Below are positions 1 to 64,000 of a stretch of DNA of 64,000 bases, in pieces. Positions within the stretch are counted from its first letter, which is position 1, and each line of letters starts with the position of its first letter. The translations under genes and the position numbers were made by a program. The notes beneath the pieces were generated by a model, which was given only the letters and a program-made list of their open reading frames with translations, was not told the DNA's origin and ran no database searches. Source of the DNA: Sorangium aterium. Lineage in GTDB: Bacteria; Myxococcota_A; Polyangia; Polyangiales; Polyangiaceae. Location of the stretch: positions 1,054,001 to 1,118,000 of the forward strand of contig NZ_JAQNDK010000005.1 of assembly GCF_028368935.1 (NCBI RefSeq). The letters are read 5' to 3'.

Positions 1-57
1 AATCCCGACCGCCGCGCGCGCGCGCTGCTCGCGAGCCCGGCGTCGCTCGACCGATGA
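1..57 (+). CDS. C-terminal end of an upstream gene (partial)
   Basis: An open frame enters from the left edge and stops with TGA at 55-57. It encodes only the last 18 residues (NPDRRARALLASPASLDR), which is too little to assign a family. It is on the same strand as the glutathione transferase gene that follows. The composition fits coding DNA of this genome, but a chance frame cannot be excluded. Confidence 0.35.
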   Translation, partial: NPDRRARALLASPASLDR

Positions 58-154
58 GCTTCACATTTGCTTCCCGCCTCCCCGCCTTCATGGTCAGATC
101 GGGCCGCGGCCAGCCCGCCTCTCGAACCATGGATCGCGAGCAAGGAGACCACCG

Positions 155-778
155 ATGATCAAGGTCTACAACTTCGCGCGCGGGGCCCGCGGCCTGCGCG
201 TGATGTGGCAGTGCGAAGAGATGGGTTTGCCCTACCAGGTCGAGATGGTCTCGTTTCCGCCGAGCAAAGCCTATCTCGCGCTGCATCCGCTCGGCACCGT
301 GCCGTTCCTCGAGGATGAGGGCGGCGTGGCGATCCACGAGTCCGTCGCGATGATGGTCTACGTGGCGCAGCAATACGGGCCCACTCCCCTCTTGCCCGGC
401 AAGGGCGATCCGGCGCTCGCGCGCGTGCTGCAAATGGCCGTGTTCGGCGAAGCGACCATCGGGGCAGCCGTCAATGCCCTGCTGACAGCGCATTTCGGCG
501 CGCCCGAGGCGGACAAGCGCAACTGGTCCGTCCGCGCGCACGAGGCAACCGTCGAGAAGGCCTTGCGCTTCACGGCCGACAGGCTCGGCAACATGCCTTT
601 TCTCGCCGGCGAGGGCCTCACGCTCGCCGACATCTCCGTGAGCACCGCGATCGGAATCTATCGCGGCGCGCTCGGCAAGACGCTGCCCGACGAGCTCGTC
701 ACCTACCAGGAGCGGATCGCCGCGCGGCCGGAGTACCAGCGCGCGCGCGCGAGGTGCCATGGTGAGGACAGGGGCTGA
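155..778 (+). CDS. Glutathione S-transferase family protein
   Basis: A 207-residue cytosolic GST of normal length. The N-terminal thioredoxin-like half (about residues 1-80) begins MIKVYNFARGARGLR and contains LGTVPFLEDEGG, the cis-Pro region, followed by HES, the usual glutathione-contacting Glu-Ser pair. The C-terminal helical half has FLAGEGLTLADIS, matching the GST N-capping box before an invariant Asp. GSTs conjugate glutathione to electrophiles or act as isomerases or peroxidases; the substrate cannot be told from sequence. An AAGGAG ribosome site lies about 10 bases before the ATG. It is a single gene with no operon partner in view. Confidence 0.9.
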   Translation: MIKVYNFARGARGLRVMWQCEEMGLPYQVEMVSFPPSKAYLALHPLGTVPFLEDEGGVAIHESVAMMVYVAQQYGPTPLLPGKGDPALARVLQMAVFGEATIGAAVNALLTAHFGAPEADKRNWSVRAHEATVEKALRFTADRLGNMPFLAGEGLTLADISVSTAIGIYRGALGKTLPDELVTYQERIAARPEYQRARARCHGEDRG

Positions 779-1033
779 ATCCAAACGCGATACGCATCCC
801 TCCTGGAAAAGTTGACCCAGCATGGTTTGCCTGTAGCCTGCCGGGACATCGATCGGTGGAAGCGATGCCTGCGAAGCCTGACGAGCTCAAGGTTCGTCCA
901 CTGGCAACTTTCTTGACGAGGCGGAGATGACCCGGAAGCACAGGACACCCCTGGGCGCAGCGCCAGGGTGCCGGGTGAACATCGCCGCGCCCAGCCGGGG
1001 CGGCGAGCTCCGGAGCGACGGAGGAACGCCATC

Positions 1034-1996
1034 ATGAATCGATCGTGGCCCGCGGTGGTCAAGTCGTTGATCTTCGTCCTCGCGGCGGTGCCCGCCGCGT
1101 GCGGCGACGCCGGCGCGGATCCGGGCGGGGCAGGGGGCTCGCGGCCGGAGTCGCCCGACAGTTCCGGCACGCAGGCGTCGACGTCCACCTCATCGACGTC
1201 CGCAGGCGGGGACCCCGGCATCTGGATCCCGGCGCTCGAGACGTCGTGGCACTGGATGATCGACCACCCCCTGGACCTGGACGACCCGAGGGACATGGGC
1301 CTTGTCGATCCCACGGGAGCGCCCATCGAGTCGCCGCCACCCACGGTCTACGACATCGACTGGGAGTACACGCCGGCCGAGACGGTGGCCGCGCTCCACG
1401 CGATGGGCGCCAATGTCATCTGCTACGTCGACGTCGGCGCGTTCGAGGACTACCGGCCAGACGCCGGCGACTTCCCGGAGTCGGTCAAAGGCAACCCGGA
1501 CTATCATTGGGAAGGCTCGTTCTGGCTCGACATCCGGCAGATCGACGTCCTCGGGCCGATCATGCAGGCCCGGTTCCAGGTCTGCAAGGACAAGGGCTTC
1601 GACGCCATCGAGCCCGATGAAGTCGACGGTTACGCCAACGACTCCGGGTTCCCCCTCACCTATGAAGACCAGATCGCGTACAACATGTTCATCGCGGATC
1701 TCGCCCACGAGATGGGCATGTCCGTGGGGCTCAAGGGCGACATCGAGCAGGCGGAGGACCTGTGGCCGCACTTCGACTGGACGCTGAACGAGCAGTGCTT
1801 CGAGTATGAAGAGTGCGAGCTCCTCGTCGATTCCTTCCTGGCGAACGGCAAGGCCGTGTTCGAGGTGGAGTACGACGATCCGTTCTCGGGTCACATGACC
1901 GACAGGTCGCTCTTCTGCGAACAGGCGAACGCCTGGGGCTTCAACAGCATGGAGATGCCGCTCGACCTCGACGGTGGCCGGTGGCCCTGCCGGTGA
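1034..1996 (+). CDS. GH114-type endo-alpha-1,4-polygalactosaminidase-like lipoprotein
   Basis: A 320-residue exported protein. The start was placed at ATG 1034 (MNRSWPAVVK) because a lipoprotein signal follows at once (VLAAVPAACGD, predicted lipidated Cys near residue 23) and then a Ser/Thr-rich linker. The rest (about residues 60-320) resembles the TIM-barrel glycoside hydrolase family GH114. It has VYDIDWEY, NVICYVDVGAFEDYRPD and FDAIEPDEVDGY, the last being the usual acidic catalytic region, and a late NEQCFEYEEC. Family members cleave galactosamine-containing polysaccharides, so this one may act on a matrix polymer at the cell surface. The family call is strong; the substrate is inferred. 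Confidence 0.8.
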   Translation: MNRSWPAVVKSLIFVLAAVPAACGDAGADPGGAGGSRPESPDSSGTQASTSTSSTSAGGDPGIWIPALETSWHWMIDHPLDLDDPRDMGLVDPTGAPIESPPPTVYDIDWEYTPAETVAALHAMGANVICYVDVGAFEDYRPDAGDFPESVKGNPDYHWEGSFWLDIRQIDVLGPIMQARFQVCKDKGFDAIEPDEVDGYANDSGFPLTYEDQIAYNMFIADLAHEMGMSVGLKGDIEQAEDLWPHFDWTLNEQCFEYEECELLVDSFLANGKAVFEVEYDDPFSGHMTDRSLFCEQANAWGFNSMEMPLDLDGGRWPCR

Positions 1997-2023
1997 CCCG
2001 CGGCCTTCCGAGCGCCCGCATCA

Positions 2024-3031
2024 TCACCTTGTCGGTGAGCGGGACGTAGGCCTCGAGTCCCGAGGTCCACTGGGCTTCTTCCTCGTGCCCTCCGCCGCGC
2101 GGCCGCGCGCCCGCGGGCCGTCGCGGAGCGCGGCGATGACGAGCTCCCGGAAGCAGCGGGCGCCCTCGTCCTCGTGGGTCCGCTCGTGCCAGACGAGCTG
2201 CATGCGGAAGACGAGCGCGGCCACGGGCGGCTCGAGGAGGGTGAGCGGCGCGAGGCGCGCGAGCGCCTCGGCGATGCGGCGCGGCATGGCGGCGACGAGA
2301 TCGGTGTTCGCGGCGATGACCGCGGCGGCGGAGAAGGTCGGGACGGCGGCGGCGATCTCGCGGTGCAGCCCCTGGGCCGCGAGCGCCTCCACGGCGGCGC
2401 GGTTGCCGATGCCGCCGCGCCCGAGCGCGATGTGGATGTCGATGTGGCGCAGCGAGTTGAACGCCTCGCGCGTGAGCCGGCGGCGGGCGCACGGGTGACC
2501 GCGGCGGACCACGAACACGCTGTCCTGCTCGAAGAGGTCCGCGGCGTGGTGGCCCGGCGGGAGCGGGTGCGCGGGCGCGATCGTCGCGTCGACGTCGCCG
2601 CCGCCGAGCCCCCCGGTCGCCTCGAGGTGGTCGACGCTCACGACGCGGAGGGTCGCGCGCGGCATCTCGGCCGCATAGGCGCGCGCGATCGCCGGCAGGC
2701 TGCAGATCTGGTCGAGGTCCGAGAGCGCGAGCGTGAACGCGCGCGTGGTCGCCCGCGGGTCGAACGCGCGATCCCCCTCGATCGCGCCGGCGATCTCGCC
2801 GAACGCGGCCCGGAGCCGCGGCGCGATCTGCTGCGCGCGGGGCGTGGGGACGAGGCCGCGCCCGCTGCGCACCACGAGCGGGTCGCCGAGCTGCGCGCGC
2901 AGCCGCGCGAGCGAGTTGCTCACGGCCGACGGCGTGACGCGGAGCCGCCGCGCCGCCCGCGCCGCGCTCCGCTCCTCGAGCACCGCGTGCAGGACGAGCA
3001 GCAGGTTGAGATCGAGCGTCGACAAGTTCAC
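2024..3031 (-). CDS. LysR-family transcriptional regulator
   Basis: A 335-residue LysR-type regulator. The N-terminal winged helix-turn-helix (about residues 4-64) begins with LDLNLLLVLHAVLEE and has RRLRVTPSAVSNSLARLR as the recognition region. The effector-binding domain follows (about 90-300). The last 30 residues are basic and low-complexity, longer than usual. It is divergent from the flavin monooxygenase at 3122; the 90-bp gap has a LysR-type dyad (3042-3058), so it most likely controls that gene and itself. The inducer is unknown. Confidence 0.9.
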   Translation of the reverse strand: MNLSTLDLNLLLVLHAVLEERSAARAARRLRVTPSAVSNSLARLRAQLGDPLVVRSGRGLVPTPRAQQIAPRLRAAFGEIAGAIEGDRAFDPRATTRAFTLALSDLDQICSLPAIARAYAAEMPRATLRVVSVDHLEATGGLGGGDVDATIAPAHPLPPGHHAADLFEQDSVFVVRRGHPCARRRLTREAFNSLRHIDIHIALGRGGIGNRAAVEALAAQGLHREIAAAVPTFSAAAVIAANTDLVAAMPRRIAEALARLAPLTLLEPPVAALVFRMQLVWHERTHEDEGARCFRELVIAALRDGPRARGRAAEGTRKKPSGPRDSRPTSRSPTR

Positions 3032-3041
3032 GAACGGTGAC

Positions 3042-3058
3042 GATTACCATCACGAATC
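3042..3058. promoter_or_regulatory. Candidate LysR operator (T-N11-A dyad)
   Basis: The sequence GATT-N9-AATC forms a short dyad that contains the T-N11-A pattern typical of LysR binding sites. It lies 11 bp upstream of the LysR start and 64 bp upstream of the monooxygenase start. A second small palindrome, CATTG-G-CAATG, lies at 3061-3071. The assignment rests on position and pattern only. Confidence 0.45.
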
Positions 3059-3121
3059 ATCATTGGCAATGAGCGTCAGTCCCACCCATGCTGGCCCGGG
3101 ATCGAGGTTGGAGGTGGCGAG

Positions 3122-4315
3122 ATGACACAGCGAGGTGTGCGGCGGGTGGTGCTCATCGGCGGGGGCATTGCGGGCCCGGTGCTCGGGATGTTCCTTCAGC
3201 GCATCGGCGTGGAGGCGACGATCTTCGAGGCGCGCGCGGCCCCTCTGGAGCAGGAGGGAGCGTTCCTGGGCGTCGCGCCGAACGGGATGAACGTGCTCGC
3301 AGAGCTGGGCGTCGCGCGCGCGGTGCAGGCGCGGGGCGCGGTGTGCGACGGGATCCGGTTCGAGAACGCGCGTGGGCGGGGCATCGGCGTGATCGATCAG
3401 CGCGACGCGGCGCGCCGGTTCGGCGCGGGGCTCGTGATGATCCGGCGCGGCGCGCTGCACGCGGCGCTCGCGGAGGAGGCGGCCCGGCGGGGCGTCGCGA
3501 TCCGGTACGGCATGCGGCTCGAAGGGGTGGACTGCTCGGATCCGCGCGAGGTCGTGGCGCGCTTCGAGGGCGGCGACGAGGCGCGCGGCGACGTGCTCAT
3601 CGGGTGCGACGGCGTCCGATCGCGCACGCGGGCGGCGGCGCTGCCCGGCGCGCCGGCGCCGGGCTACACAGGCCTCGTCGATTTCGGCGGCTTCGCGCGC
3701 TGCCCCGGCGCGCCGCTCCAGCCTGGCTGGAGCGTGATGGTCTTCGGCCGGCGCGCGTTCTTCGGCGCGTTTGCGGCGCCGGAGGGCGAGGTCTGGTGGT
3801 TCCACAACAGCGGGGAGCCCGCGCCGGAGGGCGCCGCCGCGCCGGGGCCGCTCCGCGAGCGCATCCTCGCGCTCCACGAGGGCGATCCAGGCTGGATCGC
3901 GGACGTGGTGCGCGCGACGCCCGAGGTGCTCGGTCCATGGCTGCTGCACGACATCCTGACGATGCCGCGCTGGCACGCCGGCCGGGTCTGCCTGATCGGC
4001 GACGCGGCGCACGCCGCGACGCCGCACGCCGGCCAGGGCGCCTCGCTGGCCATGGAGGACGGGATGCTCCTCGCGAGGTGCCTGCGGGACGAGCCCGAGC
4101 CGGAGCGAGCGTTCGCGGCGTTCGAGCGGCTGCGGCGGCCGCGGGTCGAGGCGATCGTCCGCCAGGCGCGCCGCAACGGCAGCCGCAAGGCGGTCTCGGG
4201 GCCTGTCGCGGGGTGGCTGCGCGACCGGGCGCTGCCGCTGTTCTTGCGGATCGGCGCCGCCGCGCAGGAGCGCGCGCACGCGTACCGGATCGACTGGGAG
4301 GAGCGGATCGCGTAG
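3122..4315 (+). CDS. FAD-dependent aromatic-type monooxygenase
   Basis: A 397-residue class A flavoprotein hydroxylase (PHBH/UbiH fold, TetX/salicylate-hydroxylase-like). The N-terminal Rossmann motif is LIGGGIAGPVLGMFLQ (about residues 10-25), the middle DG motif is LIGCDGVRSRTR, and the second FAD-binding motif is IGDAAHAATPHAGQGAS (about 297-313). Family members hydroxylate aromatic or polyketide substrates using NAD(P)H and O2. It is divergent from the LysR gene at 2024, which probably regulates it. The substrate cannot be read from sequence. Confidence 0.9.
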   Translation: MTQRGVRRVVLIGGGIAGPVLGMFLQRIGVEATIFEARAAPLEQEGAFLGVAPNGMNVLAELGVARAVQARGAVCDGIRFENARGRGIGVIDQRDAARRFGAGLVMIRRGALHAALAEEAARRGVAIRYGMRLEGVDCSDPREVVARFEGGDEARGDVLIGCDGVRSRTRAAALPGAPAPGYTGLVDFGGFARCPGAPLQPGWSVMVFGRRAFFGAFAAPEGEVWWFHNSGEPAPEGAAAPGPLRERILALHEGDPGWIADVVRATPEVLGPWLLHDILTMPRWHAGRVCLIGDAAHAATPHAGQGASLAMEDGMLLARCLRDEPEPERAFAAFERLRRPRVEAIVRQARRNGSRKAVSGPVAGWLRDRALPLFLRIGAAAQERAHAYRIDWEERIA

Positions 4316-4323
4316 CCGGGGAA

Positions 4324-4358
4324 AGGGCGGCGGCGCGCCCCCTCGCCGTGGGCGCCCT
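4324..4358. terminator. GC-rich hairpin between convergent genes
   Basis: Arms AGGGCG (4324-4329) and CGCCCT (4353-4358) flank a GC-rich loop in the short gap between two genes that converge. There is no clear T-run, so this is only a possible transcription end. Confidence 0.3.
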
Positions 4359-4362
4359 CGAA

Positions 4363-6543
4363 TCAGCGCCCGAGCGCCCGCGCGGTGATGCGCGCGAACG
4401 CCGGCCCCGCCACCTTGCCGCCCGTCGCGCCCTCCGCGGCGACCACCGCGCCGACGAGGATGACGAAACGCGGCTGCTCCGCCGGCGCGACCCCGATGAA
4501 GCTCGCGTAAGCACGCGGCTCGCCCGTCGCCGATTCCTCGTCCGTGGTGCCGGTCTTCCCGGCGACCCGCACCCCTTGCACACGCGCTGCTTTGCCCGTC
4601 GCCTGCTCGTCGCTCACGGCGCGCTCCAGCATGCCCATCACCGCCCGCGCCGTCTCCGGGCGGAGCACGCGCTCGTTCTCCGGGTGGTGCTCGAAGCGGA
4701 CGCTGCCGTCCGCGCCCCGCGCGCGCCGGGCGAGCGTCGGCGCATTGAACACGCCGTCATTGGCGATCGCGGCATAAGCGGCGGCCATCTGCAGCGGGCT
4801 GGCCATCGCGCCGCCATGGCCGGATGCCAGGCCCACGCCGCGGAGCGAGCCGTCCGCGATGACCGGAGGGACCTCGCCGACCGGCGCGCCGCGGAGCTGG
4901 ATGCGCATCGCCTCGCCGAAATGAAAGCGCCGGAGCCAGCGCCCGAGCGCCTCACCGCCCAGCTTGTCGAAGATCCGCGAGGCCCCGATGTTCGACGAGC
5001 GCACGAGGATCTGCGGCACGTCGAGCCACTCGTTCGGGCTCGCGTCGCGGAGGACTTCCTTGCCATAGCTCCGCGCGCCCCTGTCGCAGAAGAACCGGTC
5101 GGTCACCGCAATGGCCCCCTCGTCGAGAGCGGCCGCGACGGTGAGCGACTTGATGGTCGAGCCGCTGATGCGCGGGGCCGCGGCGGTGCTCGGATCGTGG
5201 ATGGCCAGCACCTCGCCGCTCTTTGGATCGAGCACGATCGCAGTGGCGGTGACAGGGTGCCATTCGTCCTCCATCCGCTTCATCTCCTCATCGACGATCG
5301 CCTGGATGTCGCGATTGATCGTGAGCTCCAGGCGATCGGCCGGGGCGCCCAGCACGGAGGCGACCTCCGCGGTCAGATCGGCCAGAGAGGCCGGCGTGGC
5401 GATAGCAACGGTGGAGGCAGAGGGCGGAATGGACGCGCCCGCCGGTGCGGAAGCGACCAGCTCCGACTTCCCGGATGGATTGGCTGGATTGGCCGCCACA
5501 GCCGCTACAGGTCCTTCCTTGCCGGCGGTGACGCACGCCACCACCCCGAGCAGCGCCGCAGCCGCCGCGGTGATGGCAACGCCCCGCGCCGCCGACGTGC
5601 GCAGAGACCCCGCGTGCGGTCGCACGATGGCCTCGACCCGCGCAAAGAGCTGCGAGGGCTCCGCCATCCCGAGCGCGCCGCCCGGCACCTCACGGAGCCG
5701 CGCGGCGCTGGTCGCAATGGCCAGCAGGTGCTCGGCATATTCGGTCGGCCGCGTCCCGCTCGCCAGGACCCGCTCGTCCGCCGAGAGCTCGCGCTCCATG
5801 CGAAGCCTGCGCGCCGCGAGCCACACAAGCGGGTTGAACCAGTGCATTGCACAGGCGAGCTGCCCCACGATCTGGGCAAGACAATCGCGCTGCCGAACGT
5901 GCGCCAGCTCGTGCAACAGCACGGCCCGCCAGCGCGCCTGGCTCCACTCGAGCGCCTCCCGCGGCACCAGCACCACCGCCGAAAAGACCCCGGTCACCGC
6001 CGGCACATCGATCTCGGAGCTGACGCAAACGCGGGCCTTCATGCGCGCCTCGCTGAGAGTCGCCGTGATCCCGGGCAACGAGAGCAGGGTTGCGCGCCGG
6101 GCGATCCCACGCGCCTTGGCGAGGCCATGGGCGAGGCGAGCGAGCACAGCAGATGCCCCGAGCGCCCACACGGCAAGGAGCGCCGGGCCCCACGGAAAGG
6201 ACTGCTTTGCCGGGGCGACCTGCGTGGACGGAGCCTGCACCACGGCGCGGGAAACAGGCTCGACGGAGGGCGAGGCAATGGCATCCCCGATGGGCTCGGC
6301 GAAGGGTCTGCCCGCGTCCGCGACGCCAAGCTCGGCCACTGGCAGCACCCGCCACGCCGGAGCGAGCCGCGAGGCGACCGGCACCAGGGCCGCGGCCGCG
6401 AGCCCGAGCACCAGCACGAGCCGACGTGTGGAGGCCGGCGCGCGGCGGAGCAGCGGCATCACCGCGAGGGCGAGCCCGAGGAGCACGGCGCCCCGCGCGG
6501 CATCGACGAGGAACGGCAGCGGACTCATCTCGATCGGGCTCAT
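4363..6543 (-). CDS. M56 peptidase / penicillin-binding transpeptidase fusion (BlaR1-like sensor)
   Basis: A 726-residue membrane protein. The N-terminal third has several transmembrane segments and an M56 metallopeptidase of BlaR1/MecR1 type, with zinc motif HELAH near residue 211 followed by QRDCLAQ and an HWFNP segment. A further membrane segment lies near 320. The C-terminal half (about 390-726) is a penicillin-binding transpeptidase with all three active-site motifs: STIK near 461, SSN near 513 and KTGTT near 662. The stretch HGGAMASPLQMAAAYAAIAN resembles class B PBPs such as FtsI rather than the class D-like sensor of classical BlaR1. It follows the BlaI gene with a one-base gap. Likely role: sense beta-lactam or wall stress and inactivate BlaI by proteolysis. 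Confidence 0.85.
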   Translation of the reverse strand: MSPIEMSPLPFLVDAARGAVLLGLALAVMPLLRRAPASTRRLVLVLGLAAAALVPVASRLAPAWRVLPVAELGVADAGRPFAEPIGDAIASPSVEPVSRAVVQAPSTQVAPAKQSFPWGPALLAVWALGASAVLARLAHGLAKARGIARRATLLSLPGITATLSEARMKARVCVSSEIDVPAVTGVFSAVVLVPREALEWSQARWRAVLLHELAHVRQRDCLAQIVGQLACAMHWFNPLVWLAARRLRMERELSADERVLASGTRPTEYAEHLLAIATSAARLREVPGGALGMAEPSQLFARVEAIVRPHAGSLRTSAARGVAITAAAAALLGVVACVTAGKEGPVAAVAANPANPSGKSELVASAPAGASIPPSASTVAIATPASLADLTAEVASVLGAPADRLELTINRDIQAIVDEEMKRMEDEWHPVTATAIVLDPKSGEVLAIHDPSTAAAPRISGSTIKSLTVAAALDEGAIAVTDRFFCDRGARSYGKEVLRDASPNEWLDVPQILVRSSNIGASRIFDKLGGEALGRWLRRFHFGEAMRIQLRGAPVGEVPPVIADGSLRGVGLASGHGGAMASPLQMAAAYAAIANDGVFNAPTLARRARGADGSVRFEHHPENERVLRPETARAVMGMLERAVSDEQATGKAARVQGVRVAGKTGTTDEESATGEPRAYASFIGVAPAEQPRFVILVGAVVAAEGATGGKVAGPAFARITARALGR

Positions 6544-6544
6544 C

Positions 6545-6934
6545 TCAACCCCCTTCCTTCTTGGCGCGCTCGATCACCTGGGCGATGCGATCCAGCTCTT
6601 CCCGCGATAACCTGGACTTCGACGTGTCGACCAGCGCGGTGACCGCTTGCTCGACCGAGCCTCCAAAAAACGTCCGCACGACCTGCGCCAGCGCGCTCCT
6701 GCGAGCCTCGCTCGGGGCCGCGACCGGCGTGTAGACGTAGCGTTGCCCTTCCTCGACGTGCTTGACGTGCCCGCGCTCCTCCAGCAGGCGCAGCAGCGCG
6801 CGGACCGCGGAGTAGCTCGGCGGATCCGCGAGGTTGTCCTTCACCTCGTGCGCGGTCGCGCGGCGTAGGCGGTACAAAATCTCCATGATCTCGCGCTCTC
6901 GGCGCGTGAGCGGCGGCTTCGGCATGACGTTCAT
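6545..6934 (-). CDS. BlaI/MecI-family transcriptional repressor
   Basis: A 129-residue winged-helix repressor of normal family length. The N-terminal DNA-binding half includes PPLTRREREIMEILYRL and VKDNLADPPSYSAVRALLRL. The C-terminal half (GGSVEQAVTALVDTSK onwards) is the dimerisation helix region with a basic, Glu-rich end. It is the first gene of a two-gene unit with the M56/PBP fusion. Two 16-bp palindromes directly upstream (6946-6961 and 6971-6986) are the probable autoregulatory operators. Cleavage by the downstream peptidase would relieve repression. Confidence 0.92.
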   Translation of the reverse strand: MNVMPKPPLTRREREIMEILYRLRRATAHEVKDNLADPPSYSAVRALLRLLEERGHVKHVEEGQRYVYTPVAAPSEARRSALAQVVRTFFGGSVEQAVTALVDTSKSRLSREELDRIAQVIERAKKEGG

Positions 6935-6945
6935 CCGTAGCCTGG

Positions 6946-6961
6946 TGCTAAAAAATTAGCA
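6946..6961. promoter_or_regulatory. BlaI-type operator 1
   Basis: A 16-bp palindrome with half-sites TGCTAA and TTAGCA around four central bases, 11 bp before the BlaI start. It shares half-sites and length with operator 2; the centres are 25 bp apart. The tandem arrangement next to a BlaI gene is as expected for this family, although the half-site sequence is specific to this locus. Confidence 0.8.
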
Positions 6962-6970
6962 AGTATCACG

Positions 6971-6986
6971 TGCTAAATTCTTAGCA
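6971..6986. promoter_or_regulatory. BlaI-type operator 2
   Basis: The second 16-bp palindrome, again TGCTAA-N4-TTAGCA, begins 9 bp beyond operator 1. The pair is AT-rich in an otherwise very GC-rich sequence and probably overlaps the promoter of the BlaI/M56-PBP unit. Confidence 0.8.
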
Positions 6987-7013
6987 TGTACGATCCGCTC
7001 GGCGACTCGAGGG

Positions 7014-8231
7014 CTATCCGCTGGCCTGGACGCCATAGAGGGGGAGGGTGAGCGCCGTCGAGGCCCTCCGGCCCTTGCGACCGGCGAGCCCCGTGCGCGC
7101 CAGCCATGGTGTCACCCGGAGCGCCTGATTCCGGATCCACAGCGCCCGCGATGTGGCGGGGATCAGGCTGGCCGCGCCGCCGTCGGCGAGCGACTGGTTC
7201 ACCTCGACGAACGGCCTCATGACGCGCTCGTACGAGGCGAAGGCGGCGCTGAAGTCGGAATGGGTCGCCAGCTCTCCCGCCAGGACATAGGCGCCGACCA
7301 TGGCGGTGCTCGTCCCTTGGCCCGACAAGAACGACGGAGCGTGGGCCGCGTCTCCCACGAGGGCGACCCTTCCCTTCGACCATCGAGGCATGCGGATCTG
7401 GCTGACGACGTCGAAGAAGACATCGGTGGCCTCCTGCAGAGCGGCGAGCATCCGCGGTACTTCCCAGCGGGCGCCGGCGAAGACACTGGCGGTCAACCTC
7501 CGCTGCGCCTCGATGTCGGCGAACTCCGAGAAGGGAGGCTGGGGACGGGTGAAGGTCAGGAAAGCGTGCAGGCGATCGCTGTCGCCGGCCGCGAACAGCA
7601 CGGCCGCCTTCCCGGGCGTGTTGCTGATGAACGCCTCGTGAGAGAGCCCGAGGGTGTTGGGGATGGTGAAACCTGCAAAGCAGTAGCCGAGATAACGGTG
7701 GTACTGCGCCTCGGGCCCGAAGGCGAGCCGCCGTGTGTTCGAATGCAATCCGTCAGCGCCGATGACCAGGTCGAAGGGGCGTTGCAGGCCGCTCTGGAAG
7801 CGCACATCGACGCCGCCGCCGTGCTCGTTCAAGGTGGTGATGGAGTCGCCGAAGCGGAATTCGACGTCATCTCGGACGGCGTCGTAGAGCACCGTCGTGA
7901 GCTCTCCGCGAGGCAGCTCCAGATCCCGGCCTTCCTTGCCGCCGGTGAGCGCCTCGGGCCGGATCGACCCGATAAGCGCGCCGTCGCCATCGACGAACGT
8001 GATTTTGCGTGAGTCGATGTGCGCGGCTGCCATGCGCGACAACACGCCCATGCGCTTCACGACGTCGATCGCGGTGCCCCGGATGTCGATGGGGTACCCG
8101 CCGCTTCGCACAGCGCCGGCCTTCTCCACCACCGTGACCTGGAAGCCGTACCTGTGAAGCCAGTACGCGAGCACGGGGCCGGCGATGCTCGCGCCGGAGA
8201 TCAGGATCTTCTTGTTCCGCGAAGTCGCCAT
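7014..8231 (-). CDS. FAD-dependent monooxygenase (TetX-like)
   Basis: A 405-residue class A flavin monooxygenase. The start was set at ATG 8231 (MATSRNKKILISG) because the FAD motif ISGASIAGPVLAYWLHRYG follows directly; the upstream in-frame extension is not conserved-looking. The DG motif is VIGADGLHSNTRR and the second FAD motif is LVGDAAHAPSFLSGQGTS. It resembles the tetracycline-degrading and polyketide-hydroxylating group. It is divergent from the TetR gene at 8420, and a dyad in the gap (8372-8392) suggests TetR controls it. Typical of a drug- or xenobiotic-inducible oxidase; the substrate is unknown. Confidence 0.9.
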   Translation of the reverse strand: MATSRNKKILISGASIAGPVLAYWLHRYGFQVTVVEKAGAVRSGGYPIDIRGTAIDVVKRMGVLSRMAAAHIDSRKITFVDGDGALIGSIRPEALTGGKEGRDLELPRGELTTVLYDAVRDDVEFRFGDSITTLNEHGGGVDVRFQSGLQRPFDLVIGADGLHSNTRRLAFGPEAQYHRYLGYCFAGFTIPNTLGLSHEAFISNTPGKAAVLFAAGDSDRLHAFLTFTRPQPPFSEFADIEAQRRLTASVFAGARWEVPRMLAALQEATDVFFDVVSQIRMPRWSKGRVALVGDAAHAPSFLSGQGTSTAMVGAYVLAGELATHSDFSAAFASYERVMRPFVEVNQSLADGGAASLIPATSRALWIRNQALRVTPWLARTGLAGRKGRRASTALTLPLYGVQASG

Positions 8232-8371
8232 GTGTCCGCCTTCCTTCTGTGTGAGCTCGCAGCGGCGGAGGGCGCATCCGCGAGAGATCGGCGCGACCCG
8301 CCCGCTGCCACGAGGCAGGGCAAGCAGCTGCCGACCGCGGTCCACTCGGCCCAGGGAGCTCTGACGTCGAC

Positions 8372-8392
8372 TACACTACACCGTATAGTGTA
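8372..8392. promoter_or_regulatory. Candidate TetR operator
   Basis: Perfect 7-bp half-sites TACACTA (8372-8378) and TAGTGTA (8386-8392) are separated by 7 bp, in the gap between the divergent monooxygenase and TetR genes and 27 bp before the TetR start. Length, symmetry and position fit a TetR-family operator controlling both genes. Confidence 0.65.
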
Positions 8393-8419
8393 CAAAGGCC
8401 AGGGCAAAAAGAGGCCGAA

Positions 8420-9106
8420 ATGGGCTATACCTGGAGGTGCATGTCCTCCACCGGCGCACAAAAGGCTCTTCGTGAAGGGTCCGCGCAGAAGCGATCCGCC
8501 ATCCTCGCGGCGGCCCGGGAGTTGTTCCTGGCCGACGGGTTCGATCGCTCGAGCGTCGATGCCATCGCCGCTCGCGCCGGCGTCTCCAAGAGGACGGTGT
8601 ATGACTATTTCGGCGACAAGCAGGCTCTCTTGCTGGCCGTCGTCGAGTCCACAGGTGACCTGCTCATCGCGGCGATCCGACGGGCCATCGAGGACACCTT
8701 GACGCACGTCACGGACCTGGAGGACGCCTTGATCACCTTCTCGGCGCGGATCGTGACCGAGATGCTCGGCTCGGTGGACTACCTTGCCCTCATGCGGCTG
8801 GTAACGATGGAGTCCGTTCAGCTGTCCCAGCTACGCGGTCGCGACCACTGGATGATGAACGCTCCGGAGGAGGCGATCGCGGAGCGGTTCGCGGAATTTG
8901 CGCGTGCAGGGCTGCTCGACGCGCCGAACCCCCGGCAGGCGGCCGATCATTTCATCGCGCTGACCGTCTTGCTCGCCGCCAACGGGTTCGGGCCGGTGAT
9001 CGCCCCGAATGACGCCCGCATGCGAGAGCTCCTCGTCGAGGGGGTGCGCGCATTTCTTCGAGCCTACGCGCCCAGCCGCCCGGCCCAGCCTCGACCCCTC
9101 GCGTAG
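8420..9106 (+). CDS. TetR-family transcriptional regulator
   Basis: A 228-residue TetR/AcrR regulator. The DNA-binding segment is SAILAAARELFLADGF then VDAIAARAGVSKRTVYDYF (about residues 25-65), the standard TetR helix-turn-helix. The helical C-terminal ligand domain extends to the end. ATG 8420 has GAGG five bases upstream; an alternative ATG at 8441 would shorten it by seven residues. It is divergent from the flavin monooxygenase at 8231, its likely target. Confidence 0.92.
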   Translation: MGYTWRCMSSTGAQKALREGSAQKRSAILAAARELFLADGFDRSSVDAIAARAGVSKRTVYDYFGDKQALLLAVVESTGDLLIAAIRRAIEDTLTHVTDLEDALITFSARIVTEMLGSVDYLALMRLVTMESVQLSQLRGRDHWMMNAPEEAIAERFAEFARAGLLDAPNPRQAADHFIALTVLLAANGFGPVIAPNDARMRELLVEGVRAFLRAYAPSRPAQPRPLA

Positions 9107-9187
9107 CGCAGGCGGCCCCGGCGGTGCGCGGCGTCACGGCCAGAGCGTGATGGTGAGTGCGACATGGCAGGCCGGTGGCCGACAGGC

Positions 9188-10201
9188 TCAAGGGTTTCTG
9201 GCGCAACGCGACCCGATGTTGCCTCGGAGCTCGGGGTAGTAGACGTGGCGGGTGGCTGACCGAAGGGTCGGGGCGAGGTCGTCGTTGCTGCCGCTCCGGA
9301 AGGCCCGGTAGGAGCCTGCTGTCACGGCGGCGCAGTCATGACATGGCATCGGGTACTGGACCGGGTCCCAGTCGAGCGTCCATTCCCACGCGTTCCCGCC
9401 GAGGTCGGACTGCCCCCACCTCCCGTCGCCTCTGGGCGACTTCGAACCGACGTCCTGCAGGCTGCAGGTGCCGCCGCAGTAGACCGCGTAGCTGTCATCG
9501 ATCGCCGTGGAGGTCGCCGGCTTCGACCACGGATAGTACCTGTGCTCGCTGCCCCCGGAGGCCGCGTAGTTCCACTCCGCCTCTGTCGCCAGCCGTCCCC
9601 CGTCCCACGCACAGAACGCGAACGCCGTGTACCAGTCCAGGCAGTTGATCGGCTTGTTTTCGTCGCTCCCCGCCGTGTCCGTCCAGCTCTGATGGACAAA
9701 GCAATCCAGGGCGTTTCTCAGGGCGGCCGTGTCCGGCGGCAACTTGGCGTTCCACGCCGAGCTCCAGCCGGAGCCTGGGATCTTTGCATGTGCGCCCGCG
9801 CCATCCCCAGGCGGGTTGGCCTGCGTGCCCATGCCTGCGTTCACGAACGCCCGGAACCGACCCACCGTGATCTCGTACTTGTCGAGGTAGAAGTCGCTCA
9901 CCGTCGCCGGGTAGCTCCGGTCCAGATAGTCCACGCCGTCGTAGCTTCGAGCGAAAGTTCCGCCGGGGACCAGCAGGCTCTCGCAGCAGTCCTCATTCCC
10001 CGAGGGCCCGCACGTCGCCGCCAGCCCGGCGCAGCTTGGCGCCGTTCCAGCCCATGCGCCCGCGCGGCCGCTGCTTCGGTCCTTCGCGATCGTCTCGTCC
10101 GCCGCGGCCCTCTCATCGTTCCCGCAGGTGCAACCTGCCGAGAGCAGCAGCCCGAACAACGCGATGCTGACGGCGTGATAAGGAGGGGCAATGGAAATCA
10201 T
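9188..10201 (-). CDS. Formylglycine-generating-enzyme-like (SUMF1) lipoprotein
   Basis: A 337-residue protein with a lipoprotein signal (LFGLLLSAGCTCG, lipid Cys near 24) and a Cys-rich linker. The FGE-sulfatase fold follows from about residue 75. It opens with VPGGTFARSYDG and has DFYLDKYEITVGRFRAFV, RLATEAEWNYAASGG, DLGGNAWEWTLDW and a C-terminal arginine-rich block ending RGNIGSRCARNP. Such proteins are numerous in myxobacteria; most are not true formylglycine enzymes and act as surface or regulatory binding modules. It converges with the TetR gene. Confidence 0.85.
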   Translation of the reverse strand: MISIAPPYHAVSIALFGLLLSAGCTCGNDERAAADETIAKDRSSGRAGAWAGTAPSCAGLAATCGPSGNEDCCESLLVPGGTFARSYDGVDYLDRSYPATVSDFYLDKYEITVGRFRAFVNAGMGTQANPPGDGAGAHAKIPGSGWSSAWNAKLPPDTAALRNALDCFVHQSWTDTAGSDENKPINCLDWYTAFAFCAWDGGRLATEAEWNYAASGGSEHRYYPWSKPATSTAIDDSYAVYCGGTCSLQDVGSKSPRGDGRWGQSDLGGNAWEWTLDWDPVQYPMPCHDCAAVTAGSYRAFRSGSNDDLAPTLRSATRHVYYPELRGNIGSRCARNP

Positions 10202-10425
10202 AGGTCACCCACGATGGTCGGTCCCTGCTCCCCTCCCATGAGCAGGGCTCACCGCTACTTTACACACAGATCTGCGGCCACTGCCGCCGCGACGCAGCGC
10301 ACGGTGCGCAAGTGCCTCATCATCAACCTTCTTCGCCACCGGGTTTCGCCGCCGCAGCGCGCGCCACCACGCGTGGCGCGCGCCCGTCGACATCGCAGCT
10401 CGGCCTCGTTGGGCCTGCGCCCCGA

Positions 10426-11358
10426 TCAGCCCCCGAAGAACGCCTTCGCCTGCTCTCCCAGCACGTTCTCGCCCTTCGGGCTGCTGGCGTGGCAGCCGTC
10501 GCTGACCTCGCCCGCGTCGTTGTTGAGCATGAACTTCCCGAGGTAGCTCATGTTCTCGTTGATGCTCGGGTCCTTGGCCAGCTCTTGCGCCTTCATGTCG
10601 GTCCAGTCGGCGCCGCCCGTCCCCGCGATGAAGCAATCGTGTCCTGCGTTGTAGACGGGCTGACCCACGATGTAGATGTGCGTGCCCGGGTTGACGTGCT
10701 GGCGCGCCGCGTTGACCATGTCACGGAGCTCCTGGTCTGTCGCCTTCTGGGACAGGATGCAGATCTGGACCATGATGGCTTTGACGACGTCTTTCCCTCC
10801 GATCGACGCCATCTTCTGGTCGAAGAGCTGCCAGGAAGAGCTGCTCGGGTTGGTCCAGTTCTGGACCACCATGGCGCCCGTTTGATAACTGTCCGAGTTC
10901 CACATGATCTTGCCGCCGACGCGCTTGTAGCCAGTGCCGATGTTGTTGGCCATCGAGCAGCCAGTGTACGCGACCGAGTTGTTGCCCGTCGGAGGCAGGC
11001 CGTCATCCCCGCCGCCCGTCGAGGCGCTGGTGCTCGCGCTCGAGCTGCTCACCGACGCTGGTCCGGCCGGGTCTGCGCCACCGGTGCCGTCTCCTCCGGC
11101 GCCGGACGCACCGCTGGCGCTGCTGCTCGAGGCTCCTCCCACGCCGACGGTGCTGGTGCTCCCAACAGCTGTCCCACTGCTGGACGAACCTACGTTCGCG
11201 GAGCTGCTGCTGCTGCTCGGCGTCCCCCCGGTCGTGGCGCCTTCCGCCTCCGAACCGTCGACCGGATCACTTTCTGAACCGCACGCTCCGAGGCAGAGCG
11301 CGGCTATCCCAAGAGTGCAGCGGGCCACCAATCGGTAGGAAAGAACAGGGTAATTCAT
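10426..11358 (-). CDS. SGNH-hydrolase-like lipoprotein with Ser/Gly linker
   Basis: A 310-residue exported protein starting at ATG 11358 (MNYPVLSYRLVARC). The lipobox is LCLGACGSE (lipid Cys near 23). A Ser/Gly/Ala-rich linker occupies about residues 30-110. The C-terminal 180 residues look like an SGNH/GDSL-type domain. VVKAIMVQICILSQKA and HIYIVGQPVY resemble the central strands, and DGCHASSPKGENVLGEQ resembles the block V Asp-x-x-His. The block I GDS Ser is not evident, so activity is uncertain. It stands alone and is divergent from the HAD gene at 11656. Confidence 0.6.
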   Translation of the reverse strand: MNYPVLSYRLVARCTLGIAALCLGACGSESDPVDGSEAEGATTGGTPSSSSSSANVGSSSSGTAVGSTSTVGVGGASSSSASGASGAGGDGTGGADPAGPASVSSSSASTSASTGGGDDGLPPTGNNSVAYTGCSMANNIGTGYKRVGGKIMWNSDSYQTGAMVVQNWTNPSSSSWQLFDQKMASIGGKDVVKAIMVQICILSQKATDQELRDMVNAARQHVNPGTHIYIVGQPVYNAGHDCFIAGTGGADWTDMKAQELAKDPSINENMSYLGKFMLNNDAGEVSDGCHASSPKGENVLGEQAKAFFGG

Positions 11359-11655
11359 CGTAGTCACCTTCTGTTGGGGGGCGTCGGTCGAGGCCTGCGG
11401 GCACTCTCGGCTCCCGTCCGACCGTCCTTGTTCTATGGCCGCTGCTACCCGCGCGAATAGCCGGCGAGATCGTCGTCGCCCCCCTTGGACAGATTTGTCA
11501 TCCCTCCACGACGACACGGGTCGCCGTCGGAGGGAGACCGATGCGATGCCCTGAGCTGATCCGGGCCCGCTGTCCTCCACCACGACGCACTCGGACGGTC
11601 GAACACCCCTCGCGACCCTTGCCGCCGCCCCCGTCGGTGCGCTACGTGCGCCGCC
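11359..11655. other. Divergent intergenic region without a recognisable gene
   Basis: 297 bp separate the SGNH-like lipoprotein (minus) from the HAD phosphatase (plus). It should hold both promoters. I see no convincing coding frame, RNA or strong dyad in it. Confidence 0.5.
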
Positions 11656-12330
11656 ATGCGTACGTTGTTTCTGGATCTCGACGGCACCTTGACGGATCCG
11701 GCCCCTGGCATCGCCGCCTGCTTCGTGCACGCGGCCCGTGTGCTCGGGCACGGCTCGATCAGCCTCGCCGAGGTGCGCCGCTTCATCGGTCCGCCGCTGC
11801 GCGAGGCGTTCGCCGAGATCCTGGCGACGCGCGACAGCGCCCGCATCGAGGAGGCCGTGCGCGTCTATCGCGAGCGCTTCGGCACGCTCGGCCTGTTCGA
11901 GAACAGCGTGTATCCCGGTGTGCCAGAGGCGCTCGCGCAGCTCTGCCAGGCGGGCCACGGCCTCTGTCTCGTCACGAGCAAGGCGGCCGTTTATGCCGAG
12001 CGCATCGTCGACCACTTCGGCCTTCGCTCGCACGTGCCCCGCGTCTACGGCGCCGAGCTGTCCGGCGAGCGCTCGACCAAAGCCGAGCTCATCGCGCACG
12101 CGCTCGAGCGCGAGTCGCTCACCCCCGCCGACGCCTGCATGATCGGCGACCGCGAACACGATGTCCTCGGCGCCAAGGCGCACGGCCTCGTGGCGATCGG
12201 GGTGACATGGGGCTACGGGTCGCGCGCGGAGCTGGAGGCTGCGGGCGCCGACCGCATCGTCGACACGCTGGAGGAGCTCGTGCTGACGGTGCGTGGGTTG
12301 AGGGAGACCCGAGGCCGAGCGGCTCGATGA
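11656..12330 (+). CDS. HAD-superfamily phosphatase (phosphoglycolate-phosphatase-like)
   Basis: A 224-residue HAD hydrolase of the PGP/Gph group. Motif I is FLDLDGTLTDP (nucleophile Asp near residue 6 and the acid Asp two residues on), motif II is the Thr-Ser in LVTSKAAVYAERI, motif III is the Lys in STKAELI, and motif IV is MIGDREHDVLGAKAHG. A helical cap lies between motifs I and II (about 15-80). Gph removes 2-phosphoglycolate, but this subgroup also includes pyrophosphatases and nucleotidases. No operon partners. Confidence 0.9.
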   Translation: MRTLFLDLDGTLTDPAPGIAACFVHAARVLGHGSISLAEVRRFIGPPLREAFAEILATRDSARIEEAVRVYRERFGTLGLFENSVYPGVPEALAQLCQAGHGLCLVTSKAAVYAERIVDHFGLRSHVPRVYGAELSGERSTKAELIAHALERESLTPADACMIGDREHDVLGAKAHGLVAIGVTWGYGSRAELEAAGADRIVDTLEELVLTVRGLRETRGRAAR

Positions 12331-12542
12331 GCCCGCGGCTCCGCAGCGTCGCTACATCAGATCCATCTTCCACGTAGGGCAGCGGCTTCCCTCACACCAC
12401 CGCCCTGTGCGGGCTCCCCATGGTCCGCCGCTCGTCGCCCCTCCCCACACCTGGGGGGTGTCGGGTTTGTCACTCCCCCGCTGGCCTGTGTGGCATTACT
12501 CTGCGGCGCGCAACGAGGTTTCTCGTCGATGCTTATCAATTT

Positions 12543-13541
12543 ATGACGGTAGAGCTGATTCATGCCATCGTTCGTCAGACCACCGTCCTCATCGCCCAGC
12601 TGGCGACCTCGGGGGGCTGGCGCGCACCCCTGGCCCAGCTCGCAGACCAGGTGTTCCAGGACCTGGTCACCGAGCTCGAGCGGCAAGGGGTCAGCCGCAA
12701 GGTGGGCGCCGACATGTTCGGCATGGGGCTCCGGACCTATCAGCGCCGGGTCCGGCGGATCACGGAGAGCTCGGTCGAGCGAGGCCGTTCGCTCTGGGAG
12801 GCCGTGCTCGACCACATCCGCCGCCGGGGGATCACGCCGCGGGCCGAGATCTTGAGGGCGTTCGCCGGCGAGGATGACGTCCTGCTCCGCGGGGTGCTCT
12901 TCGACCTCTGCGAGAGCCGCCTGATCTTCCAGGCGGGGCAGGGGGCTCAGGTGGTGTGTCGCGCGGTGTCCGACGACGAGCTGGGCGCGCTGCGCGCGCT
13001 CCGCTCCGGGGAAGGCGTCGATGAGCTGGTCTGGGCGATCATCTATCGGGAAGGCCCGCTCGCGCGCGACGAGCTGCTGCAGCGGACGCACATCGAGCGC
13101 GCGGAGCTCGACGCCGCCCTGGGGCGCCTCGTGGAATCGGCGCGCGTCGAGCGGACCGGGGAGGGGGCGGGCGCGACGTACAGCGCCGGGAGCCTCTACG
13201 TGCTGCTGGGTTCGCCCGTGGGGTGGGAGGCGGCGATCTTCGATCACTTCCAGGCGATGGTGAAGACCATCCTGTGCCGGCTGCGCGAGGATCGCTCCGC
13301 GCCCGGCCTCGGCGACCGCGTCGGAGGGAGCACCTATACCCTCGACCTGTGGCCCGGCCATCCGCACGAACAGCGGGCTTACGAGACGCTGGGGCGCCTG
13401 CGCGCCCAGCTGGTCGAGCTGCGCGAGCAGGTCGAGGCCTTCAACGCGGCGCACGAGAGGCCGGACAGGTACACGCAGGTTGTTCTGTACATCGGACAGT
13501 GCTTGATCCAGCAGGACAGCGGGGGCGGCGATGAGATCTAG
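12543..13541 (+). CDS. Uncharacterised helix-turn-helix-containing protein
   Basis: A 332-residue protein of unknown function. ATG 12543 (MTVELIHAIVRQTT) was chosen over an in-frame ATG at 12420, whose 41-residue extension is low-quality sequence. The N-terminal part has FGMGLRTYQRRVRRI (about 60-75), which looks like a helix-turn-helix recognition region, followed by repeated winged-helix-like segments (RGITPRAEILRAF; REGPLARDELLQRTHIERAELDAALGR is split over two such segments). The C-terminal third is acidic. It overlaps the next gene by 11 bp, so the two are probably co-transcribed. A DNA-binding regulator is plausible but unproven. Confidence 0.65.
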   Translation: MTVELIHAIVRQTTVLIAQLATSGGWRAPLAQLADQVFQDLVTELERQGVSRKVGADMFGMGLRTYQRRVRRITESSVERGRSLWEAVLDHIRRRGITPRAEILRAFAGEDDVLLRGVLFDLCESRLIFQAGQGAQVVCRAVSDDELGALRALRSGEGVDELVWAIIYREGPLARDELLQRTHIERAELDAALGRLVESARVERTGEGAGATYSAGSLYVLLGSPVGWEAAIFDHFQAMVKTILCRLREDRSAPGLGDRVGGSTYTLDLWPGHPHEQRAYETLGRLRAQLVELREQVEAFNAAHERPDRYTQVVLYIGQCLIQQDSGGGDEI

Positions 13542-14715
13542 GGTGGTCGTGACGGCGTGCCTCGTCGCGAGCGTGACGGGCGGGGCGCTCCTCGGCTCGG
13601 CCTGCAGGGACATCGGCCCTCAGACCGGGAGCGAGACCAACTTTCTCAGGAGCTGTGATGCCAGCTGCGCGGACGGTCTCTCCTGCATCTGCGGCGTCTG
13701 CACGCGCGCTTGCTCGGCCGCCCGCGAGTGTACGGCGCTCGTCTTCGGCGCCGAGTGCGTGGCCGTGGCGGAGCGGCCTGCCGAGGCGGCCTGCGACGCG
13801 GCCGGGAGCGCCGCGTTCTGCGATATCTCCTGCAGCGGCGACGCCGACTGCGAGCCGCTCGGCGCGCCGTTCCGCTGTCAGGGCGGCTTCTGCCGGACGC
13901 CCGGCGACGGCGAGACGGCGACCGCCTGTCCGGCGACCACGCTTGCGCCCGGCGACAACGAGCGCACGGTGACGGTCGGGGACACCACCCGCAGCTACGT
14001 CGTTCGCCTCCCTGCAAACTACACGGGGGCGAGCCCCATGCCGCTGGTGCTCGATTACCATACGCTGGGCGGGAGCCCGGCGGAGGAGGCCGAGGCCTCG
14101 GGGTACCGCGAGCTCGCCGAGACCGAGGGGTTCATCGTCGCGTGGCCGGAGGGCGTCGACGGCGCGTGGAACATCGGTCCGTGTTGCACGACGTCGCGCG
14201 ACGTCGACGACGTGGGGTTCGCGCGGGCCCTGGTCCAGGCGGTCCAGAAGGAGGCGTGTGTCGACCTCAAGCGGGTCTATGCCGTCGGCGTCGCGAACGG
14301 CGGCGGGATGGCCTACCACCTGGGCTGCAACGCCGCGGACGTCTTTGCCGCGGTCGCTCCCAGCGCGTTCGACCTTCTGGCGGAGTCGGAGCAGCCCTGC
14401 CAGCCGTCGCGGCCGGTGACCGAGATCTCGTTCCGGGGTACCGCGGACTTGCTGGTACCTTACGAGGGCGGGGCTCAGCAGGCGCCGAACGGCGCGGACA
14501 TCACCTTCCTCGGCGCCGTGGGCACCTTCGAGAGGTGGGCCGAGCTGAACCAGTGCACGGGATCACCGAGCGCGGCGGACAGCGACGGTTGCTCGACGTA
14601 CTCGAGCTGCGCAGACGGCGCGGAGGTGACGCTGTGCACCACGGAGGGCGGCGGCATGACGTGGGGGAGCCCCGAGATCGGGTGGGCCACGCTGAAGCGG
14701 CATTCGCTTCTTTGA
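13531..14715 (+). CDS. PHB-depolymerase/feruloyl-esterase-fold lipoprotein, catalytic residues lost
   Basis: A 394-residue exported protein. The N-terminal lipobox-like LLGSACRD is followed by a Cys-rich module (about 30-130, many CxxxC pairs as in myxobacterial surface proteins). An alpha/beta hydrolase of the LpqC/PHB-depolymerase family follows, with VVRLPANYTGASPMPLVLD, the DYHTLGG oxyanion loop and WPEGVDGAWNIG. The nucleophile elbow, normally G-x-S-N-G-G, reads GVANGGG, so the Ser is Ala. The usual C-terminal GGGHTWPG reads GGGMTWGS, so the His is missing. The Asp region (DLLVPYEGG) is kept. It is probably a binding protein rather than an esterase. Confidence 0.8.
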   Translation: MRSRVVVTACLVASVTGGALLGSACRDIGPQTGSETNFLRSCDASCADGLSCICGVCTRACSAARECTALVFGAECVAVAERPAEAACDAAGSAAFCDISCSGDADCEPLGAPFRCQGGFCRTPGDGETATACPATTLAPGDNERTVTVGDTTRSYVVRLPANYTGASPMPLVLDYHTLGGSPAEEAEASGYRELAETEGFIVAWPEGVDGAWNIGPCCTTSRDVDDVGFARALVQAVQKEACVDLKRVYAVGVANGGGMAYHLGCNAADVFAAVAPSAFDLLAESEQPCQPSRPVTEISFRGTADLLVPYEGGAQQAPNGADITFLGAVGTFERWAELNQCTGSPSAADSDGCSTYSSCADGAEVTLCTTEGGGMTWGSPEIGWATLKRHSLL

Positions 14716-14737
14716 GACGGAGGCGGCCACCGATTCC

Positions 14738-14761
14738 GACGCCGGCCGGCCACCCGGCGTC
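14738..14761. terminator. Hairpin between convergent genes
   Basis: Perfect 8-bp arms GACGCCGG (14738-14745) and CCGGCGTC (14754-14761) with an 8-base loop lie between two convergent genes. The stem is GC-rich and stable but lacks a U-tract. Position suggests a two-way transcription end. Confidence 0.5.
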
Positions 14762-14766
14762 CACGC

Positions 14767-15132
14767 TCACCACCAGCCGATGTCCTGGATGACGGTACCG
14801 ACGTCGCCGTACCGCACGATCGCGCGGTTCTGACGGATCTCGTAGGACTTCGGCGAGCTGTTGACGATGTCCTGATCGAAGGTGTGGCACTCGAGCTTGT
14901 AGGTGCCCGCGCCCTGCATCAGCGCGCCCTTCAGCTTGATGTACGTCTCGTTGTGGCGGCTCCTGAGCCGCAGGATCGCCTCCTGGGTGGCGTCGATGAG
15001 CAGCTCGAGGTGGACCGTCTTCTCCTGCTTCGGGTGCGACGCGTCGAACGCGAGATTGACGATGACGCCGGCGTCGAGCAGCGCCTCGATATCCGATTTG
15101 GAGAACGTCTCGTAGACCATGAGCTTTGCCAT
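14767..15132 (-). CDS. Conserved-looking 121-residue protein of unknown function
   Basis: A small soluble protein with no signal peptide. It has a mixed, well-structured composition unlike shadow frames: MAKLMVYETFSKSDIEALL at the start, KTVHLELLIDATQEAILRL in the middle, and a C-terminal half of probable beta-strands ending DVGTVIQDIGWW. No known motif is recognised. The initial SKSDIEALLDAG could be a short helix for binding. It is alone on its strand and ends near the hairpin at 14738. Confidence 0.65.
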   Translation of the reverse strand: MAKLMVYETFSKSDIEALLDAGVIVNLAFDASHPKQEKTVHLELLIDATQEAILRLRSRHNETYIKLKGALMQGAGTYKLECHTFDQDIVNSSPKSYEIRQNRAIVRYGDVGTVIQDIGWW

Positions 15133-15629
15133 CGCGCGCTCCTTCCAGGGCTGTGCTCGTGGCTATGTACTACGGCGCGCAGCCCGGGGCCGAGGATCCT
15201 CGTGCGGCGTGACGCCGGGGCGCCGCGATCACCCTTGGGCAACGGGGGCCGACCGCCGCGCGCTCCGCGGCCGAGCGGCAGAAAATCCCTGCGAACCGAG
15301 GTCGGAATGCTGCTCCCGCCGGTCGTCGGTGCGATGAAAATAAAAATCAATTGCATCTGCGCCGGCTCGCATGCTAGGAGATGGCAAGCACGCTGGAGAG
15401 GGAGGAGCAGGGGCGCGGTGTGCCCTGGGGCTGCCTGTCGGATCGCGTTCGTCCGAGGGGGGTGGCTTCGTGGGCACCCTAGCGCCTGCGGACGCTCACG
15501 TCTGCGCTCTCGATGTGGGGACGTCATGAAAGCAGATTTCTTCCAGCTGCGTTGCAGTTGCGCGCGTGGAGGGCGGCGCGGTGTCAGCCGTGTGGAGTCG
15601 ATGAGACCGAATCGACGGAGATCTGTCCC
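15133..15629. other. Non-coding gap upstream of the MATE exporter gene
   Basis: 497 bp without a convincing gene. It contains one AT-rich island (15333-15357) in otherwise GC-rich DNA, listed separately as a candidate regulator site. Small open frames here are short and of atypical composition. Confidence 0.5.
15333..15357. promoter_or_regulatory. AT-rich candidate metalloregulator site
   Basis: A 25-bp AT-rich patch bounded by GATG and CATC, containing AATTGCATC. Its reverse complement begins GATGCAATT, and the same nine bases occur at 28241-28249 in the promoter region of the salicylate synthase operon. It lies about 275 bp before the MATE start. A Fur/Zur-like site is a guess based on composition and the shared word. 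Confidence 0.3.
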
Positions 15630-17021
15630 ATGAACGATAGAGATACGCAGAAGCAGTTCATCCTCGAGGGGAAGCTGACGAGAGTGATGTGGGAGCTCTC
15701 GTGGCCGGCGGTGCTGGCCATGGTGCTCTACGGGCTCAACGCCTTCCTGGACGCCGTGTTCGTGGGCCAGCTGATGAACAAGAGCGCCCTGGCCGGCGTC
15801 GGCATCGCCTACCCTCTGTCTCAGATGACGCTCGGCCTTGGCAGCCTGGTCGGGACCGGCGCGGGCACGGCGCTCAGCATTTACCTGGGCGCCGGCGACA
15901 AGAGCAAGCTCCACAGCCTGCTGGGCAGCGTGAACGGGCTATCGCTGCTCCTCAGCTTGCCTTACACCGTGCTCGCCTACGTGTTCGCAGAGCCGCTGGT
16001 GCGCATGATGGGCGGCACCGGGGAGATCCTTGCGTACGGCACCGAGTACTTCAAGGTGACGGCGCTCGGCTCGGTGTTCTGGGTGCACGGCCTGGCCGTG
16101 AACATGACGGTGCGCGGCGAAGGCAAGATGAAGACCGCGGCGTGGATGATCTCCCTCGGCTTGCTGGTGGATGTCATCCTGAAGCCCCTGTTCATCGACA
16201 CGTTCGGCTGGGGCGTGCAAGGCGCGGCCTGGGCCACCAACGCCGCGATGTTCGTGTACTCGGCCGTGGGGCTCCTGTATTTCGCGAGGGGGCGCGCCTC
16301 GTTCGACACGGCTTGGCGCACGATCCGCGTCGATCCGGCCATCCGGAAGCAGATCGTCTCCCTGGGCATGCCGGGCATGATCTTGACCATGATGGGTATC
16401 GCCCAGAACGTCGTCGTCTACAACGCGGTCTCGGGCCAGGGAACGGAGAACGACGTCGCCTTCTACGCCGCCTGCAACCGCATCTTCCTGTTCATGCTGA
16501 CCCCCATGCTGGGGCTGATGCGCGCCTTGCAGCCGGTGGAAGGGATCAACTACGGGGCGCAGCGCTACGCCAGGGTGAAGCGTGCCTTCAGCCTCTTCGG
16601 GCTCGCCGGGGTCGCCTTCGTCCTGCCGTTCTGGCTCGCGATGATGCTCGCCCCGAACGCGGTCCTCGGCTTCCTGCTGCCGGGGTCCGAGTTCACCGCG
16701 CAGCAGCTGCTCGATTTCCGGATCTACATCGTCGTGCTGCCCTTCCTGCCGTATGTCTTCAACGCGCTGGTGCTGTTCCCCTGCCTGGAGAGGGCGAAGC
16801 TCGCGAGCGTGGTCGCCCTCCTGAGGCAGGTGGTGCTCTTCGTTCCCTTGATGTGGCTCCTCCCGAGGCTCGTCGGGGTGAGCGGGGTCTATTGGGGGAC
16901 CACGGCGATCGACGTGGCGATGTTCCTCCTCGTGCTCGTCATGGTGAATCGAGAGTTTCGCAGGCTCGACGGCCGCGATGTCGAGACGAGCGCCGTGCTC
17001 AGGGAAGCGCCCGCCGGCTGA
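15630..17021 (+). CDS. MATE-family efflux transporter
   Basis: A 463-residue inner-membrane antiporter with about 12 hydrophobic segments in two homologous halves. The start at ATG 15630 (MNDRDTQKQFILEG) was chosen because the first helix (VMWELSWPAVLAMVLYGLN) follows directly, as in the family. LDAVFVGQLMNKSALAGVGI and the GTGAGTALSIYLGAGD loop are typical MATE features. Family members export cationic drugs or natural products using Na+ or H+. It lies 240 bp before the TonB receptor gene on the same strand, so export of the cluster's metallophore is possible but not shown. Confidence 0.9.
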   Translation: MNDRDTQKQFILEGKLTRVMWELSWPAVLAMVLYGLNAFLDAVFVGQLMNKSALAGVGIAYPLSQMTLGLGSLVGTGAGTALSIYLGAGDKSKLHSLLGSVNGLSLLLSLPYTVLAYVFAEPLVRMMGGTGEILAYGTEYFKVTALGSVFWVHGLAVNMTVRGEGKMKTAAWMISLGLLVDVILKPLFIDTFGWGVQGAAWATNAAMFVYSAVGLLYFARGRASFDTAWRTIRVDPAIRKQIVSLGMPGMILTMMGIAQNVVVYNAVSGQGTENDVAFYAACNRIFLFMLTPMLGLMRALQPVEGINYGAQRYARVKRAFSLFGLAGVAFVLPFWLAMMLAPNAVLGFLLPGSEFTAQQLLDFRIYIVVLPFLPYVFNALVLFPCLERAKLASVVALLRQVVLFVPLMWLLPRLVGVSGVYWGTTAIDVAMFLLVLVMVNREFRRLDGRDVETSAVLREAPAG

Positions 17022-17212
17022 GCCCGGCCCGGCCTCCGAGATCTCCCGCCGGCCCGCGGCGATCACCCGGTGATCGCCAGGCAGCAGCACGCACCGGCCG
17101 ACGCACGCGCGCGGCGCCCTCCCGGCGCGCGATGTCCCCTTCTCCATTGCCCGCCCAGAGAGCCCGCGCGGAGCGCCGCGCGCGCGGCCATGAACAGCAT
17201 CCTGGGTGCACA

Positions 17213-17227
17213 TGCAAAACTGTTGCA
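17213..17227. promoter_or_regulatory. TGCAA-N5-TTGCA dyad upstream of the TonB receptor
   Basis: A perfect inverted repeat, TGCAA (17213-17217) and TTGCA (17223-17227), 31 bp upstream of the receptor start. The downstream TATAGA (17243-17248) could be a -10 element. The 11-mer TGTTGCAAAAG (17221-17231) recurs at 28756-28766 before the salicylate synthase gene. The site is well placed for repression by a metal-sensing regulator. Confidence 0.5.
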
Positions 17228-17258
17228 AAAGGTTCCTGGTTGCTATAGATGTCGCCGC

Positions 17259-20063
17259 ATGAACACGGAGGCTCCAGCGCGTCGAGGCTCAGCGCGCCCG
17301 TCCCGGGCGCGAAGGAGCGCCGGTGCCGCCGCCCTCATCGCGGCAGGTGCTCTGCTCGCGGGCGGGGCCGCGCGCGCGCAGGACGCGGGCGCGGCTTCGC
17401 CGGCGGAGCCGCCCCGGGACGCCGCGCCGGACGGCGAAGCGCCTCGGGCCCCCGCCGATGAATCCCGAGAGGCGGCGGAGAATCACCCGCCGGTCCTCCA
17501 TTCGTTCGTCGAGGCCGATTACCCGGCGGCCGCCCTCGCGCAGGGCCTCCAGGGGACCGTCGTGCTGAGGCTCAGCATCGAGGCGGATGGGCGGGTGTCG
17601 GCGGCGGACGTGGCGCAGGCCGCGGGGCACGGCTTCGACGAGGCGGCGCAGGCCGCAGCGCAGCGCTTCCTGTTTTCGCCGGCTCGACGGGGGGACACCC
17701 CGGTCGCCTCCCGGATCCTCTACGCCTACGAGTTTCACCTCCCGAAGGCGCCTGCGAGCGGCGCGCTCCGCGGGCGCGTGCTCTTGCCCGGCGCGAGCGC
17801 GCTCTGCGTCGCCGGCGCCGAGGTGCTCGTGCGGCACCAGGATGGCTCGGCCGAGCGAACGCGCACCGACGGCGAGGGCCGCTTCCAGCTCGATGGCCTC
17901 GCGCCCGGGCCGTGCGTCGTGATCGCCGAGGCGAGCGGCGTAGGCCGGGCCGAGGTCGAGACCGAGATCGCCGGAGCGCACGTCGCCGAGATCGCCTTGC
18001 GGCTCGTGCAATCCGGCGAGGAGGCCCCGATCGAGGTGACCGTGCGCGGGCCGTCGGAAGCCGAGCGGCGCCGGCAATCGGCCGAGGCCGTGACGGTCGT
18101 GGAGACGGACCGCGTCAAGCGGGAGACCTCGGACATGGGCGAGGTGCTCGCGCGCACGCAGGGGGTCGGCGTGCGCCGCGAGGGAGGCCTCGGCTCGGCC
18201 ACGCGCTTTTCGCTGAACGGGCTGACGGGCGATCAGGTGCGGTTCTTCCTCGACGGCGTGCCGCTCGAGCTGGCCGGCTATCCCTTCGGCGTCTCGAACG
18301 TGCCAGTTGGCCTCGTCGAGCGCGTCGAGATCTACAGCGGCGTGGTCCCGGTGCGCCTCGGCGCCGACGCCCTCGGCGGGGCGGTCGACCTGATCACCGA
18401 TCAGGACCTCTGCGCGTCGCGCGCCGGCGCGTCCTACGAGGTGGGCTCGTTCGACACCCACCGAGCGGCGCTCGCCGGCAGCCATCTGCACAGGCCGAGC
18501 GGCCTGTTCGCTCGCGCGAGCGGCTTCTTCGACTATGCGAAGAACGACTACCCCGTCGATACCGAGGTCGAGGACGAGCGCGGGCGCTTCTCGCCGGCGC
18601 ACGTCTACCGCTTTCACGACGCCTACCGCAGCGCGGGAGGCCACGTGGAGCTCGGGGTCGTCGATCGACCGTGGGCGCGGCGCTTGCGACTGCGCGCCTT
18701 CGTGACCGATTACGACAAGGAGTACCAGCACAAGCTCGTCATGAGGGTCCCGTACGGCGGCGTGACGTACGGGGAGACCTCGGCAGGCGTGAACCTTCGT
18801 TACGAACAGCCGCTGGGGCGCGGCGTGTCGCTCGACGCGGTGGGCGGCTATGCCTACGTCCGAGGGCGCTTCCTCGACGTCGCGCGCTGCGACTACGACT
18901 GGATGGGACGCTGCGACCCCGAGGGCGCCGAGCCTGGCGAGACGGACGTCGTCCCCCACGACCAGGTCTTCTGGGACCATTCCGCCTTCGCGCGCCTCAA
19001 CGTGGAATGGCGCATCCATCCGTCGCACGCCGTCCGCCTGGCCGCCGCGCCGACCTACGTGACGCGGACGGGCGATGAGCGCCGGCAAAGCGACCCGGAT
19101 AGCCCTGATCCGCTCGCCGACCGCCGCAGCGTGCTCGCGCTGGTGAACGGCCTGGAGTACGACCTCGACCTGCTCGAGGACCGGCTCGAACACCTTCTTT
19201 TCGTCAAGCAGTACGTGCAGCGCGTCGCGAGCGAGAGCCCGGTCGTCGGTGATCCTGCGCGCGACCGCGACCGGAGCACCCACCGCTTCGGTATCGGCGA
19301 CGCGCTCCGATACAGGCTCACGCCCTGGCTCTACGGGAAGGCCTCCTACGAGTGGGCGACGCGGCTGCCCAGCCCAGACGAGGTCTTCGGCGACAATACG
19401 TTCATCGCGGCCAACCTCGGGCTCGATCCCGAGATCAGCCACAACGTCAACCTCGGGCTCACCCTCGACGCCCGCGGGACGCCGGCGGGCGCCTTTCGCG
19501 CGACGGGCAACGGCTCCCTGCGCGCAGCCGACCGTCTGATCGTGCTCCTCGGCAACGATCGGGACCAGAGCTACGAGAACGTCCACGGCGCGCGGTCGCT
19601 CGGCGTCGAAGGCTCCGTCGGATGGACCTCGCCCGGGGAGCGCCTCGCGCTCGACGGCAACGTCACCTACCTCGATTTCCGCAACACATCGAGCGAGGGC
19701 GCGTTCGGCGCCTTCGAAGGAGATCGCATCCCGAACCGCCCGTACCTCTTCGCCAACGGCTCAGCGCGCCTCCTGTTTCGCCGCGTCTTCGCCGCGGAGG
19801 ACGAGGTCGGGCTCACGTGGAACAGCCGCTACGTACACGAGTACTTCCGCACGTGGGAGAGCCTCGGCCGGCGTGAGTCCAAGCAGGTGATCCCCTCGCA
19901 GCTCGTGCACTCGGCCGGGCTCGGGTACGTCGTGCGGCGCGGCCGCGCGAGCCTGAGCACGACGCTCGAGATGCAGAACCTCACGGATGAGCGTGTGTTC
20001 GACTTCTTCGGCACGCCGCGCCCGGGAAGGAGCTTCTACGTCAAGACCACGGCGGAGCTCTGA
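17259..20063 (+). CDS. TonB-dependent metallophore receptor with N-terminal TonB-C-type domain
   Basis: A 934-residue outer-membrane protein starting at ATG 17259 (MNTEAPARRGSARPS), with an Arg-rich n-region and a signal peptide ending near GGAARAQDA. Residues about 80-160 form a TonB C-terminal-like domain (LHSFVEADYPAAALAQGLQG, then VVLRLSIEADGRVS). A carboxypeptidase-regulatory-like beta-sandwich follows (about 165-260), then the plug (VTVVETDRVKRETSDMGEVL) and a 22-strand-type barrel ending in RPGRSFYVKTTAEL with a compatible C-terminal strand. It imports a large ligand, most probably the metal complex of the product made downstream. ExbB/ExbD/TonB follow directly. Confidence 0.9.
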   Translation: MNTEAPARRGSARPSRARRSAGAAALIAAGALLAGGAARAQDAGAASPAEPPRDAAPDGEAPRAPADESREAAENHPPVLHSFVEADYPAAALAQGLQGTVVLRLSIEADGRVSAADVAQAAGHGFDEAAQAAAQRFLFSPARRGDTPVASRILYAYEFHLPKAPASGALRGRVLLPGASALCVAGAEVLVRHQDGSAERTRTDGEGRFQLDGLAPGPCVVIAEASGVGRAEVETEIAGAHVAEIALRLVQSGEEAPIEVTVRGPSEAERRRQSAEAVTVVETDRVKRETSDMGEVLARTQGVGVRREGGLGSATRFSLNGLTGDQVRFFLDGVPLELAGYPFGVSNVPVGLVERVEIYSGVVPVRLGADALGGAVDLITDQDLCASRAGASYEVGSFDTHRAALAGSHLHRPSGLFARASGFFDYAKNDYPVDTEVEDERGRFSPAHVYRFHDAYRSAGGHVELGVVDRPWARRLRLRAFVTDYDKEYQHKLVMRVPYGGVTYGETSAGVNLRYEQPLGRGVSLDAVGGYAYVRGRFLDVARCDYDWMGRCDPEGAEPGETDVVPHDQVFWDHSAFARLNVEWRIHPSHAVRLAAAPTYVTRTGDERRQSDPDSPDPLADRRSVLALVNGLEYDLDLLEDRLEHLLFVKQYVQRVASESPVVGDPARDRDRSTHRFGIGDALRYRLTPWLYGKASYEWATRLPSPDEVFGDNTFIAANLGLDPEISHNVNLGLTLDARGTPAGAFRATGNGSLRAADRLIVLLGNDRDQSYENVHGARSLGVEGSVGWTSPGERLALDGNVTYLDFRNTSSEGAFGAFEGDRIPNRPYLFANGSARLLFRRVFAAEDEVGLTWNSRYVHEYFRTWESLGRRESKQVIPSQLVHSAGLGYVVRRGRASLSTTLEMQNLTDERVFDFFGTPRPGRSFYVKTTAEL

Positions 20064-20151
20064 GCTCGAGAGGCAGGTGATGGGATGAACGGCCACACGA
20101 TGAATCAACAGACCCTGCGACTCGCGGAGCACACGAACCCGAGGAGATGAG

Positions 20152-20907
20152 ATGCACACCGTTGTGGCCGTCAAGAACCTGCTCGTTCAGTCCGGCGCGT
20201 CCTGGGTCCTGTGGCTCCTGTTCGCGCTCTCGGGGGGCAGCATCGCCATCGCGATCGAGCGCTGGCTCTACTTCCGCTCGAAGGACGACGACGTGCGAGC
20301 GCTCGCCGCCGAGCTCGACGCTCACCTGTCGAACGGCTCGGTCGCCGCCGCGCTCGACGCGCTCCGGCCGATGCGATCGGTCGGGGCGATCGTCGCCCGC
20401 GCGGGTCTGAGGCTCGCGCCGCGCGGGTCGGCCGCGGCGGACAAGGGGATGCAGAGCGCGATGTCCGCCGAGCGGAAGGCGCTCGAGACGAGGCTCGCGT
20501 ACCTCGGGACCCTCGGCAACAACGCGCCCTTCGTCGGCCTCTTTGGCACCGTCATCGGCGTGATCCTGGCGTTCGAGCAGCTCGGTCAGGCCACGGGGGC
20601 GGCGGGCGGCGGGGCCGCGAGCCAGGTCGCCTCCGCCGCGGTCATGGCGGCGATCGCGGAAGCGCTCGTGGCGACGGCCGTGGGCATCGGCGTCGCGCTG
20701 CCGGCCGTGGCCGCTTACAACTACCTGCAGCGTCGGGTCGCCGCGATGCTCGACGACGCCGAGACGCTCTCGAATCTGGTGCTCGCCTACCTGGCGACCG
20801 GAGAGGCCGCGCAGTCCTCTCGTGTCGACTCCGCGCGTGCGGTCCACGGCGGCGTTTCGATCGACAAGCCGATGAACGGCGAGGCGTCACGCCCGGAGGC
20901 GGCCTAG
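20152..20907 (+). CDS. exbB: ExbB/TolQ/MotA-family proton channel protein
   Basis: A 251-residue inner-membrane protein with the family's three-helix layout. The first helix lies at about 10-30 (SWVLWLLFALSGGSIAIAIE) and the long second and third helices at about 120-195. The conserved segment is LGNNAPFVGLFGTVIGVI, followed by AEALVATAVGIGVALPAVAA. It forms the stator with ExbD and energises TonB through the proton gradient. It is followed after two bases by ExbD, and sits in the receptor operon. Confidence 0.93.
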   Translation: MHTVVAVKNLLVQSGASWVLWLLFALSGGSIAIAIERWLYFRSKDDDVRALAAELDAHLSNGSVAAALDALRPMRSVGAIVARAGLRLAPRGSAAADKGMQSAMSAERKALETRLAYLGTLGNNAPFVGLFGTVIGVILAFEQLGQATGAAGGGAASQVASAAVMAAIAEALVATAVGIGVALPAVAAYNYLQRRVAAMLDDAETLSNLVLAYLATGEAAQSSRVDSARAVHGGVSIDKPMNGEASRPEAA

Positions 20908-20909
20908 CC

Positions 20910-21362
20910 ATGGCGAGCGCCGGGCAGAGCGCTAGATCCCGCCGCGGCGGGATCATCGAAGGGATCAACGTGACGCCGCTCGTCGACATCACGCTGGTCC
21001 TCTTGATCATCTTCATCGTCACCGCCAAGATCGTCGTCGCGCCCGCCGTCCCGCTGGATCTGCCGCACGCGTCGCAGAGCGAAGAGGTCCAGGCGGTGCT
21101 GAGCGTGGTGCTGCCCGCGGAGGGGCCGGTGCAGGTCGACGGAGCTGCGATCGACGATGCGGCGCTCCGCGAACGCGCGCGGGCGGCCCTGTCGCGCGAT
21201 CCGCAGCTCCGGGCCGTGATCCAGGCCGATCGCGCCGTCTCGCACGGCCGCGTGATGACGGTGCTCGACACGCTGAAAGCCGCGGGGATCGCGCGCGTCG
21301 CCTTCGGAGCTGTCCGCCCGGAGGCCGAGGCCCATGCGGTGGAGAGGACCGGACACCAATGA
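20910..21362 (+). CDS. exbD: ExbD/TolR-family protein
   Basis: A 150-residue inner-membrane protein starting at ATG 20910. GIIEGINVTPLVDITLVLLI gives the short cytosolic N-terminus and the single transmembrane helix with the essential Asp (VD). The periplasmic domain has VVLPAEGPVQVDGAAIDD and HGRVMTVLDTLKAAGIARV, matching ExbD/TolR. It works with ExbB. Its stop overlaps the start of the TonB gene by 4 bp (ATGA). Confidence 0.93.
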   Translation: MASAGQSARSRRGGIIEGINVTPLVDITLVLLIIFIVTAKIVVAPAVPLDLPHASQSEEVQAVLSVVLPAEGPVQVDGAAIDDAALRERARAALSRDPQLRAVIQADRAVSHGRVMTVLDTLKAAGIARVAFGAVRPEAEAHAVERTGHQ

Positions 21363-22315
21363 TTCGATCGGAATTCCACCCCGAGAGCGTCGCCGGTATC
21401 GTCCTCGACGCGGCGCGCGCCCACGCTCAGCCCCGGCGCGCGAGGGGACGAGCCCGCGCATTCGCGGCCGACAGCACGGCCGGGATCGTCCTGGGAGCCG
21501 TCAAGGAACATTCGGCCAGAGCGCTCGTGCTCGCGCTCATGCCGGCAGCCGTCATGGAGGGCACGGTCGGGATCATCGCGCTCCGCCTGGGACCGGACGG
21601 CACGACGGCGAGCCAGCGCGAGGAGCGCCCGCCGCTGCAGGTGGAGCACGTGGTCGATCTGGCCCCACCTCCGCCGCCGCCGAGCCCCTCGCCGCGAGAG
21701 GAAGCGCTGGCGCCCAGGGCCGCCGAGCGCTCGCCGGCGCGCGCGGCCGCTCCTGCCGCTCCTCGGGCGCCTGACGCTGCTCGGGCCCCTGCCGCTCCCG
21801 CCGCGCCTCCTCCGCCCGCGCAGGCAGGGCAGGTCGCCCTGGCGGAAAACGCGGCTGCGCCCCTCGATTACACCGGATTCGACATCGCCGTTGGCCGCGG
21901 AGAGCGTTATGCCGGGGGCGTCACCTCCTCTGCGGGGACGAGCGCGCAGGCGGTGAACGCCGCGCGTGTGGACCCGAGCGCTCCTCCGGAGCGCCGGCAG
22001 GGGGGCCCCTCGCGCGCAAGGCCCGTCGGGCAGCCCGCGCGGGAGTGGAATTGCCCCTGGCCGCGCGAAGCGGATGCGCTCTCGGTGGACGAGCAAACAG
22101 TGGTCATCCGCACGGTCGTTCGTTCGGACGGCACCGTCGCCTCGGCGGAGCTCCTCGCGGACCCGGGATATGGCTTTGGCCAGATGTCGCTCGCGTGCGC
22201 CCGCAGGCAGCGATTCGTGCCGGCCGCCGACGAGGGGGGTCAGCCTATCACGGCGACGTCGCCGCCCATCCGCGTGAGGTTCACGCGACATCCGCGATCC
22301 ACAGGCGCGCCCTAG
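21359..22315 (+). CDS. tonB: TonB-like energy transducer
   Basis: A 318-residue protein with an N-terminal membrane anchor (LVLALMPAAVMEGTVGIIAL, about 58-80; a longer cytosolic N-terminus than in E. coli TonB). A Pro/Ala-rich periplasm-spanning stretch (about 100-165, including APPPPPPSPSPRE) and a C-terminal TonB domain follow. The last has VVIRTVVRSDGTVASAELL, GYGFGQMSLACARRQRFV and PIRVRFTRHP. It would couple the ExbB/ExbD stator to the receptor at 17259. The gene overlaps exbD by 4 bp. The odd N-terminus may mean the true start is further in. Confidence 0.88.
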   Translation: MIRSEFHPESVAGIVLDAARAHAQPRRARGRARAFAADSTAGIVLGAVKEHSARALVLALMPAAVMEGTVGIIALRLGPDGTTASQREERPPLQVEHVVDLAPPPPPPSPSPREEALAPRAAERSPARAAAPAAPRAPDAARAPAAPAAPPPPAQAGQVALAENAAAPLDYTGFDIAVGRGERYAGGVTSSAGTSAQAVNAARVDPSAPPERRQGGPSRARPVGQPAREWNCPWPREADALSVDEQTVVIRTVVRSDGTVASAELLADPGYGFGQMSLACARRQRFVPAADEGGQPITATSPPIRVRFTRHPRSTGAP

Positions 22316-22345
22316 CGAAGCCCGACGCGAGAAAGGAAGCAAGAG

Positions 22346-23665
22346 ATGAGCTCTTCAGGTACCAGCAGGCTCCTCGATGTCGAGGCCGCCGCGCGCCGGG
22401 GCGCCTGGCGCGGCGGGGAAGGGCGGCCGCTCAATGAACGATGCGTGAAATGGGGCGCTCGATGGCCGCTCGCGACGTCGTGCCTCGTGTGCCTGCCGCT
22501 CATGGCTGGCTGCGGCAGCGACCCCGGGGAGAGCGGCGCCGGGGAGCCGGACGACGGCGGGCCCCGCTATGCCGTCGCCAGCCGCATCGAGGACAATGAC
22601 TTCACGAACAGCACCATGTTCGTCTGGGTGGTGGACGACCTGAGCGGAGGATCCGTCAGCCTGGGCGAGGCCACCGAGCTTCCCGGGAGAGGCTCTATCT
22701 GGGGAGTCCCGCGGACCGAGGTGTTCTATGTCGTCAGCGCGGAAGAGCTCACGGTCTCGAAATACGGCGTGGCCGGCGGCAAACCGGAGCTCGAAGCTCG
22801 GCTCGGGCTGGGCGCAGCCGGGATCTCGTTCCTCCTCGGAGAGAGGATGGTGTTCGACGGCCCGGACCGAGGGTTTCTCTTCGATCTCGTCTCGGGGCAG
22901 GCGCTCGAGCTCGATCTCGCTGCCATGGAGATCACCCGGAGCATCGACGTGTCTGACGCGCGGATCGACTCCGCGGACTACACGTTCATCGGGGAGCCCG
23001 GCTTTCGGGAGCACGGCGGCCGGCTCGTCGCTCCGCTGTACGGCACGAGCGCGGCGTACGATCGCGTGGCCAGCGAGTCGAAGGTCCTCTTCGTCGATCC
23101 GACCGACGGCTCGATCGAGGTGAAGAGCGCCCCTTGCGGAGGCCTTTACTACACGGTGAAGTCGCCGAGCGGAGACATCCATTTTGCGTCCGATCCTTAT
23201 GTCGCCTCGATCTTCATGGTCGATCCGGAGAGAGCTCCTGCGCCGTGCATGGCGCGCATGGCGGCGGGCCAGGACGAGCTCGACACCAGCGTCGTGGCGC
23301 TCAACGACGTGACCGGCGGCCCGACTGGCGGCCTGGTCCCTGGCTCCGACGGCGCGGCGTACCTGCGCGTGCTGGACAGCGGCCTCTACTCGCCCAGCGC
23401 CGACGCCACCCATCTCGAGGCTTTCTCGGCGCAGGGCTGGCAGACGTGGCGCATCGAGCTCGACGATCCAGGCTCGGCCGAGCCCCTCGATCGCCCTCCG
23501 CTCGCCGGCGGCATCAAGGTGTTCGAGGTGGACGATCAAGCTTACGTGAACGAGTCAACGGCAGGCTTCGGCTCGACCACGCTGGTGCGGACGACCGGGG
23601 AGGGCGCGCCCGCGCGCGCGCTGACGATGCCTGGCGCCACGTGGGGTGTCTTGCGCGTGCGCTGA
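22346..23665 (+). CDS. Propeller-like surface lipoprotein, possible metallophore-capturing protein
   Basis: A 439-residue protein with a strong ribosome site (AAGGAAG) before ATG 22346. The n-region is long and then LVCLPLMAGCGSD gives a lipobox (lipid Cys near 54); GTG 22445 would be a more usual start for a short signal. The rest consists of repeated beta-strand blades (for example GSIWGVPRTEVFYVVS, LLGERMVFDGPDRGFLFDL, GGLVPGSDGAAYLRVLDSG). Length, lipidation and context recall DUF4374-type lipoproteins such as Bacteroides XusB, which binds a siderophore beside a TonB receptor. That homology is my impression, not shown by a search. Confidence 0.6.
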   Translation: MSSSGTSRLLDVEAAARRGAWRGGEGRPLNERCVKWGARWPLATSCLVCLPLMAGCGSDPGESGAGEPDDGGPRYAVASRIEDNDFTNSTMFVWVVDDLSGGSVSLGEATELPGRGSIWGVPRTEVFYVVSAEELTVSKYGVAGGKPELEARLGLGAAGISFLLGERMVFDGPDRGFLFDLVSGQALELDLAAMEITRSIDVSDARIDSADYTFIGEPGFREHGGRLVAPLYGTSAAYDRVASESKVLFVDPTDGSIEVKSAPCGGLYYTVKSPSGDIHFASDPYVASIFMVDPERAPAPCMARMAAGQDELDTSVVALNDVTGGPTGGLVPGSDGAAYLRVLDSGLYSPSADATHLEAFSAQGWQTWRIELDDPGSAEPLDRPPLAGGIKVFEVDDQAYVNESTAGFGSTTLVRTTGEGAPARALTMPGATWGVLRVR

Positions 23666-23685
23666 ACCAGATGCGGAGGGATCCA

Positions 23686-24573
23686 ATGTCAAACTCGAAC
23701 GGGCTGATCGTGAAGGGGTTGACGAAGACGTACGCCAACGGCGTTCGAGCGCTGAACGGCGTCCACCTGAACGTCGGACCGGGGCTCTACGGGCTCCTCG
23801 GTCCAAACGGCGCGGGCAAGAGCACGCTGATGCGCACCCTCGCCACGCTCCAGACGCCGGACGCGGGGACGATCACGTTCAACGGGATCGACGTCATTGC
23901 GTCTCCTGACCGCCTCCGTCGCCGCCTCGGGTACCTTCCGCAGCAGATCGGCGCGTACCCGGGGGTGACGGGGCGGTCTCTGCTCGAGCGGTTTGCCTGG
24001 CTGAAGGGGCGCACGGACCGGCGCGAGCGCGACGCGGAGATCTCGACGCTGCTCGCGCGCGTCAACCTGAGCGACGTCGGCCACCGCGAGGTCGCGACCT
24101 ACTCCGGGGGGATGCTGCGGCGGTTCGGCATCGCGCTCGCGCTCGTGGGATCTCCGCAGCTCCTCATCGTGGACGAGCCGACCGCCGGCCTCGATCCGGC
24201 CGAGCGCAACCACTTTCATCGCGTGCTCGCGGAGGTCGCCGCGGAGGCCGTGGTGCTGCTCTCGACGCACATCGTCGATGACGTGGAGAACCTCTGCGGG
24301 CGGCTGTCGATCGTCAACCGGGGGCGCGTGGTCGCCGAAGGAGCGCCGGCCGAGCTGACCGCGCCGCTCGCGGGCCGCCTGTGGACCCGGACGTACGCGC
24401 GGGGCGAGCCGATCCCCGACGACGCGCTGAACGTCTCGCCCACGCCGAGCGGCACCCGCGCCGTCGTGGTGCGCGACGTGTCGCCCGGCGACGGCTTCGT
24501 CGCTCACGCGCCCAAGCTCGACGACGCCTATCATTACTTGCTGGCCGAATCGCGGCAGGCGGAGGCCGCATGA
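23686..24573 (+). CDS. ABC transporter ATP-binding protein
   Basis: A 295-residue ABC ATPase from ATG 23686. Walker A is LLGPNGAGKSTLMRT, the Q-loop is LGYLPQQIGAYPG, the signature is TYSGGMLRRFGIALAL (degenerate LSGGQ form, as in the ABC-2 group), Walker B is LLIVDEPTAGLDP, and the switch His is LLSTHIVDD. The C-terminal 60 residues are an accessory domain. It overlaps the permease gene by 4 bp, forming one transporter unit. Its place directly after the TonB system suggests a role with the same ligand. Confidence 0.92.
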   Translation: MSNSNGLIVKGLTKTYANGVRALNGVHLNVGPGLYGLLGPNGAGKSTLMRTLATLQTPDAGTITFNGIDVIASPDRLRRRLGYLPQQIGAYPGVTGRSLLERFAWLKGRTDRRERDAEISTLLARVNLSDVGHREVATYSGGMLRRFGIALALVGSPQLLIVDEPTAGLDPAERNHFHRVLAEVAAEAVVLLSTHIVDDVENLCGRLSIVNRGRVVAEGAPAELTAPLAGRLWTRTYARGEPIPDDALNVSPTPSGTRAVVVRDVSPGDGFVAHAPKLDDAYHYLLAESRQAEAA

Positions 24574-27500
24574 GCTCGACGCGCATCTACGCCGTCGAGG
24601 CGTGGCACGAGCTGCGGGCGGGGCTGCGTACCTCGCTCGTCCCGCTCATGTTTGTCGGCCTCGTCGGCTATCTGTTCATCATGCTCTCGAGCGCGGAGTA
24701 CCTGCGCGACATGGGCGGGGCGGACGTCGCGCGCAACAGCCCGCATGTGGTCTTTTTGATGACCTCCGGGCAATCGTTCTGGCTCATCTTCGCGTGGGCG
24801 TGGATCTTCGCGCAGGTCGTCACGCGGGATCGCGCGGCGGGGCTCCACGAGCTGGTCCTCTCCGCGCCCGTGTCGCTTCGCGGGCTGCTGATCTCGCGCT
24901 ACGTCGGCGCGGTCGGGCTCGCTTGCATCCTGGGCTCGGCGAGCTCGCTCGGGTTTCTGCTCGTCCCCGGGCTCGCCGCGCTCGGGGTATTCCCAAAAGA
25001 GGCGGTCGGGCCGACGCCGATCCTGGCGATCGCGTCGTCGTGGGCGCTCTTCGTGGTGCCGTCGGCCATCGGCCTCGGGGCGCTCTACCTCACCGCGGCG
25101 CTCCGGACCCGGAGCACGGCCGGGCCGTTCGCCGTGGCGGCGGTGGTCATCTTGATCTGGATGGTGGCCATGATCGTCCTGCGGGGCGGTGACCTGCACA
25201 CGGACATCGCGACCGTGGTCGATGTGAGCGGCTTCGGGGAGGCGGAGGCGCAGACGAAGCGCTGGACGCCGCACGAAAAGGCGACGGCGCAGCTGGCGAT
25301 GACCGCGCCGCTCCTCATCAATCGGCTCTTCTGGGGCCTGGTCCCCCTCGCGATCCTGGCGTTCGCGCTCGCGCGGCAGGGGCGCGAGGCGCTCGTGAAC
25401 GGGCGCGCCGGCAAGCCGTCGCCGAACGGCGAGGTGACCTTTCGTGCCTACGCGCCCGCCGCCGCGGCGCTGCCGCCGGTCACGGCGCCATCATGGCTCC
25501 GCGCGGCGCTGTCCGAGGCTCGCTGGCACCTCTCGCTGACGACCCGAGGGTGGGCGTTCCGTACCGCGATCGCGCTCTGGACCCTCATGAACGTGGCAGG
25601 GGCCTTCTACCATGTGATCGGGCACGCCGAGGGGCCGCTGGTCCCACGGCCTGCGCTGCTCGCGCCGTTCCTCATCCGCCTTTGCTACGTGTTCTCCGTG
25701 TTCGCCGTGGCGGGGTTCGTGGGGGCGCTCGCTCGTCGAGATCAGCAATCCGGGTTCGACGAGATGATCGACGCCACGCTGGCGCCGCTCGGCACACGCG
25801 TGGTTGGCCGCGCCCTCGCCGCCCTCCTGTTGACGACGGTCATGGCCCTGGCGCCGACGCTCTCGGCGTGGATCGTGACAGCTCTCACCGTACCTAGCAG
25901 CTTCGAGCCGTGGAATGCGCTGCTCGTGAACGCGCTGATTGCTGCGCCTGCCCTGCTGGAGCTCGGCGCGATCACGTTCCTCGTCCACGCGCTCGTGCGT
26001 TCGCCCGGTACGGGTTACGCCGCATCGATGCTGGCTGCGTTCATCGCGCTCGTGAATCACGAGATCGACATCGTCTCGTATCCGCCAGCGCAGGTAGGGA
26101 TCCCGGTGCATGTTGCCCTCTCCGAGCTCTCGGGGTGGTCGCCGTGGATCGTGCCCGTGCTCGAGATGGGCGTGCTCAAGCTCGGCTGCGTCGGCCTCGC
26201 CGTCGCCCTGGCGTGGCTCGCCTACCCGCGCGGCACGGCCCTGAGGATGATCGAACGATGGCGCGGGGCAGCGCGGCAGCTCACCCAGGGCGCGGGATCC
26301 CTGGCGGCCCTCAGCCTCTTTGTGATCGCGTGCTCAGCGACGATCTTGCACGAGCAGATCGTGGTGCAGAGCGGCTTCGCATCGAAGAGCGAGGAGAACG
26401 CCGCCGACGCGGCCTGGGAAGCCCGTTTCTGGCCGGAAGCGTCGGCGTTCTCCGTGGAGGGCGGCGAGGTCGAGGCGAAGATCGCGCCGTCCGCGCGCTC
26501 CGCGCATGTCCGCTGGAAGCTGCGGGGAGTACGGGCCAGCGCGGCGAAGCTGCACGGGAGCCTGCGCACCGGGATGGACATCGACAGCGTCCGCGTCGAC
26601 GGCGCTCCTCGTGAGGTCGTCACGGCGAACGAGCACTTCATGGTCGACCTGGGCAGCTGCGCGCAAAGCGGGTGCGACGTCGAGCTCGAGATATCGATCG
26701 CCTCGCCTCGCTGGTTTGCCGAGGGGGAGGCGCCGTGGCTGGACGGCTCTGGCGTGTGGGCGCGCGCGGCCGATCTCGTCCCGCGGCTCGGACACGACGG
26801 AGAGCGAGCGCTGCGATCTCCGTCCACACGCCGCGAGCTCGGGCTCGCGGAGCGCCCCGGCGCGCTCGACAGGAATGCATTGGTACCCGCCCTCGCCGTG
26901 GCGCCGGCGGGCCTTTGGCGCTGGTCGGTGTCGTTCTCCGAGCAAGGCGTGAGCACGCCTGTCGAGGGGAGCACGACACAGGGCCTCGATTTCGCGGTGG
27001 CGTGGCTGCCCAGGGGTGCGGAGCTGAGGCAGCTGCGGCAAGAGGGCATCACGGCGTTGCATGGCCCGTCTCACGCCGATACGGCGCGTGAGGTCCTGGA
27101 GGACGTCCAGGCGATGGGCGAGTGTGTTCACGCGCGGCTCGGGTCCATCCCGGAGGTGACGACGGTCGTGCAGGCGCCTCGCGACCTCGGCGAGATCCGG
27201 GCGCATGGCGCGGTCCTGTGGCTGCCGGAAGGGGACGGCTGGGACGTGGCCGCGTCCGGCGTCGGCCGCCTGAAGCGACGGGCTGCGGTGGCCGAGGCGC
27301 TCGCCGCGCGCTCGCTCGCGGACCGCGCCGATTTGCGCGCGGAGCCGGGTGCGCGGTGGCTTATCAACGGCGTTGCAGGGTGGATCGGGCTCGAATGCGT
27401 GCGGCGGTCCGATGGCGGTGACGCGTGGCTCGCGCTCCTGGAACGCCGCAGCGACGACGTCGCGGATGCGCTCGGCGCCCTCGACGCGCCCGTGTCGGGT

Positions 27501-27965
27501 CTGGCCGATGACGGCGCGGCCCAATGGGTCATGGCATACGCCCCGCTGGAGACCCTCGCATGGGCGCAGGCCGCCGGAGACGCCGAGGCGTTGCACGCAG
27601 CGACGCGGGTCGCCGACCTGGTGCGCTCCGGAGAACCGGTCCGAGGCGCGCTTGCGCAAGCAGCAGGCCAGAGCATGGCTGACCGCCTCCTGGGCCCTCC
27701 TTCCGCCTCGGACGTGACCGTCGCGATCGCCGACGGCGGCACGCTGGAGGTTCGCGGCGAGCGCTCGCAGTGGGAGAGGGGCGGCTGGCAGCCCGTCTCC
27801 AGCACGTTCGAGATCGTTCAACGCTTCTACGATGAGGAGACGCCGGCGCGGATGACCCGCGTGCCGGCAAGATTGGAGAGCGATGCCCGGTTCGTCGTCT
27901 TCGACGCGTGGCCCTCATTCGAACGCTCGCCGCGGGACAACGCCTGGAAGGCAGGCCCGCATTGA
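24570..27965 (+). CDS. Large ABC-2 permease with C-terminal extracytoplasmic domain
   Basis: An 1131-residue membrane protein from ATG 24570. Residues about 1-330 and 350-560 form two six-helix ABC-2 permease halves; the second opens WLRAALSEARWHLSLTTRGW. A further helix near 575 (LAALSLFVIACSATIL) leads to a 550-residue, strand-rich outer domain. Part of that domain, ARWLINGVAGWIGLECVRR, resembles the region after the zinc site in M1 aminopeptidases. No HExxH is present (the equivalent stretch reads VAEALAARS), so it would be a non-catalytic M1-like domain. ABC-2/M1 fusions exist in other bacteria. The exact transported substrate is unknown. Confidence 0.8.
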   Translation: MSSTRIYAVEAWHELRAGLRTSLVPLMFVGLVGYLFIMLSSAEYLRDMGGADVARNSPHVVFLMTSGQSFWLIFAWAWIFAQVVTRDRAAGLHELVLSAPVSLRGLLISRYVGAVGLACILGSASSLGFLLVPGLAALGVFPKEAVGPTPILAIASSWALFVVPSAIGLGALYLTAALRTRSTAGPFAVAAVVILIWMVAMIVLRGGDLHTDIATVVDVSGFGEAEAQTKRWTPHEKATAQLAMTAPLLINRLFWGLVPLAILAFALARQGREALVNGRAGKPSPNGEVTFRAYAPAAAALPPVTAPSWLRAALSEARWHLSLTTRGWAFRTAIALWTLMNVAGAFYHVIGHAEGPLVPRPALLAPFLIRLCYVFSVFAVAGFVGALARRDQQSGFDEMIDATLAPLGTRVVGRALAALLLTTVMALAPTLSAWIVTALTVPSSFEPWNALLVNALIAAPALLELGAITFLVHALVRSPGTGYAASMLAAFIALVNHEIDIVSYPPAQVGIPVHVALSELSGWSPWIVPVLEMGVLKLGCVGLAVALAWLAYPRGTALRMIERWRGAARQLTQGAGSLAALSLFVIACSATILHEQIVVQSGFASKSEENAADAAWEARFWPEASAFSVEGGEVEAKIAPSARSAHVRWKLRGVRASAAKLHGSLRTGMDIDSVRVDGAPREVVTANEHFMVDLGSCAQSGCDVELEISIASPRWFAEGEAPWLDGSGVWARAADLVPRLGHDGERALRSPSTRRELGLAERPGALDRNALVPALAVAPAGLWRWSVSFSEQGVSTPVEGSTTQGLDFAVAWLPRGAELRQLRQEGITALHGPSHADTAREVLEDVQAMGECVHARLGSIPEVTTVVQAPRDLGEIRAHGAVLWLPEGDGWDVAASGVGRLKRRAAVAEALAARSLADRADLRAEPGARWLINGVAGWIGLECVRRSDGGDAWLALLERRSDDVADALGALDAPVSGLADDGAAQWVMAYAPLETLAWAQAAGDAEALHAATRVADLVRSGEPVRGALAQAAGQSMADRLLGPPSASDVTVAIADGGTLEVRGERSQWERGGWQPVSSTFEIVQRFYDEETPARMTRVPARLESDARFVVFDAWPSFERSPRDNAWKAGPH

Positions 27966-28068
27966 TGGCGCGAGCCCGCACCTGCGCATCTCTGCGCGTC
28001 ACGAGGATGAGGGCTGTGCAACGAACATGTTTCGCTGCGGCATGGAGGGCTCGTTGGCCCCGCTGGCG

Positions 28069-28089
28069 GGCGCTGCGTAGGGCAGCGCC
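28069..28089. terminator. Hairpin downstream of the ABC permease
   Basis: Perfect 8-bp arms GGCGCTGC (28069-28076) and GCAGCGCC (28082-28089) with a 5-base loop, 104 bp after the permease stop. A T-richer stretch follows only 30 bp later, so intrinsic termination is not certain. Confidence 0.4.
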
Positions 28090-28232
28090 TGACGAGCGCA
28101 TCATCGACTCATTTCGTTAGACTTTCGATTCTGATCTGAGCAGTCGAATTCCCCCAGATTCGCTCAAATTCAGCGCGGAGGCGCCTCCGGGGAGCGATCG
28201 TGTCCGTCGCACGAATTCGCCGTCCGCCCGGC

Positions 28233-28261
28233 TTGACGCTGATGCAATTCGTATGTATATA
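28233..28261 (+). promoter_or_regulatory. Sigma-70-like promoter
   Basis: TTGACG (28233-28238), a 17-bp spacer and TATATA (28256-28261) make an almost ideal housekeeping promoter, rare in DNA of this base composition. Transcription would start near 28268, about 625 nt before the salicylate synthase start. The spacer contains GATGCAATT, shared with the reverse strand of the AT-rich site at 15333-15357. Confidence 0.6.
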
Positions 28262-28756
28262 CAATCTGTACGCAGCTTCAAGATGTAGGCGACTGAGCGT
28301 CGTGCCTATCGGCGCTCGCGAGGCCACGCTCCACGGGCATGGTGCCGCGAGGCGGGAGGGGTACATTTGCGATAGCTGTCAATGACAGGTCGGCGTGAGC
28401 TCCGACCCGCAGATCGCGGGGGCGGGCGCTGCCGTATTGTCATGTTGTGACGAGAAGCTCGTCTGGATGGGGTGCGACCGCACGGGCCTGCGAACCCTCG
28501 CAGGACCTGCGGGTCGATGCTGGAAGGCGCGCGAAGAGGAACGCTTCGACCCTCTGCCGCTCGGTCGAGGTGTTTACCGTGACGCCTGTTCCCGATTCGA
28601 AGGCTCGCCACCCGAGCGCGAATCGGGGGTGCGAACACTGCCGTGGCTCGCGCCTGGAATGCTGCGTGTAGCGAGTGGGACGTGGGCTGAAGAGCTCACG
28701 TGCTCCTCCTGCGACTGGCGTCTCTTGTGCGGCCTCTCGTACCAGGGGTTAACTAT

Positions 28757-28770
28757 GTTGCAAAAGCAAC
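28757..28770. promoter_or_regulatory. GTTGC-N4-GCAAC dyad upstream of salicylate synthase
   Basis: A perfect 5-bp inverted repeat around AAAA, 122 bp before the salicylate synthase start. It contains most of the 11-mer TGTTGCAAAAG also found next to the TonB receptor start at 17221-17231. The shared word suggests one regulator for uptake and synthesis, probably a metal sensor. Confidence 0.45.
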
Positions 28771-28891
28771 GGTTATGTAAAAACAACAGGGGCGATGCGG
28801 GGCGACAGAGCGGATGTGCCATCTCCGGCTCTCCTCGAAGAAATCGAGGCGCAGGCAGCCCGGGATTGCGTCACTCACGTGCGGGGCGAGC

Positions 28892-30280
28892 ATGAACATG
28901 TCTCATCAACGGCACTACCTCGAGCGCCGCGTCTCGATCAGCGCAGACCCCATCGACCTCGCGGCGGCGCTCGCCAGGTCGGGCTCGCACACGACGTACT
29001 TCGTGTACGAGCGCGACGGCGAATGGAGCGTCGCCCTCGGCGCGGCCTTCGAGCTCACTGCAGACGTACACGGCGTGCACCGCCTCGATGCGACAGGAAA
29101 GCAGAGCTGTCCCGGCGGGGACTGCCTCGCCGCGGTCGAGTCGGCGCTCGCGTCGATCCCGGTCCGTGGCTGGCGCGCGTACGGCACGGCTTCGTTCGAG
29201 TTCGCGTACCTGCTGCACGGCATCGAGGCGAACCTCGGCACAGAGCCCCTGCTTCACCTGACCATTCCAGAGGTCGAGATCCGCCTCCAGCGCGGCACGG
29301 CGCTGGTTCGCGCGCTGACCTCGGGCGAGCTCGAGCGGATGGTGGACGTCCTCGCCTCCTCGAACCGCCGCCATGCGCGCGGGATGACGGACGTCGCCGT
29401 CCTCCCCCCCGTCCCGTCGCCGGAGGTGCTCCCCGCGAGGCTGCTCGAGACGACCGGCGCAGCGAAGTACAAGGAGCTGGTGGCCGCGGCGACGAACGAG
29501 ATCGCGGCGCGCAAGCTCCACAAGGTCATCGCGTCGCGCGTCGTCCCGGTCGCCGCGCCCGTCGACTTGATCGCGACGTACGTCGCCGGGCGGCGGCAGA
29601 ACACCCCGGCCCGATCGTTCGTGGTCAACTGCCGCGACCTGAAGTTCGCCGGATTCAGCCCGGAGACCGTGCTCGAGGTGACCGCCGAAGGGCAGGTGAT
29701 GACGCAGCCGCTCGCCGGGACCCGGGCGCTCGTCTCGGACGACGTTGAAAACGCGCGCTTGCGGGCCGAGCTGCTCAGCAATTCGAAGGAGCTGGCCGAG
29801 CACGCGATGTCCGTGAAGCTGGCGTTCGAGGAGCTCAGCCGCGTCTGCAAGCAGGGGAGCGTGACCGTCAACGAGTTCATGGCGATATCCCGCCGCGGGA
29901 CCGTTCAGCACCTCGCCTCACGGCTCTCGGGCATGCTCGAGGCGGGCAACACGGCCTGGACGGCGTTCCAGGTGCTTTTCCCCGCCATCACCGCGTCGGG
30001 GATCCCCAAGAGGGAGGCGGTCGACTGGATCCGGAGGCACGAGGCGGAGAGCCGGGGCCTCTACTCGGGAGCGGTCCTGACGCTGGATCACGACGGAGCG
30101 ATGGATGCGGCGCTGGTGCTGCGGACGATCTTCCAGCGGGGGAGCAGCGTCTGGCTGCGCGCGGGCGCCGGGATCGTCGCGGAGTCGACGCCCGAGCGAG
30201 AGCTGGAGGAGACCTGCGAGAAGCTCCAGAGCGTGGCGCGCCACCTGGTGCCTCCGGAGTTCGCCAGCGAGCCGGTGTGA
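28892..30280 (+). CDS. Salicylate synthase (MbtI/Irp9-type)
   Basis: A 462-residue chorismate-utilising enzyme that converts chorismate to isochorismate and then salicylate plus pyruvate. ATG 28892 (MNMSHQRHYLERRV) was chosen by comparison with family length. Core motifs are KLHKVIASR, FAGFSPETVLEVTAEG, TQPLAGTRAL, ELAEHAMSVKLAFEEL, RGTVQHLASRLSG and ITASGIPKREAVDWI, then SRGLYSGAVLTLD and VWLRAGAGIVAESTPERELE, which give the Mg2+ and chorismate site. The TASGIPK form is typical of salicylate synthases rather than simple isochorismate synthases. It opens the biosynthetic operon, 52 bp before NRPS 1, and supplies the aryl starter. Confidence 0.93.
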   Translation: MNMSHQRHYLERRVSISADPIDLAAALARSGSHTTYFVYERDGEWSVALGAAFELTADVHGVHRLDATGKQSCPGGDCLAAVESALASIPVRGWRAYGTASFEFAYLLHGIEANLGTEPLLHLTIPEVEIRLQRGTALVRALTSGELERMVDVLASSNRRHARGMTDVAVLPPVPSPEVLPARLLETTGAAKYKELVAAATNEIAARKLHKVIASRVVPVAAPVDLIATYVAGRRQNTPARSFVVNCRDLKFAGFSPETVLEVTAEGQVMTQPLAGTRALVSDDVENARLRAELLSNSKELAEHAMSVKLAFEELSRVCKQGSVTVNEFMAISRRGTVQHLASRLSGMLEAGNTAWTAFQVLFPAITASGIPKREAVDWIRRHEAESRGLYSGAVLTLDHDGAMDAALVLRTIFQRGSSVWLRAGAGIVAESTPERELEETCEKLQSVARHLVPPEFASEPV

Positions 30281-30332
30281 CGCAGGGGACATGGTTTTCC
30301 GGACTTGAGCTTTTCTTCTCACGAGTCAGCCA

Positions 30333-33300
30333 ATGCACGAACAGACACAGCGAATGCACGACGAAGTCGCCTCTTCGGATCTGAGGGATACGGTCGCGAG
30401 CGTGCTCGGCGTGGTGGCCGAGGCGGTCCGTGAAGACAGCAACCTGATCGAGCTCGGGATGGACTCGATCACGATGATGCGCCTCGCCGGCAGGTGGCGG
30501 CGGCAAGGCATCGAGGTCGACTTCGCCGAGCTCGCGGCGAACCCGCGGGTGTCCGCCTGGAAGGCGCTGATAGGAGAGCGAAGCTGTACCAAGGGCGAAC
30601 GCGACGAGCGTTCGCCCGCCGCGACCACCATCGACGAGGCGGCGCCCTTCGAGCTCGCGCTGATGCAGCACGCGTACTGGGTCGGACGCGAGCAAGGCCA
30701 GCAGCTGGGCGGCGTCGCCGCGCATTTCTACAACGAGTTCGATGGCGAGGGGGTCGACCCCGCGCGGCTGGAATCCGCCGTACGAGCCCTGCTCGGGCGG
30801 CACGGCATGTTGCGCGTGCAGATCCTGAGCGACGGCCGGCAGCAGATCCTGCCCGACAGCCGCGGGCGTGGGCTGAAGGTCCACGATCTGCGCGCCCTGT
30901 CGGCCGAAGCGGCGCAAGAGGCGCTCGCCGAGCTGCGCCGGACGCTGTCGCATCGGACGCTGGACCTGGCTGCCGGCGAGGTGTTCGAACTCCAGATCTC
31001 GCTCCTGCCAGACGCGATCCGCGCGGGCGGCACGCGCCTGCATGTGAACCTGGACATGGTGGCCGCCGACGCGCTCAGCCTGCGGGTGCTGCTGGCCGAC
31101 CTGGCGCACCTCTACGCCGGATCGCAGCCGCTGCCTCCGATCAACACCAGCTATCCGCGCTACCTGGCGGAGCGCGAGGCCAGCCGCGCGAGCGTCAAGG
31201 GCCAGCGGTCGCGGACCGCCGACCGAGCGTACTGGCAAGCTCGCTTGAGCGACCTCCCCGCGGCGCCCGAGCTGCCCGCCGCGCCCTACCACGTGAACGT
31301 GGGCGCCACGACGGTGGTGCGGCGTCATCGCTGGCTCGCTCCGGAGCAGGTGCGCGCCTTCACGTCTCTGGCGGCGCGCCACGGCCTCACGCCGGCCATG
31401 GCGATGGCGGCGGTGTTCGCGGAGACGCTGACCGCCTGGAGCGCGGAGCCGCGGTTCTTGATGAACCTGCCGATGTTCGACCGCGAGCCCTTGCACCCCG
31501 ACGTCGGGATGCTGGTGGGCGACTTCACCTCCTCGGTGCTCCTGGCCTGGGACGGCGCGGCGCCCGGCACCTTCGCTGAACGCGCGCAGCGCCTGCAGGC
31601 CCAGTTCCATGCAGACGCCGAGCACGTGGGGTATTCGGGCGTCGAGGTGCTGCGCGACCTCTCTCGGCTGCGAGGCGAGCAGGTGCTGGCGCCTGTCGTG
31701 TACACGAGCGCGCTCGGCCTGGGCGAGCTGTTTCCGGAGGTGGTGAAGCAGCTCTTCGGGAGGGCGTCCTGGATCATCTCCCAGGGGCCGCAGGTGTGGC
31801 TGGACGCGCAGGTCACGGAGCTCGACGGCGGCTTGCTGGTCAACCTGGATGCGCGTGAAGATGCGTTTGCACCAGGCGTGCTGGACGCGATGTTCGACGC
31901 GCACGGCCGCCTTCTGGAGCGCCTGCTGTCGTATGAGGAAGCCTGGCGGCAGCCCGTGCCTGCGCTGCTCCCGGCAGAGCAGCTGAAGGTGCGCGTCGCC
32001 GCGAACGCCACCAGGACGGCCGTCTCGGGCAAGCGCCTGCACGACGGCTTCTTCGAGCTCGCGAAGCGACAGCCAGAGGCGCCTGCTCTCCTGTGGGGAG
32101 CCGACGGCAGGATCTCGTACGGGGAGCTCCGGCAGCGCGCGCTGCGCGTGGCGGGCTACCTGCGCGAGCGCGGCGTGAGCGCAGGCGACGTGGTGGCGAT
32201 CCAGCTGCCCAAGGGGCCGAGCCAGATCGTCGCCGTGCTGGGCGTGCTGGCCGCCGGCGGCACGTACCTGCCGATCAGCGTGGATCAACCCGCGCTGCGC
32301 CGTCAGCGCATCCTCGACGCTGCCGGCGCCGCCCTCGTCCTCGATAACGTCCCGGAGGGGCAGGCGTCGCTGGCGGAGCCGCTGGCCGGCGAGGACTCGG
32401 ATCTCGCGTACATCCTGTTCACCTCGGGTTCGACGGGCGAGCCGAAAGGCGTGGAGATCACCCACGCCGCAGCGATGAACACCATCGATGATCTGAACCA
32501 GCGCCTCTCGCTGGGCACGGCCGACCGGACGCTCGCGCTGTCCGCGCTCGAGTTCGATCTGTCGGTGTACGACATCTTCGCGCCGCTGTCGGTCGGCGGC
32601 GCCGTGGTCTGCGTCGAGGAGTGGGCGCGTCGCGACGCAGCGGTCTGGGTCGAATTGCTGCGCAGCCATCGCGTGACCGTCCTCAACTGCGTGCCGGCCC
32701 TGCTCGATGTGACGCTCGCTGCCGCCGGCGACGGCCCCGGTCCGCTGGCGCTCCGCGCGGTGCTCCTGGGCGGCGACTGGGTGACCCTCGATCTGCCGGG
32801 GCGCCTTGCGCAGCGCGCTCCGCGCTGCCGCTTCATCGCGCTGGGCGGCACCACCGAGACCGCGATCCACTCCACGATCTGCGAGGTCACCGAGGTGCCT
32901 CCGCACTGGAAGTCGGTGCCGTATGGAAAGCCCCTTGGCAACGTGCAGCTGCGCGTCGTCGATCCCCTGGGGCGCGACTGTCCCGACTTTGTCCCGGGCG
33001 AGCTGTGGATCGGCGGCGCCGGCGTGGCCCGCGGCTACCGTGGCGACCGAGAGAAGACGGCGAACAAGTTTCTCCAGGTGGACGGGACGCGCTGGTACCG
33101 CACCGGCGACCGCGCCCGTTACTGGGCCGACGGCAGCGTGGAGTTCCTCGGGCGCGCCGACTTCCAGGTGAAGCTGCGCGGGCACCGCATCGAGCTCGGC
33201 GAGATCGAGGCCGCGGTCGGAGCTTACTCCGGCGTCAGCCAGGCCGTTGCCGTGCTGGGCGAACGTGGGCTCTATGTGGCCATCACCTCGGATGATCCGA

Positions 33301-36300
33301 GGATCGAAGTGCCTGAGGCAGGCGAGATCATCGATCTGCGCCAACCGCCGCCGGAGCTCGCGGATCTGCGTGAGTTCCTTGTGAGCCGCCTGCCCGCCGT
33401 GATGGTGCCGGATCACCTGTGGCGCTGCAGGAGCTTGCCGCTCACGCCCAATGGCAAGATCGATCGCAAAGCCTTGCAGCGAACGGTGAACACCATGGCC
33501 CTTCAGGCCAAGGCGACCGTGACCGCTCCGGTGGGCGAGGTGGAACGCCGGGTCGCCGAGGTCTGGGCCGAGCTGCTCAAGGTGCCGGAGGTGGGCCGCG
33601 AGGACAACTTCTTCGCCGCGGGCGGCGACTCCCTCCTGGCGACACGCCTGGTGCGCCGGCTGCGCGAGGTCGGCCTCGACGGCGTCAAGCTGGCCGATCT
33701 GTTCGCCCATCCGACGCTGGCCGAGTTCGCTGTCACGTTGTCGCTCGGCGCGGGCGCTCCGGCGCTGCCGACGCTGGTCGCCGATCCGGAGAACCGTCAC
33801 CAGCCCTTCCCGCCGACCGAGGTGCAGCGGGCCTACTGGCTAGGTCGTGATGAGAGCTTCACGCTCGGGGGCGTCGCCTGCCAGTTCTACCGCGAGTACG
33901 ACGTCGTCGACCTCGACGTGCCGCGGCTGGAGGCGGCCGTCAACGTCCTGGTGCGGCGGCACGAGATGTTGCGCGCCGTCTTCGATGACCAGGGCCAGCA
34001 ACGCATCCTCGCGGACGTGCCGCGGTTCACGATAGAGGTCGTCGACGGCGGCGAAGATCCGGCTCAGGCGTACGAGGAGCTGCGGCGCGACTGCTCGCAC
34101 CGGGTCTTCGACCCGACGCGATGGCCGCTGTTCGGCATGCGGGCGGTGCGGTCGGGCGACCGGACGCGCCTCGGCATCAGCCTGGACAACCTCATCCTCG
34201 ACGCGCTCAGCATCCTCACCTTCTACTCGGAGCTCACCGCGCTTTACGAGGCGCCGGACGCTGCTTTGCCGCCGATCGGGCTGTCCTTCCGCGACTATGT
34301 GCTGACGTGCACGCCGGGACCGGAGGCGCTCGCCGCCGCGCGGGCATACTGGGCGAAGAAGCTGCCAGAGCTGCCGCCGGCGCCGCAGCTGCCGCTCGCC
34401 AGAGACCCGGCCGAGGTGGGGCGCCCGCGCTTCACGCGCCACGAGGGCAGCGTCGACGCGAGCCGATGGCGCCGCATCGTCGAGCGCGCAGGCGAGCACG
34501 GCGTCACGCCGTCCACGGTCCTGCTCACGGCGTTCGCCGAGGTGCTCAGCCGCTGGTGCAGCCGACCCGACCTCACGCTCAACCTGACGCTGTTCGATCG
34601 CCGCGAGGTGCATCCCGACATCCACACGGTCATGGGCGATTTCACGTCGCTCACGTTGATCGGATACCGGCCCGCCGCCGGCGAGAGCTGGGTGACGCGA
34701 GCCCGGCGTGTCCAGAAGGAGCTGGGCGACGCGCTGGACCATCGCGACGTCTCGAGCATCTCCCTCGTTCGCGAGCTGGGCAGGTTGAGCGGCGCGCCGA
34801 GCCTGACCATGCCGGTGGTGTTCACGAGCGCCCTCGGCGTCCCCGGGGGTACCGCTGCGCCGGCCAGCGGCCCCTTCAGGAAGCAGGTGTGGGGCCTGAC
34901 GCAGACCCCGCAGGTGTGGCTCGACCATCAGGTGATAGAGGCCGAGGGCGGCATCGCCCTGAACTGGGATGTGGTCGAGGACCTGTTCCCGGCGGGCCTG
35001 ATCGCCACGATGTTCGATGCGTACCTGCGCGAGCTGAGCTGGCTGAGCAGCTCCGAATGGCACCTGCCTGTGCCCGATCTCATGCCCGAGCCGCAGCGGC
35101 GCGTGCGCGCGCTCGTCAACGCGACCTCCGGAGAGAGCCCACGGCGGAGCCTGCACCGCGCGTTCTTCGACCTGGCGCGCGAGCAGCCGCAACGGATCGC
35201 ATTGCGCTGGGGCGAGGCCGACGTGATGAGCTACGGCGAGCTCGCGTCGCGCGCGCTGCGCCTCTCGGCCGCGCTGGCACAGCACGGCGTGGCGACAGGC
35301 GATGTCGTCGCCGTGAACCTGCCCAAGGGGCCCGATCAGATCGCCGCGGTGCTGGGGGTGCTGGCGGCCGGAGCCGCCTACCTGCCCGTCGGGGTGGATC
35401 AACCCGATGCGCGCCGCGATCGGATGCTGGGTCAGGCAGGGGTCCGCGTCGCCGTCACCGGCTCGGAGCCGAGGTGCTGGCCGGAGGGCGTCCGTCCGTG
35501 CATGTTTGGACAGGCGATGGCGTCCGCGCCAGCGCCGAGCCCGGCAGCGATCGACGCAGAGCAGCTCGCTTACATCATCTTCACCTCCGGATCGACCGGC
35601 GAGCCGAAGGGCGTTGAAATCACCCATCGCGCCGCGCTGAACACGGTGCTGGACATCAATCAACGCTTCGGCGTCGGCGCGGAAGACCGCGTCCTGGCCG
35701 TGTCTGCGCTGGATTTCGATCTGTCCGTCTACGATATCTTCGGTCTGCTGTCCGCCGGCGGCTCGCTGGTCTTGATCGAGGAGGAATCGCGGCGCGACGC
35801 GAGGCGCTGGCATGAGCTGGTGTGTCGACACGAGGTGACGATCTGGAACAGCGTTCCGACCTTGCTCGACATGCTGCTCATCGTCGGCAGCGCGGCGGAG
35901 CCGCCGGGCGCCATCCGTCTGGCGCTCGTCTCGGGCGACTGGATCAGGACGGATCTGCCCGGGCGGCTCGCCGCGCAGCGGCCCGGGTGTCGGTTCATCG
36001 CGCTCGGCGGCGCCACCGAGGCCTCCATCTGGTCCAACTTCTTCGAGGTGGACGTGGTCCAGCCGTCGTGGCGCTCGATCCCCTATGGCTATCCCTTGCG
36101 CAACCAGCTCTTTCGCGTGGTGGACGCGCATGGCCGCGACTGCCCGGACTGGGTGCCAGGCGAGCTGTGGATCGGCGGTCTCGGCGTGGCGCGCGGTTAC
36201 TGCGCCGCACCGGACCTGACGGCTCGCAAGTTCGTCGGAGAGGGCGCGCGGTGGTATCGCACCGGCGACGTCGGGCGTTACTGGCCCGACGGCGCGCTGG

Positions 36301-36959
36301 AGTTCCTCGGCCGCACCGACACTCAGGTCAAGATCCGCGGGCATCGCATCGAGCTCGGCGAGGTGGAAGCCGCTCTGCGATCGCACCCCGGCGTGCGGGA
36401 TGCGGTGGCCGTGGCGGCCTCCGGACGCCTCGCCGCCGCGGTCGTCCCTGCTGCCGTGGAGGAAGCGCGAGGCGCGATGGTCGATGGCCTGAATGGCCGC
36501 CGCCCGGACGCCGCGGCGGCGCTCAGCGCGGAGCAGCTGCGCGACCATGTCACCATGACCCTCCCGCTTCACATGGTACCAGAGAGGATCCTGGTGCTGG
36601 CCGAGCTGCCGCTCAGCGCGAACGGCAAGGTCAACCATGCCGAGATCATCAGGAGGATCTCGGCGGAAGCCGAACCCGACGCCCGGGAGGTCGAGCCCCC
36701 GCAGGGTGAATGGGAGCACGCCGTCGCGGCGCTCTGGAGCGAGCTCCTGGCCGTCGGCAACGTCGGCCGCCATCAGAGCTTCTTCCAGCTGGGCGGCGAC
36801 AGCCTCCTCGCGACGCGCTTCATCGAAGCGGTGAATCAGCGCCACGCCATCATGTTGCCTCTGAGGCGCCTGTTCAACGGACCGACGCTGCGCGAGGTCG
36901 CAGCGGCGCTCGCCGCCGAGCAGGAGGCCCGCCAGGAGATCGAGGAGGGCGTGCTCTAG
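30333..36959 (+). CDS. NRPS 1: ArCP-Cy-A-PCP-Cy-A-PCP
   Basis: A 2208-residue enzyme. An aryl carrier protein (Ser45 in LGMDSITMMRL) receives salicylate. Cyclisation domain 1 (about 105-535) has the Cy motif DMVAAD (241-246). Adenylation domain 1 (about 565-1050) has FTSGSTGEPKG and NGKIDRK, and its pocket reads DLYNLGLIHK. PCP1 has Ser1100 in GGDSLLATRL. Cy2 (about 1158-1590) has DNLILD (1285-1290). Adenylation domain 2 (about 1600-2095) has the pocket DLYNLSLIWK, the standard Cys code. PCP2 has Ser2157. No methyltransferase or epimerase is present. It makes salicyl-(thiazoline or related ring)-thiazoline on PCP2. The acidic C-terminus (EARQEIEEGVL) probably docks to the TubC domain of NRPS 2. 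Confidence 0.95.
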   Translation: MHEQTQRMHDEVASSDLRDTVASVLGVVAEAVREDSNLIELGMDSITMMRLAGRWRRQGIEVDFAELAANPRVSAWKALIGERSCTKGERDERSPAATTIDEAAPFELALMQHAYWVGREQGQQLGGVAAHFYNEFDGEGVDPARLESAVRALLGRHGMLRVQILSDGRQQILPDSRGRGLKVHDLRALSAEAAQEALAELRRTLSHRTLDLAAGEVFELQISLLPDAIRAGGTRLHVNLDMVAADALSLRVLLADLAHLYAGSQPLPPINTSYPRYLAEREASRASVKGQRSRTADRAYWQARLSDLPAAPELPAAPYHVNVGATTVVRRHRWLAPEQVRAFTSLAARHGLTPAMAMAAVFAETLTAWSAEPRFLMNLPMFDREPLHPDVGMLVGDFTSSVLLAWDGAAPGTFAERAQRLQAQFHADAEHVGYSGVEVLRDLSRLRGEQVLAPVVYTSALGLGELFPEVVKQLFGRASWIISQGPQVWLDAQVTELDGGLLVNLDAREDAFAPGVLDAMFDAHGRLLERLLSYEEAWRQPVPALLPAEQLKVRVAANATRTAVSGKRLHDGFFELAKRQPEAPALLWGADGRISYGELRQRALRVAGYLRERGVSAGDVVAIQLPKGPSQIVAVLGVLAAGGTYLPISVDQPALRRQRILDAAGAALVLDNVPEGQASLAEPLAGEDSDLAYILFTSGSTGEPKGVEITHAAAMNTIDDLNQRLSLGTADRTLALSALEFDLSVYDIFAPLSVGGAVVCVEEWARRDAAVWVELLRSHRVTVLNCVPALLDVTLAAAGDGPGPLALRAVLLGGDWVTLDLPGRLAQRAPRCRFIALGGTTETAIHSTICEVTEVPPHWKSVPYGKPLGNVQLRVVDPLGRDCPDFVPGELWIGGAGVARGYRGDREKTANKFLQVDGTRWYRTGDRARYWADGSVEFLGRADFQVKLRGHRIELGEIEAAVGAYSGVSQAVAVLGERGLYVAITSDDPRIEVPEAGEIIDLRQPPPELADLREFLVSRLPAVMVPDHLWRCRSLPLTPNGKIDRKALQRTVNTMALQAKATVTAPVGEVERRVAEVWAELLKVPEVGREDNFFAAGGDSLLATRLVRRLREVGLDGVKLADLFAHPTLAEFAVTLSLGAGAPALPTLVADPENRHQPFPPTEVQRAYWLGRDESFTLGGVACQFYREYDVVDLDVPRLEAAVNVLVRRHEMLRAVFDDQGQQRILADVPRFTIEVVDGGEDPAQAYEELRRDCSHRVFDPTRWPLFGMRAVRSGDRTRLGISLDNLILDALSILTFYSELTALYEAPDAALPPIGLSFRDYVLTCTPGPEALAAARAYWAKKLPELPPAPQLPLARDPAEVGRPRFTRHEGSVDASRWRRIVERAGEHGVTPSTVLLTAFAEVLSRWCSRPDLTLNLTLFDRREVHPDIHTVMGDFTSLTLIGYRPAAGESWVTRARRVQKELGDALDHRDVSSISLVRELGRLSGAPSLTMPVVFTSALGVPGGTAAPASGPFRKQVWGLTQTPQVWLDHQVIEAEGGIALNWDVVEDLFPAGLIATMFDAYLRELSWLSSSEWHLPVPDLMPEPQRRVRALVNATSGESPRRSLHRAFFDLAREQPQRIALRWGEADVMSYGELASRALRLSAALAQHGVATGDVVAVNLPKGPDQIAAVLGVLAAGAAYLPVGVDQPDARRDRMLGQAGVRVAVTGSEPRCWPEGVRPCMFGQAMASAPAPSPAAIDAEQLAYIIFTSGSTGEPKGVEITHRAALNTVLDINQRFGVGAEDRVLAVSALDFDLSVYDIFGLLSAGGSLVLIEEESRRDARRWHELVCRHEVTIWNSVPTLLDMLLIVGSAAEPPGAIRLALVSGDWIRTDLPGRLAAQRPGCRFIALGGATEASIWSNFFEVDVVQPSWRSIPYGYPLRNQLFRVVDAHGRDCPDWVPGELWIGGLGVARGYCAAPDLTARKFVGEGARWYRTGDVGRYWPDGALEFLGRTDTQVKIRGHRIELGEVEAALRSHPGVRDAVAVAASGRLAAAVVPAAVEEARGAMVDGLNGRRPDAAAALSAEQLRDHVTMTLPLHMVPERILVLAELPLSANGKVNHAEIIRRISAEAEPDAREVEPPQGEWEHAVAALWSELLAVGNVGRHQSFFQLGGDSLLATRFIEAVNQRHAIMLPLRRLFNGPTLREVAAALAAEQEARQEIEEGVL

Positions 36960-37099
36960 CGGCGCCCGCGACGGCGGCGCCCCGCCCGCGAGATCGGGCG
37001 ACGGCGCGCCGCCGGAGCCGCGCGCGGGAGAGCGCCTCGCCGGTGAGTTCATCCTCTGATGTGACGCTTGTCCTCAACAAGCTACAGGAGCAACCATCC

Positions 37100-40000
37100 A
37101 TGCCCGTTGCCGGGATCATCGAAGAGCTGAAGACGCTGGGTGTCGATCTGTGGACGGAATCGGGGCAGCTCCGGTTCCGTGCGCCCAAAGGTTTGCTCAC
37201 GGAAGACAAGATGACGGTGCTGCGCACGCACAAGGCGCAGATCATCGATTTTCTGGCAGCGAACCAGGGGGTGGTCGTCGCCGCGGACGAGCAGGCGCGT
37301 CATGAGCCGTTCCCGCTCACCGACGTGCAGACGGCCTACCTGCTGGGGCGCCAGAGCTCCTTCGGTTACGGCGGCGTCGCCTGCCACGGGTACCTGGAGG
37401 TGACGTATCCAGAGCTCGACCCCGCGCGCCTCTCCGACGCCTGGAACCTGCTGATCGAGCGGCATGAGATGCTGCGCGCCGTGATCGAGCAGGACGGCTA
37501 CCAGCGCGTCCTGCCCACGGTACCTCGGTACCACATCCAGTCGACGGACCTCCGCGGCGCGTCCGCCGCCGAGGTGGAGCGCGCGCTCCGCGGGATCCGC
37601 GCCGAGATGGACCACCGGATGTACGAGACCACCGTATGGCCGCTGTTCGAGCTGCGGCATACCCGCACCAGCGGCGGCGACGTGGTGCACTTCTCGCTGG
37701 ACTCGCTGATCGCCGACTGGGCGAGCGCCGGGATCTTCTTCGAGGAGCTCGATCTCATCCTCGCCGGTCGCAGCGACGAGCTGCGACCGCTGGACCTCCG
37801 CTTTCGCGATTACATCTTCGCAGAGCGGCGGCTGCGCGAGACCGGGCGTTACCAGCGTGACCGCCAGTACTGGCTCGCGCGCGTCAACGATCTGCCCGCC
37901 GCGCCCGAGCTGCCGATGCTTCCATCGGCCGCGGAAGCTGGACCCGTGCGCTTCCGCCGCTACCACAGCCGCCTGTCCGCCGAGCGCTGGGAGCGCCTCC
38001 GGCAGCGGGCCGGCGAGCGAGGGCTCACGGCCTCGATCGCCGTGCTGGGCGCCTATGCGGCGGTGCTCCAGCGCTGGAGCCGTCGTCAACGGTTCAGCCT
38101 CAACCTCACGCTGCTCAACCGTCTGCCGCTGCACCCGCACGTCGACCGGATCGTCGGAGACTTCACGTCGGTCAGCCTCATGGACGTGCAGGCGGCGTCC
38201 GGGCGCAGCTTCAAGGAATGGGCTGCGCGGCTCGGCGATCAGATGTTCGCCGATCTCGACCACCGGCTGTTCACGGGGGTCGAGGTGCTGCGCGAGGTGA
38301 CCCGCCGGCGCGGGCGGGAGGCCGCGCTGATGCCGGTCGTCTTCACCAGCGCCATCGGACTCGGCTCGCGGCGACGGCCCAGCAGCGGGCGGCGCTTCGG
38401 CCATGGCGTCACGCAAACCCCGCAGGTCTACCTCGATTGCCAGGTCATGGATGACGCGGACGGGCTCGAGGTCAACTGGGACGTGCGTCAGGGCATCTTC
38501 CCGGACGGCCTCATCGACGACATGTTCGGCGCGCTGCTGCGGCTACTGGAGGATCTCGCGGAGCGCTCCGAGGCGTGGGAGGCCGTCGAGCCTGTCGCGT
38601 TGCCCGGATGGCAGATGCAGGAGCGCGAGCGCGTCAATCAGACCAGCTGTCCGCTGCCAGACTCCCTCTTGCACCGAGGGTTCCTGGAGCAGGCCGCCCG
38701 CGACCCCGGAGCGGTGGCGGTGATCGGCCATGCGGGCAGCTTGACGTACCGCGACCTCGCGATGAGGGCGGCGTCGGTCGCGCAGGCGCTGCGAGACGGC
38801 GGCTGTACCGCGGGCGACCGGGTCGCCGTCGTCATGAACAAGGGGATCGAGCAGGTCGTCGCGGTGCTGGGCGTGCTGCTCGCCGGAGGGACCTATCTGC
38901 CGCTGGACGCCACGCAGCCACGTCTGCGCATCGAGAAGGTGCTGTCGAACGCGGCGGTGCGACAGGTCCTGACCCAGTCGTGGATCTCCGCGGCGGCCAA
39001 GCTGCCGGACGGCCTGCGCGTGATCGATGTGGACACGCAGGCGCCTGCGCAGAGCTTCCCCGAAGCTCCGACGGGCGACCCCGACGCGCTGGCGTACGTG
39101 ATCTACACCTCCGGCTCCACGGGCGACCCGAAGGGGGTCATGATCACCCACCGAGCGGCGCTGAACACGATCGACGACATCAACCGTCGCTTCGGGGTGA
39201 CCGGTTCGGACCGGGTGCTGGGCCTCGCCCAGCTTGGCTTCGACCTGTCCGTGTACGACATCTTCGGAACCCTCGCCCTCGGCGGGACGCTCGTGCTCCC
39301 GGATCCCGACCGTGGCGCCGATCCCTCCCACTGGGCGGACCTCCTCGTGAAGCACGAGGTGACCCTGTGGAACTCCGTGCCTGCGCAGCTTCAGATGCTG
39401 GCGAGCTACCTGCAGACAGAGCCTGTCGCGATTCGCTCGTTGCGCATGGCGCTGCTGTCCGGGGACTGGATCCCCGTCACGCTGCCCGACCAGATCCGCC
39501 GGTTCATTCCTGAGCTGACGCTCATCGGGCTCGGGGGCGCGACCGAGGCGGCCATCTGGTCGAATTACCATCGCATCGAGCGGGTCGATCCGGCGTGGAC
39601 GAGCATCCCCTACGGGATCCCGCTCGCCAACCAGGGCTTCCGCGTCCTCGACGAGTCGCTCCGCGACGCGCCGGTGTGGGTCGCTGCAGAGCTGTACATC
39701 ACCGGGCACGGCCTCGCAGCGGGGTACCTGGGCGATCCGGAGCTCACGGCAGCGCGCTTCTTCAACCACCCCGTCGATGGCCAGCGCCTCTACAGGACCG
39801 GAGATCTCGGGCGCTATCTCCCCGGCGGATCCATCGAGTTCCTCGGCCGCGAGGACAGCCAGGTCAAGATTCGCGGGCACCGGATCGAGCTCGGCGAGAT
39901 CGAGGCCGCGCTGCTCGCGCATCCGGCGGTAGGCGCCGCGGCGGCCGTGGTGGCCGGCAAGGACCTCACGGATCGCGCGCTGCTCGGCTTCGTCGAGCTC

Positions 40001-42625
40001 GCGCGGCGCGGCGCGCCCACGGACGATGATCTGGCGACGTCGCAGGCCCGTCTGGTGTCTGCGGCGCGGCAGTTCGCCGACAAGGAGGTCAGCGGCGTGA
40101 CCGCGGCCCAGGTGACCGAGGCGATTCGAGCGCTTCACGACGCCTCGTTCGCGTCCATGGTGAACGCGTTTGCCGAGCGCGGGCTCTTCGCCGGTCCGCG
40201 CGACGCGCACTCGGCCGAGGAGATCCTGCGCGAGGCGCGCGTTCACGACCGCCATCACTGGCTCGTTCGCCGCTGGCTGGGGCTCCTGGCGGAGGCTGGA
40301 TGGCTCACGTACCATGAGGAGAGCCGTCGTTATGCGCAGCGCAGGGCCGCCGACGCGACGGCGGTCCACGACGCCTGGCGGCGGTTCGAGGAGCTGGCGA
40401 CGTCGTCCGGGCTGTGTACGCCCGAGTTCGTTCAGTACCACAGAGCGCACGTGGAGCGGCTGCACGCCTTGCTCGAGAACCAGCAGAACCCGTTCGAGCT
40501 GCTGTTTCCGCAAGGGAAGCACGACGTGGCGCTCTCGGTGTACCGCGATGACGCGATCGCGCGTTACAACAACCACGCGGTCGCGGCGCTGCTGTACCGG
40601 ATCGCCGCCGCGCATACGGACGGCGCCCCCCTGCGGGTGCTCGAGATCGGCGCCGGCACGGGCGCGACCAGCGGCGTGGTCATCCCGATGCTCGACGGCC
40701 ATGACGTCGATTATCTGTTCACGGACCTGACAGCCTTCTTCCTGGCCGATGCGCGCGAGCGGTTCCGGGAGCGCCCCTGGGTCCGATTCGGACAGCTCGA
40801 CCTGAACGAGGACTACCGCGCCCAGGGCCTGCTGCCGAACTCCGTCGACGTCGTGCTGTGCGCCGGAATGCTGAACAGCACCCGCAACGTCGAAGCTGCG
40901 GTGGCGGCCGCGGTGGAGCTGCTCGGGCCATCGGGATGGCTCGTGTTCACCGAGCCTACCGCCGATCACCCGCACGTCCTGCTCACCCAGGGTTTCATGA
41001 TGGACCCCGCGGGCGCAGACCGGGAACGCGGCGCCACCAAGTTCCTGTCCACCCAGCAATGGCAAGGCCTGATAGCGAAGAGCGGCGGTGAGCTGGTGCT
41101 CTGCCTGCCGGACGATGACCATCCGATGGCGGCGTATGGCATGCACATGTTCGCTGCGCGCTTCAAGACCGACCGGGCCCGGGTCAGGACCGACGAGCTC
41201 ACGAGCTTCCTCGGGCAGCGGCTGCCAGCGCACATGGTGCCTGCTCATCTGCAGGTCGTCGACCGGCTGCCGCTCACGGCGAACGGCAAGGTCAACCGCA
41301 AGGCGCTCGCTGCTCTTCGGCCCGCGGCGTTCATCGACAGCGCCGGGAAGGAGGCCGACGCGACGCTGGACGAGCTGGAGGGTCGGCTGTGTGCGCTCTG
41401 GGCGAGCGCGCTCGGCATCGCGCGGATTGGCAAGGATGAGAACTTCTACGATCGCGGCGCCGATTCGCTGATCCTCGCCAGGGTGGCAGGTCGACTGCGC
41501 GAGGAGGTGCCGGAGGCTGCGCCGTTCGCCTACGACACGCTCCTGCGGCAGATGCTCAACGAGCCAACGGTCGACGCGCTCGCGCGCGCGTTGCGCAGGC
41601 AAGAAGGCGCAGCGCACGCGCCGAGCGCGGAGGCGTCCGCCAGCGGAGGTAAGACCGCGCAGATCGCGCAGCGCCGGGAGGGCAGCAACTCGTTGATCCT
41701 CTCGTTCGGCGGCGGGGACGGGCCGGCGCGTGTGATGTTCCACGCGGCGCTGGGCACCATGGATTACTTCCAGCACCTGGGGCGGGCGCTCGCCGCTCAG
41801 AATCTGGGGCCTGTCCTGGGCTTCGCTGTCGCCGACCCCGAGCGGTACCTCGCGATCCCCCCGAAGGAGCTCGTCGCGCGCGTGTCCGACGATTACGCGC
41901 AGCGGCTCATCGATGAAGGCTTCACGCGGTTTCAGCTCATCGGCTACTGCCTTGGCGGGCTGCTCGCGACCGAGGTGGCCAGGCGGCTGCTCGAGCGCGG
42001 CATGTCGGTCGACCTGGCGCTTGTCGACAGCATTCCGATGTTTATCGAGACCGACGAGGAGCTCGCGTTCGAGGCGATCTTCGCCCCGAATTTGAACCTG
42101 GATCCGGTGAAGGCCGTCTTCGGCGACGACGTCGACAGCGCCGACGTGTACCGGGCCATCGAGAAGCTGATGGTCGAGTACGATCGCAAGATACCGGCCG
42201 GCGCAATGGCCAGGCTCGGCGGGGACCCCGGGCTGGAATCGGTCGCCGCCGCGGTGCGCAGGCAGTCCGCGCGCAGTCAGGACGAGCGTCTGGCCAGCTA
42301 TGCGAAGGCGGCGGCCGCTCAGGCCGGGGTGCCCGTCGGACCCGAGCTCATCCCGGCGCTGTTCCGGACCTGCAGGCACAGCATGCGCGCCGCGCGCTTC
42401 GATCCCGAGCCTTACGTCGGCGATATGACGTTCCTGCGGTGCGACGAGGAGCAATCCTTCGGCATCACCGCAGGCGTCGGGCATTTGACGGCGCCGTTCT
42501 GGGAAGGCGTCTGCCTCGGCGAGTTCAAGCTGATCGACGTTCCCGGCAACCATTTCAGCGTCATCGAGCCGCCGCATGTGAATGTCGTGGCCGAGCACCT
42601 CGCGGCATCGTTGCGCAACACATGA
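37100..42625 (+). CDS. NRPS 2: TubC-Cy-A(MT)-PCP-TE
   Basis: An 1841-residue enzyme from ATG 37100, which has AGGAG nine bases upstream. A TubC docking domain (about 1-55, GIIEELKTLGVDLWTESG) is followed by a Cy domain (about 69-490, DSLIAD at 201-206). An adenylation domain (about 520-970) has YTSGSTGDPKG and the Cys code DLYNLSLIWK. A methyltransferase is inserted before A9-A10 (about 975-1370, SAM motif LEIGAGTGAT near 1180), as in PchF. The A domain resumes to NGKVNRKAL. PCP Ser1456 lies in GADSLILARV (not GGDSL). The thioesterase (about 1525-1841) has GYCLGG with Cys1617 where Ser is usual and a late GNHFSVIE His. It adds, cyclises and methylates the last Cys and releases the product. 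Confidence 0.94.
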   Translation: MPVAGIIEELKTLGVDLWTESGQLRFRAPKGLLTEDKMTVLRTHKAQIIDFLAANQGVVVAADEQARHEPFPLTDVQTAYLLGRQSSFGYGGVACHGYLEVTYPELDPARLSDAWNLLIERHEMLRAVIEQDGYQRVLPTVPRYHIQSTDLRGASAAEVERALRGIRAEMDHRMYETTVWPLFELRHTRTSGGDVVHFSLDSLIADWASAGIFFEELDLILAGRSDELRPLDLRFRDYIFAERRLRETGRYQRDRQYWLARVNDLPAAPELPMLPSAAEAGPVRFRRYHSRLSAERWERLRQRAGERGLTASIAVLGAYAAVLQRWSRRQRFSLNLTLLNRLPLHPHVDRIVGDFTSVSLMDVQAASGRSFKEWAARLGDQMFADLDHRLFTGVEVLREVTRRRGREAALMPVVFTSAIGLGSRRRPSSGRRFGHGVTQTPQVYLDCQVMDDADGLEVNWDVRQGIFPDGLIDDMFGALLRLLEDLAERSEAWEAVEPVALPGWQMQERERVNQTSCPLPDSLLHRGFLEQAARDPGAVAVIGHAGSLTYRDLAMRAASVAQALRDGGCTAGDRVAVVMNKGIEQVVAVLGVLLAGGTYLPLDATQPRLRIEKVLSNAAVRQVLTQSWISAAAKLPDGLRVIDVDTQAPAQSFPEAPTGDPDALAYVIYTSGSTGDPKGVMITHRAALNTIDDINRRFGVTGSDRVLGLAQLGFDLSVYDIFGTLALGGTLVLPDPDRGADPSHWADLLVKHEVTLWNSVPAQLQMLASYLQTEPVAIRSLRMALLSGDWIPVTLPDQIRRFIPELTLIGLGGATEAAIWSNYHRIERVDPAWTSIPYGIPLANQGFRVLDESLRDAPVWVAAELYITGHGLAAGYLGDPELTAARFFNHPVDGQRLYRTGDLGRYLPGGSIEFLGREDSQVKIRGHRIELGEIEAALLAHPAVGAAAAVVAGKDLTDRALLGFVELARRGAPTDDDLATSQARLVSAARQFADKEVSGVTAAQVTEAIRALHDASFASMVNAFAERGLFAGPRDAHSAEEILREARVHDRHHWLVRRWLGLLAEAGWLTYHEESRRYAQRRAADATAVHDAWRRFEELATSSGLCTPEFVQYHRAHVERLHALLENQQNPFELLFPQGKHDVALSVYRDDAIARYNNHAVAALLYRIAAAHTDGAPLRVLEIGAGTGATSGVVIPMLDGHDVDYLFTDLTAFFLADARERFRERPWVRFGQLDLNEDYRAQGLLPNSVDVVLCAGMLNSTRNVEAAVAAAVELLGPSGWLVFTEPTADHPHVLLTQGFMMDPAGADRERGATKFLSTQQWQGLIAKSGGELVLCLPDDDHPMAAYGMHMFAARFKTDRARVRTDELTSFLGQRLPAHMVPAHLQVVDRLPLTANGKVNRKALAALRPAAFIDSAGKEADATLDELEGRLCALWASALGIARIGKDENFYDRGADSLILARVAGRLREEVPEAAPFAYDTLLRQMLNEPTVDALARALRRQEGAAHAPSAEASASGGKTAQIAQRREGSNSLILSFGGGDGPARVMFHAALGTMDYFQHLGRALAAQNLGPVLGFAVADPERYLAIPPKELVARVSDDYAQRLIDEGFTRFQLIGYCLGGLLATEVARRLLERGMSVDLALVDSIPMFIETDEELAFEAIFAPNLNLDPVKAVFGDDVDSADVYRAIEKLMVEYDRKIPAGAMARLGGDPGLESVAAAVRRQSARSQDERLASYAKAAAAQAGVPVGPELIPALFRTCRHSMRAARFDPEPYVGDMTFLRCDEEQSFGITAGVGHLTAPFWEGVCLGEFKLIDVPGNHFSVIEPPHVNVVAEHLAASLRNT

Positions 42626-44403
42626 GAGAGAATCGAGAGAATCAGCAGAAGGACGCGGCGCTCCGCGAGCTGCGCCGCCCGATAGCAGGGCTCACGCGGC
42701 TCGGGATCTTGCTGGGCGGCGTCGGGGCGCTGACGACGCTCGTCCCGTTCATCGGGATCGCCGAGCTCGCGCGGATCCTCGTCGCGTCAGGCCCGATCGA
42801 CAGCGCGAAGGTGGCCGGGGTCGCGCTGATCATCGTGGTCGGGCTCGGCGTCGGATGGACCTGCACCGGAACGGCGCTGTGGGTGACTCACCTGGCCGAC
42901 CATCGGCTTCAGGCCATCCTGCGGCGCGCGCTGGTGCGCAAGCTGGGCGAGGTGCCGCTGGGGTGGTACTCCGACAAGACGTCAGGGGTGGTCCGCAAAG
43001 CGGTCCAGGACGATCTCGACGACTTGCACCACCTCGTCGCGCACCACGATGTCGAGCTCGTCTCGGCGATCGTCCTTCCGCTCGGCGGCCTCCTGTACCT
43101 GCTCTGGCTGGACTTTCGGCTGGCGTTGCTCGCGATCGCCACCCTGCCGATCTACATGGCCGCTTACGCATGGATGATGCGAGGCTTCGCCGAGAAGATG
43201 ATGCAGCTCGACGCGAGCTTCGGCAGGGTGAGCGGCGCGATCGTCGAGTTCGTACACGGCATCGCGGTCGTGAAGGCGTTCGGCCAGACGGGCCGCGCTC
43301 ACCAGAGCTATCAGCGCGCCGTCAGCGAGTTCAGCGACCGATACGCCGGCTGGGTGCGACCGCTGCTCCGGCTCGAGGCGCTGACCTCGATGGCCCTCTC
43401 GGTGCCTGTGATCATGCTGGTGAGCCTGACGGTGGGCGCCTGGTTCATCCGAGAGGGCTGGGTGAGCCCCATCGATCTGCTCGCCGAGACCCTGGTCGCC
43501 GTGGTCATCCCGCAGACGGTGCTCACGCTGAACCAGGGGCTCACGGCCCAGCGCAAGGCCGTGGCGGCGGCGGACCGCGTCGCCTCGCTGCTCGATGAGC
43601 CGTCATTGCCCATCACGACGACGCCGCAGGCGCCGCGCGGGGCAGGGGTGCAGTTCGATCACGTCTCGTTCAGCTACGACGGCTCGAGGAGCGTGCTCTC
43701 CGACGTGAGCTTCGCTTGCAGGCCTGGCACGGTGACCGCGCTTGTCGGGACCTCGGGCGCGGGGAAGTCCACGCTGGCAAAGCTGGTGCCCCGGTTTTAT
43801 GACGTGACCGGCGGCGCTGTCCTGCTCGGCGGCGTGGATATCCGGAACATCGCGCCGGACGTGCTGTACCGGAACGTCGGCTTCGTTCTGCAGGACGTCC
43901 AGCTGGTGCATGGAACGGTCGCCGACAACCTGCGCCTCGGCCGGCCCGAGGCCAGCGACGCAGAGGTCGTCGCGGCCGCGCGCGCCGCGCAGATCCACGA
44001 CCGGCTCGTCGCGCTTCCCAGGGGATATCGGTCCGTGATCGGCGAGGACGCCATCCTGTCCGGCGGCGAGGCGCAGCGGCTGTCCATCGCGCGCACGCTG
44101 CTCGCGGACACCGCGGTGCTGATCCTGGACGAGGCGACGGCGCACGCGGATCCGGAGTCGGAAGCGCAGATCCAGGACGCGCTGTCCGCGGTCGCGCGCG
44201 GGCGCACCGTGATCGTCATCGCGCACCGGCTGGCGACGATCACCGGCGTTGACCAGATCGTCGTGCTCGACGAGGGCCGCGTGCGCGAGCGCGGCACGCA
44301 TTCCGCGCTGCTCGCAGCGGACGGGCTCTACGCCAGGATGTGGCGTGCTTACGCCGAGAGCGACATGGCGGCTGCCGGCGCAGCGGTGGGTGAAGCCTCA
44401 TGA
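42622..44403 (+). CDS. ABC transporter, exporter-fold half (YbtP-like)
   Basis: A 593-residue protein: six-helix membrane domain (about 25-320) and nucleotide-binding domain (about 340-590). Walker A is LVGTSGAGKSTLAKL, the signature is LSGGEAQRLSIARTLL, and Walker B is VLILDEATAHADPE. ATG 42622 overlaps the NRPS 2 stop by 4 bp. With the next gene it forms a heterodimer like YbtP/YbtQ or IrtA/IrtB, exporter-fold pairs that import metal-siderophore complexes across the inner membrane. Direction cannot be deduced from sequence, but next to a TonB-dependent receptor, import is more likely. Confidence 0.9.
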   Translation: MRENRENQQKDAALRELRRPIAGLTRLGILLGGVGALTTLVPFIGIAELARILVASGPIDSAKVAGVALIIVVGLGVGWTCTGTALWVTHLADHRLQAILRRALVRKLGEVPLGWYSDKTSGVVRKAVQDDLDDLHHLVAHHDVELVSAIVLPLGGLLYLLWLDFRLALLAIATLPIYMAAYAWMMRGFAEKMMQLDASFGRVSGAIVEFVHGIAVVKAFGQTGRAHQSYQRAVSEFSDRYAGWVRPLLRLEALTSMALSVPVIMLVSLTVGAWFIREGWVSPIDLLAETLVAVVIPQTVLTLNQGLTAQRKAVAAADRVASLLDEPSLPITTTPQAPRGAGVQFDHVSFSYDGSRSVLSDVSFACRPGTVTALVGTSGAGKSTLAKLVPRFYDVTGGAVLLGGVDIRNIAPDVLYRNVGFVLQDVQLVHGTVADNLRLGRPEASDAEVVAAARAAQIHDRLVALPRGYRSVIGEDAILSGGEAQRLSIARTLLADTAVLILDEATAHADPESEAQIQDALSAVARGRTVIVIAHRLATITGVDQIVVLDEGRVRERGTHSALLAADGLYARMWRAYAESDMAAAGAAVGEAS

Positions 44404-46139
44404 TCCGGCAACTGACCAAGATCTTGGGACCGCAGCACGCAAGGGCGCTGCACGTCTATTTCGGCTGGCTGGTCGTCTACTCCGTCGTTCAGGGGGTGGC
44501 GATGGCGTTCCTCGTCCCGGTCCTCAAGGCGCTGCTCAGCGGGGACCTGGGCGAGGCGCTGCGCTGGCTGCTCCTCTTGGCCGCGATCGTCGCGGTGACG
44601 TGCGTTGCCCGTTACCAGCAGACGATGAAGGGCTTTGCGCTCGCGCTGGTCGTCCTGACCACGCTGCACGACCGGCTCGGCAGCCACGTCGCCCGCCTGC
44701 CTATCGGCTGGTTCTCCTCGGAGAAGGTCGGCCGTCTCTCACGGAGCGCGACGGGCGGCACCATGATGGTCACCAACGTGTTTGCCCACCTCCTGACCCC
44801 GGTGGTGAGCGGCATCCTGACGCCCGCGACGATCGCCGTCGCCATGCTGTTCTTCGACTGGCAGCTCGGCCTGACGGCCATCGCCTGCACGCCGCTGATC
44901 TACCTGACGCACCGCTGGTCGTCGGCGTGGATCGGCCGCACCGAGGAGCAGGTCGACGCCGCGGGGGCGCTCGCCAGCAACCGGGTCGTCGAGTTCGCGC
45001 GCAACCAGCAGGTGCTGCGCGCCTTCGGTCGGGCCACGGGGGGGTATGCGCCGCTGGAGGAGGCGATCGATGCGCAGCGCGCCGCGGGCGGGTCGATGCT
45101 GCGTCAGACCTTCCCCAGGTTGCTCGCGGGCGGGCTGTCCGTGCAGCTCGCGTTCGCCGCGCTGATCGCCGTCGGCGTGGTGCGCGCGCTCGATCGGTCG
45201 ATCGATCCCATCGAGCTCATCGCGCTGCTGGCGCTGGCCGCCAGGTTCGTGGGGCCGCTGGCCGAGGCCGCGGGGCGGAGCGGGCTCTTGCGGATGGCAG
45301 GCAACGATCTGGAGCGGCTGTCCGCCATCTTCGATGAGGCGCCGCTCCCCGAGCCGGAGCGGTCCAGGCCCGTCGCGGCGCCGGGGGAGATCGAGTTCTC
45401 CGATGCCCTGTTCGGCTATCAGCCGGGCGCTCCGGTGCTCCGTGACGTGTCTTTCCGGATAGCGCCGAAGACGATGACGGCGATCATCGGCGCATCCGGC
45501 TCCGGGAAGACCACGATAACACGGCTGATCGCGCGGTTCTTCGATGTCGACGCGGGCTCGGTGCGGGTGGGCGGCGTGGATGTCCGCGAGCTCTCCACGG
45601 AAGACCTGATGGCGCAGCTGTCGCTGGTCATGCAGGACGTCTATCTGTTCGATGACACGCTGGAGGCGAACATCCGGGTGGGCCGGCTGGACGCCTCGGA
45701 CGCGGAGGTGCGCGAGGCCGCCCGCCTGGCTGGCGTGGACGAGATCATCGAGCGCCTCCCGCAGGGCCTGAACACCCGCGTCGGCGAGGGCGGAGCGTCG
45801 CTGTCCGGCGGAGAGCGACAGCGGGTGTCGGTCGCCCGAGCCGTGCTCAAGAACGCTCCGATCGTGCTGCTGGACGAGGCGACGGCGGCGCTCGACCCGG
45901 AGAACGAGCGCTACATCCAGGGCGCGATGCGGACACTGATGAGCCGGTCGACCCTGCTGGTCATCGCGCACCGGCTGCCGACCATCGTGTCCGCGGATCA
46001 GATCCTCGTGCTCGACGGCGGCCGCATCGTCGAAGTGGGGACGCATCAGGAGCTCATGGCGCGCAACGGGCGCTACACGGCGTTCTGGAACGAGCGCCGC
46101 CGCGCCCACGGATGGCGGCTGGTGGAGGCTGCAGGATGA
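44400..46139 (+). CDS. ABC transporter, exporter-fold half (YbtQ-like)
   Basis: A 579-residue partner of the previous protein with the same layout. Six helices occupy about 15-310; Walker A is IIGASGSGKTTITRL, the signature is LSGGERQRVSVARAVL, and Walker B is IVLLDEATAALDPE. Both halves keep intact ATP sites. It overlaps both neighbours by 4 bp (ATGA). Expected in the inner membrane, moving the metallophore or its metal complex. Confidence 0.9.
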   Translation: MIRQLTKILGPQHARALHVYFGWLVVYSVVQGVAMAFLVPVLKALLSGDLGEALRWLLLLAAIVAVTCVARYQQTMKGFALALVVLTTLHDRLGSHVARLPIGWFSSEKVGRLSRSATGGTMMVTNVFAHLLTPVVSGILTPATIAVAMLFFDWQLGLTAIACTPLIYLTHRWSSAWIGRTEEQVDAAGALASNRVVEFARNQQVLRAFGRATGGYAPLEEAIDAQRAAGGSMLRQTFPRLLAGGLSVQLAFAALIAVGVVRALDRSIDPIELIALLALAARFVGPLAEAAGRSGLLRMAGNDLERLSAIFDEAPLPEPERSRPVAAPGEIEFSDALFGYQPGAPVLRDVSFRIAPKTMTAIIGASGSGKTTITRLIARFFDVDAGSVRVGGVDVRELSTEDLMAQLSLVMQDVYLFDDTLEANIRVGRLDASDAEVREAARLAGVDEIIERLPQGLNTRVGEGGASLSGGERQRVSVARAVLKNAPIVLLDEATAALDPENERYIQGAMRTLMSRSTLLVIAHRLPTIVSADQILVLDGGRIVEVGTHQELMARNGRYTAFWNERRRAHGWRLVEAAG

Positions 46140-47245
46140 CGATCGGCATCTTGGGAGGTTATGGCGACGTCGGCGCGCAAGCGGCCCGGCGGCTCCTGTC
46201 GCTCGGCCTCAGGCCGCTGCGGATCGGCGGGCGCAACCTCGAAGCGGCCCGCCGCTTCGCGAGTGAGCTGTCCGCGGGAGCGGTCGAGCACCAGGCGGTC
46301 GATTTTCGGGACGACGCATCGTTGCGTCGCTTCGTGGGTGGTTGTCGGATCGTGCTCAACTGCGCCGGTCCATCCCACGCCATCGCGGACCGCGCGGCGA
46401 GGGCAGCCGTGGACGCAGGCGCCGACTACGTGGACGCCGCCGGCGACGATGCGCTGTACGCGCTCCTGGACGACGAGGAGTACCGCACCCGCCGGCGCGT
46501 GGCCGTGCTCTCGGCGGGGCTGCAGCCTGGCCTTACCGCGCTCTTGCTGCGATGGGCGGCGCAGCGGGCTTTCAGCCAGGTTCATGGCCTGCGCAGCCAT
46601 TTCGGCGTGCTGGACCGCTTCACCGAGGTCGCAGCGGACGACTACCTCCAGGCGGCCACGGACGGGGTGAGCGAGCCGCTCGCGGCATGGCGAGAGGGAC
46701 GTCGCTCCGGGGTGCTGACCCGGACGCGCAACGTGGAAGTCCCGTTCTTCCCCGGCCCGGCGACCTTGCTGCCTTACCTCAACACCGAGGGGGAGCGGCT
46801 CGCGGCGTCGCTCCGGCTCGTTCGAGGAGACTGGTACACGGTCCTCACGGGCCAGCACATCCTCACGGCCTTCGATCGCGTGCGCAGCCTCGAACGCCGC
46901 GAGGCGGTCGCGGCGTTATGCCGGGCCAGCTTGCTCGACCTCGCTGGACGGGAGCCTCACGTCCTTCTGGTCGCGCAGCTCGACGGACTGCGAGACGGCG
47001 CCCCGGTCACGCGCACGCTGGTCGTGCGCGGACGGCGCAACGCCGAGCTCACAGGGATGATGGCCGCGCTCGCCACGCTGGCGGTGGACCAGGGCCAGGT
47101 GCCCGCAGGGCGCCACTTCGCCGCGGCTGCGCTCGAACCCCTGTCGACGGTCGGTCGCCTTCGCGAGAGCGGCGCGGTGATCGCGCTCGATCTGCTGGAT
47201 ACGTCGATCGAAGCGCTCGGCGCTACCGAGGAGGGCTCCCTGTGA
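46136..47245 (+). CDS. Saccharopine-dehydrogenase-like reductase (PchK-like)
   Basis: A 369-residue NAD(P)-dependent protein. The N-terminal Rossmann motif is MTIGILGGYGDVGAQAARRL, followed by PLRIGGRNLEAARRFASEL and VLNCAGPSHAIADRAARAA, typical of the saccharopine dehydrogenase group. In enantio-pyochelin producers a protein of this group (PchK) reduces the thiazoline to a thiazolidine in place of PchG. Its position between transporter and PchG-type genes supports the same role here. It overlaps the genes on both sides by 4 bp. It is a second reductase type in a cluster that also has PchG-type proteins. Confidence 0.82.
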   Translation: MTIGILGGYGDVGAQAARRLLSLGLRPLRIGGRNLEAARRFASELSAGAVEHQAVDFRDDASLRRFVGGCRIVLNCAGPSHAIADRAARAAVDAGADYVDAAGDDALYALLDDEEYRTRRRVAVLSAGLQPGLTALLLRWAAQRAFSQVHGLRSHFGVLDRFTEVAADDYLQAATDGVSEPLAAWREGRRSGVLTRTRNVEVPFFPGPATLLPYLNTEGERLAASLRLVRGDWYTVLTGQHILTAFDRVRSLERREAVAALCRASLLDLAGREPHVLLVAQLDGLRDGAPVTRTLVVRGRRNAELTGMMAALATLAVDQGQVPAGRHFAAAALEPLSTVGRLRESGAVIALDLLDTSIEALGATEEGSL

Positions 47246-49404
47246 CCGCCGGCATCCCTCTTGTGCTGTGCGGCGCCGGGTTCGGTCCTCTGCACCTGGC
47301 CGCGCTCCAGCGTTTGAACGGGCGCTTTCGTCTCATTGGCCAGCTCGCCGACGACAGCGACGGCGCCCGGAGGTTCGCCGATCAGGCCAGGATGGCGCTC
47401 TGGACCCGGCCGGATCAGGCACCCCTCGGCGCCGGCGTGAGCTGCTGGGTATCGGCGACCGGGCACGGCGTGCCGGTGACCGAGCGCGCTGTCGAGCTCC
47501 TGGGGCGCGGCAGCGCCGTGCTGGCGGAGGCGCCGCTCGAGCACGATGAGCTCGCCGCCTGCCTGCGGCAAGCGCGCCTTGGCCGAGCCGCCTTCCGGGT
47601 GGCAGCGGTCGCCTCCGCCACGCCGGCATCCCGGCGGTTCCTCGGCGCAGCGCAGGCGTTGCGCGCGCGCACGCCGATCGGGTACGTCGCTGCGACCTGC
47701 ACGAGAGCGTCGGTCCAGGCGCTGCTCCGCCTCCTGGGAGACGCGCTCGGCGCCCTGCGCCCCTGGCAGGTCCGTGAGCCGACGCCTCTCGGGAGCGGGC
47801 TCGTCGTGCTCGGAGGCAGCCTCGCGGGTGTTCCCATCGTCCTGCGCGTGCGCAACGAGGTGTCGTCAGAGGCGCAGATGGTCATCGAGATCGCCATGGG
47901 CAGCGACGCCGGCGAGCTGAGGTTGACCGGGGTTCACGGGGACGTCCTCTGGACCGCACGCTCCGCGGGGTCTGGCGTGCTGCTCGGCGGAACGGACGCG
48001 CCGGCCGAGCGCGAGACGATGAGCTGGCTGCGCGCGACCCGCGGTGAGCTGGCGGCGTTCGCCAACGCGGTGGAGAGCCCAGGCGCAGCCGTCAGCGAGG
48101 CTCAGGTTCAGCTCACGTTGTGCCGCCTCCGGCACGACATCCTCGCCGCGCTCGGCTCGGCCACGGCGCGCCCTGACGCGGAGGCCGTCCCTGCCGCGGA
48201 TCTGGCCGCGGCCGCGGTGGAGGCCGCCGCCGATGACGCCGAGGGTGAGGCTCACCGCGTGCCGACGGGCGATGAGACACACGAGGCTGGCCTGAGGCTC
48301 ACTCGGCTGCTGGAACCAGCGCCGGGGAGAGATCCCCTGGCGCACCTCCCGGGGGCGATGCAGCGACTCGAGGCGATCAGCCTGCGGGCCCTGGGGGAGC
48401 TGCTCGTGGCGAGCGGCGCTGTGCATCCCGGAGGTGAAGCGCGCACCGCGGAGGAGATCGTCTGCGCGCTGGGCGCGGCGCCGCGACACGCATGGCTCGT
48501 CCGGCGGTGGCTCGCCGCGCTGTGCGACCACGGTGTGCTCAGCAACGTGGGGGATAAGTACGTGTGGCGACGGGCCCTGCGGGACGCCGGCGCGGCCGCC
48601 GACCTGCCCGACGCGTATGCCTCGCTCGGCTTCCCGCCGGCGATGGCGGAAGTCCACCAGGCTGCTCTGCTCCGCCTGCACGCGCTCGTGCGCGACGAGC
48701 TCTCGATTCAGCAGCTCCTGTTTCGCGAGCGGCAGGACCTCTCCGCCATCGCCGCCTACCAGGACAACGTCTTCACCGCTTACCTCAGCGCCGCCGGCGC
48801 TCACCTCGTGCGCCGCTGCGCGGAGCTGCGGCACCGGCCGCTGCGCGTGCTCGAGCTCGGCGGAGGCGCCGGCCTCACTACGACAGCCGCGCTGCGGGCC
48901 CTCGACGGCGCGCCGGTCGACTATCTGTTCACGGACATCGCGCGCGCGTTCACGGCCGCGGCGCAGGAGCGGTTCGGCCGTCATCGCGGTGTGCGCACTG
49001 CCGTGCTCGACATCAACGTCGATTTCACCGCGCAAGGGGTGGAGCCGCACGCAGCGGACGTCGTGCTCGCGGGCAATGTCCTCCACAACGCCGCGCATAC
49101 GGGCCGGACGCTGCGCCGCATCCGGCGCGCGCTCGCCCCCGGCGGATGGCTCATCTTCACGGACTCCACACGAGAGAACTGCGCGATCCTCACGGCGATG
49201 CAATTCCTGCTGTCTCCCCCGGCCGGCTCGCCGCTGCTGGGCAGCGAGGACCGGCGCGCCGGGACCGATCAGGTGTTCGTCGACGCGCCTGGCTGGAATG
49301 AGGAGCTCCTGGCCGCAGCCTTCGTGCCGCGGTTCGTCCTTCCTTCGCTCGAATCACCGCTGGCCGTGGCAGGCCAGCACCTGTTCTTCGCTACCGCCGG
49401 CTGA
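47242..49404 (+). CDS. PchG-like reductase domain fused to an NRPS-type methyltransferase
   Basis: A 720-residue fusion starting at GTG 47242 (GTGA overlap with the previous gene). Residues about 1-320 follow the thiazolinyl imide reductase fold (LVLCGAGFGPLHLAALQRL). The active-site segments differ: EAPLEH stands where PchG-type enzymes have EHP, and ASATPASRRF stands where they have a Tyr-Pro segment. Residues about 370-720 match the methyltransferase embedded in NRPS 2, including the helical lead-in (HAWLVRRWLAALCDHGVL) and SAM motif LELGGGAGLTT near 536. There is no adenylation domain. The reductase half is probably a non-catalytic binding module and the methyltransferase acts in trans on a carrier-bound intermediate. 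Confidence 0.85.
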   Translation: MTAGIPLVLCGAGFGPLHLAALQRLNGRFRLIGQLADDSDGARRFADQARMALWTRPDQAPLGAGVSCWVSATGHGVPVTERAVELLGRGSAVLAEAPLEHDELAACLRQARLGRAAFRVAAVASATPASRRFLGAAQALRARTPIGYVAATCTRASVQALLRLLGDALGALRPWQVREPTPLGSGLVVLGGSLAGVPIVLRVRNEVSSEAQMVIEIAMGSDAGELRLTGVHGDVLWTARSAGSGVLLGGTDAPAERETMSWLRATRGELAAFANAVESPGAAVSEAQVQLTLCRLRHDILAALGSATARPDAEAVPAADLAAAAVEAAADDAEGEAHRVPTGDETHEAGLRLTRLLEPAPGRDPLAHLPGAMQRLEAISLRALGELLVASGAVHPGGEARTAEEIVCALGAAPRHAWLVRRWLAALCDHGVLSNVGDKYVWRRALRDAGAAADLPDAYASLGFPPAMAEVHQAALLRLHALVRDELSIQQLLFRERQDLSAIAAYQDNVFTAYLSAAGAHLVRRCAELRHRPLRVLELGGGAGLTTTAALRALDGAPVDYLFTDIARAFTAAAQERFGRHRGVRTAVLDINVDFTAQGVEPHAADVVLAGNVLHNAAHTGRTLRRIRRALAPGGWLIFTDSTRENCAILTAMQFLLSPPAGSPLLGSEDRRAGTDQVFVDAPGWNEELLAAAFVPRFVLPSLESPLAVAGQHLFFATAG

Positions 49405-49424
49405 CGACCACCGGACGAGGTGCC

Positions 49425-51728
49425 ATGACAGTGAGACAGATCATCGATGGGCTGGAGCGCCTCGGGAGCCGAGCGGCGCTGGTGTCGAGCGGGCGAGCGT
49501 GGACCGGAGCAGAGGTCCTCGACCGCACGTACCGCGCCGTCACGGCGCTGCGCCAGCGCGGAGCCGTCGCGGGCCGCTCGCTGAGCTGGAGCGCCGGAGA
49601 CGCACCGCAGGCCCTGCCCGTCCGGCTGGCCGCGATGCTGCTCGGCGCGCGGTTCTCCGCCGAGCAGCCAGCGAGCGACGGCGGCGATGTCCTGAGGATC
49701 ACCGACGCCGACCTGCCCGCGCTCGACGGGGCGAGCGCCTGCGAGCCCCGCCTGGCGGACGACGCGCCGTTCTCCGTGGTTCGCGGATCGTTCGTGTGGT
49801 CGAGGGCCGTGTTCTGCGAGTCGGTGGCTGCCCTGCGCGACGCGCTCGGCCCTTCGCCTGCGCGCACGGCGGTGCTCTCGCCGCTGGCCGGGTTCGGCGG
49901 GGATGCGGTGTTCGCGAGCTGGAGCGCCGGCGCCGCCGTCCACCCTCACGTGGTGGACGCGAGCGCCGCGAGCCCGGCCAGGGCCCTTTCGTTCCTCGAG
50001 CGAGCGGCCCCGGACTGCGCGATCGTGTCAGCGGCGCTGCTGCGCAGCCTCCTGGCTCATCCGGCGGCCGCGCTCGCCGATCTCGGGGCGCTGCGGCGCA
50101 TCGTGTACGACGCCGGCGCAGGCGCCGGTGGAGCGCTGTCCGCCGAGTCGTCTGCGGCCGTGCGGCGCGTCTTCGGCGCAGAGCTCGTGGACAGGATCGC
50201 CGGTGAAGCCGGGCTCGTACCGGTGGAGCGCGAGCTGCGCAGAGCCGAGCAAGAAGCGGCGCGCATCGCGGAGCTCGTGATGAGCCAGCCGAGCGTGGCG
50301 GCGGCGGCGGCGATCCCCTCCGACGGCGACGGCTGGGCGATCTTCGCCGTCCCCGCGAAGCGTGCCGGCGACGACGCCGACGGCGACGCGAGCGGACAGC
50401 GCCTGATCGCCAGCGTAACCGCCGCGCTCGACGCCGAGCTCGCCGGGACCGACGTGAACCGGGCGATCGCGGCCGTCGAGCGGCTGGGACGAACAGCGCT
50501 GCTGTCGATGCTCAACGCGCTGGGCCGCAGCGGCCTTTTCACCGACACGGCCGCCGCGCACACCGTGGACGAGGTGCTCGCGCGGGCGCGGGTCGCCGCC
50601 GCGCATCGGCCGCTCCTCCGCCGCTGGCTCAGGGTGCTCACGGAGCAGAAGCTGCTGCGCCGGGACGGAGACCTGCTGAGCGCCGTGGGCCCGATCGGCG
50701 ACCACTCGGACGCCGCGCTGGCGCGCGCATGGGACGAGCTGAAGGGCGAGTGGCTGGCCACGGTCGGCGCGACCGGCACGATCGACTACGCGGTCCGCAA
50801 TTCGGACCGTTTGCCTGACCTGATCTCCGGCGCGGTGCGGGCCGTCCACCTCTTGTTCCCGGAAGGGCGCACCGACCTCGCCAGGGCCTTGTATCGCGAG
50901 AGCGTTGCGGCCCGGTACCAACACCGCGCCGTCAGCCTCCTGGTGAGCAGGATTGCCAAGGAATGGCCCGGGCAGCGGCCGGTCCGGCTGCTCGAGGTCG
51001 GCGCCGGCACGGGGGCGACCTCCGAGTCGCTCTTGCCGGAGCTCTCGGGCGCCGAGGTCGACTACCTCTACACCGACGTCTCCAGGTACTTCCTTGATCA
51101 GGCTGCCCCGCGGCTCGCCGGACACCGGTGCGTGCGCTTCGGCCTCTACGACATCAACGTCGCGCCGAGAGACCAGGGCTTCGTCCCGAACTCGTTCGAT
51201 GTGATCATCGGCGGGGGCGTGCTCAACGCCGCGCGGAACACGGACGCCTCCCTCCGCTGGCTCAACGAGCTGCTCGGCCCCGGCGGCTGGCTCGTCCTGA
51301 CCGAGCCCACGGTCGAAGAGTTCTGGGTGATGGCGTCCCAGGCCTTCATGCTGGACGACGCCAGCGACGGCAGGGCCGAGACGGAGTCGACCTTCCTCTC
51401 GCTGCCTCAGTGGAACGCAGCGCTGGACGGCGCGGGCCTGCGGCGCGTCCTCGGGCTGCCCCGGGACGGCCACCCGCTGGAGCGGCTCGGCCATCGGGTG
51501 TTCGCAGCCCGGACCAAGATGGATCGGACGCTGCTGACCTCGGAGCGCCTCTCCGAGCATCTCGGCGAGAGCCTGGGAGCCGCCGCCAGGATCGAGATCG
51601 TGGATGAACTGCCGCTCGCCGCAGGCGGCGCCCTCGACCGCGAGCGGCTGCGGGACTGGGCCGCGCGCCGCCGGCGCTTCGATTCCCGCCCGCTTCCCGC
51701 GGCGGCATCACAAGGACGAACGCAATGA
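49425..51728 (+). CDS. Degenerate adenylation domain with embedded methyltransferase (trans-acting)
   Basis: A 767-residue protein laid out like an A(MT) unit with no carrier or condensation domain. The N-terminal half (about 1-310) keeps the shape of an adenylation domain (SGRAWTGAEVLDRTYRAV; ARALSFLERAAPDCAIVSAA) but has no TSGSTG-type ATP loop and no YRTGD. The methyltransferase (about 340-690) is intact: PLLRRWLRVLTEQKLL lead-in and SAM motif LEVGAGTGATSES near 522. The last 60 residues mimic A9-A10, but the catalytic NGK reads GGA (LPLAAGGALDRERL). It cannot activate an amino acid and is probably a methyltransferase on a dead scaffold. It overlaps the P450 gene by 4 bp. Confidence 0.85.
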   Translation: MTVRQIIDGLERLGSRAALVSSGRAWTGAEVLDRTYRAVTALRQRGAVAGRSLSWSAGDAPQALPVRLAAMLLGARFSAEQPASDGGDVLRITDADLPALDGASACEPRLADDAPFSVVRGSFVWSRAVFCESVAALRDALGPSPARTAVLSPLAGFGGDAVFASWSAGAAVHPHVVDASAASPARALSFLERAAPDCAIVSAALLRSLLAHPAAALADLGALRRIVYDAGAGAGGALSAESSAAVRRVFGAELVDRIAGEAGLVPVERELRRAEQEAARIAELVMSQPSVAAAAAIPSDGDGWAIFAVPAKRAGDDADGDASGQRLIASVTAALDAELAGTDVNRAIAAVERLGRTALLSMLNALGRSGLFTDTAAAHTVDEVLARARVAAAHRPLLRRWLRVLTEQKLLRRDGDLLSAVGPIGDHSDAALARAWDELKGEWLATVGATGTIDYAVRNSDRLPDLISGAVRAVHLLFPEGRTDLARALYRESVAARYQHRAVSLLVSRIAKEWPGQRPVRLLEVGAGTGATSESLLPELSGAEVDYLYTDVSRYFLDQAAPRLAGHRCVRFGLYDINVAPRDQGFVPNSFDVIIGGGVLNAARNTDASLRWLNELLGPGGWLVLTEPTVEEFWVMASQAFMLDDASDGRAETESTFLSLPQWNAALDGAGLRRVLGLPRDGHPLERLGHRVFAARTKMDRTLLTSERLSEHLGESLGAAARIEIVDELPLAAGGALDRERLRDWAARRRRFDSRPLPAAASQGRTQ

Positions 51729-52915
51729 CTACCGCGACGAATCCCCCCATCCAGTATCCGTTCAACCTCTTCGACGGCATCGCGCTCGCCTCCGCGTACT
51801 CCCGCGCTCAGCAAACGCCGGGGCTGCTCAAGGTCAAGCTGCCTTATGGCGAGCCGGCGTGGCTCGCGACCCGCTACGAGGACGTCCGCTTCGTGCTGTC
51901 CGACCGGAGGTTCAGCCGCGAGGAGGCCACGAAGCGCGCGGACGCCCCGAGGGCGCTCCCGCGCATCGCCGGCGGGATCGTCATGATGGACCCGCCCGAG
52001 CTGACCCGCATCCGCAACCTGGTCACCCAGGCGTTCACCAACCGGCGCGTGGAGCAGCTGCGCCCGCATGTCCGCGATCTCGCCAACGAGCTGATCGACA
52101 GGATGGTCGCCAAAGGTCCCCCTGCCGATCTCGTGCGGGACTACGCGCTGCCGATCCCGATGTCCGTGATCTGCGAGCTCCTGGGCGTTCCGGTGGCGGA
52201 TCAGTCCAAGTTCAAGGAGTGGAACGACTCCCTGCTCTCGACCAACACGCAGACCGCCGAGCAGACGCAGCGGAACCTCGGCGAGCTGTCCCAGTACATC
52301 ATGGGGCTGGTCCGCCTGCGCCGGGCCGAGCCGGGCGACGACCTGATGAGCGCGCTCATCGAGGCCCACGATGTGGACGACCGTCTGAACGAGCGCGAGC
52401 TGGTCCAGCTCTGCATCGCCATCCTGATCGCGGGGTACGAGGCCACCTCCTCGCAGATCCCGAACTTCATCTACACGCTCCTGACCCATCAGGAGCAGTT
52501 CGCGCGCCTCAAGTCGGATCCTGGCCTCGTGGCGCCGGCGGTCGAGGAGCTGCTCCGCTTCGTGCCGGTCGCGTCCGCCGCGATGTTTCCGCACTACGCC
52601 ACCGAGGACGTCCAGGTGGGCGATACGCTGGTGCGCGCGGGGGAGCCCGTGTTTGCGTCGGTCGGCGCGGCCAACCACGACCCTCGCAAGTTCTCCGATC
52701 CACACCGGCTCGACTTCGATCGAGACGCGCGGGCGCACTTCGCGTTTGGCTGTGGAATGCATTATTGCATCGGCGCGTCGCTGGCCCGGGTCGAGCTCCA
52801 GGAAGCGCTGAGAGCGCTCGTGACCCGCTTGCCGGATCTGCGCCTCCACGCCGACGTCCAGTGGAAGACCGCGACGTTCTTCCGCGGGCCGCTCACGATG
52901 CAGGTGATCTGGTGA
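51725..52915 (+). CDS. Cytochrome P450
   Basis: A 396-residue soluble bacterial P450 of class I type. The I-helix oxygen motif is AGYEATSSQ, the ExxR lies in VEELLRFVP, and the heme loop is FGCGMHYCIGASLARVEL with Cys348 as ligand. It needs external ferredoxin and reductase; none is encoded nearby. Within the cluster it may oxidise a thiazoline to a thiazole, hydroxylate the aryl ring or a carbon, or act on a methyl group. The coelibactin cluster, as I recall it, also has a P450. It overlaps neighbouring genes on both sides by 4 bp. Confidence 0.92.
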   Translation: MTTATNPPIQYPFNLFDGIALASAYSRAQQTPGLLKVKLPYGEPAWLATRYEDVRFVLSDRRFSREEATKRADAPRALPRIAGGIVMMDPPELTRIRNLVTQAFTNRRVEQLRPHVRDLANELIDRMVAKGPPADLVRDYALPIPMSVICELLGVPVADQSKFKEWNDSLLSTNTQTAEQTQRNLGELSQYIMGLVRLRRAEPGDDLMSALIEAHDVDDRLNERELVQLCIAILIAGYEATSSQIPNFIYTLLTHQEQFARLKSDPGLVAPAVEELLRFVPVASAAMFPHYATEDVQVGDTLVRAGEPVFASVGAANHDPRKFSDPHRLDFDRDARAHFAFGCGMHYCIGASLARVELQEALRALVTRLPDLRLHADVQWKTATFFRGPLTMQVIW

Positions 52916-54057
52916 GCGCCGGCGGCGGCAAGAAGAAGCGCGTCGTCGTCGCCGGCACCGCCTTCGGGCGCATCTACCTCGATGCTGTCGCGTCGGCGCA
53001 GGACTCGTTCACGCTCGCCGGCGTGCTCGGGCGCGGCAGCGAGTTCTCCAGGAAGTGCGCCGAGCGCTACGGCGCGCCGCTCTACACCAGGGTGGAGGAC
53101 ATCCCCGGCGACGTCGACATCGTCTGCGTCGTGGTGCGCTCGGGGGCGACCGGCGGCCCAGGCTCCGATCTGGCCAAGGCGCTGCTCGAGCGCGGGATCC
53201 ACGTGCTGCAGGAGCACCCCGTGCACGCCGCGGAGATCACCGCGTGCCTGAAGGCCGCGAAGCGGGGAGGCGCGGCGTACGCGGTCAACACGCTGTACCC
53301 GAACGTGCGTCCGATCCGGCAGTTCCTTGCGGCGGCCGAGTACATCAGGAAGCGCCAGCGCATCCAGTTCATCGACGCCGCTTGCAACAGCCAGGTCGCC
53401 TATCCGTTGCTCGACGTGATCGGCCGCGCTGCAGGCGATTTGCGCCCATGGTCGTTCTCGGAATGCGGGCCGCGAGGCGACCGGCCCTCGCCGGCCGCGG
53501 GTCAACCGTTCCAGAGCCTGAGCGCGACCATCGGCGGCGTGCCCGTGACGCTCCGCGTGCAGAACCAGGTCCACCCCGAGGATCCAGACAATCACTCCCT
53601 GCTCATGCACCGGATCTCGCTCGGATGCGACGCCGGCGTGCTGACCCTGGCCGACACCCACGGCCCCGTCCTCTGGAATCCGCGCATGCACTCGCCGCGC
53701 GACCCGACCGGGCGCCTGATCATGAGCGGCCCCGGCACCGACCGCCTCGCCGTGGAGAGCACGTTGATCCTGGGCGACCAGCGCACGCGCAGCTATCACG
53801 ACGTGTTCGCGCGGACGTGGCCCGACGCGGTCGTCGTCGCCTTGCGCGACCTGTGCGGCGACATCGCCGATCCGGCCCGCCGTGTCCGCAGCGGCCAGTG
53901 GGCCCTGGGCGTGACGCTCGCGTGGCGTGATCTGACGGAGCGGATCGGGATGCCCGAGCTCATCCGTCCAGAGACCCCGGAGCCGCTCCCTGTCGACGAG
54001 CTGCGCGCGGCGGCGCGCGCTGCCGCATTCGATGCGGGCGGGAGCGGCGCGCATTGA
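52912..54057 (+). CDS. Thiazolinyl imide reductase (PchG/Irp3-type)
   Basis: A 381-residue Gfo/Idh-like NADPH reductase from GTG 52912 (GTGA overlap with the P450 gene). It reduces a carrier-bound thiazoline to a thiazolidine. The N-terminal Rossmann segment is VVVAGTAFGRIYLDAV. The active-site EHP (Glu101-His102-Pro103) lies in HVLQEHPVHAAEI, and NTLYPNVRP contains Tyr129; both fit the catalytic region known from Irp3 (His/Tyr at about 101 and 128). It is a complete, probably active version of the domain degraded in the fusion at 47242. Confidence 0.92.
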   Translation: MSAGGGKKKRVVVAGTAFGRIYLDAVASAQDSFTLAGVLGRGSEFSRKCAERYGAPLYTRVEDIPGDVDIVCVVVRSGATGGPGSDLAKALLERGIHVLQEHPVHAAEITACLKAAKRGGAAYAVNTLYPNVRPIRQFLAAAEYIRKRQRIQFIDAACNSQVAYPLLDVIGRAAGDLRPWSFSECGPRGDRPSPAAGQPFQSLSATIGGVPVTLRVQNQVHPEDPDNHSLLMHRISLGCDAGVLTLADTHGPVLWNPRMHSPRDPTGRLIMSGPGTDRLAVESTLILGDQRTRSYHDVFARTWPDAVVVALRDLCGDIADPARRVRSGQWALGVTLAWRDLTERIGMPELIRPETPEPLPVDELRAAARAAAFDAGGSGAH

Positions 54058-54087
54058 ACGAGCGCCTGGCGCTCGGGAGAACTGAAC

Positions 54088-54819
54088 ATGGCGACTTCTT
54101 GCAGCCACGTATTGGTATGGGTGCGCGACATTCATCAAGCCGTGCGCGACTACAGAGAGCTCGGGTTCAAGGTCGATTACGCGACGCCCGAGAGGAAGGC
54201 CCAGCACGCGCACATCTGGTTCACGGAAGGCCCCATCGTCGAGCTGCTCACGACGCCGCGCAGCGCGAGGTGGTTCAAATGGCCGATCGAGCTGATGGCG
54301 GGGCGCGGCTCGGGCCGGCGGATGATCCGCTGGTCCGAGGGCGGTGAGGGCTTCTGCGACGTGGCGGTCGTGACGGACACACACGCTCTCGACCGTGAGC
54401 TCGCCGCGCTGCGGGAGGCAGGGGTCCCCGTCGGCAGAGCCATCGGGTGGCGACGGACGAAGCCCGATGGCCAGGAGATCCGCTTCAAGTTTGCCTATCC
54501 GGCGAACGATCGTCTCCCGTTCATCGTGACCCCGTACGACCCGCCTCAACATCCAAGGGAGAACCGCCATCCGAACGGGGCCAGAAGGCTCAGCCGGGTG
54601 CGCATGGGTGTCCGCGCCGAGCATCGAGAGGCCGTGCGCCGGATCGTCGGTGACGACCCGACGTTCGCGCTCGAGCCCGCCGAGGTGACGGGGGTCCGCG
54701 CCATCGAGATCGCCGGCTTGACCGCCGAGCTCGACCCGACCCTCCTGCACGGCGCGGCCGTGCTGCCCGCCCGCCCGAACGCCGACCCGAGCCGCGCGCA
54801 CCGAAGCGCAGGACAGTGA
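54088..54819 (+). CDS. VOC/glyoxalase-like protein
   Basis: A 243-residue protein with a vicinal-oxygen-chelate fold. The first module has SHVLVWVRDIHQAVRDYREL and HIWFTEGPIVELL, and the second starts near CDVAVVTDTHALDRELAAL. The PNDRLPFIVTPYDPP stretch resembles Glyoxalase_3-type proteins. VOC members are metal-dependent enzymes or sequestering resistance proteins. In this cluster it could bind the metallophore, protect against it, or tailor it. It lies 30 bp after the reductase gene, still within the operon. Confidence 0.75.
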   Translation: MATSCSHVLVWVRDIHQAVRDYRELGFKVDYATPERKAQHAHIWFTEGPIVELLTTPRSARWFKWPIELMAGRGSGRRMIRWSEGGEGFCDVAVVTDTHALDRELAALREAGVPVGRAIGWRRTKPDGQEIRFKFAYPANDRLPFIVTPYDPPQHPRENRHPNGARRLSRVRMGVRAEHREAVRRIVGDDPTFALEPAEVTGVRAIEIAGLTAELDPTLLHGAAVLPARPNADPSRAHRSAGQ

Positions 54820-54855
54820 GCGCCGACGAACGTCGGTGGAAGCGAGGGAGCTCCT

Positions 54856-56472
54856 ATGTTGAGTGGATGTGTCGATTGGCCCGCTGAATTCGTGGATCGT
54901 TATCGGGCAGCGGGGTACTGGCGAGGCGAGCGCCTCGGAGAGATGCTGCGCACGCGGGCCCGAGCGACGCCGGCGCGCGTGGCCGTCGTCGACGGAGCGC
55001 GTCGCTGGACGTACCACGAGCTCGACGAGCGCGCGGATCGCATGGCCGCGGGGCTGCGCCGGCTCGGCATCGCGGCGGAGCAGCGCGTCCTGGTTCAGCT
55101 GCCCAACATCGCCGAGTTTCTGCCTCTGTGCTTTGCGCTGTTCCGGATCGGGGCCATCCCGGTGCTGGCGCTGCCGGCGCATCGAGAGACGGAGATCGTG
55201 CATCTGGCAGAGCTCTCCCAGGCGGTCGCGTACGTGATCGCCGACGTGCATGTCGGCTTCGATTACCGGGCGCTCGCCCGTTCGGTATGCAAGCGGGTGG
55301 CGAGCCTCCGGCATGTCCTCGTGGTGGGCGATGCAGAGGAGTTCGTGCCGCTCTCCGAGGTGGATGCGCCGGCGGAGATCATGGCCGGGCCGGACGCGCG
55401 CGACGTGGCCCTGCTCTTGCTGTCGGGAGGCACGACCGGCGCTCCCAAGCTGATCCCGCGCACCCACGACGACTATGTCTGCAATGTCCGTCTCAGCGCC
55501 GATGTGACAGCCCTCGACGCGAGGACCCGGTACCTGGTGAGCCTCCCCATCGCGCACAACTTCGCCCTGGGGTGTCCAGGCGCCCTCGGCACCCTGTACG
55601 CCGGCGGTACGGTGGTGTTCTGCAAGGACCCGAGCCCCGAGGCGGCGTTTCGACTGATCGAGCAGGAGAAGATCACGGTGACCGCCCTCATCCCGCCGCT
55701 CGTCCTGCTGTGGCTCGAGGCGGCGGAGTGGGTGCAGGCCGATCTGAGCAGCTTGAGGTGGATCCAGGCGGGGGGCGCTCGCCTCAAGGCCGAGACGGCG
55801 GCGCGCGTACGACCCGTCCTCGGCTGCGGGCTGCAGCAGGTCTACGGCATGGCCGAAGGGCTGCTCAACTTCACGCGGCTCGACGACGGCGAGTCCGCCG
55901 TGATCAACACGCAAGGCCGGCCGGTCGCCGAGGACGACGAGGTGAGGATCGTCGACGCCTCGGATGTCGAGGTGGCGGACGGCGAGGTCGGTGAGCTGCA
56001 GGTCCGAGGGCCCTATACAATCCGAGGATATTATCGCGCGGAGGAGTACAATCGTCGGGCGTTCACCGCCGACGGCTTCTATCGGAGCGGGGATCTGGTG
56101 CGGCGGCTCGCCAGCGGACATCTGGTGGTGGAAGGCCGGAGCAAGGACGTGATCAACCGGGGAGGGGAGAAGGTCCCGGTCGAGGAGCTCGAGAACTATC
56201 TCATGGCTCACCCGGCGATCCGTGACGTCGCCATCGTCGGCGTCCCGGACGCCACCATGGGGGAGCGCACCTGCGCCTGCATCATCGCGCGCGGCGAGGC
56301 GCCCACGCTCGCCGAGGTGAACGCCTATCTCAGCCGTCTGGGGGTGGCCGCGTTCAAGCTGCCCGATCGTTTGAAGGTCCTGGAGAGCTTTCCGCAGACG
56401 AGCGTGGGCAAGGTCAACAAGCGGGCCCTGGCGAGTCAGGTCTGTGGCGCCTCGCCCGCCATGTCCACCTAG
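54856..56472 (+). CDS. Salicylate-AMP ligase (PchD/YbtE/DhbE family)
   Basis: A 538-residue aryl-acid adenylating enzyme that activates salicylate and loads it on the aryl carrier of NRPS 1. ATP loop: LLSGGTTGAPKLIPRTH. Pocket: PIAHNFALGCPGALG with H234, N235 and C240, and GMAEGLLNFTRLDD with L337. In the published code Ser240/Val337 means 2,3-dihydroxybenzoate and Cys240/Leu337 means salicylate, so salicylate is predicted. YRSGDLVRR and SVGKVNKRAL (catalytic Lys) are intact. GGAG ribosome-site-like bases precede the ATG. Consistent with the salicylate synthase at 28892. Confidence 0.94.
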   Translation: MLSGCVDWPAEFVDRYRAAGYWRGERLGEMLRTRARATPARVAVVDGARRWTYHELDERADRMAAGLRRLGIAAEQRVLVQLPNIAEFLPLCFALFRIGAIPVLALPAHRETEIVHLAELSQAVAYVIADVHVGFDYRALARSVCKRVASLRHVLVVGDAEEFVPLSEVDAPAEIMAGPDARDVALLLLSGGTTGAPKLIPRTHDDYVCNVRLSADVTALDARTRYLVSLPIAHNFALGCPGALGTLYAGGTVVFCKDPSPEAAFRLIEQEKITVTALIPPLVLLWLEAAEWVQADLSSLRWIQAGGARLKAETAARVRPVLGCGLQQVYGMAEGLLNFTRLDDGESAVINTQGRPVAEDDEVRIVDASDVEVADGEVGELQVRGPYTIRGYYRAEEYNRRAFTADGFYRSGDLVRRLASGHLVVEGRSKDVINRGGEKVPVEELENYLMAHPAIRDVAIVGVPDATMGERTCACIIARGEAPTLAEVNAYLSRLGVAAFKLPDRLKVLESFPQTSVGKVNKRALASQVCGASPAMST

Positions 56473-56538
56473 TGAACGGCGTTGCCTCGGTTCAGATGCC
56501 GATCGTTCCTCGAGACATCAACACCGACCCGAGTGACC

Positions 56539-57348
56539 ATGAACAGATCTACCCGAAGTTTGCGCCGCATCTTGAGCGCGTCTGCGCAGTCCAGCCCGCA
56601 CCTGATCCTGTGTCCCTTTGGTGGTGCGAGCCAAACGGCCTTCCGCAGCTGGAAGGCGCTGTCGCATGTGGACGTCTCGGCGTCCCTCGTGACCTACCCG
56701 GGGCGCGACCATCGTCTGCACGAGCCCGGCATGAAGAGCGTTCAGCACAGCGCGTCCGAGCTGGCGCACGAGCTGTGCGCTGAGCCTCCGAGCGGCCAGT
56801 GGCTTCTGATAGGCCACAGCGTGGGGGCGCAGATCGCGTTCGAAGCATGCCGCTTGCTCGAGCAGTGGGGTCGGGCGCCCGCCGGGCTCGTGCTGTCCGC
56901 TTGCCACGCTCCCCATCTGATCCCACGCCGCATGCTCAGCCCGCTCGATGACGAAGGGTTCGTCGAGGAGCTGATCCGCCTGGGAGGATGTCCCGCGGAG
57001 TTCCGCACCGACCCGCAGCTCCGAGAGGTGTTCATGCCGATGCTGCGCGGCGACTTCCTTGCCTCGGAGAGCTACCGCCTCGCGCTGGATCGCTGTACCA
57101 AGCGTCTCCGGACGCCGACTCTCTTGCTCCACGGATCCGCCGATGACGAAGCTCGTGAGGACGAGGTGGACGCGTGGAAGCACTGGCTGGAAGGTCGGGT
57201 CGAGCTGCGCGCGCTGGCTGGCGATCACTTCTACATCACGCAGGATCCACGGGCGTTCGTCTCGGAGGTGCTGCGCATGTTCCGGCTCCCTTCCAGGTCG
57301 ACCGCGCCCCTCGGACAGGCGCAGATGCCCTGGAGCTATTTCCCCTGA
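56539..57348 (+). CDS. Type II thioesterase (PchC/YbtT-like)
   Basis: A 269-residue alpha/beta hydrolase that removes wrong or stalled groups from NRPS carrier domains. ATG 56539 (MNRSTRSLRRIL) was taken; in-frame upstream ATG 56482 would add 19 atypical residues. Motifs: LILCPFGGASQTAFRSW (the family's PxAGG-like start), LLIGHSVGAQIAFE with the Ser nucleophile, PTLLLHGSADDEA with the Asp, and GDHFYITQDP with the His. It is the last gene of the biosynthetic operon. Confidence 0.92.
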   Translation: MNRSTRSLRRILSASAQSSPHLILCPFGGASQTAFRSWKALSHVDVSASLVTYPGRDHRLHEPGMKSVQHSASELAHELCAEPPSGQWLLIGHSVGAQIAFEACRLLEQWGRAPAGLVLSACHAPHLIPRRMLSPLDDEGFVEELIRLGGCPAEFRTDPQLREVFMPMLRGDFLASESYRLALDRCTKRLRTPTLLLHGSADDEAREDEVDAWKHWLEGRVELRALAGDHFYITQDPRAFVSEVLRMFRLPSRSTAPLGQAQMPWSYFP

Positions 57349-57465
57349 GATCTCTCCAGGCCGGTGGCAACGTGGGTAAACCGTTGAACCGCGCCGCCTC
57401 GCATCTCCCTGGCGAAGCAAGGGCTTCCTTGACGGTTGCCCCGCTTTCCTCCAATCTCGCAGCAG

Positions 57466-57855
57466 ATGTCCCGCGCCCGGCGACCCCACCGTCCACGCAG
57501 CGCGATCCTTCGCTGGATCTGCGCCGTGCTTCCGGTGTTCCTCGTCGTCGGCCTCATCGCTCAGGGCCACACCCTCCAGGCGCTCGGCATTGCGATCGCC
57601 TGCGAGCACCCGATGCTCGCGTCGTCCTCCGCGGAAGAGAGTCACGACGAGGCGCCGGACCGCCCGCACCGCGAGTGTCCGCCGAGCTGCCACGACTGCG
57701 CTTGCGGCCGCATCCCGATGACCCTGCCCCTGGCCGAGGTGCTGCCCTACGTCCTCCTCGAAGCCTTCGAGATCGTCGCATCGACGCCGCCGGAGATGCC
57801 AGGGCGATCGCTCACCCACCGCCTCGAACGGCCACCCCGACGCCCGCGCGCTTGA
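57466..57855 (+). CDS. Small Cys/His-rich membrane protein of a metal-efflux operon
   Basis: About 129 residues from ATG 57466 (MSRARRPHRPRS); an in-frame ATG at 57436 would add ten. There is one membrane or signal segment (WICAVLPVFLVVGLIAQGHT). A loop with CEHPM, ESHDE, HRECPPSCHDCAC (five Cys and several His) follows, then an LLEAFEIVAS segment and a basic tail. The metal-ligand density and position just before CzcCBA suggest a periplasmic metal-binding accessory. I do not recognise the family with certainty. Confidence 0.6.
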   Translation: MSRARRPHRPRSAILRWICAVLPVFLVVGLIAQGHTLQALGIAIACEHPMLASSSAEESHDEAPDRPHRECPPSCHDCACGRIPMTLPLAEVLPYVLLEAFEIVASTPPEMPGRSLTHRLERPPRRPRA

Positions 57856-58016
57856 GGCGCCCGCGTCAGGTTCGCATTTACGAGCACGGCCGCAGCACAG
57901 GAGCGCGTGAGCGCCTCTGCGCCGCGCGGGCGTGGCTCGGCCCCCTCACGCGATCCTGACCGGGCAGAACCCCGGTTCTTCGCGCGAGCGCTCGATGCGC
58001 TCGAGGGCTGCCGTCC

Positions 58017-59255
58017 ATGTTCCGTACGCATTTACGTCGTCTGCTGGTCATTTCCTCGACTGCTCTCCACCTCTTGATGCCGAAGGCGGCCGCCGCCGCC
58101 GAGGCCCCGCTCACGCGCGCTCGGATCGCCGAGCTCGTGCGCGCTGCGCCGGCCGCGCGCGCCGCCTCTTCCGAGGCTGCGGTCGCCGGCGCCGCCGTCA
58201 CCGCCGCCGGGGTCATCTCGCTCGAAAATCCGGTCCTGTCCGGGATGGGAGGGATCCGATTCAACCCCGATGGGGGCAGGCCGGCCGCCGCCGTGGCCTC
58301 GCTGTCGTGGCCGCTGGAGCTGGGCGGCCGGCGCGGCACGCGCGTCGAGGCCGCGAAGGCGGAGCAGCGCGCCGCGCTGGCCACTGCCGGCGAGGCGCAG
58401 CGGCGCCTCCTGCTGGCCGCGCTCCTCCAGCACGCGCTCGTGCTGCGCGACGAGGCGCAGGTCGCCCTCGCGGCCGAGCGCCGCGCGCTCGCCCAGCGGC
58501 TCGTCGCCGCGTCGGAGAAGCGCAAGAGGGCGGGGGAGGTGCCGGAGATCGACGTGGCGCTCGCGCGCCTCCAGGAGGGGCGCGACGCCGCCGCCGAGGC
58601 GACCGCCCGGGGAACGCGCGAGGCCGACCTGCTGGGGCTCCGGTCGATGCTGGGTCAGGCGTCGAAGGACGGCGCGGTCACGGGCGCGCTGGTGCCCGAG
58701 GAGGCCCCGCCGCCGCTCGCGACGCTGCTTCGCGAGGCCGATCAGCGGGCCGACGTGCGCGCCGCCCTGGCGACGGTGGAGGCGGCCAGGGCCAAATCGG
58801 GTCGAGAGCTGGCCGGACGATGGCCGACCGTCAACGTGCTCGCCCAGTACGAGCGGGACGACCAGGCGAACATCGGGATGATCGGCCTCGCCTTGCCGGT
58901 GCCGATCCTGAACGCGAACCGGGCAGGGGTAGCGACGGCCGCGGCCGAGGTCGACGCCGCGACCGCCCGCCTCGCAGCGAGCCGGGCCAGCGCGGCGGGG
59001 GAGATCCAGGGGCTCTACGCGCGCTACGAGGCGACGAGGAGCGCGCTCGCCCACCTCGCGCCCGCTGCGGGTCTCTCGACGCAGGCCGTGGCGCTGTCGA
59101 CGAGGGGGTACGAGCTCGGGGAGAACGACCTCGCCAGCGCCCTGCTCGTTCGCCGCGAGGCGCTCGATGCCCAGGCGGCGCTCCTCGACGCAGAACACGC
59201 CCACGCGAACGCCAAGATCGAGCTCCTGGTCGCGGCGGGGAGGTCCCCGCAATGA
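58017..59255 (+). CDS. czcC: TolC-family outer-membrane efflux protein (CzcC-like)
   Basis: A 412-residue outer-membrane factor of normal CzcC length with a signal peptide (LHLLMPKAAAAAEAP) and two internally homologous coiled-coil halves. Typical segments are LARLQEGRDAAAEATARGTR and ALPVPILNANRAGVATAAAE, and a C-terminal ENDLASALLVRREALDAQAAL. It joins CzcB and CzcA to form a trans-envelope pump. The stop overlaps the next start by 4 bp. Confidence 0.88.
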   Translation: MFRTHLRRLLVISSTALHLLMPKAAAAAEAPLTRARIAELVRAAPAARAASSEAAVAGAAVTAAGVISLENPVLSGMGGIRFNPDGGRPAAAVASLSWPLELGGRRGTRVEAAKAEQRAALATAGEAQRRLLLAALLQHALVLRDEAQVALAAERRALAQRLVAASEKRKRAGEVPEIDVALARLQEGRDAAAEATARGTREADLLGLRSMLGQASKDGAVTGALVPEEAPPPLATLLREADQRADVRAALATVEAARAKSGRELAGRWPTVNVLAQYERDDQANIGMIGLALPVPILNANRAGVATAAAEVDAATARLAASRASAAGEIQGLYARYEATRSALAHLAPAAGLSTQAVALSTRGYELGENDLASALLVRREALDAQAALLDAEHAHANAKIELLVAAGRSPQ

Positions 59256-60553
59256 GCGCCGCGAAGGTGAAGATCGAGCTCACGCGCGCGAAGATCGCGG
59301 GGCTGGCCGGGGGATTTCTGCTGCTCCTCGCCGCAGCGGTGAAGGGGGCGCTGCTCATCGACCACGCGGTTCACGACCACGGCGCCGACGAGCACGAGGG
59401 ACACGACCACGGCGAGCCGGCAGAGGCGGCCCATGGCCACGGCGAACACGACCACGGCGAGCACGGCCACGGAGAGCACGAAGAGGGCGAGCACGAGGAG
59501 GGCAAGATCAAGCTGTCGTCCGAGGCGCTCGACAACGCGCGGCTCGAGATCCTGGCGGCCGGCCCGGGCCAGGTCGCGGAGACCGTGTCGCTACCGGGAG
59601 AAGTGGCGCTCAACGCCGAAGCCCTCGCCCACGTCACGCCTCGCGTCTCCGGCACGGCGCGCGAGGTGAGGAAGCAGCTCGGCGACACCGTGAAGAAGGG
59701 CGACGTGCTCGCGATCCTCGATAGCCGTGAGTTCGCGGAGCTCCAGCGGGAGCTCCTGACCGCGAAGGAGCGGCTCGAGCTCGCGGAAGCCAACTTCAAC
59801 CGCGAAGAGGCGCTCTGGAAGGAGAAGATCGCCGCCGAGAAGGAGTTCCTCGCCGCGAAGCAGGCGCTCGCCGAGGCGAAGATCGAGCATCGCAGCGCCG
59901 CCCAGAAGCTCCAGGCGTCGTCCGGCGCGGGCTCCGGGGCGAAGGGGGGCGCGTACGCGCTCATCGCGCCGATGGACGGCACGATCATCGAGAAGCACAT
60001 CAACGTCGGCGAGGTGCTCAAGGACGACACGCAGACGTTCGTCGTCGCCGATCTCTCGACGATCTGGGTCAACGTCACTGTGTACGCGAAGGATCTCGCC
60101 CGCGTCCGCGCCGGCCAGACCGCCCGCGTGCGGGCGGAGGGCATCGAGGAGCCCGCGGACGGCGAGATCACGTATGTCGGCCCGGTCGTGGGCGAGAAGA
60201 CGCGCTCGGCGACGGCGCGCGTCGTGCTGAAGAACCCTGGCGCCGCATGGCGGCCCGGCTTGTTCGTGACCGCCGACGTGGCCGTCGATCAGGTCGACGC
60301 GCCGGTCGCCGTCTCGTACGAGGGGGTGCAAAGGGTCGAGGGGAAAGACGTCGTGTTCGTCCAGGAGGGCGACGCGTTCGAGGCCCGCGCCATCAAGCCT
60401 GGTCGCCAGGGGAAGGCTCCAGGCGCTCCGGGCGCCGAGCTCGTGGAGGTGCTGGACGGCATCGCCGCGGGGGAGCGCTACGTCGGCAAGAACAGCTTCA
60501 TCCTCAAGGCCGAGCTCGGGAAATCCGAGGCAGGCCACGACCACGCGCACTGA
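59252..60553 (+). CDS. czcB: RND periplasmic adaptor (CzcB-like) with His-rich N-terminus
   Basis: A 433-residue membrane-fusion protein from ATG 59252. One N-terminal helix (KIAGLAGGFLLLLAAAVKGA) is followed at about 35-90 by a His/Asp/Glu-rich stretch with repeated HDHG and HGEH units. Then come the lipoyl/hairpin part (VTPRVSGTAREVRKQLGDT; AEANFNREEALWKEKI) and the barrel domain (APMDGTIIEKHINVGEV). The His-rich part is a likely metal sponge that hands ions to CzcA. It ends with HDHAH. Confidence 0.92.
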   Translation: MSAAKVKIELTRAKIAGLAGGFLLLLAAAVKGALLIDHAVHDHGADEHEGHDHGEPAEAAHGHGEHDHGEHGHGEHEEGEHEEGKIKLSSEALDNARLEILAAGPGQVAETVSLPGEVALNAEALAHVTPRVSGTAREVRKQLGDTVKKGDVLAILDSREFAELQRELLTAKERLELAEANFNREEALWKEKIAAEKEFLAAKQALAEAKIEHRSAAQKLQASSGAGSGAKGGAYALIAPMDGTIIEKHINVGEVLKDDTQTFVVADLSTIWVNVTVYAKDLARVRAGQTARVRAEGIEEPADGEITYVGPVVGEKTRSATARVVLKNPGAAWRPGLFVTADVAVDQVDAPVAVSYEGVQRVEGKDVVFVQEGDAFEARAIKPGRQGKAPGAPGAELVEVLDGIAAGERYVGKNSFILKAELGKSEAGHDHAH

Positions 60554-60563
60554 GGAGGAAACG

Positions 60564-63806
<3,243 letters not shown>

Positions 63807-63825
63807 GCAACATCGGTATCCCCTC

Positions 63826-64000
63826 GTGCTGGCGGTCATCGTCGCCATGGCATCCGCCGCGAGCGCCGTCGGCTGCGGCGGCGACAACTGCCATGAGGGC
63901 CATGAATGCGAGGAGGGCGAGGGAGGCCGGCAGGAGGGCACCGGGGGGGCCGGTGGTGAGTCGAAGGATGCCAAAGGGCACGATCACAAGGAAGGCGACG
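63826..64000 (+). CDS. Start of a His/Glu/Cys-rich lipoprotein (partial)
   Basis: An open frame runs from GTG 63826 to the window end. VLAVIVAMASAASAVGCGG looks like a lipoprotein signal and is followed by NCHEGHECEEGEGG and KGHDHKEG, a metal-binding composition. The start is uncertain: an earlier in-frame CTG (63799) sits behind a GAGGAG-like site, and the frame is open further up into czcA. It is probably a periplasmic metal-binding partner of the pump. Confidence 0.5.
   Translation, partial: MLAVIVAMASAASAVGCGGDNCHEGHECEEGEGGRQEGTGGAGGESKDAKGHDHKEGD

What the first reader, a model, noticed from the sequence alone, without database searches (positions are those of the whole stretch)
49425..51728. 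Stand-alone A(MT) pseudo-adenylation protein keeping only the methyltransferase
An adenylation-like shell with no ATP loop, no YRTGD and NGK changed to GGA surrounds an intact methyltransferase with GAGTG. It looks like an NRPS A(MT) unit cut free and decayed except for methylation.
Basis: partly seen in the sequence, partly recalled or inferred. Interest (0 to 1): 0.8.

Follow-up and report, generated by a model that had tools for sequence, protein, structure and literature searches.

The report
Methyltransferase inside a gutted adenylation domain
A bacterial iron-scavenger pathway contains a separate enzyme that began as a two-job assembly-line part (amino-acid loading plus methylation), lost every loading motif and kept the methylation half; relatives show the same part at successive stages of being stripped down, and in one lineage the assembly line has in turn lost its own copy of the methylation half.

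Summary
ORF 49425-51728 (767 aa) is an intact SAM-methyltransferase (GAGTG) inside an adenylation (A) remnant: A3 loop absent, YRTGD and GRxDxQVKIRG deleted, A10 NGK changed to GGA. It is the SrbG position of a sorangibactin-type (coelibactin-like) siderophore cluster; the 2023 paper calls SrbF/G only "proposed methyltransferases". The product has two N-methyl-thiazolidines, but the NRPSs here carry one cis methyltransferase (SrbD). Best explanation: SrbG is the trans N-methyltransferase for the other thiazolidine, derived from a PchF-like A(MT) unit. Trans SrbG-like proteins from myxobacteria and actinomycetes form one clade, beside the SrbD cis domains and PchF, and share the Asn signature that replaces the epimerase His. 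They show graded loss of the A shell; Sorangium keeps most. In one actinomycete lineage the reciprocal happened: SrbD keeps A but its cis MT is a roughly 115-aa relic, next to a lone SrbG-like protein. In two relatives SrbF has lost its SAM site, leaving SrbD and SrbG as the only intact methyltransferases. The shell is not drifting freely (omega 0.25). Activity and target carrier protein are untested. New variant of a known kind.

The parts
49425..51728 (+). SrbG-type protein, 767 aa: SAM-methyltransferase inside a degenerate adenylation-domain shell
49431..49679 (+). A1-A2 remnant (residues 3-85), only in the Sorangium orthologues; at best a trace in Kitasatospora P0004
   Evidence: PDB fatty-acyl-CoA synthase match 4-85 to 5-86, E 3e-7; alignments
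49851..50192 (+). A4-A5 remnant (residues 143-256), the shell piece kept throughout the trans family
   Evidence: PF00501 217-316, E 1.7e-5; same stretch in five relatives; alignment
50235..50459 (+). first half of the small A subdomain, before the MT (residues 271-345), without the A8 signature
   Evidence: weak AMP-binding_C match; AlphaFold pLDDT mostly 67-93 in model 1, but 33-87 in model 2
50460..51515 (+). methyltransferase (helical lid plus Rossmann core), residues 346-697
   Evidence: VIA-align Z 43.1 to CurJ C-MT over residues 320-699
51000..51014 (+). GAGTG SAM motif I (residues 526-530)
   Evidence: G526, G528, T529, G530 invariant in 16 trans SrbG-like proteins
51225..51227 (+). 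Asn601 in GVLNAA, where the PchE epimerase-type His would be
51303..51305 (+). Glu627 in TEPT (equivalent of PchE E1234 by motif)
   Evidence: invariant in 16 proteins; PMC8807600
51516..51674 (+). A9-A10 tail of the shell (residues 698-750)
   Evidence: alignment with SrbD; omega of residues 698-767 0.60, CI 0.26-1.41
51624..51632 (+). GGA in place of A10 NGK (catalytic Lys replaced by Ala736)
36710..42625 (+). SrbD-type NRPS: docking-Cy-A(MT)-PCP-TE with intact A and cis MT; TE nucleophile motif GYCLGG; true start probably downstream of 36710
30333..36959 (+). SrbC-type NRPS; both A domains uninterrupted (A7 to A10 118 and 122 aa), so no cis MT
46112..47245 (+). SrbE, saccharopine-dehydrogenase-like (PchK-like?) reductase
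   Evidence: PchK annotation
47242..49404 (+). SrbF: sub-threshold thiazolinyl-reductase-like N half plus MT-fold C half (VLHN, TDST)
51725..52915 (+). SrbH-type cytochrome P450
52912..54057 (+). SrbI thiazolinyl imide reductase (342 bits, cut-off 188.8)
54088..54819 (+). SrbJ glyoxalase/VOC protein
54856..56472 (+). SrbK-type aryl-AMP ligase (best model DHB-AMP ligase, just under its cut-off)
28814..30280 (+). SrbB salicylate synthase (464 bits, cut-off 325)

Best explanation
This is SrbG of a sorangibactin-type siderophore cluster: a trans-acting, SAM-dependent N-methyltransferase that arose from an A(MT) (MT-interrupted adenylation) unit of the PchF/SrbD type. It was separated from the NRPS, lost all adenylation motifs and kept the MT. 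Inferred mechanism: SrbG binds SAM through GAGTG, receives the carrier-bound thiazolidine made on SrbC (whose module has no cis MT) after a thiazoline reductase has acted, methylates the ring nitrogen, and the chain passes to SrbD, whose own cis MT methylates the second thiazolidine. The shell makes no adenylate; it probably survives as a scaffold or docking surface for the MT, SrbF or the carrier protein. Shown: domain content, missing motifs, gene context, phylogeny, purifying selection, graded shell loss, a decayed cis MT beside an intact trans MT in one lineage, loss of the SAM site in SrbF of two relatives. Inferred: the reaction, its timing, the target carrier protein and the shell's role.
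For: Cluster identity: SrbB, C, D, E, F, G, H, I, J and K are all present, E to K contiguous in that order, with a Cys thioesterase motif as published (PMC10127202). Sorangibactin has two N-methyl-thiazolidines and deletion of srbE/F/G abolishes it; SrbC here has uninterrupted A domains. Phylogeny: trans SrbG-like proteins form one clade (94/96) inside a group (95/92) with SrbD-type cis MTs and Burkholderia PchF, apart from SrbF; an earlier tree agrees (84/88). Signature: PchF, the SrbD cis MTs and SrbG carry LN where coelibactin-type cis MTs and SrbF carry LH. SrbF of two relatives (L168, L169) has lost motif I and about 48 residues of the SAM site while SrbD-cis and SrbG stay intact. In L141, L143 and L144 SrbD has an intact A domain but a relic MT (A7 to A10 223-235 aa against 433-502) and a lone SrbG-like protein with intact MT. 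MT under purifying selection.
Against: No activity is measured. The paper deletes srbE/F/G and does not assign reactions, and the text leaves open whether each was deleted alone. The decayed cis MT is found in one clade only, so it is one event. Fold alone does not separate N- from C-methyltransferases: the best structural matches are C-MTs. Branch support for the SrbG/SrbD/PchF grouping is good, not overwhelming, and PchF is a long branch. Shell matches are individually below Pfam cut-offs, and a profile-profile test of the shell against SrbD A domains was weak (E 0.0017-0.028, in another register).
Confidence: 0.72

Rival explanations
1. SrbF is the trans N-methyltransferase and SrbG is a non-catalytic partner or scaffold; in most Pseudonocardiaceae clusters the two are fused.
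For: SrbF keeps GGGAG in the window; SrbF-type and SrbG-type MTs are fused in most of the Pseudonocardiaceae clusters, so they probably work together.
Against: SrbF lost its SAM site in L168 and L169 while GxGTG is invariant in all 16 SrbG-like proteins; clusters L141, L143 and L144 have SrbG-like and no SrbF; SrbF carries the His of PchE-type epimerases.
Confidence: 0.12
2. SrbG acts on the SrbD carrier protein (same substrate as the cis MT), or on both thiazolidines, rather than on the SrbC-bound one.
For: In L141, L143 and L144 the cis MT of SrbD has decayed next to SrbG-like, as if SrbG replaced it there.
Against: In Sorangium, L168 and L169 the cis MT is intact and the only thiazolidine-forming module without an MT is on SrbC.
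Confidence: 0.3
3. SrbG is a C-methyltransferase or an epimerase of the PchE type.
For: Top structural matches are polyketide C-MTs; PchE's epimerase has the same fold (PMC8807600).
Against: Sorangibactin carries N-methyls only; SrbG has an intact SAM motif and Asn in place of the PchE catalytic His, as in PchF.
Confidence: 0.07
4. The shell still works as an adenylating or CoA-ligase enzyme on an unusual substrate.
For: The A1-A2 piece matches acyl-CoA ligases and is under purifying selection.
Against: A3, A7, A8 and A10 motifs are all missing, and other lineages have deleted the A1-A2 and A8-A10 parts altogether.
Confidence: 0.02

Closest known systems
SrbG of the sorangibactin cluster, Sorangiineae strain MSr11367 (PMC10127202)
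   Same: Same gene position between SrbF and the P450 SrbH in a cluster with the same gene content, and Cys thioesterase; proposed methyltransferase, srbE/F/G deletion abolishes product.
   Different: The paper's main text says nothing of an A-domain shell, its origin or which ring is methylated; its own SrbG sequence could not be compared here. L168 and L169, same family, have a shorter shell.
PchF A2(MT) of pyochelin synthetase (interrupted A domain with N-MT between a8 and a9; PMC11355689 Table 2)
   Same: MT at the same place in the A architecture, same Asn signature (checked on Burkholderia cenocepacia PchF, L094), thiazolidine N-methylation proposed for SrbG.
   Different: PchF keeps a working A domain and acts in cis; SrbG has no A motifs and is a separate protein.
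TioN, A(M)A of thiocoraline (PMC11355689)
   Same: A domain interrupted by a methyltransferase.
   Different: TioN is bifunctional (adenylates and methylates Cys), with the M domain inserted between a2 and a3; SrbG has lost the A motifs.
PchE A(E): A domain interrupted by an MT-fold epimerase (PMC8807600)
   Same: MT fold between A8 and A9, rigidly packed on the small A subdomain.
   Different: PchE uses a His/Glu dyad for epimerisation; SrbG has Asn and an intact SAM motif. SrbF is nearer to this type.

Membership tests
MT-interrupted adenylation domain, A(MT) | Functional A core and small subdomain motifs (A3, A5, A7, A8, A10) | tested here: not met
   Missing or mutated against SrbD
MT-interrupted adenylation domain, A(MT) | MT inserted between A8 and A9 | tested here: met
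   MT lies between the two halves of the small-subdomain remnant, although A8 itself is lost
MT-interrupted adenylation domain, A(MT) | Adenylation activity | not testable with these tools
   ATP-PPi exchange needed
PchF/SrbD-type thiazolidine N-methyltransferase | Phylogenetic grouping with PchF and SrbD cis MTs | tested here: met
   95/92 grouping, trans clade 94/96
PchF/SrbD-type thiazolidine N-methyltransferase | GxGxG SAM motif, Asn in place of the epimerase His, conserved Glu | tested here: met
PchF/SrbD-type thiazolidine N-methyltransferase | Methyl transfer to carrier-bound thiazolidine N | not testable with these tools
   assay needed
Sorangibactin (srb) gene cluster | Biosynthetic genes of the published cluster (srbB-K) | tested here: met
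   all ten found; E to K contiguous in order; paper
Sorangibactin (srb) gene cluster | Cys nucleophile in the TE domain | tested here: met
   GYCLGG in SrbD
PchE-type epimerase | Catalytic His equivalent to H1204 | tested here: not met
   Asn601 at this place

The most novel reading that the evidence does not exclude
A bifunctional interrupted A domain has been divided by duplication and reciprocal degeneration: one copy (SrbD in L141, L143, L144) keeps adenylation with a relic MT, the other (SrbG-like) keeps the MT with a relic A domain, turning a cis tailoring domain into a trans enzyme. The Sorangium SrbG is the least eroded stage seen here, and its remaining A shell has become a scaffold or docking module.
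Probability: 0.5. Interest if true: 0.72.

Novelty: new variant of a known kind. Interest (0 to 1): 0.58.

Why it matters
Interrupted A domains are a recognised engineering target, and it has been unclear how freely their MT can be moved. This family looks like nature's own experiment: an MT lifted out of an A domain, with different lineages showing how much of the A shell can be deleted. It also offers an assignment for the unassigned second N-methylation of sorangibactin, testable with one clean deletion, and suggests that SrbF is not a methyltransferase.

Tried and rejected
Chance resemblance of the shell: rejected, since collinear matches recur in orthologues and relatives. Recent pseudogene: rejected, since the ORF is intact, 86% conserved and under purifying selection. 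Profile-profile comparison of the shell with SrbD A domains (hhalign) gave weak and inconsistent registers (E 0.028, E 0.0017), so I rely on the Pfam register. Structural search of the whole model returned essentially only MT folds, so the shell's fold was not tested independently; AlphaFold models disagree on the small subdomain. A stand-alone MT family in other actinomycete clusters (L079-L084) groups with SrbF, not SrbG; by eye its N-terminal neighbour looks like another MT between A-subdomain remnants, but Pfam gave no AMP-binding match, so this is not claimed.

Full report
OBSERVATION. The ORF at 49425-51728 is intact and has a full-length 86% identical orthologue in Sorangium cellulosum So0157-2. 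It holds a SAM-methyltransferase (CurJ C-MT E 1.7e-33) within an eroded adenylation domain. Aligned to the intact A(MT) of the neighbouring NRPS SrbD, A1-A2 and A4-A5 pieces remain, the A3 loop and the whole A6-A8 stretch with YRTGD and GRxDxQVKIRG are gone, and the A10 Lys is Ala (Thr in the orthologue). Pfam PF00501 hits the same profile stretch (about 217-316) in this protein, its orthologue and four relatives at E 1.3e-5 to 0.024, all below the gathering score but collinear.

CONTEXT. The surrounding genes are those of the sorangibactin cluster: salicylate synthase, SrbC and SrbD NRPSs, two ABC transporters, SrbE (saccharopine-dehydrogenase-like), SrbF, SrbG (this ORF), a P450, a thiazolinyl imide reductase, a glyoxalase and an aryl-AMP ligase, with the unusual Cys thioesterase motif GYCLGG. 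Gao et al. (PMC10127202) report a product with two N-methyl-thiazolidines, list SrbF/G as proposed methyltransferases, and find that srbE/F/G deletion abolishes production, without assigning reactions. In this window only SrbD has a cis MT; both SrbC A domains are uninterrupted.

FAMILY. Searches found SrbG-like trans methyltransferases in So0157-2, in two further genomes of the same family (L168, L169), in 12 of 200 sampled Pseudonocardiaceae plus Amycolatopsis decaplanina, and one on a Kitasatospora plasmid with no NRPS gene annotated within about 7 kb. Of 251 genomes of a second actinomycete family none scored at the level of the stand-alone SrbG-like proteins. The trans proteins form one clade (94/96), grouped with SrbD-type cis MTs and Burkholderia PchF (95/92), while SrbF-type MTs fall elsewhere. 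SrbG, PchF and the SrbD-type cis MTs share LN where coelibactin-type cis MTs and SrbF have LH; in PchE that His is, by motif position, the epimerase residue H1204 (PMC8807600).

STAGES OF LOSS. Sorangium keeps A1-A2, A4-A5 and both halves of the small subdomain; L168, L169 and Pseudonocardiaceae keep little beyond A4-A5. In most Pseudonocardiaceae clusters the SrbF-type and SrbG-type MTs are fused, which suggests that SrbF and SrbG act together. In a sample of 28 SrbD-type loci from 200 Pseudonocardiaceae genomes, found through the Cy-A part and not through the MT, 11 have a cis MT and no SrbG, 5 have no MT and no SrbG, 9 have an intact cis MT plus SrbG-like, and 3 (one clade, so one event) have a cis MT shrunk to a relic without the SAM motif plus a lone SrbG-like protein (for one of the 11, L162, the A10 spacing could not be read). 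The last class is the mirror image of SrbG: A kept and MT lost in SrbD, MT kept and A lost in the trans protein.

WHY SrbG AND NOT SrbF. In L168 and L169, which carry SrbD to SrbK in the same order, SrbF has lost about 48 residues including motif I, while SrbD-cis and SrbG are intact and SrbC has no MT. Two intact methyltransferases would match two N-methyl groups, if those clusters make a sorangibactin-like product, which is not known. SrbF keeps the His and an acidic residue of the epimerase dyad, so an epimerase or partner role is possible (inference).

THE SHELL. Between the two Sorangium orthologues omega is 0.25 (95% CI 0.16-0.39) for residues 1-270, 0.17 for the MT, 0.60 (0.26-1.41) for the tail and 0.11 for the active SrbD A core (one pair, NG86 counts). 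The shell is therefore held to some sequence in Sorangium although it has no A motifs. AlphaFold places the small-subdomain halves with pLDDT mostly 67-93 in one model and much lower in another, so its fold is unsettled. In PchE the inserted domain and the small subdomain move as one rigid body (PMC8807600), which gives a reason why such a shell might be kept.

VERDICT. SrbG is best explained as a trans N-methyltransferase descended from an interrupted A domain. The gene position is published; the shell, its graded loss and the reciprocal loss in SrbD were not found in the papers I could search (main texts only, open-licence library).

Noticed in passing
47242-49404: SrbF joins a sub-threshold thiazolinyl-reductase-like N half (88 bits, cut-off 188.8) to an MT-fold C half; in L168 and L169 the SAM site of the MT half is deleted while NLLHN/NVLHN and TDST remain, so SrbF is probably not a methyltransferase.
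   Followed up: partly
L141, L143, L144 (SrbC and SrbD homologues): The second A domain of SrbC carries an insert of about 270 aa with a degenerate SAM motif (VVELGGREG in L143 and L144), and the first A domain one of about 60-70 aa, unlike the uninterrupted SrbC of Sorangium.
   Followed up: no
L095:6395-8176: A Kitasatospora plasmid encodes a SrbG-like 593-aa protein with an A4-A5 remnant, annotated only as methyltransferase, with universal stress proteins and no annotated NRPS nearby.
   Followed up: partly
L079-L084: Split-NRPS clusters hold SrbE-like and SrbF-like proteins (two SrbF-like in some) beside a thioredoxin-reductase-like protein with CPFCHGW; in L079 and L080 a further MT ORF looks by eye like an MT between small A-subdomain remnants.
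   Followed up: no
17070-20063: TonB receptor matching the myxochelin receptor MxcH model far above cut-off (1186 bits, cut-off 925), with a TolQ-like (below cut-off) protein next to it, upstream of the sorangibactin-type genes.
   Followed up: no
46112-47245: SrbE is saccharopine-dehydrogenase-like, as is PchK of enantio-pyochelin (PMC3377617, PMC8150894), so it may be the second thiazoline reductase beside SrbI; not tested.
   Followed up: no
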